Assembly: GCA_028873535.1 (NCBI GenBank)
Contig: JAGWIJ010000012.1
Span: forward strand, 1 to 44,674
Reading direction: 5' to 3'
From: Pseudomonadota bacterium
GTDB taxonomy: Bacteria > Pseudomonadota > Gammaproteobacteria > Burkholderiales > Ferrovaceae
DNA: 44,674 nt
The position numbers and the translations under genes were made by a program. The notes beneath the pieces were generated by a model. That model made no database searches, was not told the DNA's origin, and saw only the letters and a list, made by a program, of their open reading frames with translations. Of the stretch, positions 1 to 44,674 are shown in pieces (within the stretch, counting starts at the first letter, position 1; the number at the start of each line of letters is the position of its first letter).

Positions 1-360
1 GGGCAGCAGGCGGTCGTCCCGATCCAGGCACCACCGCCCGGCAGCCAGCAGGCAGTGCCGGCCTTCCAGCAAGGCCGGCCACCAAACAGCCTGCCGCCAC
101 CGTCGCAATCCCAGCGCATGCCCGTGCAACCCGGCAACGCTGCAGCAGCGCCGCCGCAGTATCCTGGGGCGGCGCCAGCGCCCCGGCGCGAGGCCACGCC
201 GGAAGGTGCTGTCCAGAATGCGCCCGGTCCCGGCCGTGTCCCGGAACGGCAGCAGGAGCGCGCACCCGAACGCGCCCAGGACCACGCTCACGAAGCGGAC
301 CATGCGCACGAAAAAGACCGCCCGCATGAGCGGGAACCGGAGCACGACCGCGAACGCTGA
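1..360 (+). CDS. C-terminal end of a Pro/Gln- and His/Glu-rich protein (5' partial)
   Basis: The frame is open from the first base and ends with TGA at 358-360, so this is the 3' end of a gene that starts upstream of the window. The visible 119 residues have no folded domain: a Pro/Gln/Ala-rich stretch is followed by a charged tail with repeated HE, ERxxER and DHAHE motifs. Such tails occur at the end of FecR/DUF6600-type exported proteins of betaproteobacteria, but the diagnostic N-terminal domain is outside the window, so this is only a guess. A His/Glu tail could bind metal or simply be disordered. Confidence 0.6.
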   Translation, partial: GQQAVVPIQAPPPGSQQAVPAFQQGRPPNSLPPPSQSQRMPVQPGNAAAAPPQYPGAAPAPRREATPEGAVQNAPGPGRVPERQQERAPERAQDHAHEADHAHEKDRPHEREPEHDRER

Positions 361-371
361 TCGCAGATCGC

Positions 372-400
372 GCGCGGCCCGGTCGCCTGCCGGGCCGCGC
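372..400. terminator. Strong GC hairpin after the first gene
   Basis: A perfect 11-bp inverted repeat (372-382 with 390-400, 7-nt loop) lies 12 bp after the stop codon of the first gene. No T-run follows, so it is a weak candidate for an intrinsic terminator, or a 3'-end stabilising hairpin. The rest of 361-616 shows no gene and presumably holds the promoter of the sigma-factor operon. I could not pick a convincing -35/-10 pair. Confidence 0.4.
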
Positions 401-616
401 CCCTGCCTGCCCGGCGAAAACCGCCCGCATCCAGCGACCGCGTGGCCGGCTAGTACATCTGGCCAGTTGTCAGTCGCCCGGGAAGGTTTCAAGATTCTCA
501 AGGCAAGCCCGCCGTGGCGGGCCGCAGGCAAGCCCAGGGGCACCTCCGCAGGGTAGCGGGACGCGTCTGCGACTCCGCCCCCTTCCCCAGAGATCGCGCA
601 CAGAGCACACGCAGGC

Positions 617-1174
617 ATGAGTGATATCACCAGCATGCTCAAGGGTCACGCCATCGGCTCCGATCGCGACACCCTGGGCAGGATCGTCAGCGAGCTGTAT
701 CCGGAACTGCGGCGACTGGCGCACTCGCGACTGGCGCGCAACAACGCACTCACGCTGCTCGATACGTCGGCGATGGTGCATGAAACCTACGAACGCCTCG
801 CCAGGGGCGCCCAGCTCGAGGCGCGTTCGCGCGGCCAGTTCATGGCCTATGCGGCACAGGTCATGCGTTCGATCCTGGTGGACTTCGCGCGCAAGCGCAG
901 TGCCGAACGCCGGGGCGGCGGCGCGATCCACCTGACGCTGTCGACCGGCCTGCTCGATACGCACGGCGGGATCGACGCCGATATCGAGCAGATCAACGAG
1001 GCGCTGCTCGAACTCGAGGCCAGCGATCCGCGCCTGCGCCAGATCGTCGAGATGCGCTTCTTCGGCGGCTTTGACGAAAGCGAGATCGCCGAATCGCTGG
1101 GGGTCAACGAGCGTACGGTGCGCCGCGGCTGGGAACGCGCCCGGCTGATGTTGCGGGTGGCGATACGCAAGTGA
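617..1174 (+). CDS. ECF-type RNA polymerase sigma factor
   Basis: This 185-residue protein fits an extracytoplasmic-function sigma factor. The sigma-2 region lies around residues 25-100 and includes the helix LDTSAMVHETYERLARG. The sigma-4 helix-turn-helix lies around residues 130-180, with the segment ESEIAESLGVNERTVRRGW. No anti-sigma factor is next to it. Its stop codon overlaps the GTG start of a Ser/Thr protein kinase (GTGA at 1171-1174), so the two are translationally coupled. By analogy with other sigma/kinase pairs, the kinase probably controls this sigma factor by phosphorylation. The family call is strong; the regulon is unknown. Confidence 0.92.
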   Translation: MSDITSMLKGHAIGSDRDTLGRIVSELYPELRRLAHSRLARNNALTLLDTSAMVHETYERLARGAQLEARSRGQFMAYAAQVMRSILVDFARKRSAERRGGGAIHLTLSTGLLDTHGGIDADIEQINEALLELEASDPRLRQIVEMRFFGGFDESEIAESLGVNERTVRRGWERARLMLRVAIRK

Positions 1175-3954
1175 GCGCGCCGCTCGCGGAACTCGACCGG
1201 GAGCAGTGGCAGCGCCTGAACGGCCTGCTCGAAGAAGCGCTGAACCTCGATGACGCGAGCCGCGCGCGCTGGCTGGCGAACCTGCACGGAGAATCCGCCG
1301 AACTGCTGACGGTGCTGCGCCAGCTGCTTGCCGAGCATGCGGCGGGCGGTACCAGCGCGACGCCCACATACGGTGACACCCTGGCGCGCCTGATGCTCGC
1401 GGCGCTTCCGGCGGCCGACGCGCCCGGCGACCAGGTCGGGCCCTACCGCCTGCTGCACGTGCTGGGCCAGGGCGGCATGTCCACCGTCTGGGCCGCAGAG
1501 CGCGCCGACGGCAGGGTGCGCCGGCGCGTCGCCCTCAAGATTCCCCACGCCGAATGGAGCGATCGCGCACTGAGCGAGCGCCTTTCGCGCGAGTGCAAGG
1601 TGCTGGCGGACCTCAACCACCCGCACATCGCGCACCTTTACGATGCCGGCGCAGCCGACAATGGCCGGCCCTACCTGGCACTGGAACTGGTCGAGGGCGA
1701 GTCGATCGACCGCAGCTGTGCCACGCGCCGTCTCGACACGCGTGCCCGGGTCAGCCTGTTTATCGACGTGCTGGAAGCCGTGGCATATGCGCATGCGCGC
1801 CTGGTCGTGCACCGCGATCTCAAACCTGCCAACGTGATGGTGACGTCAGCAGGGCAGGTGAAGCTGCTCGACTTCGGGATCGCCAAGATGCTGGCGAGCG
1901 AGAGCGGCGTGGTGGAGGAAACCGAGCTCACGCGCCAGGCTGGACGTCCGCTGACACTGGCGTATGCGGCTCCCGAGCAGGTGCTGGGTGCTGCCGTGAC
2001 CACCGCCACCGACATCTATGCCCTCGGCGCCCTGCTGTATGAACTGCTCACCGGCGTGCGCGCCTGCAAGCCGCGCAGCAACTCGCGCGCGGCGCTGGAA
2101 GAGGCGATCCTGAGCGGCCACCCGGCTCTGCCGAGCAGCGTGGCCATCGATGCCCAGGCGGCGCGCCTGCTGCGCGGTGACCTTGACGCCATCCTGCTCA
2201 AGGCCCTGAGCACCGCGCCGGAGGCACGCTATGCCACTGCCCAGGCCTTTGCCGACGAGCTGCGCCGCTTCCTGGACGGACGCACCGTGCACGCCCGGCT
2301 GGCCAGCCGGCGTTACCGCATCCAGCGCTTCCTGGCACGCAACCGTCTGGTGGTGGGCACCGTGGTCATGATCGCTGCGGCCCTGGTGAGCGGCCTCACG
2401 ATCGCGCTGTGGCAGGCCCACGAGGCCGCCAACCAGGCCGGCATCGCGGCACGCGAGCGCGATCGCGCGCTGGCGGCGCTGGAATATCGCGATGCGGTGG
2501 ACGGCTTCCTGTCCGACCTGCTGCAGGAAGCCGGCCGGACCGGCCGCCCGGTATCGATCCCGGAGCTGATCGATCGCGCCGATGCGATGTCGGCCAAGGA
2601 GTTCGCCCAGCAGCCCGAGGCGCGTGCCGCCGTGCTCAAGACGGTCGGTGATTTCAAAGTGGATGTCGAAGGCATGCAGGCGGCCAGCAGCTATTTCGAG
2701 CGCGCCATGCAGTTGCTCGAGGGTTCGCCCGATACCGGCCTGCGCGCGATCATCGGCTGCAACCTGGCGCTGCTGCGCGGGGCATCCGGCAATGCCGGCT
2801 CGATCGACGACGCGCGCCGCGAGCTCGCCACGATCATCAGCCGCTCTGGTACCACTGCCGCCGCCGCCGTGGAATGCCTGGCCAGCCAGGCCCAGCTTGA
2901 ACTGTTCGACTTCAACGGCGCCGCAGCCGCGCATGCCGTCGCACGCGCGCTCGGGATCTGGAGCACTGCCTCGCGCCGCTCGCCGCGCCTGCATGCCATC
3001 CTGCTGCTCTTCGGTGCCGAGGCGCAATCCCAGATCGGGGATCTCCAGCAGGCCGAAAGCGGCGCCGCCGAGTCACTGGCCGAACTCCGCCGGCTGGGTG
3101 GCGACCGCGGCGAATGGGGCGCGCGCGCGCGCCTCGCGCTGATCGAATGTGCGCGCAAGACCGGCGATCCGCGCACCGCGCTCGGACTGGTCGAGGAAGC
3201 CATCGGCATTGTCCATGCCGACGTGCCGGACAGGATCATTCCGGTCTCGATGCAGGAAACGCGCGCCGCCATCCTGGCCGACATGGGCCGCTACGATGCC
3301 GCCGCCGACGCCTACCTGGAGGGTTTCGGCGCATCGAATGGCGGCGACCGCTCGGTCGGCGAGCGGCTGCTGCTGGCGGCGGCGATGGCGGAAGCACGTG
3401 CTGGCCGGATCGACGCCGCCGAACGACACTACCGCCAGGCAGTCGCTCTGGCCAATGCAGCAAGCGGTGCCAGCGCGTCGGCCCACCAGTACCGACTGCG
3501 TGCGCGCGCCGTGCTCGACCTCGCGCAAAGCAGCTTCGCGAGCGCGGCGCAGACGCTGACGGCCGCCCTGGCCGTGGCGGGCACGCCAGCTTCCAGCCTG
3601 GCGATCCTGCAGGCGCTGCGCGCCGAGGCCCGGCTGGGCACTGGCGCTCTCGCCGAGGCCGCACAGGACGCCAGGCAGGCACTCGAACTCGACCTGCAGA
3701 TGCAGGGCGGCACGGCCTTCTCGGCGAGGGTCGCGCGCGACCGCCTGCTCCTCGGCCGGATCGCACTGGCGCAGGGCGACGCGGCCGCCAGCCACGCCGA
3801 CCTGGTCGATGCCGAGCGCCAGTTCGCGGCCGCCATCGGCGACGATGCGGCCTGGACACGCCAGGCGCATGATCTCGCCAGCCGGGAGATCGAAGCACAG
3901 GCAGCGATGCCGCTCCACCCTGTTGCCCTTCAGCTCGAGGAAAAGCCAAAATGA
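1171..3954 (+). CDS. Membrane Ser/Thr protein kinase with C-terminal TPR-like sensor region
   Basis: This is a 927-residue PknB-type kinase. The glycine loop LGQGGMSTVW starts near residue 97, followed by the ATP lysine in VALKIPH, the catalytic loop HRDLKPANV near residue 213, DFGIAK and the APEQ segment. All key catalytic residues are present, so it should be active. A single transmembrane helix spans about residues 393-415. The roughly 500 residues after it are Ala-rich paired helices resembling TPR repeats, likely periplasmic and sensory or scaffolding. The GTG start overlaps the stop of the ECF sigma gene, and the stop overlaps the ATG of the next small gene (ATGA at 3951-3954), so three genes form one operon. 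Confidence 0.93.
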   Translation: MSAPLAELDREQWQRLNGLLEEALNLDDASRARWLANLHGESAELLTVLRQLLAEHAAGGTSATPTYGDTLARLMLAALPAADAPGDQVGPYRLLHVLGQGGMSTVWAAERADGRVRRRVALKIPHAEWSDRALSERLSRECKVLADLNHPHIAHLYDAGAADNGRPYLALELVEGESIDRSCATRRLDTRARVSLFIDVLEAVAYAHARLVVHRDLKPANVMVTSAGQVKLLDFGIAKMLASESGVVEETELTRQAGRPLTLAYAAPEQVLGAAVTTATDIYALGALLYELLTGVRACKPRSNSRAALEEAILSGHPALPSSVAIDAQAARLLRGDLDAILLKALSTAPEARYATAQAFADELRRFLDGRTVHARLASRRYRIQRFLARNRLVVGTVVMIAAALVSGLTIALWQAHEAANQAGIAARERDRALAALEYRDAVDGFLSDLLQEAGRTGRPVSIPELIDRADAMSAKEFAQQPEARAAVLKTVGDFKVDVEGMQAASSYFERAMQLLEGSPDTGLRAIIGCNLALLRGASGNAGSIDDARRELATIISRSGTTAAAAVECLASQAQLELFDFNGAAAAHAVARALGIWSTASRRSPRLHAILLLFGAEAQSQIGDLQQAESGAAESLAELRRLGGDRGEWGARARLALIECARKTGDPRTALGLVEEAIGIVHADVPDRIIPVSMQETRAAILADMGRYDAAADAYLEGFGASNGGDRSVGERLLLAAAMAEARAGRIDAAERHYRQAVALANAASGASASAHQYRLRARAVLDLAQSSFASAAQTLTAALAVAGTPASSLAILQALRAEARLGTGALAEAAQDARQALELDLQMQGGTAFSARVARDRLLLGRIALAQGDAAASHADLVDAERQFAAAIGDDAAWTRQAHDLASREIEAQAAMPLHPVALQLEEKPK

Positions 3955-4286
3955 ATGCCGAATCCGTGATCAAAGCCGTCTCCAGCGCCACCGGTCTTGC
4001 CGAACCCGACTGCGCCAGATTGACCAGTGTCGCCAGCGGTCTGGCCGTCTCGATGGTGTCCGTGCAGCCGCGCCCGGAATGCATTCCGCTCGGCAGCGCC
4101 CGTGCAGCGGGCGCGCCCACGGCAGGCACATCCGACGAAGCGCCCGCGCTGACGCCGCAGAACCTGGTGGACGTGATCGCCAGAACAGCGAACGTCGATC
4201 CGGCACACGCAGCGCATGCCCTGCGCGCTGTCGCCGCGGCGATCCAGGCAATTGCCACGACAGCGCTGGCAGCGGCGGCAAAATGA
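3951..4286 (+). CDS. Small protein with two HU-like N-terminal helical hairpins
   Basis: This 111-residue protein starts inside the kinase stop codon, with a GAGG ribosome-binding site 9-10 nt upstream. Residues 1-36 (MNAESVIKAVSSATGL...) and about 68-100 (LTPQNLVDVIARTANV...) both resemble the first two helices of HU/IHF proteins, which form their dimerisation hairpin. The beta saddle and DNA-binding arms of HU are missing. The two units are joined by a short Pro/Cys/Gly linker. Similarity is judged by eye, so function is open. Because it is coupled to the sigma factor and kinase, it may be the kinase substrate or a partner of the sigma factor. Confidence 0.7.
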   Translation: MNAESVIKAVSSATGLAEPDCARLTSVASGLAVSMVSVQPRPECIPLGSARAAGAPTAGTSDEAPALTPQNLVDVIARTANVDPAHAAHALRAVAAAIQAIATTALAAAAK

Positions 4287-4307
4287 GCGCGCAGGCCACG
4301 TGGTGCA

Positions 4308-4325
4308 TTGACAAACCAATGTCAA
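4308..4325. promoter_or_regulatory. Palindrome TTGACA-N6-TGTCAA
   Basis: A perfect 6-bp inverted repeat with a 6-bp spacer lies 22 bp after the HU-like gene and about 220 bp upstream of the 55-codon peptide gene. It could be an operator for a dimeric regulator. The left arm also matches a consensus -35 hexamer, but no good -10 follows at 17 bp. The rest of 4287-4547 holds no gene that I can support. Confidence 0.3.
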
Positions 4326-4547
4326 CAATTTAGCTTTCCTCCCTGTCACGTCAGTGGATTGCGCCGACGTTCCGGCTGGTGCTGGTTGCAGCCATCCGGA
4401 CGGGGGGGTCCGCTCGGGGGGGCGTGATCGAAGACCCAATCGGGTTCCGCAAGGCATCCGGTTGATTTGCGATCCATAGCCCAGGAGTGAGCGGCAGCAA
4501 TGCCGCCAAGCTCCGACCGAACGACATGACCTTTGGAGTCTACTGAA

Positions 4548-4715
4548 ATGCTGACAGTTTCCATCCTGCTGGGCGCGTCGCTTGCCGCCCCGGCTACGCC
4601 CGCCCTCAACCAGGCCAGCCCGGCACCCGCCGTGCAGATGGCCGCAACGCAGACGGTCACCCACCCGACCGTGCGTATCGCGCTGCCGCCCAACTGGAGC
4701 CCGGCCCCGCGCTGA
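4548..4715 (+). CDS. Putative exported 55-residue peptide
   Basis: The ATG at 4548 is preceded by a TTGGAG ribosome-binding site with 9-nt spacing. The product starts with a hydrophobic Ala/Leu segment that could be a signal peptide (MLTVSILLGASLAAPATPA). It continues with a Pro/Ala/Thr-rich tail ending PPNWSPAPR. I do not recognise a family. It follows the sigma/kinase/HU-like operon in the same direction after a 261-bp gap. Small Ala-rich frames arise easily in such GC-rich DNA, so this rests mainly on the start signal and the position. Confidence 0.4.
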   Translation: MLTVSILLGASLAAPATPALNQASPAPAVQMAATQTVTHPTVRIALPPNWSPAPR

Positions 4716-4788
4716 TGCGGCAAGGGATGTCATCCCCGGCATCCTTGCACGGGCAAAGCGCGTGATCTGCGTTCCTGCATTCTGCCAG

Positions 4789-4812
4789 CCTGCGCCGGCC
4801 TGCCGGCGCAGG
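4789..4812 (+). promoter_or_regulatory. Perfect hairpin covering the ribosome-binding site of the next gene
   Basis: A 10-bp perfect stem (4789-4798 with 4803-4812) with a CCTG loop ends 7 nt before the ATG at 4820. Its 3' arm contains the GCAGG part of the only plausible ribosome-binding site. If formed in mRNA it would hide the translation start. It could also act as a terminator for the preceding peptide gene, but there is no T-run. Confidence 0.45.
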
Positions 4813-4819
4813 GTTCCGC

Positions 4820-5182
4820 ATGTTCCGCTGGTTCTCGCGTTTCACGCGCGCCCCCACCAGTCCGCCCGGGCTTGAGCGCAGGATCCTGCGTCAACTGCCG
4901 GCGGCAGTCTTGCTGGGAGGGGTCGCCATCGCCTTGCCCTCGCTGCTGCTGCGCCTGGCCGCCCACCTCTATCCGGCCATCGATCACGACCGCCTCATCC
5001 AGACCACCGACTACCTGGCGATCGGCGTGTTCGCCTTCCACCTGACCAGCATGATCACCCTCGCCATTGGTGCCTTTGTGGTGGTCGTGATGAAGGGACC
5101 GGTGCACACCGCCGACCCCTACCCCCTGAGCGACGCCGACCGGCCGCCCAGCGACCCGCCGAAGCCCCCCGACCGCCCTTGA
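4820..5182 (+). CDS. Small two-helix inner-membrane protein
   Basis: This 120-residue protein has a basic N-terminus and two hydrophobic segments, about residues 28-50 (AAVLLGGVAIALPSLLLRL) and 66-90 (a His-containing helix ending AFVVVVMKGP). The C-terminus is Pro/Asp-rich (PYPLSDADRPP) and probably cytoplasmic. I do not recognise a named family, although short membrane proteins ending in an MKGP...YPL pattern seem common in betaproteobacteria. The start is supported by an AGGG site 6 nt upstream that lies inside a hairpin. No function is assigned. Confidence 0.75.
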   Translation: MFRWFSRFTRAPTSPPGLERRILRQLPAAVLLGGVAIALPSLLLRLAAHLYPAIDHDRLIQTTDYLAIGVFAFHLTSMITLAIGAFVVVVMKGPVHTADPYPLSDADRPPSDPPKPPDRP

Positions 5183-5296
5183 CCGTGACCAAGGCAGGCA
5201 GGCTGTCCGCTTCCGCCGACCACGCGCCACGGTGATTTGCTGGGCGTGTTGATCGATTCGCTCGAAAGAACCTTCACCTGAAACGACAGTGCAACA

Positions 5297-5317
5297 TTGT
5301 CACAACAGTTGTGGCAA
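5297..5317. promoter_or_regulatory. 21-bp near-perfect palindrome, candidate operator
   Basis: TTGTCACAAC-A-GTTGTGGCAA is an inverted repeat with 9 of 10 arm positions matching. It lies about 175 bp upstream of the PAS-GGDEF-EAL gene, in the 310-bp intergenic region 5183-5492. That region otherwise shows no gene. The length and symmetry suit a binding site for a dimeric transcription factor; the factor is unknown. Confidence 0.45.
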
Positions 5318-5492
5318 ACGGACGTTTGAAAGCGTAGGCTGATCCTCGATGCGCCGGGTAGCGCAAGGCTGCCGTTTCCAGGACGCGTAGGGAGGGGCCG
5401 CCGGCAACTGGACGCCACTCCGATCTGGCGCAGCCACGATCGCGGCAGGGTGGCAGTGGCGGGCGTCGCGGCCACCGGATCCGGGTGAGAAA

Positions 5493-8400
5493 ATGCGTCG
5501 CCTGTATGAATCGACGCCGGCGATGCTGCATTCAATCGACATGCACGGCCGACTGCTGGCCGTCAGCGACCAGTGGCTGCGCAAGCTGGGGTATGCACGC
5601 GACGAGGTGCTCGGGCGGCCCTCGGTAGACTTCCTGACGGCCGAGTCCGCAAGGCACGCCACCGAGGACGTCCTGCCGCGATTCTTCCGCACCGGCTCGG
5701 TGGAAAACGTCGCCTACCAGATGGTCTGCAAGGACGGTGCGCTGATCGATGTCGAGCTTTCCGCCGTGCTCGAGCGTGACCGCAAGGGCCGACCGCTGCG
5801 CACCCTGGCCGCACTGCAGGACGTGACCGAACGCAAGGCCGTGCAGCGCCAACTGGCGGGCAGCGAGGCACTGCTGCGCACGGTCGCGGAGCACGTTCCT
5901 GCAACCATCGCCTACGTCGACCGCGACGAACGCTTCCGCTTCGTCAACCGCCGCTTCTGCGAGGTCAACGGCAAGCCGGCGTCCGCATTCATCGGGCGCA
6001 CCGTGCGCGAGGTGCGCGGCGAGCAATGCTATCCGGAATACGCGGCGATCCTGCGCCCGCTGCTGACGGGTGGCAATCCCGGGCCGGCGCCGCCGAACGT
6101 CACTCGGAAGGGTGAGCACTGGGTCAGCATCACGACGGCAACGCATCACGACGCGAGTGGCGCCGTCGCAGGCGCCTTGATCTTCGCGTTCGACGTCACG
6201 CGCGAACACCTGGCCGCTGAAGCGCTGCGCCGCAGCGAGCAGCGGCTGCGGCTGGTGGCCGACAACATCGCCGGCATCGCGTCGCATCTCGATCGCACGC
6301 TGTGCTACCGCTTTGCCAACCGCGCCTACGCCGACTGGTTCGGCATCGAACCGGAAGCCCTGATCGGCCGCCACATTTCGGCGGTCTACCCGCCGGAGGT
6401 GGTGGCCGCCATCGAACCCTTCCTGCGGCGCGCGCTGGCCGGCGAGACCATCCTCACCGAGCGCGCGGTGCAGACCCGCGACGCGCTGCGCTTCTGCCAC
6501 GTCATGCTGGCGCCCAGCCGCGACGCCAATGGAGACTTCGATGGTGTGTTTGCCATCCACACCGACATCAGCGAACGGCACAAATTCGAACTCGAGCTGC
6601 GTGCCAGCCAGGAACGCCTGGCACGCACCGGCGCGCTGGCCAAGGTGGGCGGATGGGAATACGACGTCGCCTCGCGCACCGTCACCTGGTCGGACCAGAC
6701 CTGCCTGTTGCACGACCGACCGGTCGGGCATTGCCCCAGCACCGAAGAGGCCCTGGACTACTATGTCGCGAGCACCCGGCCGCTGATCGAGCAGGCCGTG
6801 CAGGACTGCATGGCGAACGGCACGCCCTACGAACTCGAACTCGAGATGATCTCGGCGCGCGGCCGCACATTCTGGGCCCAGTCCACTGGACGCTTCGAGG
6901 CGCTCGCTGGCCCGGCGGGGCGCCTGGTCGGGGCCCTGCAGGATGTCACCGAGCGCCGGCAGATCCGCCGCGCGCTGGCCGAAAGCCACGAAGTCATGCG
7001 CATCGCGCTCGACTCGATCGCCGAAGCCGTGATCACCACCGACCGCCAGGGCCACGTCGCATGGCTCAACCCGGCCGCCGAACAGATGACCGGCTGGCTC
7101 AAGGATGAGGCTCGCGGCCTGCCGATCGGCCTGGTGTTCCGCTGCGTGGGCGACGATACGCGACAACCCGCATCGAATCCGGTCAGCCGCTGTCTGGCGC
7201 TGGAAAAAGCCATCGGACTGGCCGGCGACACCGTGCTGATCTCGCGCAAAGGCCTCGAAATCGGGATCGAGGACTCGGCCGCACCGGTGCGCGATCCGGA
7301 CGGACAGGTGGTGGGCGCCGTGCTGGTGTTCCATGACGTGTCGGAGCAGCGGCGCCTGAGCCGCGAAATGGTGCACCGGGCCACCCACGACATGCTGACC
7401 GGGCTGGTCAACCGCAGCGAATTCGAGGCGCGCGTGGTGCGCGCGCTCACGCACTCCAAGACCGATCACAGCGTGCACGGCGTGATGTACATCGATCTCG
7501 ACCAGTTCAAACTGGTCAACGACTCGTGCGGGCACGCCATCGGCGACCAGTTGCTCAAGCAGGTCAGCGCCCTGCTGCGCCAGCACGTGCGCGACCGCAA
7601 CCGCGACCGCGACACGGTGGCACGCCTGGGCGGCGACGAGTTCGGCATCCTGCTGGAACATTGCGATGCGACGCACGCCCAGCGCATCGGCAAGCAGATC
7701 TGCGACCAGATGGAGGAATTCCGCTTCATGCACGATGGCCGGCGCTTCCGCGTCGGCGCCAGCATCGGTCTGGTCGCCATGGACGAGCATTGGCAGAACC
7801 TGTCGCTGGTGCTGCAGGCAGCCGACACGGCGTGCTACGCAGCCAAGGAAGGTGGCCGCAACCGTGTCCATGCCTGGTTCGACACCGACAGCCTGATGCA
7901 GGCGCGCAAGGGCGAGATGGGCTGGACTTCCAGGCTGGAGCAGGCCATGGACGACGACCAGTTCGTGCTGTACGCGCAGACCATCGCGCCGCTGCAGACG
8001 CCGCAAAGCACCGCCCTGCACTGCGAGATCCTGCTGCGCCTGCAGGACGTCGACGGCTCGATGATCGCACCCGGGGCCTTCATGCCGGCAGCCGAGCGCT
8101 ACCACCTGACCCCGCGCATCGATCGCTGGGTGATCCGCCATGCCTTCGACATGCTGGAAGCCCGGCCGGACGAGCTGGATGGGGTCGACATGGTGGCGAT
8201 CAACCTGTCGGGCCAGTCGATCGGCGATCGCTCCTTCCACCGCGATCTGCAGGCGCGCATCCGCTCGGCCGCCTTCGACGTGCGCAAGCTGTGCTTCGAG
8301 ATCACCGAAACGGTCGCCATCACCAACCTCGCCGACGCCAGCGAATTCATCGACGAGATCCGCGCGCTCGGGCCGCGCATCGCGCTCGACGATTTCGGCT

Positions 8401-8708
8401 CGGGCGCCTCCTCCTTCGGCTACCTCAAGCACCTGCCGGTCGACCTGCTCAAGATCGACGGACAGTTCGTGTCGCGCATGCTGGAGAACCCCCTCGATCA
8501 TGCCGCCGTGCGCTGCTTCGCCGACGTCGCCAGGATCGTCGGCGTCAAGACCATCGGCGAATTCGTCGAACGCGCCGACGTGCGCGCCGAACTCCAGGCG
8601 CTGGGCATCGACATGTGCCAGGGCTACCTGATCCATCGCCCGGAGCCCTTCGCCACGCTGCTGGCACGCGCCCAGGCACAGGCGCGCGCGCTGTCGCCGC
8701 GTTCATAG
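5493..8708 (+). CDS. Multi-PAS diguanylate cyclase/phosphodiesterase (5 PAS + GGDEF + EAL)
   Basis: This 1071-residue soluble signalling protein turns over cyclic di-GMP. Five PAS units occupy about residues 1-120, 120-245, 248-370, 375-495 and 500-625, most ending in a DVTER-type linker. The GGDEF domain (about 630-800) has the intact motif GGDEF and the inhibitory site RDRD five residues before it. The EAL domain (about 810-1060) reads EIL in place of EAL but keeps INLSGQS, EITET, LDDFGSG, LKIDGQFV and a conserved Glu in TIGEFVE, so hydrolysis is likely retained. There is no transmembrane helix or signal peptide, so sensing is cytoplasmic, perhaps of redox state or a ligand. It is monocistronic. 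Confidence 0.95.
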   Translation: MRRLYESTPAMLHSIDMHGRLLAVSDQWLRKLGYARDEVLGRPSVDFLTAESARHATEDVLPRFFRTGSVENVAYQMVCKDGALIDVELSAVLERDRKGRPLRTLAALQDVTERKAVQRQLAGSEALLRTVAEHVPATIAYVDRDERFRFVNRRFCEVNGKPASAFIGRTVREVRGEQCYPEYAAILRPLLTGGNPGPAPPNVTRKGEHWVSITTATHHDASGAVAGALIFAFDVTREHLAAEALRRSEQRLRLVADNIAGIASHLDRTLCYRFANRAYADWFGIEPEALIGRHISAVYPPEVVAAIEPFLRRALAGETILTERAVQTRDALRFCHVMLAPSRDANGDFDGVFAIHTDISERHKFELELRASQERLARTGALAKVGGWEYDVASRTVTWSDQTCLLHDRPVGHCPSTEEALDYYVASTRPLIEQAVQDCMANGTPYELELEMISARGRTFWAQSTGRFEALAGPAGRLVGALQDVTERRQIRRALAESHEVMRIALDSIAEAVITTDRQGHVAWLNPAAEQMTGWLKDEARGLPIGLVFRCVGDDTRQPASNPVSRCLALEKAIGLAGDTVLISRKGLEIGIEDSAAPVRDPDGQVVGAVLVFHDVSEQRRLSREMVHRATHDMLTGLVNRSEFEARVVRALTHSKTDHSVHGVMYIDLDQFKLVNDSCGHAIGDQLLKQVSALLRQHVRDRNRDRDTVARLGGDEFGILLEHCDATHAQRIGKQICDQMEEFRFMHDGRRFRVGASIGLVAMDEHWQNLSLVLQAADTACYAAKEGGRNRVHAWFDTDSLMQARKGEMGWTSRLEQAMDDDQFVLYAQTIAPLQTPQSTALHCEILLRLQDVDGSMIAPGAFMPAAERYHLTPRIDRWVIRHAFDMLEARPDELDGVDMVAINLSGQSIGDRSFHRDLQARIRSAAFDVRKLCFEITETVAITNLADASEFIDEIRALGPRIALDDFGSGASSFGYLKHLPVDLLKIDGQFVSRMLENPLDHAAVRCFADVARIVGVKTIGEFVERADVRAELQALGIDMCQGYLIHRPEPFATLLARAQAQARALSPRS

Positions 8709-8773
8709 CGCCCGCAGGCCGACGACAACACCCGGGATGCCAACGATGCTTTCCCGCAATATGCTTGCGCAGA

Positions 8774-8872
8774 CACCAGACGTGAAAAAGCCCCGGTTCA
8801 TCACCGAGGCTAAGTCATTGTCCTGGATGGTTGCGGGGGCGGGATTTGAACCTGCGACCTTCGGGTTATGAG
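8774..8872. repeat. Left att-like direct repeat (truncated tRNA-fMet 3' end plus terminator)
   Basis: 97 of 99 bases match 11040-11138. The copy contains the last 45 nt of the initiator tRNA (as seen on the minus strand) and its downstream terminator, but the 5' half of the tRNA is missing. This is the footprint expected from integration of an element into the 3' end of a tRNA gene. It lies just after the GGDEF/EAL gene. Confidence 0.85.
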
Positions 8873-9243
8873 GCGCTTTGGGCGCCCGAGTAGTGTTTTC
8901 AATCAGTCACTTGCAATGCTTGCCAAGCAGGATTCCAGGCTGATTCAGGCACAGCTGCGGCACAGTCGGCAGGACCGCGTCACTTCCTCGTCATACAGAT
9001 CCTGCCGGCGAAGCGAAACGCTGTTGTCCCAGGTGTCGTCATGGGTCGGCAGATCTGCCAGGCGGAGTCTCTTCGTCCCGCGAGTCACCGAGTCAGGGAT
9101 CACGATCGTCGCGGCGTGCGAGCCCGTGGGAGCGCCGGCTGGTACCTGCCGGTGGCCTCAAGGTCTTCAGGGCCGATTCAACCGCGTTTGCGGCACAGAC
9201 AGTGCGGCGCCGTCGCCCCATCAGGGGGCGGCCTGCGCACCGG
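8873..9243. other. Island stretch without a recognisable gene
   Basis: About 370 bp between the left repeat and the truncated antitoxin. The plus strand has an open frame with a segment (LRHSRQDRVTSSSY) loosely like the C-terminal box of tyrosine recombinases. The minus strand has a different open frame ending at a stop near 8945. Neither has a good start or a convincing family match, so I annotate no gene. Confidence 0.5.
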
Positions 9244-9429
9244 TCAAAGATCCTGCTGAGGCGGTACCAGCCCGATTCCGATGAAGTCGCGCAGGATGGC
9301 GTTCCCCGTTTCGCAATCGCCCTCCAGGATCGCGTCGATGACCTCTTGCAACAGGGCGTCACGGAATCCCGCGTCTGCGGCGATACGCGCCTGAACGGTA
9401 GCCTTGAAGCTGCGTGTCATCAGCGCCAC
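9244..9429 (-). pseudogene. Truncated antitoxin-like protein (N-terminal part only)
   Basis: The 61-residue frame begins MALMTRSFKATVQARIAAD and continues DALLQEVIDAILEGDCETG and ILRDFI. This matches the N-terminal helical half of a family of about 100-residue antitoxin/regulator proteins that normally continue into a helix-turn-helix. Here the frame stops at residue 61 after an unrelated PPQQDL tail, and no continuation is visible in other frames downstream. No partner toxin gene is seen upstream, where higA lies. It is most likely a deletion remnant of a second toxin-antitoxin module. Confidence 0.55.
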
Positions 9430-9509
9430 CGGTTCACCCGCAATCTCAACATTGTCGTGTTCGCGCCTATCCCGAAGGCTGCCCCGAAATTACCGCGCCT
9501 GCTGCCCTG

Positions 9510-9815
9510 TCACGCTACGCGCTTGGCCTTGTCCAGCGCGATGCGCTCCAGCGTTTCGGCCATCGCGTCGCGCGCAGTCTCGGTGTCGTAGTGCGTCTGC
9601 AGATTGATCCAGCTCTGCGCATCCGTCCCGAAGTAGGCCCCGAATCGCAGTGCCGTATCCACGGTGATCCCACGCAGGCCCTTCACAATTTCATTGATCC
9701 GCCGCGGCGGCACACCAATCCCCTTGGCCAGCGCGTACTGGCTGATACCCATCGGCTTCAGCCAGTCCTCAGCGAGGATGACGCCAGGATGGGCCAGGGG
9801 AATTTCACGAGACAT
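9510..9815 (-). CDS. higA: HigA-family antitoxin
   Basis: This 101-residue DNA-binding antitoxin has a helix-turn-helix of the HigA/VapI type. It opens with the typical HPGVILAEDWLKP, followed by GISQYALAKGIGV and INEIVKG, with the conserved tail RFGAYFGTDAQSWINLQ. It neutralises HigB and represses the operon. It lies 12 bp downstream of higB in the same operon, the usual toxin-first order. It is full length for the family. Confidence 0.93.
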   Translation of the reverse strand: MSREIPLAHPGVILAEDWLKPMGISQYALAKGIGVPPRRINEIVKGLRGITVDTALRFGAYFGTDAQSWINLQTHYDTETARDAMAETLERIALDKAKRVA

Positions 9816-9827
9816 GTTTGCTCTCCA

Positions 9828-10106
9828 TCAGTGATAGTCCACGATCTCGACCTCATGTGTATGGCCTTCCCGCCAGACAAAGCACAAGCGCCACTGGTCG
9901 TTGATGCGGATGCTGTGCTGCCCCGCCCGGTCACCCACCAGCGACTCAAGCCGATTGCCCGGAGGTATCCGCAGGAAGTCCAGCGAGGTGGCCGCATGGA
10001 GTTGTTGGAGCTTCCGAACCGCAACCGCTGCGATGTTCGCAAACCTCGCCACACGGCGCCCTTCAAACAGGGCTTGTGTGTCACCGCAGTTGAAGGTCTT
10101 GATCAT
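9828..10106 (-). CDS. higB: HigB-family mRNA interferase toxin
   Basis: This 92-residue protein of the RelE/HigB superfamily cleaves mRNA on the ribosome. Diagnostic segments are MIKTFNCGDTQALFEG, the central RKLQQLHAATSLDFLRIPPGN, and the C-terminal SIRINDQWRLCFVW followed by VEIVDYH. The catalytic-region residues in INDQWRLCF and the terminal His are intact, so it looks functional. It is the first gene of a higBA operon with a well-formed promoter immediately upstream. Confidence 0.94.
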   Translation of the reverse strand: MIKTFNCGDTQALFEGRRVARFANIAAVAVRKLQQLHAATSLDFLRIPPGNRLESLVGDRAGQHSIRINDQWRLCFVWREGHTHEVEIVDYH

Positions 10107-10111
10107 GCGAA

Positions 10112-10140
10112 ATAGTAACGAGTCCCGCTATTAACGTCAA
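10112..10140 (-). promoter_or_regulatory. Sigma-70 type promoter of higBA
   Basis: On the minus strand, TTGACG (10140-10135) and TACTAT (10117-10112) are separated by exactly 17 bp. The -10 box ends 5 bp before the higB ATG, so the transcript would be leaderless or nearly so. A short inverted repeat, TAACG-N5-CGTTA (10132-10146), overlaps the -35 box and is a candidate HigA operator. Confidence 0.65.
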
Positions 10141-10146
10141 CCGTTA

Positions 10147-10427
10147 GTATAGCTTCTCGCGCGCGATGGTGTCGGTGGTCCAAGGGACCGCAGCGGAGAT
10201 TCAAGCGGATGACTCACCTGCACCTACCGCCGCTTTCCCCAACTTGAGGGGCTCCAAGCGACCCGAAGCAGACCTCCGGCCAGGTCGGCAGCGGCGCGCG
10301 TCAAGGTAGTTGTCGCCTCGGCCATGCAACTTTCGCTCCTATTTTTTTCCTCCTGGACTGCCATGCTGACGATGCTGTCGCGTTCGGGGTTCAGGGTCAC
10401 AGCGCCGATCGGCGACCAGTTGCGCGT
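10147..10427. other. Island stretch without a recognisable gene
   Basis: This lies between the higBA promoter and the transposase fragment. I see no supported gene, RNA or terminator. A run of seven T residues near 10343 and short mixed-frame pieces suggest rearranged insertion-sequence debris. Confidence 0.4.
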
Positions 10428-10667
10428 GTGGCGTCAACACTAAGGGTGAACCGCAGCCTGGACCAGGTCATCGAGTGGCGTGGCAAGCCGCAGCAGAACG
10501 CGTACGCCGAGAGATTCAACAGAACCGTTCGCTACGAGTGGCTGGCCCAGCACCACTTCGACAGCATCGCCGAGGTCCAGGACTTCGCCACGAAATGGAT
10601 GTGGTCCCTTGACAGAGACAAAATCGTTGAGCCGGTGCTACTGCGAAAAGGTCTTTCGCTCAGTTAG
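10428..10667 (+). pseudogene. IS3-family transposase (OrfB) fragment
   Basis: Residues about 18-60 of this frame read GKPQQNAYAERFNRTVRYEW followed by LAQHHFDSIAEVQDFATKWM. This is the distinctive end of the DDE integrase core of IS3-family OrfB proteins, including the last catalytic Glu in AERFN. The upstream catalytic Asp residues and the normal tail (YNHERPN...) are absent. The final 19 residues are unrelated, so it is broken at both ends and inactive. No terminal inverted repeats were identified. Confidence 0.8.
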
Positions 10668-10917
10668 CGTAGCGTGGACGCCCTGACCTGCCCCCCTGAA
10701 GGAACAATGTAGCCATCGATGAGCAGCCGCATCGAGAGAAGCGCTGCGTTAATGCTGCCGAGCAAGTCTGCAGCAGACCAGACGAGGTGCGGGTGCGCGC
10801 CATCAAGGGGTATTGCTTCGGCCTGGAACGCGAGCCATGCGCGGACAGCAGCGCTCAGTACCTATCCTGCCCTGTTTGCCTCAGGTGCGAACATCGCGAG
10901 AAAGTCAGGCTTTCTTT
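10664..10917 (-). pseudogene. Decayed reading frame inside the island
   Basis: One minus-strand frame reads through a single TAG (10862-10864). The downstream part contains AAVRAWLAFQAEAIPLDG and VWSAADLLGSINAALL, then LLIDGYIVPS. The upstream part reads KPDFLAMFAPEANRAG. The amino-acid composition looks protein-like, but I recognise no family, there is no start signal, and an in-frame stop interrupts it. I treat it as a probable pseudogene. The rest of 10918-11039 shows no gene. Confidence 0.25.
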
Positions 10918-11039
10918 ACCCGATGCCCCGAACAGCTCCCGCCTGATGATGTCATCTGGTGGCTCCGCCGTCGCGATGCCTCGATCTTGCACGTTTCGCC
11001 GAGCAGCCCTGCCTATCCGCCTACATGGTGCCTACATAG

Positions 11040-11170
<131 letters not shown>

Positions 11171-11352
11171 TCCGTAGCCAACCAAGACCGCAACTATAGC
11201 ATGCCCATGCAGCACCAGCAAGCACGTTCATGCCGCAACGATGGCAGGGCGGCCCGGCGCGCCGAGCACCCAGGTTTCCTCACGCCTGCGATTCACGGTA
11301 TGGTCCGGAGTCCGCAGGTAGCGGCCTGCCCTCGAAGAGCGAGACGATATCG

Positions 11353-13419
11353 ATGATCTGCTGGCTTCTTTTCGGCAGGCGACGCGCGGTTCATTGCCCG
11401 GCGGCCGCGCTGGCGGTGCTCCTGGCGCTCACCGGCGGCACGGCGCGGGCCGGATTCGAACCGTCCGCCATGGATCGCAGCGTGGCGGCTGGCGAGGATT
11501 TCTATCGCTACGCCAACGGCCGCTGGCTGGAGAGCACCGCGATCCCGGGCGACCGCAGCCGCTGGGGCAATTTCGACCTGCTCGACGAAGCGGTCAGCGC
11601 CCAACTGCGTGCTGCGCTCGAAGGCCTCGACGCCGCGCATGCCAGCGCAGACGCGCTGCGCGCGGTCGACATCTATCGCGCGTTCCTGGACGAATCCGCC
11701 ATCGCCGCGCACGACCTGACGCCGGTGCGCGGCCAACTGGACGCCATCGAAGCCGTCCAGGATCCGGCGAGCCTTGCCAGCGCGCTTGGCGCCACGGTGC
11801 TGGCCGATGTGGATCCTCTCGACAATGTCCATTTCGCCACGCCGCAGGTGCTCGGACTGTGGGTGGCGCCCGACGTGCACGACACCACGCATACCGTGCC
11901 CTATCTGCTGCAGGGCGGTCTGAGCCTGCCCGACCGCGACACCTACCTCGACGACAAGGCGCGCGCAGCCGCACTGCGCGCACGGCTGCGGCTGCATTTC
12001 GAGCGCATGCTGGCACTCGCCGGCTTCACCGACGCCGCTACGCGCGCACAGGCGGTGCTGGACCTGGAGACCGGACTGGCGCGCGGCCATGCGAGCCGTG
12101 CCGAATCGGAGCAGGTCACGCGCGCCGAACTGGCGTGGACGCGCGCAGACTTCGCCAGTCAGGCCCCCGGTCTGGACTGGGACCGGCTGCTTGCTGCAAT
12201 CGGTCTGGGCGCGCAACCCAGGATCGTCGTCTGGCATCCGGGGGCCATGAGCAGTCTGGGCCGCCTGGCACATGAAGTGCCGCTGCCGGTCTGGCGCGAC
12301 TGGCTGCGCGTACATCTGCTCGACGCCTACGCCGCGGTACTGCCCAAGCTCTTCGATCAGGAGGCCTTTGCCATGTATGGCACGGCGCTGGCCGGCACGC
12401 CGCGCCAGCGCGCGCGGCTGCAGCGTGCGTTGGATGAGGTCAGCCAGGCGGTACCGGACGCACTCGGCCAGCTCTACGTGGCGCACCACTTTCCCGACGG
12501 CGCGCGCGCCAGGGTGCAGGCCATGGTGGGCCGCATTGTCGATGCCTTCGACCGGCGCATCGCGCGCCTGGCCTGGATGGCGCCGGCCACGCGCGCCGAG
12601 GCGCACGCGAAGCTGCGCGCCCTGTACATCGGGGTGGGCCACCCCGAGCACTGGCAGACCTACGATGAGCTGCTGGTCAGCCATGACGATCCGGTCGGGA
12701 ACCGTGAACGCGCCGGACGCTTTCACTTGGCCGCCGAGATCGCACGACTCGACCGGCCCACCGATCGCGAGCACTGGTGCATGGCGGCGCAGGCCGTCAA
12801 CGCGGTCAACCTGCCGCTGCAGAACGCCCTCAATTTCCCGGCCGCGATCCTGCAACCGCCCTTCTTCGATCCCGCCGGCAGCGACGCCGCCAATTTCGGC
12901 GCCATCGGCGCCCTGATCGCTCACGAGATCAGCCACGCCTTCGATGACGAAGGCGCGCGCTTCGACGCCCAGGGCGGATTGCGCAACTGGTGGCGCCCGG
13001 ACGACCTGGCGCATTTCAGGGCGGCTTCCGCCAGCCTGGTGCGCCAGTATTCGGCCTATCGCCCCTTGCATGACGTGACGGTCGACGGACAGCAGACCTT
13101 GAGCGAGAACATCGCCGATGTCGCGGGCCTGGCTGCCGCCTACGATGCCTTCATGTCGCGGCCGCCGGCTTCGGCGACGCACCGCTCCGGGCGCTGGAGC
13201 CTGAGCGCGGAACAGGAGTTCTTCATCGCCTATGCGCAGTCGCACCGCGTCCTGCAGCGCGAGCAGCAGCTGCGCTGGCAACTGGTGGCCGACGGCCATG
13301 CGCCGCCGCGCTATCGCGCCGCGACCGTGCGCAACCTGGACGGCTGGTACCGTGCCTTCGGTGTGCACCGCCGCCAATCGATGTACCTGCCGCCGGCGCA
13401 GCGCGCCACCGTCTGGTAG
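11353..13419 (+). CDS. M13-family zinc metallopeptidase (neprilysin/PepO type), exported
   Basis: This peptidase of about 688 residues cleaves oligopeptides, probably in the periplasm. I chose the ATG at 11353, which gives a signal peptide (basic start, hydrophobic core LAVLLALTGGTARA). An upstream ATG at 11230 would add 41 unlikely residues. The N-terminal M13 domain begins with the typical GEDFYRYANGRWLE. The C-terminal catalytic domain has the zinc motif HEISHAF and the third-ligand motif ENIADVAG. The length fits the family. It stands alone, transcribed away from the tRNA gene. Confidence 0.95.
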   Translation: MICWLLFGRRRAVHCPAAALAVLLALTGGTARAGFEPSAMDRSVAAGEDFYRYANGRWLESTAIPGDRSRWGNFDLLDEAVSAQLRAALEGLDAAHASADALRAVDIYRAFLDESAIAAHDLTPVRGQLDAIEAVQDPASLASALGATVLADVDPLDNVHFATPQVLGLWVAPDVHDTTHTVPYLLQGGLSLPDRDTYLDDKARAAALRARLRLHFERMLALAGFTDAATRAQAVLDLETGLARGHASRAESEQVTRAELAWTRADFASQAPGLDWDRLLAAIGLGAQPRIVVWHPGAMSSLGRLAHEVPLPVWRDWLRVHLLDAYAAVLPKLFDQEAFAMYGTALAGTPRQRARLQRALDEVSQAVPDALGQLYVAHHFPDGARARVQAMVGRIVDAFDRRIARLAWMAPATRAEAHAKLRALYIGVGHPEHWQTYDELLVSHDDPVGNRERAGRFHLAAEIARLDRPTDREHWCMAAQAVNAVNLPLQNALNFPAAILQPPFFDPAGSDAANFGAIGALIAHEISHAFDDEGARFDAQGGLRNWWRPDDLAHFRAASASLVRQYSAYRPLHDVTVDGQQTLSENIADVAGLAAAYDAFMSRPPASATHRSGRWSLSAEQEFFIAYAQSHRVLQREQQLRWQLVADGHAPPRYRAATVRNLDGWYRAFGVHRRQSMYLPPAQRATVW

Positions 13420-13437
13420 CGCACGCGGTCCGCGGCT

Positions 13438-15405
13438 TCAGTCGCTTTCGATCGAGAAGCGCCCATAGGGTGCGCGGCGCGCGGCAGCATCCTCGTAGCC
13501 TTCCGGCAGGTCGCTCATCGGCTGCAGGCGCGGCGCAGCCGGGCGGCGTGGCGGTCGATGCGCGGCACCCTCGCCATAGACGTTACGGAAGCGCAGCTCG
13601 CCGGGATAGGGGATCACCTCGGGCACGTCGCCGGACTTGAGCCTGGCCTGCACCGCCTGCCAGCTCTGGGCATCGAACAGGTCGGCATGGCAGGCCATGA
13701 AGACCTCGCGCGTGCGCGGATCGGTGAGCAGGAAGGTGGCCCATTCCTCCGGAAAGATGTCATTGGGATTGATCGAATACCAGGGCTCGGCCGCCAGCTC
13801 GTCCTCCTCGTTGCGCGGCGCCGGAATGCGGCGGAAGTTGCAGCGGGTGACGTAGTCGATCTCGTCGTAGTCATAGAAGATCACGCGGTTGTAGCGTGTC
13901 ACGCCGAAGTTCTTGAACAGCAGGTCGCCAGCGAAGATGTTGGACTTGGCGAGTTCCTTGACCGCATTGCCGTATTCCTTGAGCGCGTGCTCGCGCTGCG
14001 CCGGATTGGCGCGGTCCAGGTAGATGTTGAGCGGCACCATGCGCCGTTCGATGTAGAGGTGCCGGATGACCACGGTGCGCTCGTCCTCCTCCAGCAACGA
14101 CGGCGCCAGCGCGCGCAGCTCGCGCAGCAGTTCCTGGTCGAAGCGCGCCTTGGGAAACGCCACGTCGGAATACTCCAGCGTATCGGCCATGCGCCCGACG
14201 CGGTCCACCTGCTTGACCAGTTGGTACTTGTCCTTGACCTGTTCGCGGTTGACCTGCTTGGGCGGCGCGATCACGTCCTTGATCACCTTGAACACGTAGG
14301 GATACGAGGGCAGCGTGAACACCAGCATGACCAGGCCGCGGATGCCGGGCGCGATCACGAAGTCGTCGCTGGAATGCGCGAGGTGGTGCAGGAAGTCGCG
14401 GTAGAACAGCGTCTTGCCCTGCTTCTGCAGGCCGAGGATGCTGTACAGCTCGGCCTTGGGCTTGTTGGGCAGCAGGGTGCGCAGGAAGGTCACATAGGCC
14501 GACGGCACTTCCATGTCGACCATGAAATAGGCACGGCTGGAATTCAGCATCACGGCCAGGTGTTCGGCTTCGAGCAGCACGGTGTCGATGTACAGGCCAC
14601 CCACGGAGTCGTGCAGGATCGCCACCACGAAGGGGTACTGCTGGCTGCCGTTGATCACCTTGCCGACCAGATAGGCCGAGGTGTTGCGGAAGAACAGGCT
14701 GGACAGCACCTGGATCTGGTGATTGGCTTCGAGCACCAGGGGCGCCGGCAGGAACTCGCGCCAGCGCCGCACCACGCGCTGCAGGTCACGTCGCAGATCG
14801 GTGAAGGGCCGCTCCAGCCACAGGTCATCGATGATGGCATGCAGGGCGGCACGCAGGCCGGACTTGAGGGGGTAGTAGCAACGGTAGGCCGGCGGATGCG
14901 AGGGGATGTGTTCGGTCGAGACGCCGGGCCGCACGAAAATGAAGTCGTTGCTGAAATAGGTGCGGTGCAGGATCTTGCAGCACACCGAGTTGAAAAAACT
15001 TTCCGCCAGTTCGGGTTGCTTGTGGTCGACCAGCAGGCAGATGTATTCGAGCTTGATGAACTGCCAGGTCTCGTCATCGAGGCGCCCGGAACCGAAGCGG
15101 TGCTCGAAGGCGTCGACCGCTTCCAGCACGCGGCGGTCATAGAACGCGATGCGCTCGGTGGTGGCCTGGGTCAGGCGCAGCCAATCGCCCTCCACCCACA
15201 TCCTGCGCGCATCCTGGCTGGCGGCGCGGAACAGGCGATAGTGCTTGTTGAAGCCTTCGAGCAGCAGCGTGGCGGCCGCGTGGGCGAGTTCGCGGCGTTG
15301 ATGGCGTTGGAGGTCGACGGCCTTCGGGGCGACGTGGTCGGCTGCGCTGGCATTGGCAGTCACAGTGGCAGCGGCACTGGCAGGAAAGCGGGAATTGTCG
15401 GGCAT
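13438..15405 (-). CDS. aceK: Isocitrate dehydrogenase kinase/phosphatase
   Basis: AceK switches isocitrate dehydrogenase off and on by phosphorylation, directing carbon into the glyoxylate bypass. This 655-residue protein shows the characteristic helical regulatory half (LLEGFNKHYRLFRAAS, AESFFNSVCCKILHRTYF) and kinase-like half (APGIRGLVMLVFTLPSYPYV with FKVIKD, then YDYDEIDYVTRCNFR). It is longer than the E. coli protein (about 580 residues). The excess is an Ala-rich N-terminal extension of about 35 residues and a Pro/Arg-rich C-terminal tail. The glcDEF/hyi genes further along also feed glyoxylate metabolism. It stands alone in the window, convergent with the M13 peptidase gene. Confidence 0.96.
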   Translation of the reverse strand: MPDNSRFPASAAATVTANASAADHVAPKAVDLQRHQRRELAHAAATLLLEGFNKHYRLFRAASQDARRMWVEGDWLRLTQATTERIAFYDRRVLEAVDAFEHRFGSGRLDDETWQFIKLEYICLLVDHKQPELAESFFNSVCCKILHRTYFSNDFIFVRPGVSTEHIPSHPPAYRCYYPLKSGLRAALHAIIDDLWLERPFTDLRRDLQRVVRRWREFLPAPLVLEANHQIQVLSSLFFRNTSAYLVGKVINGSQQYPFVVAILHDSVGGLYIDTVLLEAEHLAVMLNSSRAYFMVDMEVPSAYVTFLRTLLPNKPKAELYSILGLQKQGKTLFYRDFLHHLAHSSDDFVIAPGIRGLVMLVFTLPSYPYVFKVIKDVIAPPKQVNREQVKDKYQLVKQVDRVGRMADTLEYSDVAFPKARFDQELLRELRALAPSLLEEDERTVVIRHLYIERRMVPLNIYLDRANPAQREHALKEYGNAVKELAKSNIFAGDLLFKNFGVTRYNRVIFYDYDEIDYVTRCNFRRIPAPRNEEDELAAEPWYSINPNDIFPEEWATFLLTDPRTREVFMACHADLFDAQSWQAVQARLKSGDVPEVIPYPGELRFRNVYGEGAAHRPPRRPAAPRLQPMSDLPEGYEDAAARRAPYGRFSIESD

Positions 15406-15472
15406 GGCGTCACGGGCGGCGGCGGTCTGCAGGCGGACCGGGTGCGCTCATCGTACACCGATCGATGTCAAC

Positions 15473-16114
15473 TCAGTCCGGCGCCACTCCGCTTGCCTGC
15501 GCCGCTTCGACCCGTGCCGGCGGCCGCGCTGCCGGCGCGCGCCTGTCAAGCGCAGTGGCAGTCGGCAAGCCGGCTTCCTGCCAGGCATCGATGCCGCCGG
15601 CCAGGATGTGTGCCGCGATACCGCGTTGCGCCAGCAGGCGGGCAGCCTTGGCGGCAGACGCATCCTGCGGACAGGCGCAATAGGTGACCACCTGGCGGTC
15701 GGCCACCAGCGCCGCCCGGTCGGCGGTCGGGATCGCGGCGATCTCCAGGTGCAGCGCACCCGGCACGCCCGGGATGAACTTGCCCAGCACGAGAGTGCCG
15801 GCGCCGCGCCGCGCAAAAGTCAGTTCGCTCTGCCGCACGCAGCTGTCGGGCGACATCGAGACTCGGCACAGCAGCGACAGCACGCGCCGGCCGTAACGGC
15901 GACCTGCGCCATACCAGATACCACCCGCCAGCATGGTCGCGGTGACGCCGAGCGCCAGGGCTTCGACACCGAAGGCCGCGTCATCGGCTGCATGCGCCCC
16001 GGCCAACAGCAGGAAAGGCAGGGCCGGCGTGGGCAGGCCCACCTGCTCCAGCAATACCCCCAGAAAGACGGCCAGCAGGCCGTAGGCGGCAAACAGGTCC
16101 AGCAGGTGTTGCAT
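15473..16114 (-). CDS. DedA-rhodanese protein with internal in-frame deletion
   Basis: The N-terminal part is DedA-like: a hydrophobic segment and LLEQVGLPTPALPFLLLAG, then LVLGKFIPGV. The C-terminal part is the second half of a rhodanese domain: PGALHLEIAAIP, VVTYCACPQDASAAKAARLL with the active-site Cys, and GGIDAWQEAGLP. Known fusions of this type are about 300 residues or more. Here, with ATG 16114, the length is 213 residues, and KFIPGV joins directly to PGALHLE. The last DedA helices and the first half of the rhodanese are therefore missing while the frame is kept. It is probably non-functional as a transporter, or a naturally shortened variant. Confidence 0.8.
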   Translation of the reverse strand: MQHLLDLFAAYGLLAVFLGVLLEQVGLPTPALPFLLLAGAHAADDAAFGVEALALGVTATMLAGGIWYGAGRRYGRRVLSLLCRVSMSPDSCVRQSELTFARRGAGTLVLGKFIPGVPGALHLEIAAIPTADRAALVADRQVVTYCACPQDASAAKAARLLAQRGIAAHILAGGIDAWQEAGLPTATALDRRAPAARPPARVEAAQASGVAPD

Positions 16115-16137
16115 GTAGACTTCGTCCCCGGCGATCG

Positions 16138-17148
16138 TTACCCAGACCCGCCAGCATGCCACACCCGGCACACCTCGCCGCGCGGCAGCGTGCCGTCGCG
16201 CAGCCAGCCGACCGCGTCCAGCCACAGCGTCGCCCGGAAACGCTCATGGAACCACGCGAAGTGTCCGATCGCCGTGGCTCCGACCAGCTGCGGATCGATG
16301 CCGATGCGGATCCGATCGGCCGCCGCGAAATAGTCGAGCAGGCGGTCCAGTGCGGCCGGCGTGCCGAAGGGATCGTCGTCAAGTCCGATCGCGAGCATCG
16401 CGCCGGCAAATCCCGCCAGGCCGGACAAGGGCGCCAGTCCCCTGGCGGCGTGGCGGCGATAGGCCTGCTCCAGACCGGCCGGCCGGAACGCCCACTCGTA
16501 AGCGGCCGCCGCAGGCAGGTCCTCGTGCCAGCCCAGACGGCGCGCCGGGAAGTAGCCCAGGAGGGCCGTCAGCACAGGCATCAGCAGATGCCAGCGCAGC
16601 CACATCAGGGCACGCCCCTTGCTCGCATAGTCGGGCCAGTAGGCGTATTGCGCACCCACCGTCAGGCAGCGTTGCACCGCGCGGTTGGCCGGCGCCAGTC
16701 CGAAGGCCAGTCCGCCGATGCTGTGGGCGACGACGTGCAGCGGAAGCTCCGGGCAGGCGCGCCGCGCCCAGGTCAGTGCCGCCTCGCAGTCCAGGCGCCC
16801 CCACTGGAACTTGCTGATGTCGGGACGCCGGCGCAGGCTGCCTTGGCGCGATCCGCCGATGCCGCGATAGTCGTAGGTGAGCACAGCCAGCCCATGTGCT
16901 GCCAGGAAGCGCGCGAAGCGGTGGTAGTACCGTGCCTTGACTGCCGTGGCAGGGTTGATCACCACCACGGCCCAAGGCTCGCCGCCATCGCTGCTCCAGT
17001 AATGCGCGGCCAGGGTCTCACCGTCGGACGCGGTCAGCGTGAGCGCGACGACCTTGCCGGCGTCCATTGGCGGCGTGGATGCGCGCTGTCGATTCAGGTC
17101 CCGTCCCGGATGCATCCCGGCATTAGACCGCAAGGCGTCGGCTGCCAC
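16138..17148 (-). CDS. Alpha/beta hydrolase (COG4757-like)
   Basis: This 336-residue hydrolase-fold protein has the oxyanion segment VVVINPATAVKARYYHRFA and LTYDYRGIGGSRQGSLR. The nucleophile elbow AHSIGG has Ser near residue 143. A candidate acid lies in GLDDDPFG, and a catalytic His in GHFAWFHERFR. The pattern, including the end of the protein, matches predicted hydrolases of the COG4757 type; the substrate is unknown. An internal ATG (MDAGKVV) could be the real start, giving about 309 residues. It follows the pilR-like gene in the same direction with a 42-bp gap, so it may share its transcript, but nothing links the functions. Confidence 0.85.
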   Translation of the reverse strand: MAADALRSNAGMHPGRDLNRQRASTPPMDAGKVVALTLTASDGETLAAHYWSSDGGEPWAVVVINPATAVKARYYHRFARFLAAHGLAVLTYDYRGIGGSRQGSLRRRPDISKFQWGRLDCEAALTWARRACPELPLHVVAHSIGGLAFGLAPANRAVQRCLTVGAQYAYWPDYASKGRALMWLRWHLLMPVLTALLGYFPARRLGWHEDLPAAAAYEWAFRPAGLEQAYRRHAARGLAPLSGLAGFAGAMLAIGLDDDPFGTPAALDRLLDYFAAADRIRIGIDPQLVGATAIGHFAWFHERFRATLWLDAVGWLRDGTLPRGEVCRVWHAGGSG

Positions 17149-17190
17149 AAATGGCCGCTGCCCACCCTACGCGCGGCGGGCCGGATGGCA

Positions 17191-18381
17191 TCAGATTTGC
17201 GCGAAAGTGGACGACAGCAGCGGCAGATAGGTGACCACGAAAAATGCGCCGACCAGGACCGCCGCGACCAGGGTGGACACCACGCGTACCAGATGTTCCT
17301 GACGCACGCTCAGCTCGCTCACATCCTCGGCCAGTCCGGCCGCGAGCGAACGCAGGCCGGCCACGACATCCCCGCCACTGTCGGCAGCCTGCACCGAGCG
17401 GGTCACATGGCGCGGAAAGCCGGCGCGCGCAGCGGCCTGCGCCAGCGGCCACCCGGCGCGCAGCTCTCGCCCCAGGGCTGCAAACCAGCGCCGCAGCTTG
17501 GGGCGCGTGGCTGCCTGTTCGAGCAGCCGGCAGCCCTCCTCGACGGCCACACCGGCGTCATACAGGGTCGCAAAGCCGTTCCAAAGACTGGCCAGCTCCG
17601 AGCGTTCCAGCAGTTGTTCGACCACCGGTATGCGCTCCCACAGCAGCGCCGCGTGGCGGCTGCGCAGCAGCCACGCGCACAGCACCGGCAGGGCCAGCCA
17701 CAGCAGCGTGAACGGCACGGGATGGCCATGGACCCATCCGGCAAGGTCGAACATCGCGGTCGCGAAGGCGGGCAGTCCAGTGGCGCCGAGCGCCGCATAG
17801 AATCGGGCCATGGTGGGCAGGAACACCATCAGGGCCAGGTAGAGTCCGGCATGCAGCAGCAGGGCCACCGTCAGCGGCATCTGCAGACAGCGGCGCAGCG
17901 CGGCGGCAAGGCGCTGCCTGCGCTCGAGGTCGGCGGCCAGCACCAGCAGGGTTTCCGGCACCCGGCCGGTATCGGACACCGCATCCAGCGCCGCGGCGTC
18001 GTGCTCCGGAAAGCCGGCCGAACGCATCGCCACCCCGATGCGCCGGCCTTCACGCAGTCCGTGCGCGAGCACGGCGATGGCCTGCGCGAGCCGCGCGTCG
18101 CCGACGAATTCCTGCGCCTGCTCGAGGCCCGGCTGGACCGCTTGGCCGCCCTCCAGGCGCCGCCCCAGAGCGCGATAGAAAGCCACCAGGTCGCGCGTGC
18201 CGAATTGCGGATGCCACCACGCGGCGAGCGTACGCACGGGATCATGCCGGATGCTGATCGGCTCCTGGGCAAGCCGATGGCGCAGGCGGAAGTAGGCTTC
18301 GGCGGCGCTGCCGGCGTAGAGAATGCCCTGCACGATGCGCCCGTCGCTGGCGCGCGAACGATGCACGTAGGCGTGAATCAT
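17191..18381 (-). CDS. pilR: Type IVb pilus/type II secretion platform protein (PilR/GspF family)
   Basis: This 396-residue inner-membrane platform protein works with the PilQ-type ATPase in pilus extension. It carries two GspF domains, each with conserved acidic helix pairs (FYRALGRRLEGGQ and LERSELASLWNGFATLYDAG). Membrane segments lie near the middle (LPLTVALLLHAGLYLALMVF and a second helix) and at the C-terminus (LVAAVLVGAFFVVTYLPLL). The ATG at 18381 overlaps the stop of the ATPase gene (ATGA, 18378-18381), which fixes the start. It is the last gene of the hybrid cluster. No pilin or prepilin peptidase follows. Confidence 0.92.
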   Translation of the reverse strand: MIHAYVHRSRASDGRIVQGILYAGSAAEAYFRLRHRLAQEPISIRHDPVRTLAAWWHPQFGTRDLVAFYRALGRRLEGGQAVQPGLEQAQEFVGDARLAQAIAVLAHGLREGRRIGVAMRSAGFPEHDAAALDAVSDTGRVPETLLVLAADLERRQRLAAALRRCLQMPLTVALLLHAGLYLALMVFLPTMARFYAALGATGLPAFATAMFDLAGWVHGHPVPFTLLWLALPVLCAWLLRSRHAALLWERIPVVEQLLERSELASLWNGFATLYDAGVAVEEGCRLLEQAATRPKLRRWFAALGRELRAGWPLAQAAARAGFPRHVTRSVQAADSGGDVVAGLRSLAAGLAEDVSELSVRQEHLVRVVSTLVAAVLVGAFFVVTYLPLLSSTFAQI

Positions 18382-20135
18382 GCCGCGCCGCCGTCGGCAC
18401 GTCCGAGCACGCGCTCGAGTTCTTCGAGTGACGTCCGTCCCGCCGCGAGCAGCCGCTCGCCGCTGTGCCACATGGTGCGTCCCGCCAGATAGCCTGCGTC
18501 ACGCAGCGTATCCGAGGGCGCGCCGGCCAGCACCGCTTCACGCACACGCGGGCCGGACACCAGCAGCTCGTGGACCATCACACGACCGCGGTAACCGCTC
18601 CAGGCGCACTGCGCGCAGCCGCTGGCGCAGGCACGGCGCATGGCCGGCCGGCGGGCGTCGGCGCGTGGATCCGTCTCGGCGCAGGCCTCGCAGAGCGTGC
18701 GCACCAGGCGTTGCGCCAGCACCGCCAGCAGGGCGTCGGCAAGGTCCGAAGGATCGACACCCAGGCGGCGCAGACGCCCGATCGCCGAGGCGGCGCTGTT
18801 GGCATGCAGCGATGTCATCACCAGATGACCCGTGTTCGCACCATCCATGAGGGTGCGCGCGGTGTCGCCGTCGCGCACCTCGCCCATCAGGATCACGCGC
18901 GGTGCATTGCGCAGCAGCCCCTTCAGCCAGCGCCCCCATTCCTGGCCTTCGTGGTCGGCCAGCCGGCGCACTTCGTACTGCATCCAGAGTCCGTGGTGGA
19001 ACTCGACCGGGTTCTCGATCGACTGCACCGACACCTGTTCCGGGTCGATGAGCTTGAGCAGGGCATACAGGGTGGTGGTCTTGCCGGACCCGGTCGGCCC
19101 GGTGATCAGCAGCAGACCGGAACTCTGCTGGACCAGGGCGCGCAGGGCCAGGGCGGTGTCGTCGTCGAAGCCCAGGCTGTCGAAGTCGGCAGTGGCGCTC
19201 TCGCGATCGAGCAGGCGGATCACCGCCGTGCGGCCTGAGCGCGCGTGCCCCAGTTCGATGCGAAAGGCGAAGCGTGAGAACAGGCTGCCGTCGGCGCCAC
19301 CGGCCAGCTCGGAGGTATCGAGCGCGCCCTCGCGCAGTCCGGCCTGGCGCAGCTCGTCCTCGCGCGCGCGCGCATCGTGGATCAGCCGCGTCAGCAGACG
19401 CTCGTAGCAGGCTTCGGGCAGGATGCGGAAGACCTGCCCGATCCCGTCGACCGTCAGGCGCACCAGGCCGACCCGCCCGCTGCGATGCAGGTGGATGTCG
19501 CTGGCGCCTGCCAGGCAGGCGTGGCGCAGCAGCGCGACCAGCAGGTCGCGGATTTCGCGACCTGATCCCGCCTCCGCCGCAACGGCGGCGTCGCCGTTAC
19601 GGCCACGCGGCTGCGGCGCGCGTGGCAGGAAGGACTGGAGCGCCTCGTCGAAACGCTGCTCCGAAGCCGAATAGCAGGCGCCCCAGATCCGGCGGATGCT
19701 CTCGCGCGAAGCCACCACGAAGACACAGGGAAAGCGGTGGAAGGCGTTGCCGGCCGGCCGGATGCGCGCGGCCTCGTCGATGGCCACGGTCAGCGTTCTG
19801 CCGTCCCAGTCGACCGGCACGTAGCCGGCGTCGTCGCTGACCTCGAGCCGCAGCGCCGCCATGCGCGCGGTCGCGACCTGGCGTGCCTGTTCCGGCCCGA
19901 AATACGGGAGATCGCCGTGTTCCAGGGAATGTGCACGCGCCACGCCTTCGCCGGACAGCAGACCGAAGTCGGCCAGGATGCCGGCCAGATGCTCGCCGGT
20001 CAGTTCCGCACGCAGCCTGGCCAGACGGACATGGTTGGGTGCCACGCCCAGCCCCGCCAGCACGGCTTCGATCGGACGTGCGCCGCCGCTGCCCGGGAGC
20101 ACGCGCAACAGCGGAGCGGCATCCCGCGTGCTCAT
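18378..20135 (-). CDS. pilQ: Type IVb pilus assembly ATPase (PilQ/GspE family)
   Basis: This 585-residue hexameric motor ATPase has an N-terminal GspE-like domain of about 160 residues. The ATPase core carries the Walker A motif GPTGSGKTTTLYAL, Walker B/Asp box ILMGEVRDGDTA and His box GHLVMTSLHANSA. A zinc-type four-cysteine module near the C-terminus (CEAC ... CAQC) is typical of assembly ATPases. All catalytic motifs are intact. It is the only ATPase in the cluster; no VirB4, VirB11 or VirD4 is present. Its ends overlap both neighbours by ATGA, so it is tightly coupled in translation. Confidence 0.95.
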   Translation of the reverse strand: MSTRDAAPLLRVLPGSGGARPIEAVLAGLGVAPNHVRLARLRAELTGEHLAGILADFGLLSGEGVARAHSLEHGDLPYFGPEQARQVATARMAALRLEVSDDAGYVPVDWDGRTLTVAIDEAARIRPAGNAFHRFPCVFVVASRESIRRIWGACYSASEQRFDEALQSFLPRAPQPRGRNGDAAVAAEAGSGREIRDLLVALLRHACLAGASDIHLHRSGRVGLVRLTVDGIGQVFRILPEACYERLLTRLIHDARAREDELRQAGLREGALDTSELAGGADGSLFSRFAFRIELGHARSGRTAVIRLLDRESATADFDSLGFDDDTALALRALVQQSSGLLLITGPTGSGKTTTLYALLKLIDPEQVSVQSIENPVEFHHGLWMQYEVRRLADHEGQEWGRWLKGLLRNAPRVILMGEVRDGDTARTLMDGANTGHLVMTSLHANSAASAIGRLRRLGVDPSDLADALLAVLAQRLVRTLCEACAETDPRADARRPAMRRACASGCAQCAWSGYRGRVMVHELLVSGPRVREAVLAGAPSDTLRDAGYLAGRTMWHSGERLLAAGRTSLEELERVLGRADGGAA

Positions 20136-20668
20136 GATCCGATCAGCTCAAGCAGCAACTGGACGCGCTGGTCCTCCAGCCAGACGCGCCGGAAGCTCAG
20201 CGGCAGGCTGCCCAGCGCGGCCAGCCAGGCCTGCAGACCAGCATAAGTACGATAGGCTGCACGCACATCCACGTGCAGCAGGCGCAGGCCTTCGACGCCG
20301 GGCTTGCGGTGCGCCAGGGACAGCAGCAGCTGCGCATCCGGCGGCCCCTCGGGCGGCGCCCCCGTGCGTCCCGGCAGGCTCAGTGCCTCGACGCGCACGC
20401 CGTGGCGCGCATCCCCTTCGCGCAGCTGGGCCAGCACGTCCACCACGGTTTGTGCCAGCACCGGCAGGTCTGCTTCGGCCGGCCCGAGCCCGGCCAGCAC
20501 CCGCGCACGTTCACGCAGCCGTGGCAGCGTGTCCCGGCCCTCGTTCTGCTGACGGCGCAGGCTGCGCTGACGCGCTCGTACCTCGAGTCCTGCGCTAAGG
20601 CTGATCAGCAGCCACGGCAGCGAGCGCAGGAAGCGGCGTTTCGCGTCTGAAACGGAGGTAGTAGGCAT
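20132..20668 (-). CDS. Bitopic pilus assembly protein (PilP/GspM-like architecture)
   Basis: This 178-residue protein starts at ATG 20668, supported by a GGTGGAG ribosome-binding site. It has a short basic N-terminus and one membrane helix (RSLPWLLISLSAGLEV), then a coiled-coil-like Arg/Glu/Leu stretch. A small alpha/beta domain ends in RRVWLEDQRVQLLLELIGS. This shape matches GspM/PilO alignment proteins of type II secretion and type IV pili. Sequence alone does not identify the family member. It overlaps the preceding gene by 74 bp and the ATPase gene by ATGA. Confidence 0.6.
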   Translation of the reverse strand: MPTTSVSDAKRRFLRSLPWLLISLSAGLEVRARQRSLRRQQNEGRDTLPRLRERARVLAGLGPAEADLPVLAQTVVDVLAQLREGDARHGVRVEALSLPGRTGAPPEGPPDAQLLLSLAHRKPGVEGLRLLHVDVRAAYRTYAGLQAWLAALGSLPLSFRRVWLEDQRVQLLLELIGS

Positions 20669-21770
20669 TGAGGTCTCCACCGATGGCCGGATCCAGGGCG
20701 TGCACGCCTGCCGGCAGTTCCGCGCCACCAGCGTCGAGCGTCGCGCGCAGCGGGTGCGGCAGCCAGCTGCTGCGGCCGGCCGATGGGCGTGCGTCCGCCG
20801 GCCCCGGCTGGGCCAGCCGCAGCGTGTAGTCGATGTGATCCGGAAGCGCGAGTACCTGGACCCGGGTGCCCGGTCGCCAGAGCGCCTCGGCATCGCGGAA
20901 CAGATGGGCAAGATCCACGGTTTCGCTCCACGCCAGAGCCCGCAGGTGCTGCCGCAAGCCCTGCTGGATCACCCCGGCGAGCTGTCGGCGGGTGGCCTGG
21001 GCCTGCTGCGCCTCGACATGGGCCGACCAGGCGTCGAAGGCGCCCCACATCGACCACCCCAGCGCGAGCGCCGAGCACGCAAGACTTGCGCGCTGGCCCG
21101 CCTGCCACCAGCACCGCAGCGGCAGCTCGAACAGTTCGTCCTCGTCAGGATAGGGACGCAGCAGCGCCAGCACGTCCGCGGCATCGTGCTGGTCGAACCA
21201 GATCGGCTCGCCCGTCGCGGGAGTCACCGCAAGGCTGCGGCAGAATTCGTCGACCAGATAGTCCAGCGCAGGCGGATTGGCGGCCTCCTGGAAGCCCTGC
21301 AGTTCGCCCTGCGCATCGTAGGCGAACAGCAGCACCAGGCGGCGTCCGTTGCCATCGCCCGCGCCAAGCCGCAAGCCCAGCACACGCCCGGCCGGATCGA
21401 CCGCGCGCAGCAGCGCCAGCTGGTCCATCAGCTGCAGCCCGGGCACCAGGCGGCACCCGGCCGGCCTTGCCACCGACTGGCCGGGATCGCGGCCGTAGAC
21501 GGCGCCAAGGTCGCGTGCGCGATTGACCAGCCGCACGGCCTCGCCCCACTCGCGCATGAAAGCCAGCCGCGCCTGCCGGGACGAGCGCTTCTGAAGCGCG
21601 CGCAGGCGGTGGTCGTGCTGGTCGAAGCTGACCAGGACTGCGGCATCGCGCGCGACCTCCGGCACCTCGATGATGCCCGCCGGACCGACTTCCCAGAACA
21701 GGCGCCGTCCGATCAGCAGGCTGACATGGAAGGTGGCGCCTTCCGCGCCGCCGCCCTGCCGCGGCGTCAC
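20595..21770 (-). CDS. Bitopic inner-membrane pilus assembly protein (PilO/GspL-like)
   Basis: This 391-residue protein has a long cytoplasmic N-terminal region (about 1-235) with HVSLLIGRRLFWEV and LVSFDQHDHRLRAL. One membrane helix lies near residue 245 (ASLACSALALGWSMW), followed by a periplasmic helical/ferredoxin-like region. Its place between the secretin and ATPase genes equals that of PilO in R64-type thin pilus operons. The architecture equals PilM/N or GspL proteins, which link the ATPase to the envelope. By-eye similarity to PilO2 is weak, so the family name is inferred from order and topology. Its ATG overlaps the secretin stop (ATGA, 21767-21770). Confidence 0.6.
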   Translation of the reverse strand: MTPRQGGGAEGATFHVSLLIGRRLFWEVGPAGIIEVPEVARDAAVLVSFDQHDHRLRALQKRSSRQARLAFMREWGEAVRLVNRARDLGAVYGRDPGQSVARPAGCRLVPGLQLMDQLALLRAVDPAGRVLGLRLGAGDGNGRRLVLLFAYDAQGELQGFQEAANPPALDYLVDEFCRSLAVTPATGEPIWFDQHDAADVLALLRPYPDEDELFELPLRCWWQAGQRASLACSALALGWSMWGAFDAWSAHVEAQQAQATRRQLAGVIQQGLRQHLRALAWSETVDLAHLFRDAEALWRPGTRVQVLALPDHIDYTLRLAQPGPADARPSAGRSSWLPHPLRATLDAGGAELPAGVHALDPAIGGDLNAYYLRFRRETPLPALAAVAADQP

Positions 21771-23392
21771 AGCGATTCTCCCACCAGCACGCGATAGGCC
21801 CGGGCGGGCACGATGTTGGCATGGATCAGCAGCACGAGTTCCTTGCGCGAGCGGCCATCGTCATAGCCGTTGAGCAGCCTGCTCACGAAGGGGATGTCGG
21901 CAGTGCCGGGGACGCCGCGCGTCGTGCCGCTGTCGCTGACGGCGCGTGTGCCGCCGACGATCACGGTCTTGCCGCTTTCGACGATGACCTGCAGGTGCGC
22001 CTGGCGCACCGGCTGCCGCGGAACGCTCAGGCTCGCCCCGTTGCCAAGGTCGAAGGACTGGAAATCGCTGACCGTCGAAAGGATGGGAATGACCGACAGC
22101 TGGACCAGCTGCTGGTCCAGGATGTCGGGGCGAAACGCCAGGCTGACGCCGTCGAGCGCGAAGCTCACCGCGCCGCTGTTGCTGGTGGTGCCCGCCACGC
22201 CGGTGACCGTGCTCGCGACACTTCCCAGGTAGGGCACCTGGGTGCCATCGTGGATGATGGCGGGGCTGTGGTTGAGCGCGATCAGGCGCGGCTGCGACAG
22301 CACATCGACGCGCGTGAACTGCTCGAGCGCCTTGATCACGGCAGTGGTGGTCTGGTTGGTGATGGTGGTGGTGAGGCTGGGCGAACTGACCACGCGACCG
22401 TTGGAGATCTGCACATTGGCGTTGGCGCCGGTCCCGAGCAGGCCGCGCAGGCCGATCACGCGCGACCAGTCGATGCCGAACTGGAACTGCTGTCCCAGCG
22501 TGACCTCGAGCAAGGACACCTGGAGTTCGACCTGGCTGCCGGCATCGCGCACGTACTGCTCGAGGAAGCTGCTGACCCGGCGCAGATCCTGGGCGCTGCC
22601 GTGGACGGAGACCATGCCGCTGTCCGGCAGAATGGCCACCTGTGCGGGACCGCCAGCCATGGTCACCAGGAAACGCCGCAGTTCCTCGGGATCGTGCAGC
22701 TGGCGCGACTGCACGCCGAAGTCGGCGGCCAGCGCCTGCCCGGCGCCACTCCCCGCCGCACCGCCGACCGCCGCACCGCCGACCGCCGTGCCAGCGGCCG
22801 GCGTGCCGGCGGTGGCTCCGGCTGCACCGCTTCCGGCATGGCTGCCAACGGCGTACTGGGTCAGCAGATGCTGAAGCAGGTGCGGCGGCAGCCGGTAGGT
22901 GTAGGTCGCATGCGTTGCCAGCGTGACCGAGTGCGAGCCGCGGTCGAGGATGGCGGCGTAGCCGGCCGCAAACGCGATTTCCTTGACCGCCGGTTCGAAT
23001 TCGAGACTGCGCAGATCGATGGTGACGGTCTGGCGCCCCTCCACGCCCGACGCGAGCTGCAGGCTGAAGCCGGCCTCCTGGCAGATGCCGCGCAGCAGGG
23101 ATTCGAGTGGCGCACGCACCACGCGAACGCTGATGGCGCCGCGCCCGCCGGGTTCGAAGTCGACTGCCTGGGCACGCACGTAGGGGCCCTCGACCTGCGT
23201 CACCTGACTGCCGGCTTCGTGCATGAGATCGTCCAGGCGTCCCGCCATCGCCGGCGCAGGATCGAGCCTTTCCCGCGGCACACCGGCGCAGCCGGCGAGC
23301 ACGGCCAGTGCCAGAGCGGCCGGCCACAGCACCGGCGCGCCAGCCGCCAAGGCGGCATGGCGCCGCCTTGGCGTCACGCCGGCACGGACCAT
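21767..23392 (-). CDS. pilN: Outer-membrane secretin lipoprotein (PilN family, type IVb pilus)
   Basis: This 541-residue secretin has a lipoprotein signal with lipobox LAGC. An STN-like domain follows (APLESLLRGICQEAGFSLQL), then an N1-type repeat and the secretin beta domain (LFRPD-type GVSLAFRPDILDQQLVQL, GTQVPYLGSVAS, and GKTVIVGGTRAV near the end). It should form the gated outer-membrane pore through which a pilus or substrate passes. A Gly/Ala/Val linker around residue 205 is encoded by 15-bp tandem repeats. The start lies 2 bp after the stop of the TcpQ-like gene. Confidence 0.93.
   Translation of the reverse strand: MVRAGVTPRRRHAALAAGAPVLWPAALALAVLAGCAGVPRERLDPAPAMAGRLDDLMHEAGSQVTQVEGPYVRAQAVDFEPGGRGAISVRVVRAPLESLLRGICQEAGFSLQLASGVEGRQTVTIDLRSLEFEPAVKEIAFAAGYAAILDRGSHSVTLATHATYTYRLPPHLLQHLLTQYAVGSHAGSGAAGATAGTPAAGTAVGGAAVGGAAGSGAGQALAADFGVQSRQLHDPEELRRFLVTMAGGPAQVAILPDSGMVSVHGSAQDLRRVSSFLEQYVRDAGSQVELQVSLLEVTLGQQFQFGIDWSRVIGLRGLLGTGANANVQISNGRVVSSPSLTTTITNQTTTAVIKALEQFTRVDVLSQPRLIALNHSPAIIHDGTQVPYLGSVASTVTGVAGTTSNSGAVSFALDGVSLAFRPDILDQQLVQLSVIPILSTVSDFQSFDLGNGASLSVPRQPVRQAHLQVIVESGKTVIVGGTRAVSDSGTTRGVPGTADIPFVSRLLNGYDDGRSRKELVLLIHANIVPARAYRVLVGESL
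22753..22788. repeat. 15-bp tandem repeat in the secretin gene
   Basis: CCGCCGCACCGCCGA occurs twice in tandem from 22753 to 22782, followed by a partial third unit. It encodes repeated AVGGA residues in a flexible linker of the secretin. The unit is a multiple of three, so gain or loss changes linker length without shifting the frame. Confidence 0.7.
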
Positions 23393-23394
23393 GG

Positions 23395-24861
23395 TCAGCG
23401 TTCCCCGCCGGACACGGCGACCACCAGGTTGCCGCTGTAGAGCACGGCCGACAGGCGGTATTCACCCAAGGTCTGCAGCAGCACCTGCTTCAAGGTCGGC
23501 GCCCGCACCACGTAGCCGCGCCGCACCACGAAGTCGCTCTGGCTTTCCCATTCCAGCCGCCATCCCAGGGTCTCGAGGAAGTTTCCGAGCGCCTGCGACA
23601 GGCGCTGGTTGTCGCGCACCTCGAAGACCAGGCTGTCGTTGCGCGGTGCTGCCGCATTTTCGCCAGACACGGGCGCCGGCGCTGCACTGCCGGCATCGCC
23701 AGCACCCGCTGCACTTGCCGCGGGCACCAGCGGCAGCGCCGTCGCGCCGGTCGCCGGCGCCGCAGGACCGCGGTCCTGGCCCGCTGGCGCTGTGGTCTCG
23801 TCGTCGGCGACGGCCTCGTCACGCAGCGGAACGTCGCTGCGCGGGCGCGTGTCGGCCAGCGCGTACAGCGGACCTTGCGCCTGGCGCTTCCGCACAGGTG
23901 CATGCCGCGCCGTCCTGGCCGGCGGCGTGGTCCCGGCATCGGCCAGGCCGACTTGCTCCGGCACGGTCACCGGCATCACCGACAGGTCCTCGAACACGCC
24001 GCGCAGGCGCGCCTCGAGTTCGGCATCCCCACTGCTGTGCGCACGCGCGAGCATGGCGCGCGCCTGCTCGAGCATGGCCACCAGTCTGCCGTCGGCAAAC
24101 GGATCGCTGACGGACAAAGGCCGTTCGGCAAGCTGGCGCTCGGCCGCGTCGGCATCCGTGAACCGGGCGGACGCTGCAGCTTCGTCGTCGGCGTCCTCCT
24201 CGCTGACGGCAAGCATCGGGCGCGCCGCAGCCGCTGCAGTACCGGTGGACGCGACCGGCGCCGACTGCGCCGCGATGGCGCTGCGGCCGCGACCGCTTTC
24301 GTGGCTCGGCCGGACGGCGCGACTGCTGGCTACCGGCCCCGGCGGATCGTCCGGCCCGAATGGCGCGTTGTCGGTCCAGATGCGCGGCCTGGCCGTGGCA
24401 GCGCGCGGCGGAACACGTGCCTTCCACGCCTGGTTGACGAGCACGGTATCCTCGCCATCCAGCACCAGCCGCAGGCGCGGCACCACGTCGTCAACCACGA
24501 CATAGGGCGACTCCAGGTGGAAGCGGATGCGGCGCGCGTCGGCGCGGCTCTTGCCGTCCTCGGTCCACAGTTCCGGCACGCGGTCGAGCGCGTTGAACTG
24601 CATGTAGGTGCGATGACCGTCATCGAATACCTGCGTCGGCGCCGCGCCGCGCGCGCCCTCGGAACGGTAGGCGAAGTTGAAACCGTGCGCCGCCGGCGCG
24701 CCCGGCGACGGCGGCGGCGCAATGGCGGCTTGGGCCACACCGGCCCAGCCGGCGAGCAATGCCATGCCGAGAATCGGCAGGCCGGCGCCGCGGGACACCT
24801 GCCCCCATCCGCAGACCTGCTGCCCGTCAACCCGGCAGTGGTGCTCTGGAATCCTGGCCAT
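23395..24861 (-). CDS. Fusion of VirB9 C-terminal-like domain and TcpQ-like domain
   Basis: This 488-residue exported protein starts at ATG 24861, fixed by the ribosome-binding site GGGAGGAGC. A signal peptide ends near residue 45 (LGMALLAGWAGVAQA). Residues about 55-140 match the C-terminal domain of VirB9: FNFAYRSEG, PTQVFDDGHRTYMQFNALD and PYVVVDDVVPRLRLVLDGE. About 250 residues of Ala/Pro/charged low-complexity linker follow. The last 80 residues resemble TcpQ/PilL secretin-partner domains: SLVFEVRDNQRLSQALGNFL, GWRLEWESQSDFVVRRGYVV and LKQVLLQTLGEYRLSAVLYS. The architecture suggests a periplasmic bridge between a VirB-type core and the secretin encoded next. Confidence 0.8.
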   Translation of the reverse strand: MARIPEHHCRVDGQQVCGWGQVSRGAGLPILGMALLAGWAGVAQAAIAPPPSPGAPAAHGFNFAYRSEGARGAAPTQVFDDGHRTYMQFNALDRVPELWTEDGKSRADARRIRFHLESPYVVVDDVVPRLRLVLDGEDTVLVNQAWKARVPPRAATARPRIWTDNAPFGPDDPPGPVASSRAVRPSHESGRGRSAIAAQSAPVASTGTAAAAARPMLAVSEEDADDEAAASARFTDADAAERQLAERPLSVSDPFADGRLVAMLEQARAMLARAHSSGDAELEARLRGVFEDLSVMPVTVPEQVGLADAGTTPPARTARHAPVRKRQAQGPLYALADTRPRSDVPLRDEAVADDETTAPAGQDRGPAAPATGATALPLVPAASAAGAGDAGSAAPAPVSGENAAAPRNDSLVFEVRDNQRLSQALGNFLETLGWRLEWESQSDFVVRRGYVVRAPTLKQVLLQTLGEYRLSAVLYSGNLVVAVSGGER

Positions 24862-25059
24862 GCTGCTCCTCCCTGTCGATCGGCCTGCCACCGGACGTGA
24901 CGGACCCGCTCCGGCGCACCGCCGCGCGCCACCACATTGCACACCCTCGGGGCCAGCAGCGAAGCCCGGAAAAGCACGGTTGCATCGATCTGCTGCAGAC
25001 GATCATACGTCGCTGCGCGGCCGATGATACCGGCCTTGCCTGTGCCATTGGGTTGAGAC
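24862..25059. other. Only long gap in the secretion/pilus gene train
   Basis: This 198-bp interval separates the transglycosylase stop from the VirB9/TcpQ fusion start. It contains no gene I can support. It is the natural place for an internal promoter that would separate the virB-like half from the pil-like half, but no clear -35/-10 pair is visible. Confidence 0.4.
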
Positions 25060-26040
25060 TCATGGCCCGCATCCCGGCGCGTCTGCGACCTGGGGTTGAG
25101 CAGAAAGGCTGAGCCCTCCGGGGGATGATTTCGCGAATGCGCTGACGCGCTGCAGGTACTGGCGCCCGGCATCGGGCCGCGCGCTGTGGTAGCGCGCAAC
25201 TGCCAGCGCGAGGCTGCCGGAGCGTCGCCATTCCTCGCACAGGATGTCGGCCGCCACCTCCTGGTTCACGTCGGGATCGAGCGCCTCCCACAGGCTGGCA
25301 AAGCGGCCAGCGTGATAGTGCCAGTTGACCTGCATCAGTCCGATGTCGAGACGCTGCTCGCCGGTCCGTTCGATCGCGCGCAAGGCCGTCCAGGCCTCGC
25401 GCCGGCTGGGGAAACGCAGCGGCCGGCCGGCCACGTTCAGGGTCCAGGGCCAGGGTGCACCGGACAGCGCGCTCTCCGCCATCGCCACGCCGTACAGCAC
25501 TTCGGCCGGGATACCGCGGCGCGCAGCCAGTGGCCGGAAGCGTTGCAGCGCCCGGCCGCATTCGCCCCAGATGCCGCGTCCCTCGGCGCGCGCCTCGCGC
25601 GCTGCCCAGGCGTACGATTCCGGCAGTCGTGCCGGCTCGCCCGGCGCGCCACCGGGAAACGCCTGGCCGGCACGCAACAGCACGAACGCCCAGTCGAGCA
25701 CACGGCCGTTCCATGCAAACCGGACACTGCGCGCACCCCAGGCGTCGGCACCACCGAGCTGCAGCCGCGTACCGACCGGCAGCACGCGACGCGCCCATGC
25801 CAGGTGCCGCTCGGGCTGGCACACCGGATCATCACGAACGCCGCGCACGCTGAATTGCCAGGTCGACCCTCCGCTTTCCACGGTCAGATCCACGGGACTG
25901 GCCAGCGCCAGCAGGCGCGCCTCGACCAGAACCGCCGGCGGCGGCTCGGCCAGGCGCGCGGCGGCCCGGGCACCCTGCAGCAGAAACAGTTGCAGGACCA
26001 GCACGATGCAGTGTCCTCGCGGTGCCAGGACAGACGTCAC
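25060..26040 (-). CDS. Lytic transglycosylase with N-terminal nuclease-like (SNase-fold) domain
   Basis: This 326-residue exported protein has a signal peptide ending near GARAAA. Residues about 40-155 resemble a staphylococcal-nuclease-fold domain: WQFSVRGVRDDPVC, VRFAWNGRVLDWAFVLLRAG and SYAWAAREARAEGRGIWG. The usual catalytic Arg/Glu set is not obvious, so it may only bind. Residues about 165-300 are a type IV secretion lytic transglycosylase (VirB1/PilT type): IPAEVLYGVAMAESALSG with the catalytic Glu, RLDIGLMQVNWHYHAGRF and YHSARPDAGRQYLQRV. It should open peptidoglycan for the envelope complex. Its start overlaps the VirB10-like stop by ATGA (26037-26040). Confidence 0.85.
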   Translation of the reverse strand: MTSVLAPRGHCIVLVLQLFLLQGARAAARLAEPPPAVLVEARLLALASPVDLTVESGGSTWQFSVRGVRDDPVCQPERHLAWARRVLPVGTRLQLGGADAWGARSVRFAWNGRVLDWAFVLLRAGQAFPGGAPGEPARLPESYAWAAREARAEGRGIWGECGRALQRFRPLAARRGIPAEVLYGVAMAESALSGAPWPWTLNVAGRPLRFPSRREAWTALRAIERTGEQRLDIGLMQVNWHYHAGRFASLWEALDPDVNQEVAADILCEEWRRSGSLALAVARYHSARPDAGRQYLQRVSAFAKSSPGGLSLSAQPQVADAPGCGP

Positions 26041-27566
26041 GGCGCGTCCACCTCGGGCAGGATCAGGTCGCGATTGACCATCACCTGGAAGGCACTGCCA
26101 CGCCGGATGATCAGGGTCGGGGCAAGGCCGCCGACACTCTGCAGCCCGGTGCGCGCGGTATCGACCAGGATCTGTCCGGTGGCATCGGGTCCGGGCAGGA
26201 CTCCGCCGCCGGGCGCACTGCTGCCGACCGTGCCATCGCCACGCTGCGCCGCGCGTGCCAGCCCGGCAGTCATGAACGCCTGGCCGAAGCGACGCCAGAA
26301 ATGGGTGTCGACCTGATCTTCGAGGCCGGCACTGCCGAGCCGGTCGGCGGCCTCCATGCGCTGCAGGTCGATGCTGGCGCCGCCCGGCAGGATCATGCGG
26401 TGGAAGCTGGCCATCAGGCGCTGCTGACCGGCGCCAACCTGGTTTTCGTAGCGGCCGATCAGGCGCGTGCCGCGCGGAATCAGGCGGCGCTGACCGGACA
26501 CGCTGTCGTAGACGTCCTCGGCGACCTGGGCGACGATCATTCCCGGCAGGTCCGATCGCAATTCATTGAGCAGCACGCAGCTGATCGGCGTGCCTTCGGC
26601 CACCATGGGTCCGTCAGGCGCCGCTGTCCAGCTGAACCGGCCCTTGGCCTGACGCGCCGCCGCCGCGGTGTCCAGCGGCGGCTCCGCTTGCACGCCGGTG
26701 CCGGCAACGGCGGCGTCGGCCGCGCGGCCCAGCGATAGGGCAGCCGGGACGGCGCTCAGCAGATCCGGCACCGAATGCAGCAAGGCCGCGAGCTGGTGCA
26801 GCTTGTCGGCATGCGCGCCGCCCGGCGCCGACGCCGTGGCGTCGGGCCAGCCCCCCTCTGCGGCGCCGGCGTGACTCAGCGCCAGGATGCGGCTGCCGGC
26901 CACCGTGGCCTGCACGCGCGCCTGCTCCTCGTCGACCACGGCGGGCTCGCGACGCGCCGCATTGGCGGGCGCTGCCAGCAGACCTGGCGGCAGATCCAGC
27001 GCCTCGGCCGGAATGGCGGCCTCGGCGCGCGCTGCCACGTCCGCCGGCGCTGCGGCCGCCGTTGCCAGGTCAATCATGCGCGACGCCGACGGTGCGCGCG
27101 CCTGGGCTGCCGGCAGGCGCCCCAGCGGCCCTCCCGCAATGCCCCCCCCATCAACGCCCTTCTCGCGCGACAGTTCGCGCTGCAGGACGTGCAAGGGTGG
27201 CGCCGGTTCGCTCGCCGGGTCGTGCACGGGATGCGCAGCCGCTGATGGTCCTGACGTCCCGCGCGACAGCCAGGCCTGCGCGCCGAGCGTCAACAGGGCG
27301 ATCAGTCCCAGACCGAGGGCAAACCAGATATGCAGATGGCGCGGCAGCTTGCGTGCACCATCGAAGTCGTCGGACGCCGGGCCTTCGAGGTCAGGAACAA
27401 GGCCGGCGCCGGCCGCGTCGATGAACGCCGACCGCTCGGCCCCAGCGCCCGTGCCGGCAGAATGCGCCAATGCCGCCGCCGTCCCTGCCGCCAGATCGGC
27501 GGCAGGCGGGTCTTCCCAGTACGGCGCTGGGTCGGGATCATCTGGCATCACTGTGGATTCATCCAT
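26037..27566 (-). CDS. virB10: VirB10/TrbI-family type IV secretion core protein
   Basis: This 509-residue protein spans both membranes in type IV secretion systems. It has a cytoplasmic N-terminus of about 75 residues and one helix at about 78-100 (HIWFALGLGLIALLTLGA). A long Ala/Pro-rich periplasmic linker follows. The C-terminal TrbI domain runs from about residue 325: ISCVLLNELRSDLPGMIVAQ, VYDSVSGQRRLIPRGTRLIG and GGASIDLQRMEAADRLGSAG, ending with VNRDLILPEV. Length and order are typical. The start lies 15 bp after the VirB9-like gene. Confidence 0.93.
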   Translation of the reverse strand: MDESTVMPDDPDPAPYWEDPPAADLAAGTAAALAHSAGTGAGAERSAFIDAAGAGLVPDLEGPASDDFDGARKLPRHLHIWFALGLGLIALLTLGAQAWLSRGTSGPSAAAHPVHDPASEPAPPLHVLQRELSREKGVDGGGIAGGPLGRLPAAQARAPSASRMIDLATAAAAPADVAARAEAAIPAEALDLPPGLLAAPANAARREPAVVDEEQARVQATVAGSRILALSHAGAAEGGWPDATASAPGGAHADKLHQLAALLHSVPDLLSAVPAALSLGRAADAAVAGTGVQAEPPLDTAAAARQAKGRFSWTAAPDGPMVAEGTPISCVLLNELRSDLPGMIVAQVAEDVYDSVSGQRRLIPRGTRLIGRYENQVGAGQQRLMASFHRMILPGGASIDLQRMEAADRLGSAGLEDQVDTHFWRRFGQAFMTAGLARAAQRGDGTVGSSAPGGGVLPGPDATGQILVDTARTGLQSVGGLAPTLIIRRGSAFQVMVNRDLILPEVDAP

Positions 27567-27581
27567 GTCTGGCCACCCGCC

Positions 27582-28397
27582 TCAGCGCCAGAATTCGGGC
27601 GGCGGTCCCTGGACCTGACGCGCGCCGCCCGCATGGCGGCTGACGCGCACTTCGGCACGCCCGGAGCGCAGCACCCAGGCCTCGGCCACGCGCGGCGCGA
27701 CCAGCCAGTCACCGCGCACGGCGAAATGGACCATGCGCTCGCCGTCTGCGTCTTCGCCGAACAATGCCGGCATGAGCTCGCCGCGCGGCAGACGCATCCA
27801 GGTGGTGCGTCCATCGTCGAACACGGTCGCCGGCCGGAAGACGGCCTCGCCGGAGATGCGGTAGTCGAAGTCCAGTTGCGCCGGATCCATGCCCGGCGCA
27901 GCCGCATGCGTCACACTGGCGGGCGCGCGCTGCGCCAGCCTGCCCGGCGTGACCGCGAGTGGCGGCGCCGGCACCTGTTCGGCGTCGTGCGCCAGCAAGC
28001 CCGGAACGGCCGCGCGCAATGCGACGATATCGGGATAGCTCCAGCTGACGCGCTGCATCCAATCGTCGTGGGCGCGTCCGCTGCGCAGCGTGAGCTGATA
28101 GGTGCGCCGATCGGTGACCAGGGTGCCCGCCGTGAACAGGTCTGCCTTGAGGGGCTTGATGAACACATGTCCGGGCAGTTCCTCGACCATCCACTGGATG
28201 GTGTCACCCAGTGCAAAGCCGCTCACGTGCTCGTCCGCGCCGAGCTGCAGATCGGTCGGCACGCCCGGCAGCGTGAGGATGGCGTAGCTCGACTCGGCAT
28301 CGTAGCGGAAGCGCTGCGTGCGGCTGGCGCCGTCGACAGCTGCGACCGCGCTGCCCGCGAGCAGACAGATGGCCATGGCGGACGCCAGCCGTTTCAC
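27582..28397 (-). CDS. virB9: VirB9/TrbG-family type IV secretion core protein
   Basis: This 271-residue exported protein has a signal peptide ending near GSAVA. The N-terminal VirB9 domain shows TQRFRYDAESSYAILTLPGV, LGADEHVSGFALGDTIQW and LFTAGTLVTDRRTYQLTL. The C-terminal domain shows LDFDYRISGEAVFRPATVFD and TWMRLPRGELMPALF. It should form the outer-membrane layer ring with VirB10. It is one of two VirB9-like proteins in the cluster; this one has both domains. No VirB7 lipoprotein gene was found. Its ATG overlaps the VirB8-like stop (28394-28397). Confidence 0.93.
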   Translation of the reverse strand: MKRLASAMAICLLAGSAVAAVDGASRTQRFRYDAESSYAILTLPGVPTDLQLGADEHVSGFALGDTIQWMVEELPGHVFIKPLKADLFTAGTLVTDRRTYQLTLRSGRAHDDWMQRVSWSYPDIVALRAAVPGLLAHDAEQVPAPPLAVTPGRLAQRAPASVTHAAAPGMDPAQLDFDYRISGEAVFRPATVFDDGRTTWMRLPRGELMPALFGEDADGERMVHFAVRGDWLVAPRVAEAWVLRSGRAEVRVSRHAGGARQVQGPPPEFWR

Positions 28398-29080
28398 CGT
28401 TCCAGGTCCTCGCCGACCTGGAAATCGGTCACCAGCAGGCCGATCGGATTGCGCAGTGCGGCATCCTCGCTGTCGGGCGCGCTGGTCTGGAAATGGATGG
28501 TCAGCAGACGTTTGCGGCGCTGCGCGTTGGGCCGCCCCAGGCTGCGTTCCTCGCAGGCCACGCGCACCAGTGCGACGTCGTCGTCGACCAGCGAAATGCC
28601 GAGGATCTCGACGCTGCGCGTCAGCGAGGGATCATCCTTCAGGTGCTGCAGCGGCGCCGTCGCGTGCAGCCAGTCGGTGAATTCCACCGTGGCCTTGCCG
28701 CGCGTCAACTGCCAGGCCTCGGCCAGCCACGCCTCGCTGAGGCGCGCATCAAGCGCCAGCAGGTGGCGCACCCACTGTGCCAGGAAGTAGCGCCGCTCCG
28801 GCGCGCCAGGGCGGTAGGGCAACAGACGCGCTCCCGCCGGAACCACCGAGCCGTCGCCTTGCGCCTGCAGGATGAAAGGCCGGATGGTGCGGCCGTTGGC
28901 GACCACCACCAGCCCGGTGGTGGCCAGCAGGAAGGCTGCGCCAAACACGCACGCCAGCACCAAGTTGCGCCGCGCATCGACATCGGCGCCGCTCTGCCGG
29001 CGCAGCCAGCCGGGCGGTGCGAGCAATTCAGCGCCGGGACCGGAAGGCTCGGAAACGGGAGGTGTTGCGGACGGTGGCAT
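28394..29080 (-). CDS. virB8: VirB8/TrbF-family type IV secretion assembly protein
   Basis: This 228-residue bitopic inner-membrane protein has a cytoplasmic N-terminus and one helix at about 38-60 (LVLACVFGAAFLLATTGLVV). Its periplasmic NTF2-like domain is typical of VirB8 (YFLAQWVRHLLALDARLSEA and IHFQTSAPDSEDAALRNPIG, then LLVTDFQVGED). It should nucleate assembly with VirB9/VirB10. It is the first gene of the cluster. A 6-bp hairpin (CCCTCG/CGAGGG) lies immediately before the ATG, with a GAGGG ribosome-binding site in its 3' arm. Confidence 0.9.
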   Translation of the reverse strand: MPPSATPPVSEPSGPGAELLAPPGWLRRQSGADVDARRNLVLACVFGAAFLLATTGLVVVANGRTIRPFILQAQGDGSVVPAGARLLPYRPGAPERRYFLAQWVRHLLALDARLSEAWLAEAWQLTRGKATVEFTDWLHATAPLQHLKDDPSLTRSVEILGISLVDDDVALVRVACEERSLGRPNAQRRKRLLTIHFQTSAPDSEDAALRNPIGLLVTDFQVGEDLER

Positions 29081-29192
29081 GGCGCCCTCGACGGCTTGGC
29101 GAGGGCTCCATTCAAGCAGGCCGGACAGGCAGGCGGCGCGGCGAACACGCTGGCGGATTCGCCTTGCAGCGGCGCCTGCCCTGTCCCTGCTG

Positions 29193-29213
29193 CGCCCCGT
29201 GGAACGGGGCGCG
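29193..29213 (-). terminator. Candidate terminator after sodB
   Basis: A perfect 9-bp inverted repeat (29193-29201 with 29205-29213, loop GGA) lies 11 bp after the sodB stop codon. It has no T-run, so efficiency is uncertain. It separates sodB from the secretion/pilus cluster on the same strand. Confidence 0.5.
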
Positions 29214-29223
29214 GCTCAGTGCA

Positions 29224-29805
29224 TCAGCTGGCGAAATTGGATGCCACGAAGGCCCAGTTCACCAGGTTCCAGAACGCGCCGACATAGTCGGGGCGCTTGT
29301 TGCGGTAATCGACGTAGTAGGCATGCTCCCACACGTCGCAGGTCAGCAGCGGCTTCCTGTCGCCGGTCAGCGGCGTGGCGGCATTGGAGGTGCTCACCAG
29401 TTCCAGGCTGCCGTCGGGGTTCCTGACCAGCCAGGCCCAGCCCGAACCGAAGGTGGTGATGGCGGTCTGGGTGAAGGCCTTCTTGAACTCGTCGAAGGAG
29501 CCCCACTTGGCGTTGATGGCGTCGGCCAGTGCGCCGCTGGGCGCGCCACCGGCGTTGGGCGCCAGGCAGTGCCAGTAGAAAGTGTGGTTCCAGACCTGGG
29601 CGGCATTGTTGAACACACCGCCGCTCGACTTGCGCACGATGTCCTCGAGCGAGAGGTTCTCGAACTCGGTGCCCTTGATCAGGTTGTTCAGGTTGGTGAC
29701 GTAGGTCTGGTGGTGCTTGCCGTAATGGAACTCCAGGGTTTCCTTGGAGATGTGCGGCTGCAGCGCGTCGAGCGCGTAGGGAAGCGTGGGCAGGGTGTGT
29801 TCCAT
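29224..29805 (-). CDS. sodB: Iron superoxide dismutase
   Basis: This 193-residue cytoplasmic enzyme converts superoxide to hydrogen peroxide and oxygen. The metal ligands are in [12 protein letters not shown] (His), VWNHTFYW (His) and [18 protein letters not shown] (Asp and His). The pattern [20 protein letters not shown] and the overall length follow the E. coli iron enzyme. The ATG at 29805 follows an AGGT site; longer upstream frames add non-homologous Arg/Pro sequence. It is monocistronic. Confidence 0.97.
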
Positions 29806-29973
29806 GCAGGACCTCGAAAGTGGGTGAATCCGGGATGTCGCCCGGCCGCGACCGGCGGGGCCGGCGGGCGGAACGGATGCCTGGGCGCGCAGCGCGGGCA
29901 TTCAAGACTTAGTCTAGCACGGCCGGCATGGCGCACCGCGACACGGGCAGGCGGCACGCCTGCGCCGCCTGTC

Positions 29974-30960
29974 TCAGGCGATCAGGCTGCCCGCCTCCAC
30001 GGCGGCGATCGCCTTGGCCTGGTTCATGTCCTGGGTGTAGCCGCTGGCGTAGAGACAGCAGGCCAGCTGGTTGGCGAGCGGGTGGGGCAAGGGCAGTTCG
30101 CCCGCCATGACGCGACGGATCCAGGCCGCCGTGGGTGCTGCCTCGATGCTCTCGGGCAGCCCCGGCAGCGCGCGGATCGGGCCCAGCTCGGCCTCGAACA
30201 GGACCTGCGCATGGCCATGCTCGTAGTGCATGATCTGCGGACGCCGCTTGGGATTGGCGAAGGGTTCGCCCTCGGTACCGCGCATCAGCAGGGCGCGCGC
30301 GCCGGACTGCTGCAGAAAGGCGGCGAGCTTTTCGAGATAGGCCGGATGCGACACGGCGCACAGGCGCAAGCCCTCGCCCGCAAAGGGATCGAGCAGCTTG
30401 ACCATGGTGTGCGCCGAATTGCGCACACCCAGGCGTCCGCGCAGCGACAGCAGTGTCGCCAGGCCCGGCGACAGCACGGCGGTCGGCACGAAGGCGAGGC
30501 CGTCAGCATCGAGCGCCTTCTGCGCCTGCCCGAGCGTGGCGCACGGCAGCATGCCGAGTTCGCGCAGGATGTAGGCGCTCGCCACCCGTCCGTTGCCGTC
30601 CAGGCAGCCATGCACCAGCACCGGCACCCCCAGGCGCTTGAGCAGCAGCACCAGCAGTGGCAGCAGGTTGGCCTGGTGGCGCGCGCCGTTGTAGGTCGGA
30701 ATCACCACCGGCCGGGCATCGGTGGAAGGCAACTGCAGGCGGATCAGACGTTCGCTGACCGCGCGCTGGAAGCCCAGCAGTTCCGATACGCCCTCGGTCT
30801 TGTGGCGCAGCGCGAGCAGGATCGCACCCAGTTCGAGGTCGGGGACACCACCATCCAGCAGCGCGCCGAACAGGCGGTAAGCGTCGTCCTCCGGCAGATC
30901 GCGCGCGCCGCTGGCGCCACGACCGATTTCCTTGATGAATGGGGCGAAATTCACAGGCAA
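29974..30960 (-). CDS. ybiB: YbiB-type DNA-binding protein (anthranilate phosphoribosyltransferase fold)
   Basis: This 328-residue protein of the TrpD2/YbiB family has the phosphoribosyltransferase-like fold but binds nucleic acid rather than acting in tryptophan synthesis. Diagnostic segments are FAPFIKEIGRGASGARDL at the start, PTYNGARHQANLLPLLVLLL, VLVHGCLDGNGRVASAYILR, SLRGRLGVRNSAHTMVKLLD and the short end motif AVEAGSLIA. In E. coli the gene is LexA-controlled; no LexA box was identified here. Confidence 0.93.
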   Translation of the reverse strand: MPVNFAPFIKEIGRGASGARDLPEDDAYRLFGALLDGGVPDLELGAILLALRHKTEGVSELLGFQRAVSERLIRLQLPSTDARPVVIPTYNGARHQANLLPLLVLLLKRLGVPVLVHGCLDGNGRVASAYILRELGMLPCATLGQAQKALDADGLAFVPTAVLSPGLATLLSLRGRLGVRNSAHTMVKLLDPFAGEGLRLCAVSHPAYLEKLAAFLQQSGARALLMRGTEGEPFANPKRRPQIMHYEHGHAQVLFEAELGPIRALPGLPESIEAAPTAAWIRRVMAGELPLPHPLANQLACCLYASGYTQDMNQAKAIAAVEAGSLIA

Positions 30961-31116
30961 CCCTCCTTGCGAATGCTGTCAGCAATCGCCGTGCCAATTA
31001 CCGCCCAGCACCCATCTACCCGGCTTTCAGCGACCAGAAGCAGGCCCCGGGAGAGTGCATGCGCACCGCGCCGGCCCATTGCGCACCATTGCGGTGCACC
31101 GCGGACCTTGCGCGGC

Positions 31117-31440
31117 TCAGCGCTCCAGCAACTTGAGCTTGTCGCTCACGCCCTTCCACTCATCGGCATCGGCGGGCGCCGCTTTGCGCTCGGTCAGGAC
31201 CGGCCAGTTCGGCGCCAGTTCGGCATTGATGGCGATGAATTGCCGCTGGTTTTCCGGCACATCATCTTCCGCGAAGATCGCCTCGGCCGGGCACTCGGCC
31301 ACGCACAGGGTGCAGTCTATGCATTCTTCCGGATCGATCACCAGGAAATTGGGCCCCTCGTGGAAGCAGTCCACAGGACACACGTCGACACAGTCGGTGT
31401 ACTTGCACTTGATGCAGTTTTCGGTGACCACGTAGGTCAT
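31117..31440 (-). CDS. fdxA: 7Fe ferredoxin (FdxA)
   Basis: This 107-residue electron carrier begins [20 protein letters not shown]. The first cluster region ([18 protein letters not shown]) and the second ([12 protein letters not shown]) give the Cys pattern of FdxA proteins with one 3Fe-4S and one 4Fe-4S cluster. The ATG at 31440 matches the family start; an upstream in-frame extension is not conserved. It is divergent from trxA across about 257 bp (31441-31697), which must hold both promoters and shows no other gene. Confidence 0.97.
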
Positions 31441-31697
31441 GACGGAAGCCTCGTATTCATGGAGCAGAAAGCTGACCTGGGATGATAGCAGAGGCGCACG
31501 CCCGCGGCGCGCCAGCACCCTTCCCTGCGCGGGTCGGCTGGATTACCATGGCTGGCTGGTGCTGCCTGGTGGGCAGCGGTCCGTCGCGTGCCAAGGCTGC
31601 ACCCGGTCTCGACGGCACGGCCTTGAAATCCTGGCCAGGCGCCGCCATTTGGTAGCGGCAGCAGCAGCACCATCCCCATTTCCATCCAGGACGTCCC

Positions 31698-32024
31698 ATG
31701 AGCGAGCACATCACCCATATCACCGATGCCACTTTCGATGCCGAAGTTCACCAGGCCAGCGTGCCCGTTCTGGTCGATTTCTGGGCCGAATGGTGCGGAC
31801 CGTGCCGGATGATCGCCCCGATCCTGGATGAGGTCGCACGCGAGTATGCCGGCAAGGTGAAGGTCGCCAAGCTCAACGTGGACGACAATCAGAACACGCC
31901 GCAGAAGTTCAGCGTGCGCGGCATTCCGACCCTGTTGCTGTTCAAGGGCGACACCCTGGTGGCGACCAAGGTGGGGGCGGTCAACAAGTCGGTACTGACG
32001 GCTTTCATTGACAGCCACATTTAA
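31698..32024 (+). CDS. trxA: Thioredoxin 1
   Basis: This 108-residue thiol-disulfide reductant starts [17 protein letters not shown] and has the active site [13 protein letters not shown]. The conserved cis-Pro is in [10 protein letters not shown]. It is full length. It lies upstream of rho in the same direction with a 121-bp gap, the usual trxA-rho order in beta- and gammaproteobacteria. That gap contains a small GGGGGC/GCCCCC hairpin that could be part of the rho leader. Confidence 0.98.
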
Positions 32025-32145
32025 ACGCACTAACCTCCCGTCGCAATCCGTCGACGCGGCATATCCCCGGGGGCTTCCCGCCCCCGCAGCGCCTCGACCA
32101 ACCCCCCTTCCCTGATCCGCCGCGCACACAACGCGGCCGCGCCCC

Positions 32146-33405
<1,260 letters not shown>

Positions 33406-33424
33406 CGCCTCGTCCGGCGAGGAC

Positions 33425-33453
33425 TTGATCCGAAGCCGGAGATTGTTCATAAT
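33425..33453 (+). promoter_or_regulatory. Sigma-70 type promoter of rpmE
   Basis: TTGATC (33425-33430) and CATAAT (33448-33453) are separated by 17 bp. They lie between rho and rpmE, with the -10 box 55 bp before the rpmE start. This would let the ribosomal protein gene be expressed independently of rho. Confidence 0.6.
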
Positions 33454-33508
33454 TAACGGTTCAGTCGCCTGACAATCTTCGCCAGGTGCGTCGACCCTAG
33501 GACAGATC

Positions 33509-33712
33509 ATGAAAGCCGAAATCCACCCGAACTACGCGGACATCACCGTCACCTGCAGCTGCGGCAACAGCTTCCAGACGCGCTCCACGCTGATCAAGCC
33601 GCTGCACGTCGAAGTGTGCTCCGCCTGCCACCCCTTCTATACCGGCAAGCAGAAGATCGTCGACACCGCGGGTCGCGTCGAGAAGTTCCGCCAGAAGTAC
33701 AACCTGAAGTGA
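33509..33712 (+). CDS. rpmE: 50S ribosomal protein L31, zinc-binding (C+) form
   Basis: This 67-residue ribosomal protein begins [19 protein letters not shown]. The zinc cysteines are present as CSC near residue 16 and CSAC near residue 37, so it is the zinc-containing form. The end [14 protein letters not shown] is typical. It is followed by a strong terminator. Confidence 0.98.
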
Positions 33713-33760
33713 TCGCACGCCGGCGCGCCCTGCGCGTGCGCCGCGTTGCCATCCTTCCAG

Positions 33761-33790
33761 GGCCCCATCCGGCAGCGGATGGGGCCTTTT
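33761..33790 (+). terminator. Intrinsic terminator after rpmE
   Basis: A perfect 10-bp stem (GGCCCCATCC with GGATGGGGCC) with a 6-nt loop is followed by TTTT. It ends 16 bp before the next gene start, so that gene needs its own promoter or read-through. Confidence 0.9.
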
Positions 33791-33806
33791 CTTGCCTGCT
33801 CCAGCA

Positions 33807-35573
33807 ATGAACCGACCGCCGTATGGCGCGCCCGACAGCGTCAGCGCTGCCCCAGCGGCGCCCCTGCTGCCACTGGTGTTTGACGGCCGCCCCCATCCGC
33901 TCAAGACCGTGCTGTTCCTGCTGGTCTGTGCCGCCTGGCTGATTCCCGGCCTGTTCGGCCACGACCCCTGGAAGTACGAGGAGGCCGTGAGCCTGGGCGT
34001 GATCCAGGAGATCGTCTGGCACGGCCACTGGCTGTCGCCGCAACTGGCTGGCGAACCCTATATCGCGCGCCCGCCCTTCTACTACTGGCTGGCCGCGGCC
34101 TTCGTACGCGCTTCAGGCACCCGGCTGCCGCCGCACGAGGCCGCCAGGCTGGCGAGCGCGCTGTGCATGACCGTGGCCATGCTGTCGATCGCGCGCGCCG
34201 CCCACGCGCTCTATGGGCCGCGCCATGCGCGGCTGGCGGTGATGCTGCTGGTCGGCACCATCGGCTTGGTGATCCGCGCGCACGAGATCAATCCCGACCT
34301 GGGCTTCCTGGCGGGCTACGCGATCGCGCTGTGGGGCCTGGCGCAGGCGCGCGCCACCGAAACCAACCGTGAGCTCGCGCAGTTCGGCATCGCACCGGAC
34401 CTGCGTGGCGGCACGCTGCTGGCCGGTGCGCTGACCGGGACCGGCATCACGCTGGCCTACCTGTGCCGCGGCGGACTGGCACTCGGCATGACACTGCCGC
34501 TGCTGGGCTGGCTGGCCTGGCGTCGACGCGCCCAGGCCGCCACGCTGCTGCCGCTGCTCGGCCTGGGGCTGGGTCTGCCGATACTCGGAATCGGCCTGTG
34601 GATGTGGGCCGCCAGCGGTCTGCCGTATGGCGGAGGCAGTGCCGACCCGGCCTGGTTCAGCGCCTGGTGGGGTCAGCAGGGCAGCCGCACGCTGGTGCCC
34701 TGGCGTTGGATTGATGCCCAGGCCGACCTCGCTTTCTATCCCAGTCTGCTGTGCTGGTATGGCTGGCCTGTCGTGCCGCTGGCGCTGTCCGCCGGGTGGG
34801 ACGCCTGGCGCGGACGCCTTGGCGAAGCCGAGGTGCGTCTGCCGGCGCTGGCCGCCGGGGTCGGGCTGCTGGTGCTGGGTCTTGGTACCGTGCCACGCGA
34901 AGCCAGCGCCCTGCCGCTGCTGCTGCCGCTGGCGCTGATGGCCGTCGCCGGGGTCGACCGCCTGCGGCGCGGCGCGGCGAGCTTCCTGGACTGGTTCGGC
35001 AGCATGACTTTCGGCCTGTTCTGCGCCCTGCTGTGGCTGGGCTGGGCCGCCCAGTTGACCGGCCAGCCGGCGCGCATCGTGGAGTACCTGGATCGCCAGT
35101 TGCCCAACTACGATGCCCGCTTCCACTGGGGCCCCTTCCTGTTCTCGGCGGCCGTGACCACGCTGTGGCTGGCCGCGATCGCCAAGTCGCGCCAGAACGC
35201 GCGCCGCGCCGTGCTCAACTGGGCGGTCGGCATGACCACCTTCTGGCTGCTGCTGATGACGTTGTGGCTGCCCTACATCGATGCCAGCCGCAGCTATCGC
35301 GCGCCCTTCACGGCGCTTGCCGGCGCCATTCCGACCGACCACGGCTGCGTGGCCAGTCTGGGACTGGGCGAACCGCAACGCGCGCTGCTCGAGTACTACA
35401 CCGGGCTGCATACCGCACGTGTCGAGATCGGGCGCGGTCACGCGTGCCGCCTGTTGCTGGTGCAGACGCATGGCAAGGCTGCCGCCAGCGGGGCCGTCCA
35501 GGGTCGCATACTGTGGCAAGGCACGCGACCGGGCGATCGCGACGAATGGTTCCGGCTGATCGCCCTGCCCTGA
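33807..35573 (+). CDS. ArnT-like family 39 glycosyltransferase, polytopic membrane protein
   Basis: This protein of about 588 residues belongs to the dolichyl-phosphate-mannose/ArnT glycosyltransferase family, which moves a sugar from a lipid carrier onto lipid A or protein in the periplasm. The first periplasmic loop carries the conserved acidic pair (GHDPWKYEEAVSLGV), followed by PQLAGEPYIARPPFYYWLAA. About a dozen hydrophobic helices follow, then a soluble C-terminal domain. I used the ATG at 33807; a TTG at 33792 inside the terminator T-run would add five residues. No arn operon partners are nearby, so the donor sugar is unknown. Confidence 0.88.
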   Translation: MNRPPYGAPDSVSAAPAAPLLPLVFDGRPHPLKTVLFLLVCAAWLIPGLFGHDPWKYEEAVSLGVIQEIVWHGHWLSPQLAGEPYIARPPFYYWLAAAFVRASGTRLPPHEAARLASALCMTVAMLSIARAAHALYGPRHARLAVMLLVGTIGLVIRAHEINPDLGFLAGYAIALWGLAQARATETNRELAQFGIAPDLRGGTLLAGALTGTGITLAYLCRGGLALGMTLPLLGWLAWRRRAQAATLLPLLGLGLGLPILGIGLWMWAASGLPYGGGSADPAWFSAWWGQQGSRTLVPWRWIDAQADLAFYPSLLCWYGWPVVPLALSAGWDAWRGRLGEAEVRLPALAAGVGLLVLGLGTVPREASALPLLLPLALMAVAGVDRLRRGAASFLDWFGSMTFGLFCALLWLGWAAQLTGQPARIVEYLDRQLPNYDARFHWGPFLFSAAVTTLWLAAIAKSRQNARRAVLNWAVGMTTFWLLLMTLWLPYIDASRSYRAPFTALAGAIPTDHGCVASLGLGEPQRALLEYYTGLHTARVEIGRGHACRLLLVQTHGKAAASGAVQGRILWQGTRPGDRDEWFRLIALP

Positions 35574-35592
35574 GACCCAGCGGCCGCAGGCG

Positions 35593-36501
35593 CTAGCGGC
35601 GCATCAGCGTGGTCTTGCCGAACAGGCTTTCGAGCAGGTCGACCGCCAGCGCCGCCGTCTGGTTGCGCACGTCGTTGGCCGGATTGAGCTCCATCACGTC
35701 GATTGAACCCAGACGACCGGTGTCGGCGATCATTTCCATGCACAACTGGGCCTCGCGATAGCTGAGGCCGCCGCGGACCGGCGTGCTCACCCCGGGCGCG
35801 ATGCCCGGATCGATGCCATCCATGTCCAGACTGACGTGCACGTGCGTGTCGACATCGACCGCCGACAGCACGCGCAGCATGGTCTCGCGCACCCCGTACT
35901 CGTCGATGAAACGCATGTCGTAGACGGCAACACCCAGCTCATGGACGAAAGACTTTTCGGCCGGATCGACGCTGCGCACCCCCAGCAGGCTGAACTGCGC
36001 CGCCCCCAGGCCGGTGCCGTCGGCCAGCGCAGCGAGTGGCAAGGGTCCATGCCCCAGCAGGCAGGCGACCGGCATGCCATGCAGATTGCCGCTCGGCGAG
36101 GTGGCGCAGGTATTGGCATCGGCATGGGCATCGAACCACAACACCAGCAGGCGCTTGCCGTGCGCCTGGCAATGACTCGCCACCGCGCTGATCGAGCCGA
36201 TGGCGAGGCTGTGGTCCCCTCCCATCAGCAGCGGCAGCGCGCCCGTTTCGAGCGCGTGTCCGACGGCACCGAAGACGGCGCGGTTCCACGCCACCACCTC
36301 CGGCAGGTGACGGTAGCCGTCAACCACCGGACCCTGCGGATTCAGCGGGCCGGCCAGATTGCCGGCATCGCGCACGCGCAGTTCCCAGGCCCGCAGCGCG
36401 CGCGCGATCTCGGCCACGCGCAGGGCGTCGGGTCCCAGACTCGCGCCGAGCGCGCAGGCGCCAATATCGGTGGGCGCGCCGATCAGCACGACGTCTTGCA
36501 T
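35593..36501 (-). CDS. rocF: Arginase
   Basis: This 302-residue manganese enzyme hydrolyses arginine to ornithine and urea. The metal-binding motifs are intact: GGDHSLAIGS, WFDAHADANTCATSPSGN and HVSLDMDGIDPGIAPGVSTP. The product starts MQDVVLIGAPTDIGACALGA; the ATG at 36501 fits the family, whereas the open frame extends about 100 non-homologous residues upstream. It is convergent with the glycosyltransferase gene with a 19-bp gap. No other arginine genes are nearby. Confidence 0.95.
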   Translation of the reverse strand: MQDVVLIGAPTDIGACALGASLGPDALRVAEIARALRAWELRVRDAGNLAGPLNPQGPVVDGYRHLPEVVAWNRAVFGAVGHALETGALPLLMGGDHSLAIGSISAVASHCQAHGKRLLVLWFDAHADANTCATSPSGNLHGMPVACLLGHGPLPLAALADGTGLGAAQFSLLGVRSVDPAEKSFVHELGVAVYDMRFIDEYGVRETMLRVLSAVDVDTHVHVSLDMDGIDPGIAPGVSTPVRGGLSYREAQLCMEMIADTGRLGSIDVMELNPANDVRNQTAALAVDLLESLFGKTTLMRR

Positions 36502-36610
36502 CTGGCAGGATCTCCGCTGCGGTGGAACGACACGCCGGCGGCAGGTCTGCGCCGGCCGCCACGCTGCCCGGAGTATAGCGGCTGGCGCCGCGCAACTGCG
36601 ACAGCGCCGC

Positions 36611-37798
36611 TCAGGCGCCCATTTCGAGCACCACGCGCAATCCGCCGTGGGCGCGATTCTCGGCAAAGGCCCAGCCACCGTGCGCAACCATGGCCTCGCG
36701 CGTGATCGCAAGCCCCAGTCCATGGCCGTCGCCATCGGCGCCGGCGTGCAGGCGCTTGAACGGCTGGAACATGCGCTCCAGATCATCGGACGCGACCCCG
36801 GCGCCTTCATCCTCGATCACCACGCGCGCCGGCCCCTCCGGCCCTGCCGGCGTGGCCTGGATGCGCACCGTGGCGCCATCCGGGCTATGGCCCAGGGCAT
36901 TGCGCACCACGTTCTCGATCGCGCGATGCAGCAGTTCGGCCAGCCCGCGCACCGGGATGTGCTGCGGGCTTTCGAGCTGCACCTTGATGGCGCGCGCCTC
37001 GCCCTCGAAACCGGCATCCTCGGCGATGGCATGGATCAGCTCCGCAAGGTCCACCGGCTGGTCCAGCGCCCCGTAGGCGCGCGCTTCCAGGCGCGACAAG
37101 GTGAGCAGTTCCTCGACCAGGTGATCGATGCGGCTCACCTCGCGTTCCATGCGTCCCAGCAGTTCCTCGGCGCGTTGCGGCTGCTGGCGCATCAGGTCGA
37201 GCGCCAGCTGCAGGCGCGCCACCGGCGAGCGCACCTCGTGCGAGACGTCGTGCAGCAGGCGGCGCTGCCCCTCCATCAATGCCTCGAGGCGCGTTGCACT
37301 GGCGTCGAAGTCGCCGCGCAGCGACTCGAGCTCGTCAGGATGGCGCGAAGCCCCCTGGCCGAGGCGCAACTTGAGGTTGCCGCGGCCGAGCTCGGCAAAG
37401 GCATTGCGCAACAGCAGGATCGGCCCGGCGAAATGACGCGCCAGCAGGAAGGCGAACAAGGCGCTGGCGAGCAGTCCGATGCCGACCGGCAGGAAGGGAT
37501 AGCCGTGCCGCCGGCTTTCCAGCCAGTGACCGGGCGAGCGCTGGCGATGGCGATGGAGACCTGGTGCTGCGGCTGGCGGCCCGGCCGGCGCCGCAGCGCC
37601 AATACCCGGCGTTGCAGTCTCCGGTGCGCGCGGCAGCGGCGGAAACTCGTCGTCGTGCCACTCGAGATCGGGCTCGGGCAGGTGCGGTTCCGGCCCGACG
37701 ATCCAGATCATGAAGCCGACGCCGAGCACGGTCATCACCTGCGCCAGGAAGAACGCCAGGAAGAACTTGCGGAACATCCGCCCCATGGGCTGGCCCAT
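36611..37798 (-). CDS. Two-component sensor histidine kinase
   Basis: This 395-residue inner-membrane kinase has a first helix at about 10-33 (FFLAFFLAQVMTVLGVGF) and a short periplasmic loop of about 80 residues rich in Pro, His and Asp/Glu. A second helix (GIGLLASALFAFLLARHF) is followed by a HAMP region. The phospho-acceptor box is LLHDVSHEVRSPVARLQLAL. ATP-binding N, G1 and G2 boxes follow (NVVRNALGHS, VIEDEGAGV, GHGLGLAI). It matches the CpxA/RstB group. It lies 2 bp after the response regulator gene in the same operon. Confidence 0.95.
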   Translation of the reverse strand: MGQPMGRMFRKFFLAFFLAQVMTVLGVGFMIWIVGPEPHLPEPDLEWHDDEFPPLPRAPETATPGIGAAAPAGPPAAAPGLHRHRQRSPGHWLESRRHGYPFLPVGIGLLASALFAFLLARHFAGPILLLRNAFAELGRGNLKLRLGQGASRHPDELESLRGDFDASATRLEALMEGQRRLLHDVSHEVRSPVARLQLALDLMRQQPQRAEELLGRMEREVSRIDHLVEELLTLSRLEARAYGALDQPVDLAELIHAIAEDAGFEGEARAIKVQLESPQHIPVRGLAELLHRAIENVVRNALGHSPDGATVRIQATPAGPEGPARVVIEDEGAGVASDDLERMFQPFKRLHAGADGDGHGLGLAITREAMVAHGGWAFAENRAHGGLRVVLEMGA

Positions 37799-37800
37799 CG

Positions 37801-38496
37801 CTATTCGCGGACCAGCTGATAGCCCTGGCGGAACACCGTCTGGATGCAGGAACGTCCGTCCGCCATCATGCCGATCTTCTCGCGGATGCGCCCCATGTGG
37901 ACATCGATGCTGCGATCGAAGCGCGCCAACGGGCGCCCCAGGCCGTCCTCGGAGAGGACCTTCTTGCTGACGGTCTGGCCGGCATTGCGCGCCAGCACTT
38001 CAAGCAGGTTGTACTCGGTGCTGGTCAGCGCCAGCGCATTGTTCTTCCAACGCGCAGTGCGCGATTCCGGCTGGATGGTGAGGTCGCCGAACTGGATCAC
38101 TGCCGGATCGCGCGCCCCACCCTCCGGACTGGCGGTGCGGCGCAGGATGGCCCGGATGCGCGCCGCCAGCTCGCGCGCCGTGCAGGGCTTGGGCACATAG
38201 TCGTCGGCCCCGAGCTCGAGCCCGATCACGCGGTCCATGTCGTCGCCGCGCGCCGTCAGCATCAGCACCGGCATGCGGCTGCGCGCACGGATGCGGTTCA
38301 GCACTTCGACGCCGGACATGCCCGGCATCATCACGTCCAGCACGGTCAGCGCGAAATCGCCGCTCAGCGCGCGTTGCAGACCGCTCTCGCCGTCATGGCA
38401 CACCTCGACATCGAAGCCTTCCTGACCCAGGTATTCGGCCAGCATTCCCGACAATTCGGCATCGTCATCAACCAACAGGATCCGACTCAAACTCAC
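37801..38496 (-). CDS. OmpR-family response regulator
   Basis: This 231-residue regulator has a receiver domain (ILLVDDDAELSGMLAEYLGQ, phospho-Asp in LTVLDVMMPGMSG, Lys in DDYVPKP). A winged-helix DNA-binding domain follows (ALTSTEYNLLEVLARNAGQT and SIDVHMGRIREKI). It is CpxR/RstA-like. The start is taken as GTG 38496; the adjacent TTG six bases downstream, with GGGGGTGAG before it, is an alternative. It is divergent from the Spy-like gene across 237 bp, making that gene a likely target. Confidence 0.94.
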   Translation of the reverse strand: MSLSRILLVDDDAELSGMLAEYLGQEGFDVEVCHDGESGLQRALSGDFALTVLDVMMPGMSGVEVLNRIRARSRMPVLMLTARGDDMDRVIGLELGADDYVPKPCTARELAARIRAILRRTASPEGGARDPAVIQFGDLTIQPESRTARWKNNALALTSTEYNLLEVLARNAGQTVSKKVLSEDGLGRPLARFDRSIDVHMGRIREKIGMMADGRSCIQTVFRQGYQLVRE

Positions 38497-38733
38497 CCCC
38501 AGAATGCATGCTGCCGCTGACCGCCCGTGGGACCTGCAAGGTCTTTCCCGAGCGGACTTCGCGGCTGGAAACGGCCCCTAGAACACCACTTCCGTCCCGG
38601 GTCCACAAGGCGTCGCACGGTCAATTTACAAGTTTTTGCGGCACCTTGGCGGCGCTTGACCGATGCGGGTCGCACCATGGATCCATGCCTGCCCGCCGAC
38701 GTGGCGGGACAACGTCCACCGGAGATCACGTCC

Positions 38734-39267
38734 ATGCGCATCACCTTGCGTTCCGCCGCGGCAGCCGCCGTGCTGGCCGCTGCCGCGATCAACCTGAGCA
38801 GCACGGCTGCGGCGCACGACGGCCCGCCCACCGGCGAATGCCATTTCCGCGGCGCTGGCGGATACGGCGGCTTGCCGGGGCCGGAGGGCATGCCGGAACA
38901 CGACGGCCACGGCATGGGCTGGGGGCACCACATGGCCATGCTGGGTGGCGCGCCGCTGCCGCCCTGGCTGCATCCTCTGCACCTCAGCGAAGCACAGCAG
39001 GATTCGGTGTTCAAGCTCATGCACGAGCAGGAACCCGGCCTGCGCGAGCACTTCAAGGCGGTGCACGCCAGCCGTGAAGCCCTGCACAGGAGCGCACTGA
39101 CGGCCGGCACCGATCCGGCACAGTTGCGCACACTGGCGGACGCCTCCGGCAAGGCCGATGCCGAACTCGCCATGCTGATGGCGCAGACCGATCAGCAACT
39201 GCTGCAGATCCTCACACCCGAGCAGAAGAAATCCCTGCAGGACTGCCTGCCCAAGGCCGGCAGCTGA
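38734..39267 (+). CDS. Spy/CpxP-like periplasmic protein, His/Met-rich
   Basis: This 177-residue exported protein uses ATG 38734 with a GGAG site upstream, giving a signal peptide (LRSAAAAAVLAAAAINLSST, ending before AAAHDG). The mature N-terminus is rich in His, Gly and Met (HDGHGMGWGHHMAML). The helical body matches Spy/CpxP/LTXXQ proteins (LHLSEAQQDSVFKLMHEQEP, LTPEQKKSL). Such proteins are periplasmic chaperones or stress sensors that tune Cpx-type kinases. The divergent two-component system supports this. The His/Met segment may bind copper, zinc or nickel. Confidence 0.85.
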   Translation: MRITLRSAAAAAVLAAAAINLSSTAAAHDGPPTGECHFRGAGGYGGLPGPEGMPEHDGHGMGWGHHMAMLGGAPLPPWLHPLHLSEAQQDSVFKLMHEQEPGLREHFKAVHASREALHRSALTAGTDPAQLRTLADASGKADAELAMLMAQTDQQLLQILTPEQKKSLQDCLPKAGS

Positions 39268-39306
39268 GGCCCCCGGCCGACCGGGCCGGGGGGCTTCGGT
39301 CGGCCA

Positions 39307-39336
39307 ACGGGACGGCGGCTTCGGCTGCCGTCCCGT
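39307..39336. terminator. Bidirectional hairpin between convergent genes
   Basis: A perfect 10-bp inverted repeat (ACGGGACGGC with GCCGTCCCGT, 10-nt loop) sits between the ends of the Spy-like gene (39267) and glcF (39343). There is no T-run on either side. It is likely a shared 3'-end structure. Confidence 0.5.
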
Positions 39337-39342
39337 CCTGAT

Positions 39343-40590
39343 TCAGTCCTTGCCGTTGAGCAAGGCGTCGACCAGCACGATCCAATGCCGCACCGGCACT
39401 GCCGTGCCGGACTGCAGGTGCACCTGGCAACCGACGTTGGCCGAGGCGATCACCGCGGGCTGGGTCCCCAGCAGATGGCCGAGCTTGCGGACCTTCAGTG
39501 CGGTCGACATTTCCTTCTGCAGGATCGAGTAGCTGCCGGCACTGCCGCAGCACAGATGGCCTTCGGCAAAGGGCTGCAATTCGTAGCCGCAGGCGGTCAG
39601 CACCGCTTCGGCCTTGCCGCGTACCTGCTGCCCGTGCTGCAGCGAGCACGGTGGATGGTAGGCGATGCGCGCCGCCGCGCCCTGCGGCCGGCGCGCCGGC
39701 GGAATCAGCGCGGCGATCGTGTCGGCGTGCTCGGCAAGCACCTCCGACAGATCGCGCGTGCGCTCCGACACGCCAGCAGCGCGCTCCGCATAAGCGGCAT
39801 CATCGCGCAGGTGATAGGCGTACTCGCGCACTTCGGCGCCGCAGCCGCTGGCGGTCATCACCACCGCCTCGGCGCCCTGCCTCAGTGCCGGCGACCATGC
39901 CGCGATGTTGGCGCGCATGGCTGCCAGCGCGCCGTCGTGATCGCCGGTGTGGTGCGGCAGCGCGCCGCAGCAGCCGCCACCCGGCACGCGCACCAGGCTG
40001 ATGCCGATGCGATCGAGCACCCTGGCAGCCGCGGCATTGATACCCGGATCGAGCGCCGGCTGCACGCAGCCCTCGAGCACCAGCATGCGACGCGCGTGAC
40101 GCACCGGCGGCCAGCCGCCCGCCGGCCGCGCCTCGGGAACGCCGGCGGCGAGCGCCGATGGCAGCAGGGGCTTGAGCGCGCGGCCGGCGGCCAGAGCGGC
40201 CGCGAACAGCGAGCGGTGCGCCAGCGAGTTGCGCACCAGGCCAAGGCGCAGGCGCTCGCCCGGGGAACGCGGAAAGCGGCGCTCGAGCAAGGAACGGCCA
40301 GCGTCGACCAGACGGCCATAGCGCACGCCCGAAGGGCAGGTCGATTCGCACGATCGACAGGTCAGGCAGCGATCCAGATGGTAGCGGGTGCGCTCGCCGG
40401 GATCCTCGCCTTCGAACATCGCCTTCATGAGGTAGATGCGGCCGCGCGGGCTGTCGAGCTCGTTGCCCGTCAGCTGGTAGGTCGGGCAGGTGGCCAGGCA
40501 GAAGCCGCAGTGCACGCAGGCACGCAGGATGTCCTCTGCCGCGCGCGCTTCGGGGGTGGCGGCGAGTGCCGCAGCGATGGGCGTATGCAT
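39343..40590 (-). CDS. glcF: Glycolate oxidase iron-sulfur subunit
   Basis: This 415-residue electron-transfer subunit of glycolate dehydrogenase has two 4Fe-4S motifs near the N-terminus (CVHCGFCLATCPTY and CLTCRSCESTCPSG). Two CCG domains follow (LVLEGCVQPALDPGINAAAA, GGGCCGALPHHTG, AYHPPCSLQHGQQVRGKAE and CCGSAGSYSI). The ATG at 40590 gives the family length. It is the third gene of glcDEF, 7 bp after glcE. Confidence 0.96.
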   Translation of the reverse strand: MHTPIAAALAATPEARAAEDILRACVHCGFCLATCPTYQLTGNELDSPRGRIYLMKAMFEGEDPGERTRYHLDRCLTCRSCESTCPSGVRYGRLVDAGRSLLERRFPRSPGERLRLGLVRNSLAHRSLFAAALAAGRALKPLLPSALAAGVPEARPAGGWPPVRHARRMLVLEGCVQPALDPGINAAAARVLDRIGISLVRVPGGGCCGALPHHTGDHDGALAAMRANIAAWSPALRQGAEAVVMTASGCGAEVREYAYHLRDDAAYAERAAGVSERTRDLSEVLAEHADTIAALIPPARRPQGAAARIAYHPPCSLQHGQQVRGKAEAVLTACGYELQPFAEGHLCCGSAGSYSILQKEMSTALKVRKLGHLLGTQPAVIASANVGCQVHLQSGTAVPVRHWIVLVDALLNGKD

Positions 40591-40597
40591 GGCCTTG

Positions 40598-41683
40598 CTA
40601 CAGGTAGTCCGGCGTGCCGGGATTGAGGATACCGGCCGGATCGAAGACCGCCTTGATGCGCCGGTGCAGGCCGTCGAGCGGCGCGGCCAGGGGATGGAAG
40701 ACCGGCGTGCCGGCGGGACCGCCGGCGTGCAGCTCGGCGTGTCCGCCAGCGGCCGCGGCCGCCCGGCGCACCTGCTCCACCGGCGCGTCGCTGCGCAGCC
40801 AGCGCTGGCCACCACCCCACTCCCACAGCACGCTGCCCGGCAGTTCGAGCACCGCTGCGGTCGGACGCAGCGCCAGGCGCCACAGCGTCCCGCCGGCGCT
40901 GAAAAAGGGATGGCAGCGCTCGCGCAGGCCGGCCCAGTGCGCAGCCGCAGTCCTGTCGTCGAGGGCTTCGCCACCCATCACGCGGCTCGCCAGATCGACT
41001 GCTGCGGCAACGCCCGACAGGCGCACGCGCAGGCAGCCGTGTTCCCAGCTGGAGGCCGACAGTGGCAGCGGCTGGCCAGCCCAGGCATTGATCTGGTGCA
41101 GCGCCTGTGCCTGGTCCAGCTCGAACTGCAGGGTACGCTCCAGCAGCGGCAGCGGCAGCACCTTGATGCTCACCTCGGTGATGATGCCAAGCGAACCCCA
41201 GGCGCCCGCCTGCAGGCGCGTGACGTCAAAGCCGGCCACGTTCTTGATGACCTGGCCGCCGAAGCGCAGGCGCTGACCGCGACCGTCGATCAGCACCAGG
41301 CCGAGCAGGAAATCGCGCACCGCGCCGGCAGTCCAGCGCCGCGGACCGCCGCGCTGGGCTGCGACGGCGCCGCCGACCGTGGCACGGCCTTCGGCCAGAC
41401 GCGGCTCGAAGGGCAGCATCTGGCCGCGCGCGGCCAGCGCGTCGGCGACCACCGTCAACGGCGTTCCGGCACCGACGGTGATCACCAGCTCGCTCGGCTC
41501 GTAGGCGATGATGCCCTGCAGGACCGTCAGATCGAGCGGGGCGCCGGAATCGCTGCGGCACAGCGCTGCCTGGCTGCCACCGCCACACAGGCGCAAGGGC
41601 GTGCGGTCACGTGCGGCCGCGGCAACGCGCCCGGCCAGGTCGGCCTCGATCTCGGCCAGGGGAGAAGGGGTGCTGGGAGTCAT
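40598..41683 (-). CDS. glcE: Glycolate oxidase FAD-binding subunit
   Basis: This 361-residue FAD-binding subunit shows LRLCGGGSQAALCRSDSGAP, ITVGAGTPLTVVADALAARG and ATVGGAVAAQRGGPRRWTAG, the FAD PP-loop pattern. VIKNVAGFDVTRLQAGAWGS and LGIITEVSIKVLP follow. It ends FDPAGILNPGTPDYL. The ATG at 41683 overlaps the glcD stop by one base (TGATG), so the genes are translationally coupled. Confidence 0.96.
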   Translation of the reverse strand: MTPSTPSPLAEIEADLAGRVAAAARDRTPLRLCGGGSQAALCRSDSGAPLDLTVLQGIIAYEPSELVITVGAGTPLTVVADALAARGQMLPFEPRLAEGRATVGGAVAAQRGGPRRWTAGAVRDFLLGLVLIDGRGQRLRFGGQVIKNVAGFDVTRLQAGAWGSLGIITEVSIKVLPLPLLERTLQFELDQAQALHQINAWAGQPLPLSASSWEHGCLRVRLSGVAAAVDLASRVMGGEALDDRTAAAHWAGLRERCHPFFSAGGTLWRLALRPTAAVLELPGSVLWEWGGGQRWLRSDAPVEQVRRAAAAAGGHAELHAGGPAGTPVFHPLAAPLDGLHRRIKAVFDPAGILNPGTPDYL

Positions 41684-43164
41684 CAGAATCGCGGCAGATC
41701 GGGATGGGGCAGTTCGCCGTGGTGCACGTGCATGCGGCCGAGTTCGGCACAGCGGTGCAGCGTCGGCACGGCTTTGCCGGGATTGAGCAGACCGGCGGCA
41801 TCGAAGGCATGCTTGAGGCCGTGGAAGGTCTCGAGTTCCGGTGCGGCAAACTGTCCGCACATGGCATCGATCTTCTCGACGCCCACGCCGTGCTCGCCGG
41901 TGATGGTGCCGCCGACCTCCACGCACTTGCGCAGGATGTCGTTGGCGAAGAGCTCGGTGCGTTCGAACTCACCCGGCTTGGAGGCATCGAACAGCAGCAG
42001 CGGATGGAGATTGCCGTCACCGGCATGGAACACGTTGACCACGTCCACGCCGACCTCGCGCGAGCGCGCGTACATCCAGCGCAACACCTCGCCCAGGGTA
42101 CGCCGCGGTATCGTGCCGTCGATGCAGTAGTAGTCGGGCGACAGCCGGCCCACGGCGGGAAAGGCGGACTTGCGTCCGGCCCAGAACTTGAGCCGCTCGG
42201 CCTCGTCGCGCGAGTAGCGGATCTCGGTGGCTCCGGCCGCCTCGAGCAGCGCGCGCATGCGCGCCACCTCGTCGGCAACTTCCTCGGCCGTGCCGTCGGA
42301 TTCGCAGATCAGCAGCGCTTCGGCGTCGACCGGATAGTTGGCATGCACATAGGCTTCGGCCGCGCGCGTCGCAGGCCCGTCCATCATCTCGAGCCCGGCG
42401 GGAATGATCCCGGCGGCGATGATGGCGGCCACCGCCTGACCGGCGCGCTCGACGTCGTCGAAGGCCGCCAGCAGGGCCTGCACGGTGCGCGGCTTGGGCA
42501 GCAGGCGCACCGTGATCTCGGTGATCACGGCGAGCAGGCCTTCGCTGCCGGTGAGCAGCGCCAGCAGGTCGAAACCGGGACCATCGGGCCCCTCGCCGCC
42601 GGCCTCGAACGGTGAACCGTCGGCGAGCAGGCCACGTACGCGCAGCAGGTTGTGCACCGTCAGGCCGTACTTGAGGCAGTGCACGCCGCCCGAGTTCTCG
42701 GCAACATTGCCACCGATGCTGCAGGCGATCTGGCTCGACGGGTCAGGCGCGTAATAGAGACTGTGCGGCGCAGCGGCCTCGGAAATGGCCAGATTGCGCA
42801 CGCCGGGCTGCACCCTGGCGGTGCGCGCATGGGCGTCGATGGCGACGATGCGGTTGAGCCGGGCCATCGACATCAGCACGCCGTCAGCCAGCGGCAGTGC
42901 GCCACCGGACAGACCGGTGCCGTGGCCGCGCGCCACCACCGGAACGCCCAGGCGGTGACAGGCTGCGAGCACCGCCTGCACCTGCTGCTCGTCCGCCGGC
43001 AGCACCACCACACGCGGCGATTGCCGGTAGGCGCTGAGGCCATCGCTTTCATAGGTGCGGCGGGCCTGGGCCTCGGTCAGCACCGCCTCTTCCGGCAGCA
43101 CGGACCGCAGTGCGGCAAACAGGTCTGCGTCGGATACTCTGGGGAAGGTGTCGGATTCGCGCAT
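41683..43164 (-). CDS. glcD: Glycolate oxidase catalytic subunit
   Basis: This 493-residue FAD-dependent subunit oxidises glycolate to glyoxylate. FAD-binding segments are VPVVARGHGTGLSGGALPLA and CSIGGNVAENSGGVHCLKYG. The substrate/metal region shows NVFHAGDGNLHPLLLFDAS and GTITGEHGVGVEKIDAMCGQ. The end HHGELPHPDLPRF is typical of this group. It is the first gene of glcDEF and is divergent from hyi across 92 bp. Confidence 0.97.
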   Translation of the reverse strand: MRESDTFPRVSDADLFAALRSVLPEEAVLTEAQARRTYESDGLSAYRQSPRVVVLPADEQQVQAVLAACHRLGVPVVARGHGTGLSGGALPLADGVLMSMARLNRIVAIDAHARTARVQPGVRNLAISEAAAPHSLYYAPDPSSQIACSIGGNVAENSGGVHCLKYGLTVHNLLRVRGLLADGSPFEAGGEGPDGPGFDLLALLTGSEGLLAVITEITVRLLPKPRTVQALLAAFDDVERAGQAVAAIIAAGIIPAGLEMMDGPATRAAEAYVHANYPVDAEALLICESDGTAEEVADEVARMRALLEAAGATEIRYSRDEAERLKFWAGRKSAFPAVGRLSPDYYCIDGTIPRRTLGEVLRWMYARSREVGVDVVNVFHAGDGNLHPLLLFDASKPGEFERTELFANDILRKCVEVGGTITGEHGVGVEKIDAMCGQFAAPELETFHGLKHAFDAAGLLNPGKAVPTLHRCAELGRMHVHHGELPHPDLPRF

Positions 43165-43256
43165 GCTCCAATGTTAGCATGCGCGCAGGCGCTTTCCGGC
43201 AGCCGGCCGGTGCTGCCGAGTGACCTGCCTGCCTGCAGGCCGACCCGAGATCGACC

Positions 43257-44045
43257 ATGCCCCGATTCGCCGCCAACCTGTCGCTGATGTTCACCGAAGT
43301 GCCTTTCCTGGAGCGCTTCGAGGCAGCGGCTCGTGCCGGCTTTCGCAGCGTCGAGTTCCAGTTTCCCTATGCCTGGCCGGCACCCGAGATCCGCCGCCGT
43401 CTGGACGCCAACGGGCTCGACCTTGCGATGTTCAACCTGCCGCCGGGCGACTGGGACGCCGGCGAGCGCGGGCTGGCGGTCTTCCCCGGACGCTGCGGCG
43501 AATTCAGGGCTGCGCTCGGCCTGGGACTGCAGTACGCCGACCTGCTGCAGGTGCGCCTGCTGCACGTGATGGCGGGCGTGCCGGGCGTCCACGACGACCG
43601 CGACGCAGCGCGGCGCACCTATCTGGACAATCTGCGCGAGGCCGCAGCCATGGCCGCAACGCGCGGGATCACGCTGCTCATCGAACCGCTCAACCGGCGC
43701 GACAACCCGGGCTACTTCCTGCACGGTTGCGATCAGGCGGCAGCCGTGATCGCCGATGCCGGCGTGGACAATCTGCGCCTGCAGTTCGACTTCTATCACA
43801 CCCAGATCAGCGAAGGCGATCTCGCAACCCGGCTCGAGCAGCACTTCGCGATCATCGGCCACGTGCAGGTGGCCGGCGTGCCCGGCCGCCATGAACCCGA
43901 CGAAGGCGAGGTCAACTACCCCTGGCTGTTCCGGCTGCTGGATGCCTGGGGTTACGCCGGCCAGGTCGGCTGCGAGTACCGGCCACGCGGCAACACGGTC
44001 GACGGCTTGGGCTGGCTGAGGGGCGTCAGCCGGCTCGGCGAATGA
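43257..44045 (+). CDS. hyi: Hydroxypyruvate isomerase
   Basis: This 262-residue TIM-barrel enzyme converts hydroxypyruvate to tartronate semialdehyde in glyoxylate metabolism. It begins MPRFAANLSLMFTEVPFLER and has LDLAMFNLPPGDWDAGERG. The two catalytic glutamates of the family fall at the expected positions, Glu143 in LIEPLNRRDNPGYFL and Glu240 in GCEYRPRG. It is divergent from glcDEF, which makes glyoxylate, so the two units probably share regulation. No gcl or glxR gene is in the window. Confidence 0.96.
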   Translation: MPRFAANLSLMFTEVPFLERFEAAARAGFRSVEFQFPYAWPAPEIRRRLDANGLDLAMFNLPPGDWDAGERGLAVFPGRCGEFRAALGLGLQYADLLQVRLLHVMAGVPGVHDDRDAARRTYLDNLREAAAMAATRGITLLIEPLNRRDNPGYFLHGCDQAAAVIADAGVDNLRLQFDFYHTQISEGDLATRLEQHFAIIGHVQVAGVPGRHEPDEGEVNYPWLFRLLDAWGYAGQVGCEYRPRGNTVDGLGWLRGVSRLGE

Positions 44046-44112
44046 TGATCACCGCTCCGGACGGGAACGCGAACCGTGCCGGGCGGCAGCGCTGGACAGG
44101 CGCCCGGCACGC

Positions 44113-44674
44113 TCAGCGCTGCGGCGCGTCCGCCTGCCCCGAGGGCAGCGAGAACGGTGGCTCTTCGCCCGGCAACACGGCCGGGACGTCGATGCCAGCC
44201 TCGCGGCACACGCGATAGAGTTCCGACGCCGCCACGCTGCCCGGGTGCACCTGCACGAAGCGCGCACCGGACGGTGGCAGCTGCACCGCTTCGATCAGGT
44301 GTCCCTGTTCGTCGAAACTCGAGCCCTTGATCAGCGCCTGCTGTCCGTTGGCGCAGCGCACTCGACGCAAGGTGCGCTTTTCCTTGATCCAGCGTTCGCT
44401 GGTCTCGTCCCGCTGGGTCGGCTGGCGGAAGATCACCACGTCCCAGAAGTCCACTTCGCCATGGTGGACCTCGATCGAGGCACGATCGAGGTAGAACTCC
44501 ATGTTGGGATCGCTGGCCGGCACGTGCATCCATTCGGGCCGGTGCGTGGGCTGTGCTGCCGGCATGGTGTCGGGCAGCGCCGCCGCCGTGGCGCTGTCGG
44601 GACGGTCGTCCGCCGTGCGCGCCAGCACTGCCGCCGGGGCGACGGCCAGCAGAAGCAGCAGCGCGGCCAGCAGG
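44113..44674 (-). CDS. Exported surface-adhesin-E-like protein (5' partial)
   Basis: The frame stays open to the window edge. Reading upstream of a GTG at 44628 gives LLAALLLLLLAVAPAAVLA, a signal-peptide core, so the true start is beyond 44674. The mature part of about 165 residues has the pattern of surface-adhesin protein E-like domains: NMEFYLDRASIEV, VDFWDVVIFRQP, RWIKEKRTLRRVRCANGQQA and a C-terminal PGSVAASELYRVCREAG. Two cysteines could form a disulfide. A lipoprotein or CNP1-like assignment cannot be excluded. Confidence 0.75.
   Translation of the reverse strand, partial: LLAALLLLLAVAPAAVLARTADDRPDSATAAALPDTMPAAQPTHRPEWMHVPASDPNMEFYLDRASIEVHHGEVDFWDVVIFRQPTQRDETSERWIKEKRTLRRVRCANGQQALIKGSSFDEQGHLIEAVQLPPSGARFVQVHPGSVAASELYRVCREAGIDVPAVLPGEEPPFSLPSGQADAPQR

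Follow-up and report, generated by a model that had tools for sequence, protein, structure and literature searches.

A VirB/Trb-type secretion core and type IVb pilus genes in one train: a probable chromosomal derivative of a conjugation system in a Ferrovum-like bacterium

The window analysed here (the whole stretch of 44,674 nucleotides of contig JAGWIJ010000012.1) carries VirB8, VirB9 and VirB10 genes in one train with genes of a type IVb pilus (T4bP). We consider it likely, at a probability of about 0.72, that the window belongs to a chromosomal system in three loci, derived from a Trb/VirB conjugation type IV secretion system (T4SS) that was inherited with a T4bP as one transfer system, and that the train is its outer-envelope operon.

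Layout and parts of the gene train

Gene calls place a run of ten genes on the minus strand, from 29080 to 17191 of the window. Seven of the nine junctions are tight, with 4-bp start/stop overlaps at five and gaps of 2 and 15 bp at the other two; g7 and g8 overlap by 74 bp, and a 198-bp gap separates g4 from g5 when the ATG at 24861 is taken as the start of g5. The coordinates thus confirm the original prediction of a same-strand train with mostly tight junctions. The genes are as follows.

g1, 28394..29080, minus strand: VirB8/TrbF-like inner-membrane scaffold (Pfam VirB8, 3.8e-23)
g2, 27582..28397, minus strand: VirB9/TrbG outer-membrane core subunit (Pfam CagX, 9.2e-51; NCBIfam VirB9, 4.8e-31, under the curated cut-off)
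g3, 26037..27566, minus strand: VirB10/TrbI outer-membrane core subunit (Pfam TrbI, 1.1e-48)
g4, 25060..26040, minus strand: putative VirB1-like lytic transglycosylase (Pfam SLT, 0.0013, under the curated cut-off)
g5, 23395..24861, minus strand: orphan VirB9 C-terminal domain, linker and TcpQ/BfpG-like domain (Pfam CagX, 1.2e-12; TcpQ, 8.5e-7)
g6, 21767..23392, minus strand: secretin (Pfam Secretin, 3.5e-25)
g7, 20595..21770, minus strand: PilO2/BfpC/GspL-like platform protein (predicted fold)
g8, 20132..20668, minus strand: small protein with an uncertain start, at the place of PilP (position)
g9, 18378..20135, minus strand: GspE/PilB-like assembly ATPase (Pfam T2SSE, 1.8e-75; MshEN, 3.3e-5)
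g10, 17191..18381, minus strand: GspF/PilC-like platform protein, with an ATGA overlap with g9 (Pfam T2SSF, 1.8e-23)

The VirB8, VirB9, VirB10, secretin, GspE and GspF identities given earlier were borne out by Pfam matches from 3.8e-23 to 1.8e-75, and the two domain matches of g5 agree with the proposed fusion of a VirB9 C-terminal domain with TcpQ. The Secretin and TcpQ matches both exceed their Pfam cut-offs. g3 is the sole VirB10 match in the genome of the window (G000). The lytic transglycosylase held up in part: with the SLT match below the cut-off, the sequence-based call for g4 is a weak one, backed by position and by homologues at the same place in five other loci (L022, L030, L071, L073 and L074). 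The best NCBIfam match of g6 was MshL, the MSHA-pilus secretin, and this assignment was rejected at 160.6 bits, below the curated cut-off of 250.2. Cys35 of g6 is invariant across all 10 aligned sequences, that of the window included, and lies in what we take to be a putative lipobox-like context.

g7 and g8 matched no family above the curated cut-offs of Pfam and NCBIfam. The model of g7 (mean pLDDT 82) gave no Foldseek match at E <= 0.001; VIA-align placed it near GspL (5tkw, Z 8.8), PilO2Bp (4bz0, Z 8.5) and BfpC (3vhj, Z 6.0), and the PilO2Bp superposition (151 residues aligned, 3.9 A) is barely over the level that the tool calls "common". g8 has homologues at the same place in two other loci, L024 (31% identity) and L065 (45%).

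Remaining loci, relatives and plasmids

VirB4, VirB6, VirB11, VirD4 and pilin genes had been described as absent, which is true of the window, but the genome carries them on other contigs. Contig C22 (locus B) has VirD4-, VirB11-, VirB2-, VirB3-, VirB4-, VirB5- and VirB6-like genes. An FlhD-like gene, which might be a common regulator of the loci, adjoins locus B. As had been expected, pilins are encoded elsewhere: contig C193 (locus C) has a major pilin, minor pilins and a PilT-like second pilus ATPase, in the cassette order found behind GspF in relatives. The major pilin is 42% identical to the pilin of the relative G048, which itself matches Pfam N_methyl at 5e-8, and a minor pilin matches N_methyl at 1.3e-5. 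One prepilin peptidase is encoded on C29. Together with the train (locus A), the genome has VirB4, VirB6, VirB8, VirB9 and VirB10 of a VirB/Trb-type T4SS, and the T4bP traits of a secretin with a TcpQ/BfpG-type partner, a PilO2/BfpC-like fold, a pilin, an assembly ATPase, GspF and a prepilin peptidase. A second locus with VirB11, VirB2, VirB3, VirB4 and VirB5-/VirB6-like genes was found in all five genomes of the genus, and a VirD4/TrwB-like gene in four; in the fifth, G302, the contig stops short of that position.

A VirB8-9-10 core joined to a T4bP set recurs in other genomes. The three genes stand in the same order next to pil genes in five of the eight order-level relatives with sufficient context, and the relatives G048 and G220 have the train, VirB4, VirB11, a VirD4-like gene and a MOBH relaxase on a single contig. 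Transfer regions of like make-up were found on plasmids of Azonexus, pTK9001, pBN2, B. glumae p2, pRK1-1, pMOL28 and pHG1. Whether both halves always occur together was a test set in the original prediction: six loci have a T4bP module without VirB8-10 nearby, so that the pilus and secretion halves are separable, and two genus genomes show no such pilus. In the 16 plasmid stretches, the HMMs of g7, g8 and TcpQ gave no best match at 1e-3 and the pilin HMM matched only pTK9001; the plasmid PilO2, PilP, TcpQ and pilin identities are those of the NCBI annotation, with Pfam also supporting TcpQ of Azonexus and pRK1-1. A Flagellatimonas plasmid has pilus-type genes and no annotated VirB gene in its stretch, by annotation rather than HMMs. 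VirB10 matches in phages comprised three unannotated faecal contigs, and a G164 protein with a weak tblastn match to VirB9 gave nothing by Pfam.

A VirB4 tree of 27 rows placed the genus on a side of 21 rows (support 100/100), separate from five control plasmids without a T4bP. This side has 16 T4bP-bearing rows, two without and three scored as unknown, a score given to pNK84 and pIII, where the 18 kb covered show only the VirB4 operon. The Vibrio plasmid p1, with a train of VirB and secretin genes, falls on the control side, and the T4bP linkage therefore spans more than one clade.

In 5/5 genomes of the genus, core genes flank locus A at one and the same site, where VirB8-9-10 adjoin sodB, and carriage by a plasmid or an integrative element is not indicated. 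sodB is inverted in the other genera. Across the family, 26 of 32 genomes have a VirB8 match, which is weak in one of them. Because of this distribution and the fixed sodB site, the VirB8-10 set looks domesticated. The host is a relative of acid-loving iron oxidisers. Two of the five genus genomes, G301 and G302, have only distant secretin and pilin matches and keep the secretion genes; between them, dN/dS is 0.06-0.11 for VirB4, VirB11, TrbL and VirB9. Evolution is faster in the locus A pil genes: between the window and G300, dN/dS is 0.28 for the secretin and 0.48 for g7, which may reflect relaxed use. Synonymous sites are close to saturation. The genus is thereby a natural experiment, in which members with a T4SS and no pilus make the role of each half testable.

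Possible functions and the VirB9-TcpQ protein

In the transfer system that we propose, locus A would supply VirB8-9-10, the transglycosylase, the g5 adaptor, the secretin, the PilO2-like and PilP-position proteins, GspE and GspF; locus B the VirD4-like protein, VirB11 and VirB2 to VirB6; and locus C the major and minor pilins and the PilT-like ATPase. GspE and GspF would build the pilus through the secretin, and the pilus would reach a partner cell or surface and retract. The VirB machine would then move its substrate, energised by its own VirB4, VirB11 and VirD4-like ATPases. In the plasmid relatives the substrate is the DNA of the element itself. A MOBH relaxase (PF07514) was found in 0/5 genus genomes, and in all five order relatives that have VirB8-10 and a T4bP (G048, G220, G088, G057 and G008; in the last two on a contig other than that of the train). 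A MOBP relaxase was likewise not found in the genus, a result of little weight as it was also found in 0/10 conjugative relatives. The search for orphan parts in the genome, which covered the MOBH and MOBP classes of relaxase, therefore returned the pilins, the prepilin peptidase and VirB4/VirD4-like genes and no relaxase, and for this reason the machine is probably domesticated for a protein or a DNA that does not mobilise itself. A relaxase could have been overlooked in an assembly that is 92.9% complete in 193 contigs. The p300 protein, encoded beside the VirD4-like gene of locus B, has a remote likeness to plasmid TraI (hhalign probability 83%, E 9e-6, in one comparison) and could still process DNA.

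g5 is a named candidate for a protein bridging the two machines, and its two-part make-up renders their joint working testable. The VirB9 C-terminal domain (residues 62-149) is followed by a low-confidence linker and the TcpQ/BfpG-like domain (residues 408-484). The AlphaFold model matches the VirB9 C-terminal domain of R388 (Z 12.3, 86 aligned, 2.4 A) and the 88-residue chain of the BfpBG complex, assigned as BfpG by its size (Z 6.8, 77 aligned, 3.2 A). TcpQ/BfpG proteins are described in part of PMC4971541 as partners of the T4bP secretin. In the BfpG/BfpB and TcpQ/TcpC pairs the partner domain is alike, and that of the window differs in being fused to a VirB9 C-terminal domain. The VirB9 part of g5 would probably sit in the VirB9/VirB10 ring, and the TcpQ domain would bind the secretin or form an extra ring domain. 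g5 could also fill part of the role of VirB7. Plasmid homologues gave no match by tblastn at 1e-5 and were recovered with an HMM of the VirB9 part; the best such match of pTK9001 is a gene annotated TcpQ (9e-7), perhaps a second fusion. Some counterparts in relatives have DotD or OmpA in place of TcpQ. A doubtful extension is that the g5 family might be a dedicated coupler, locking the T4SS outer-membrane ring to the T4bP secretin or forming a composite portal with it, such that pilus retraction would pass the captured partner or substrate straight to the T4SS. If so, orphan VirB9 C-terminal domains with swappable tails (TcpQ, DotD, OmpA) would be a new adaptor family in a conjugation class that is 'sui generis', and Ferrovum-like bacteria would have domesticated it. 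Outside subscription papers, such as the original pHG1/pMOL28 plasmid papers, which may have priority, no literature naming TcpQ together with VirB9 was found.

As a special case of the proposed transfer system, the machine might secrete protein effectors on contact, by analogy with the bacteria-killing T4SS of Xanthomonas, with the pilus as a grappling hook. The retention of VirB4 and VirB11 in 5/5 genus genomes and of the VirD4-like gene in 4/5, and the lack of a MOBH match in the genus, fit this possibility, which we hold only tentatively; the VirB9 domain of g5 also resembles X. citri VirB9 in fold (Z 9.9), which carries no weight either way because its match to conjugative VirB9s is just as good. 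That two degraded mobile elements met by chance, or that the locus is an integrated conjugative element in decay, is unlikely. Parts spread over three contigs, the missing MOBH relaxase, the pilus half not found in G301 and G302 and the faster evolution of the secretin and g7 would suit decay, but the frames are open, the VirB genes are under strong purifying selection and VirB8 is widespread in the family. The original prediction had taken scattered parts together with an order unique to one genome as a sign of chance juxtaposition; the parts are scattered, but the same order recurs in many lineages, and chance juxtaposition is therefore rejected. It is quite unlikely that the locus is a competence machine in which the T4bP catches DNA and a ComB-like VirB core imports it. 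Type IV pili with a PilT-like ATPase beside a VirB core would suit such a role, and DNA uptake is among the functions that passages of PMC12857230 give for systems without VirD4; the uptake systems reviewed there lack VirD4, whereas here VirD4-like and VirB11 genes are retained, and the close relatives are conjugative plasmids. A VirB8-9-10 shell driven by the pilus ATPase GspE, as first suggested from the lack of VirB4, VirB11 and VirD4 genes in the window, is highly improbable because the genome has these genes on C22, VirB4 and VirB11 being present throughout the genus and a VirD4-like gene in 4/5 genomes, the VirB genes are retained in G301 and G302, whose secretin and pilin matches are no more than distant, and G000 has a single VirB10 match.

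Comparison with known systems

Ferrovum genomes are reported, in parts of PMC4725956 and PMC4886054, to have VirB/D4 genes at several loci and to lack VirB1 and VirB7. The spread over loci is similar to our genome, and the difference is that no pilus link is seen there; neither main text contains any mention of type IV pili. In the PAPI-1 chimera, T4SS ATPases are thought to act with a type IV pilus, and the clear T4SS homologues named in passages of PMC12857230 are VirB4 and VirD4 only; the window has a VirB8-9-10 core and is therefore not of this type. The IncI plasmids R64 and TP114 are alike in being conjugation systems with a type IV pilus, here a thin type IVb pilus, as a contact or mating-pair-stabilising device (described in parts of PMC12857230, PMC7508951 and PMC9045228). 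According to passages of PMC12857230, IncI plasmids encode T4SS and pilus as two machines, the T4SS being Dot/Icm-like and its cluster separate from the pilus genes, whereas the T4SS of the window is VirB/Trb-type and in one train with pil genes. The presence of both a VirB9/VirB10 ring and a secretin, first seen as puzzling, is less so given that IncI plasmids encode both machines.

The closest likeness is to pMOL28 and pHG1 of Cupriavidus. These plasmids have one run of virB8-virB9-virB10-SLT-second VirB9-LT-TcpQ-secretin-(PilP/PilO2 or unnamed genes)-GspE-GspF-pilin, divergent from virB11-B2-B3-B4-trbJ-virB6-TraI-TraD, with the same break as between loci A and B. The genus shares with them the VirB4 clade, and the window the run virB8-9-10-VirB9c-TcpQ-secretin-PilO/P-GspE-GspF. 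The plasmid systems encode a TraI-domain protein, are typed MOBH in PLSDB and have VirB9c and TcpQ as separate genes; that of the window is chromosomal, spread over three loci, without a MOBH match, and has the two fused. A 2010 paper on pMOL28 left open whether its locus is "a sui generis conjugative system". Our comparison ties this locus to a class of T4SS with T4bP on several plasmids and chromosomes.

The gene train and its probable partner loci

The ten genes of the train are present in the window in the order and on the strand originally described, and core genes flank the train on both sides. Neighbouring genes are named from their translations.

29080-17191, minus strand: VirB8, VirB9, VirB10, transglycosylase, a fusion of an orphan VirB9 C-terminal domain (VirB9c) with TcpQ (g5), secretin, PilO2-like g7, g8 in the PilP position, GspE, GspF
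29224, above the train: presumed sodB, then presumed ybiB-, ferredoxin-, trxA-, rho- and rpmE-like genes
Below the train: presumed hydrolase- and aceK-like genes
9510-9815: presumed HigA-like antitoxin
617-3954: presumed ECF-sigma/kinase-like pair

The draft genome G000 (3.43 Mb, 193 contigs, 92.9% complete), of which the window is the entire contig C176, has only one VirB10 match. The proposal that the VirB core lacks its own motors and is powered by the pilus ATPase was wrong, as VirB4, VirB11 and VirD4-like genes lie on C22 (locus B). The suggested whole-genome search found pilin genes on C193 (locus C), virB4 and a virD4-like gene on C22 and a single prepilin peptidase on C29, and the combination is indeed special, as had been sensed. 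Each of the five genus genomes (G000, G166, G300, G301 and G302) has a VirB4 (PF03135) match, the G000 copy being that on C22. Locus B encodes, in order, VirD4/TrwB-like, VirB11, VirB2, VirB3, VirB4, TrbJ-like and TrbL/VirB6 proteins, identified by Pfam in G301 and G302 and by tblastn in G000. The VirD4-like gene was found in four of the five genomes; the G302 contig stops short of its position. Locus C encodes a pilin, pilin-2, a PilT-like ATPase and a third pilin, arranged as they are after GspF in relatives; Pfam matched the ATPase and the third pilin, and pilin-2 had no match of that kind.

A FlhD-like regulator (PF05247; L110:3288-3602) adjoins locus B, and FlhC-family genes lie near plasmid transfer regions in stretches L198, L201, L209 and L210; transfer genes may answer to a master regulator of the flagellar type. 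The gene p300 (L110:4109-5011; homologues in L109 and L112) adjoins the VirD4-like gene and has no Pfam family, and hhalign gave a remote match to plasmid TraI; p300 is perhaps a relaxase remnant. A TraG-like PF02534 match at G000:C68:5420-5992, absent from the four other genus genomes, is perhaps part of another element.

Distribution of the combined system

Within the order, g7 was matched in 12 of 300 genomes, including G000. The virB-like and pil-like halves are not always neighbours: VirB8-9-10 stands beside pil genes in five of the 11 other genomes (G048, G057, G008, G088, G220), pil genes lack adjoining VirB8-9-10 in three (G016, G164, G180), and three (G161, G129, G293) offer only fragments or a short contig. 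VirB4 lies inside the same cluster in G048, G088 and G220, and some 10-27 kb away on the virB8 contig in G008 and G057. In G057 (L023; G057:C212:16540-19788), two plus-strand genes of other kinds lie between virB10 and the VirB9c gene in an otherwise intact train.

A secretin scan of named genomes with a 10-sequence alignment gave 21 loci, of which 14 (33-66% identity) were taken as true relatives and seven as distant secretins. These 14 overlap the g7 set, seven being the same genomes again, and two (L147, L150) come from one MAG. VirB8-10 was adjacent in seven. In six, including Variovorax sp. WDL1, it was absent from the 10 kb searched, or from the sequence up to the contig end in the case of L142; one contig was cut. 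Four of the six (L139, L141, L142, L143) matched the TcpQ part and gave no VirB9c match, and their type IVb pilus (T4bP) module is a second context for this pilus. Upstream they share p404 (4/4) and p174 (two).

The G000 VirB4 matches 3856 plasmid records, headed by an Azonexus hydrophilus plasmid, and a second-VirB9 query matched 66. Of 17 plasmid stretches opened, 16 (Flagellatimonas omitted) were searched with HMMs from the genome loci. Seven carry VirB8-10, VirB9c and GspE together (Azonexus, pTK9001, pBN2, B. glumae p2, pRK1-1, pMOL28, pHG1), six of them with a secretin match. pNK84 and pIII have the VirB4 operon alone within the stretch, and the pTY921B transfer region is split by the record start, with a secretin and second VirB9 at the far end of this circular record. 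Five controls (pLec-476cz, pAKD4, a Xanthomonas plasmid, pBII_1 and Paracoccus pPAN3) have VirB8-10 and no pil-gene or VirB9c HMM match. The MOBC-typed Vibrio parahaemolyticus D3112 plasmid p1 (L213, 13726-31698) has a Trb/VirB, secretin and GspE-like train with VirB9, VirB10, secretin and GspE matches and no VirB9c match.

In a midpoint-rooted tree of 27 hand-picked VirB4 rows, with G220 as a long branch, the genus falls within a 21-row side (100/100); the controls and Vibrio p1 form the other. From the position of p1 outside the main clade, the union of type IV secretion system (T4SS) and T4bP seems to have arisen or persisted more than once. On the 21-row side, 16 rows have T4bP, three are unknown, and G301 and G302 lack it. 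G166 was scored as T4bP-bearing on its locus C pilin (84%); neither g7 nor a close secretin was found in it, and its locus A (train) contig stops inside the transglycosylase. G301 and G302 matched the locus C pilin and the secretin only distantly, and the G302 locus runs beyond VirB9c-TcpQ into other genes. We read these two as having lost the pilus and kept the T4SS, in at most one event because they are sisters.

The putative g5 adaptor

In the AlphaFold model of g5, two domains are predicted with confidence, and most of the stretch linking them is low-confidence. Residues 62-149 resemble VirB9 C-terminal domains in fold, with Z 12.3 against R388 and 9.9 against X. citri. For residues 408-484 the match was in the T4bP BfpBG complex, to an 88-residue chain presumed to be BfpG (77 aligned, 3.2 A); the Z of 6.8 is below the tool's level of 8, though the match agrees with that of Pfam TcpQ. 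VirB9c with TcpQ also occurs in G302, G008, G220 and G048 (TcpQ 20-22.5 bits, cut-off 27; G048 CagX 18 bits, below cut-off); the G057 VirB9c protein has no Pfam TcpQ match. Other VirB9c tails are OmpA, clear in pBN2 and weak in G048 and G088 (at locus level, L201 and, with a score under the cut-off, L029), and DotD in g5's position on the Azonexus plasmid (L198:16745-18019; CagX below cut-off). To be stable and to localise to the outer membrane, the secretin partnered by TcpQ requires TcpQ, and multimers require BfpG to form or to remain stable (PMC4971541). Because G302 keeps TcpQ and no such secretin was found there, the sequences suggest that TcpQ also serves the T4SS ring, which makes g5 no more than a possible tether between ring and secretin.

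Apparent domestication and comparison with known systems

The class is genuine, recurrent and little-described, and is present here in a three-locus form that is apparently domesticated. VirB8-9-10 lies by sodB in all five genus genomes. In G166 and G300, sodB and virB8 are separated by an additional large opposite-strand gene (L073:4543-6414, L074:1604-3715), which is missing in the window, G301 and G302. Of 32 family genomes, 26 have a VirB8 match, and these cover all eight genera; the match in G087, the sole one in its genus, is weak (25% identity). Outside the genus, 20 stretches, several short, were compared from 20 of 21 VirB8 matches. A sodB-like gene (62-67% alike) adjoins virB8 on the opposite strand in eight, ferredoxin-trxA-rho lies near without sodB in two, and neither was seen in ten; the virB8 neighbourhood is therefore similar but rearranged. 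None of these 20 showed transglycosylase, TcpQ or pil genes within the length covered. MOBH relaxase was found in 0/5 genus genomes, and MOBP in 0/10 genomes that included conjugative relatives. Between G301 and G302, dN/dS was 0.06 for VirB4, 0.08 for VirB11 and TrbL, 0.11 for VirB9 and 0.01 for sodB, with VirB8 and TrbJ saturated; in the comparison of the window with G300, the secretin gave 0.28 and g7 0.48.

IncI plasmids combine a T4SS with a type IV pilus, and the same source discusses PAPI-1 in terms of a chimera (PMC12857230); gut transfer of TP114 depends on its type IV pilus (PMC7508951, PMC9045228). Ferrovum VirB/D4 loci are already published, with no pilus link in the sections seen (PMC4725956, PMC4886054), and the function of the pMOL28 pil region was left open in the text consulted (PMC2864759). 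In pMOL28 and pHG1, the run from virB8 to the pilin diverges from that from virB11 to TraD and beyond, and the break between these two runs corresponds to that between loci A and B.
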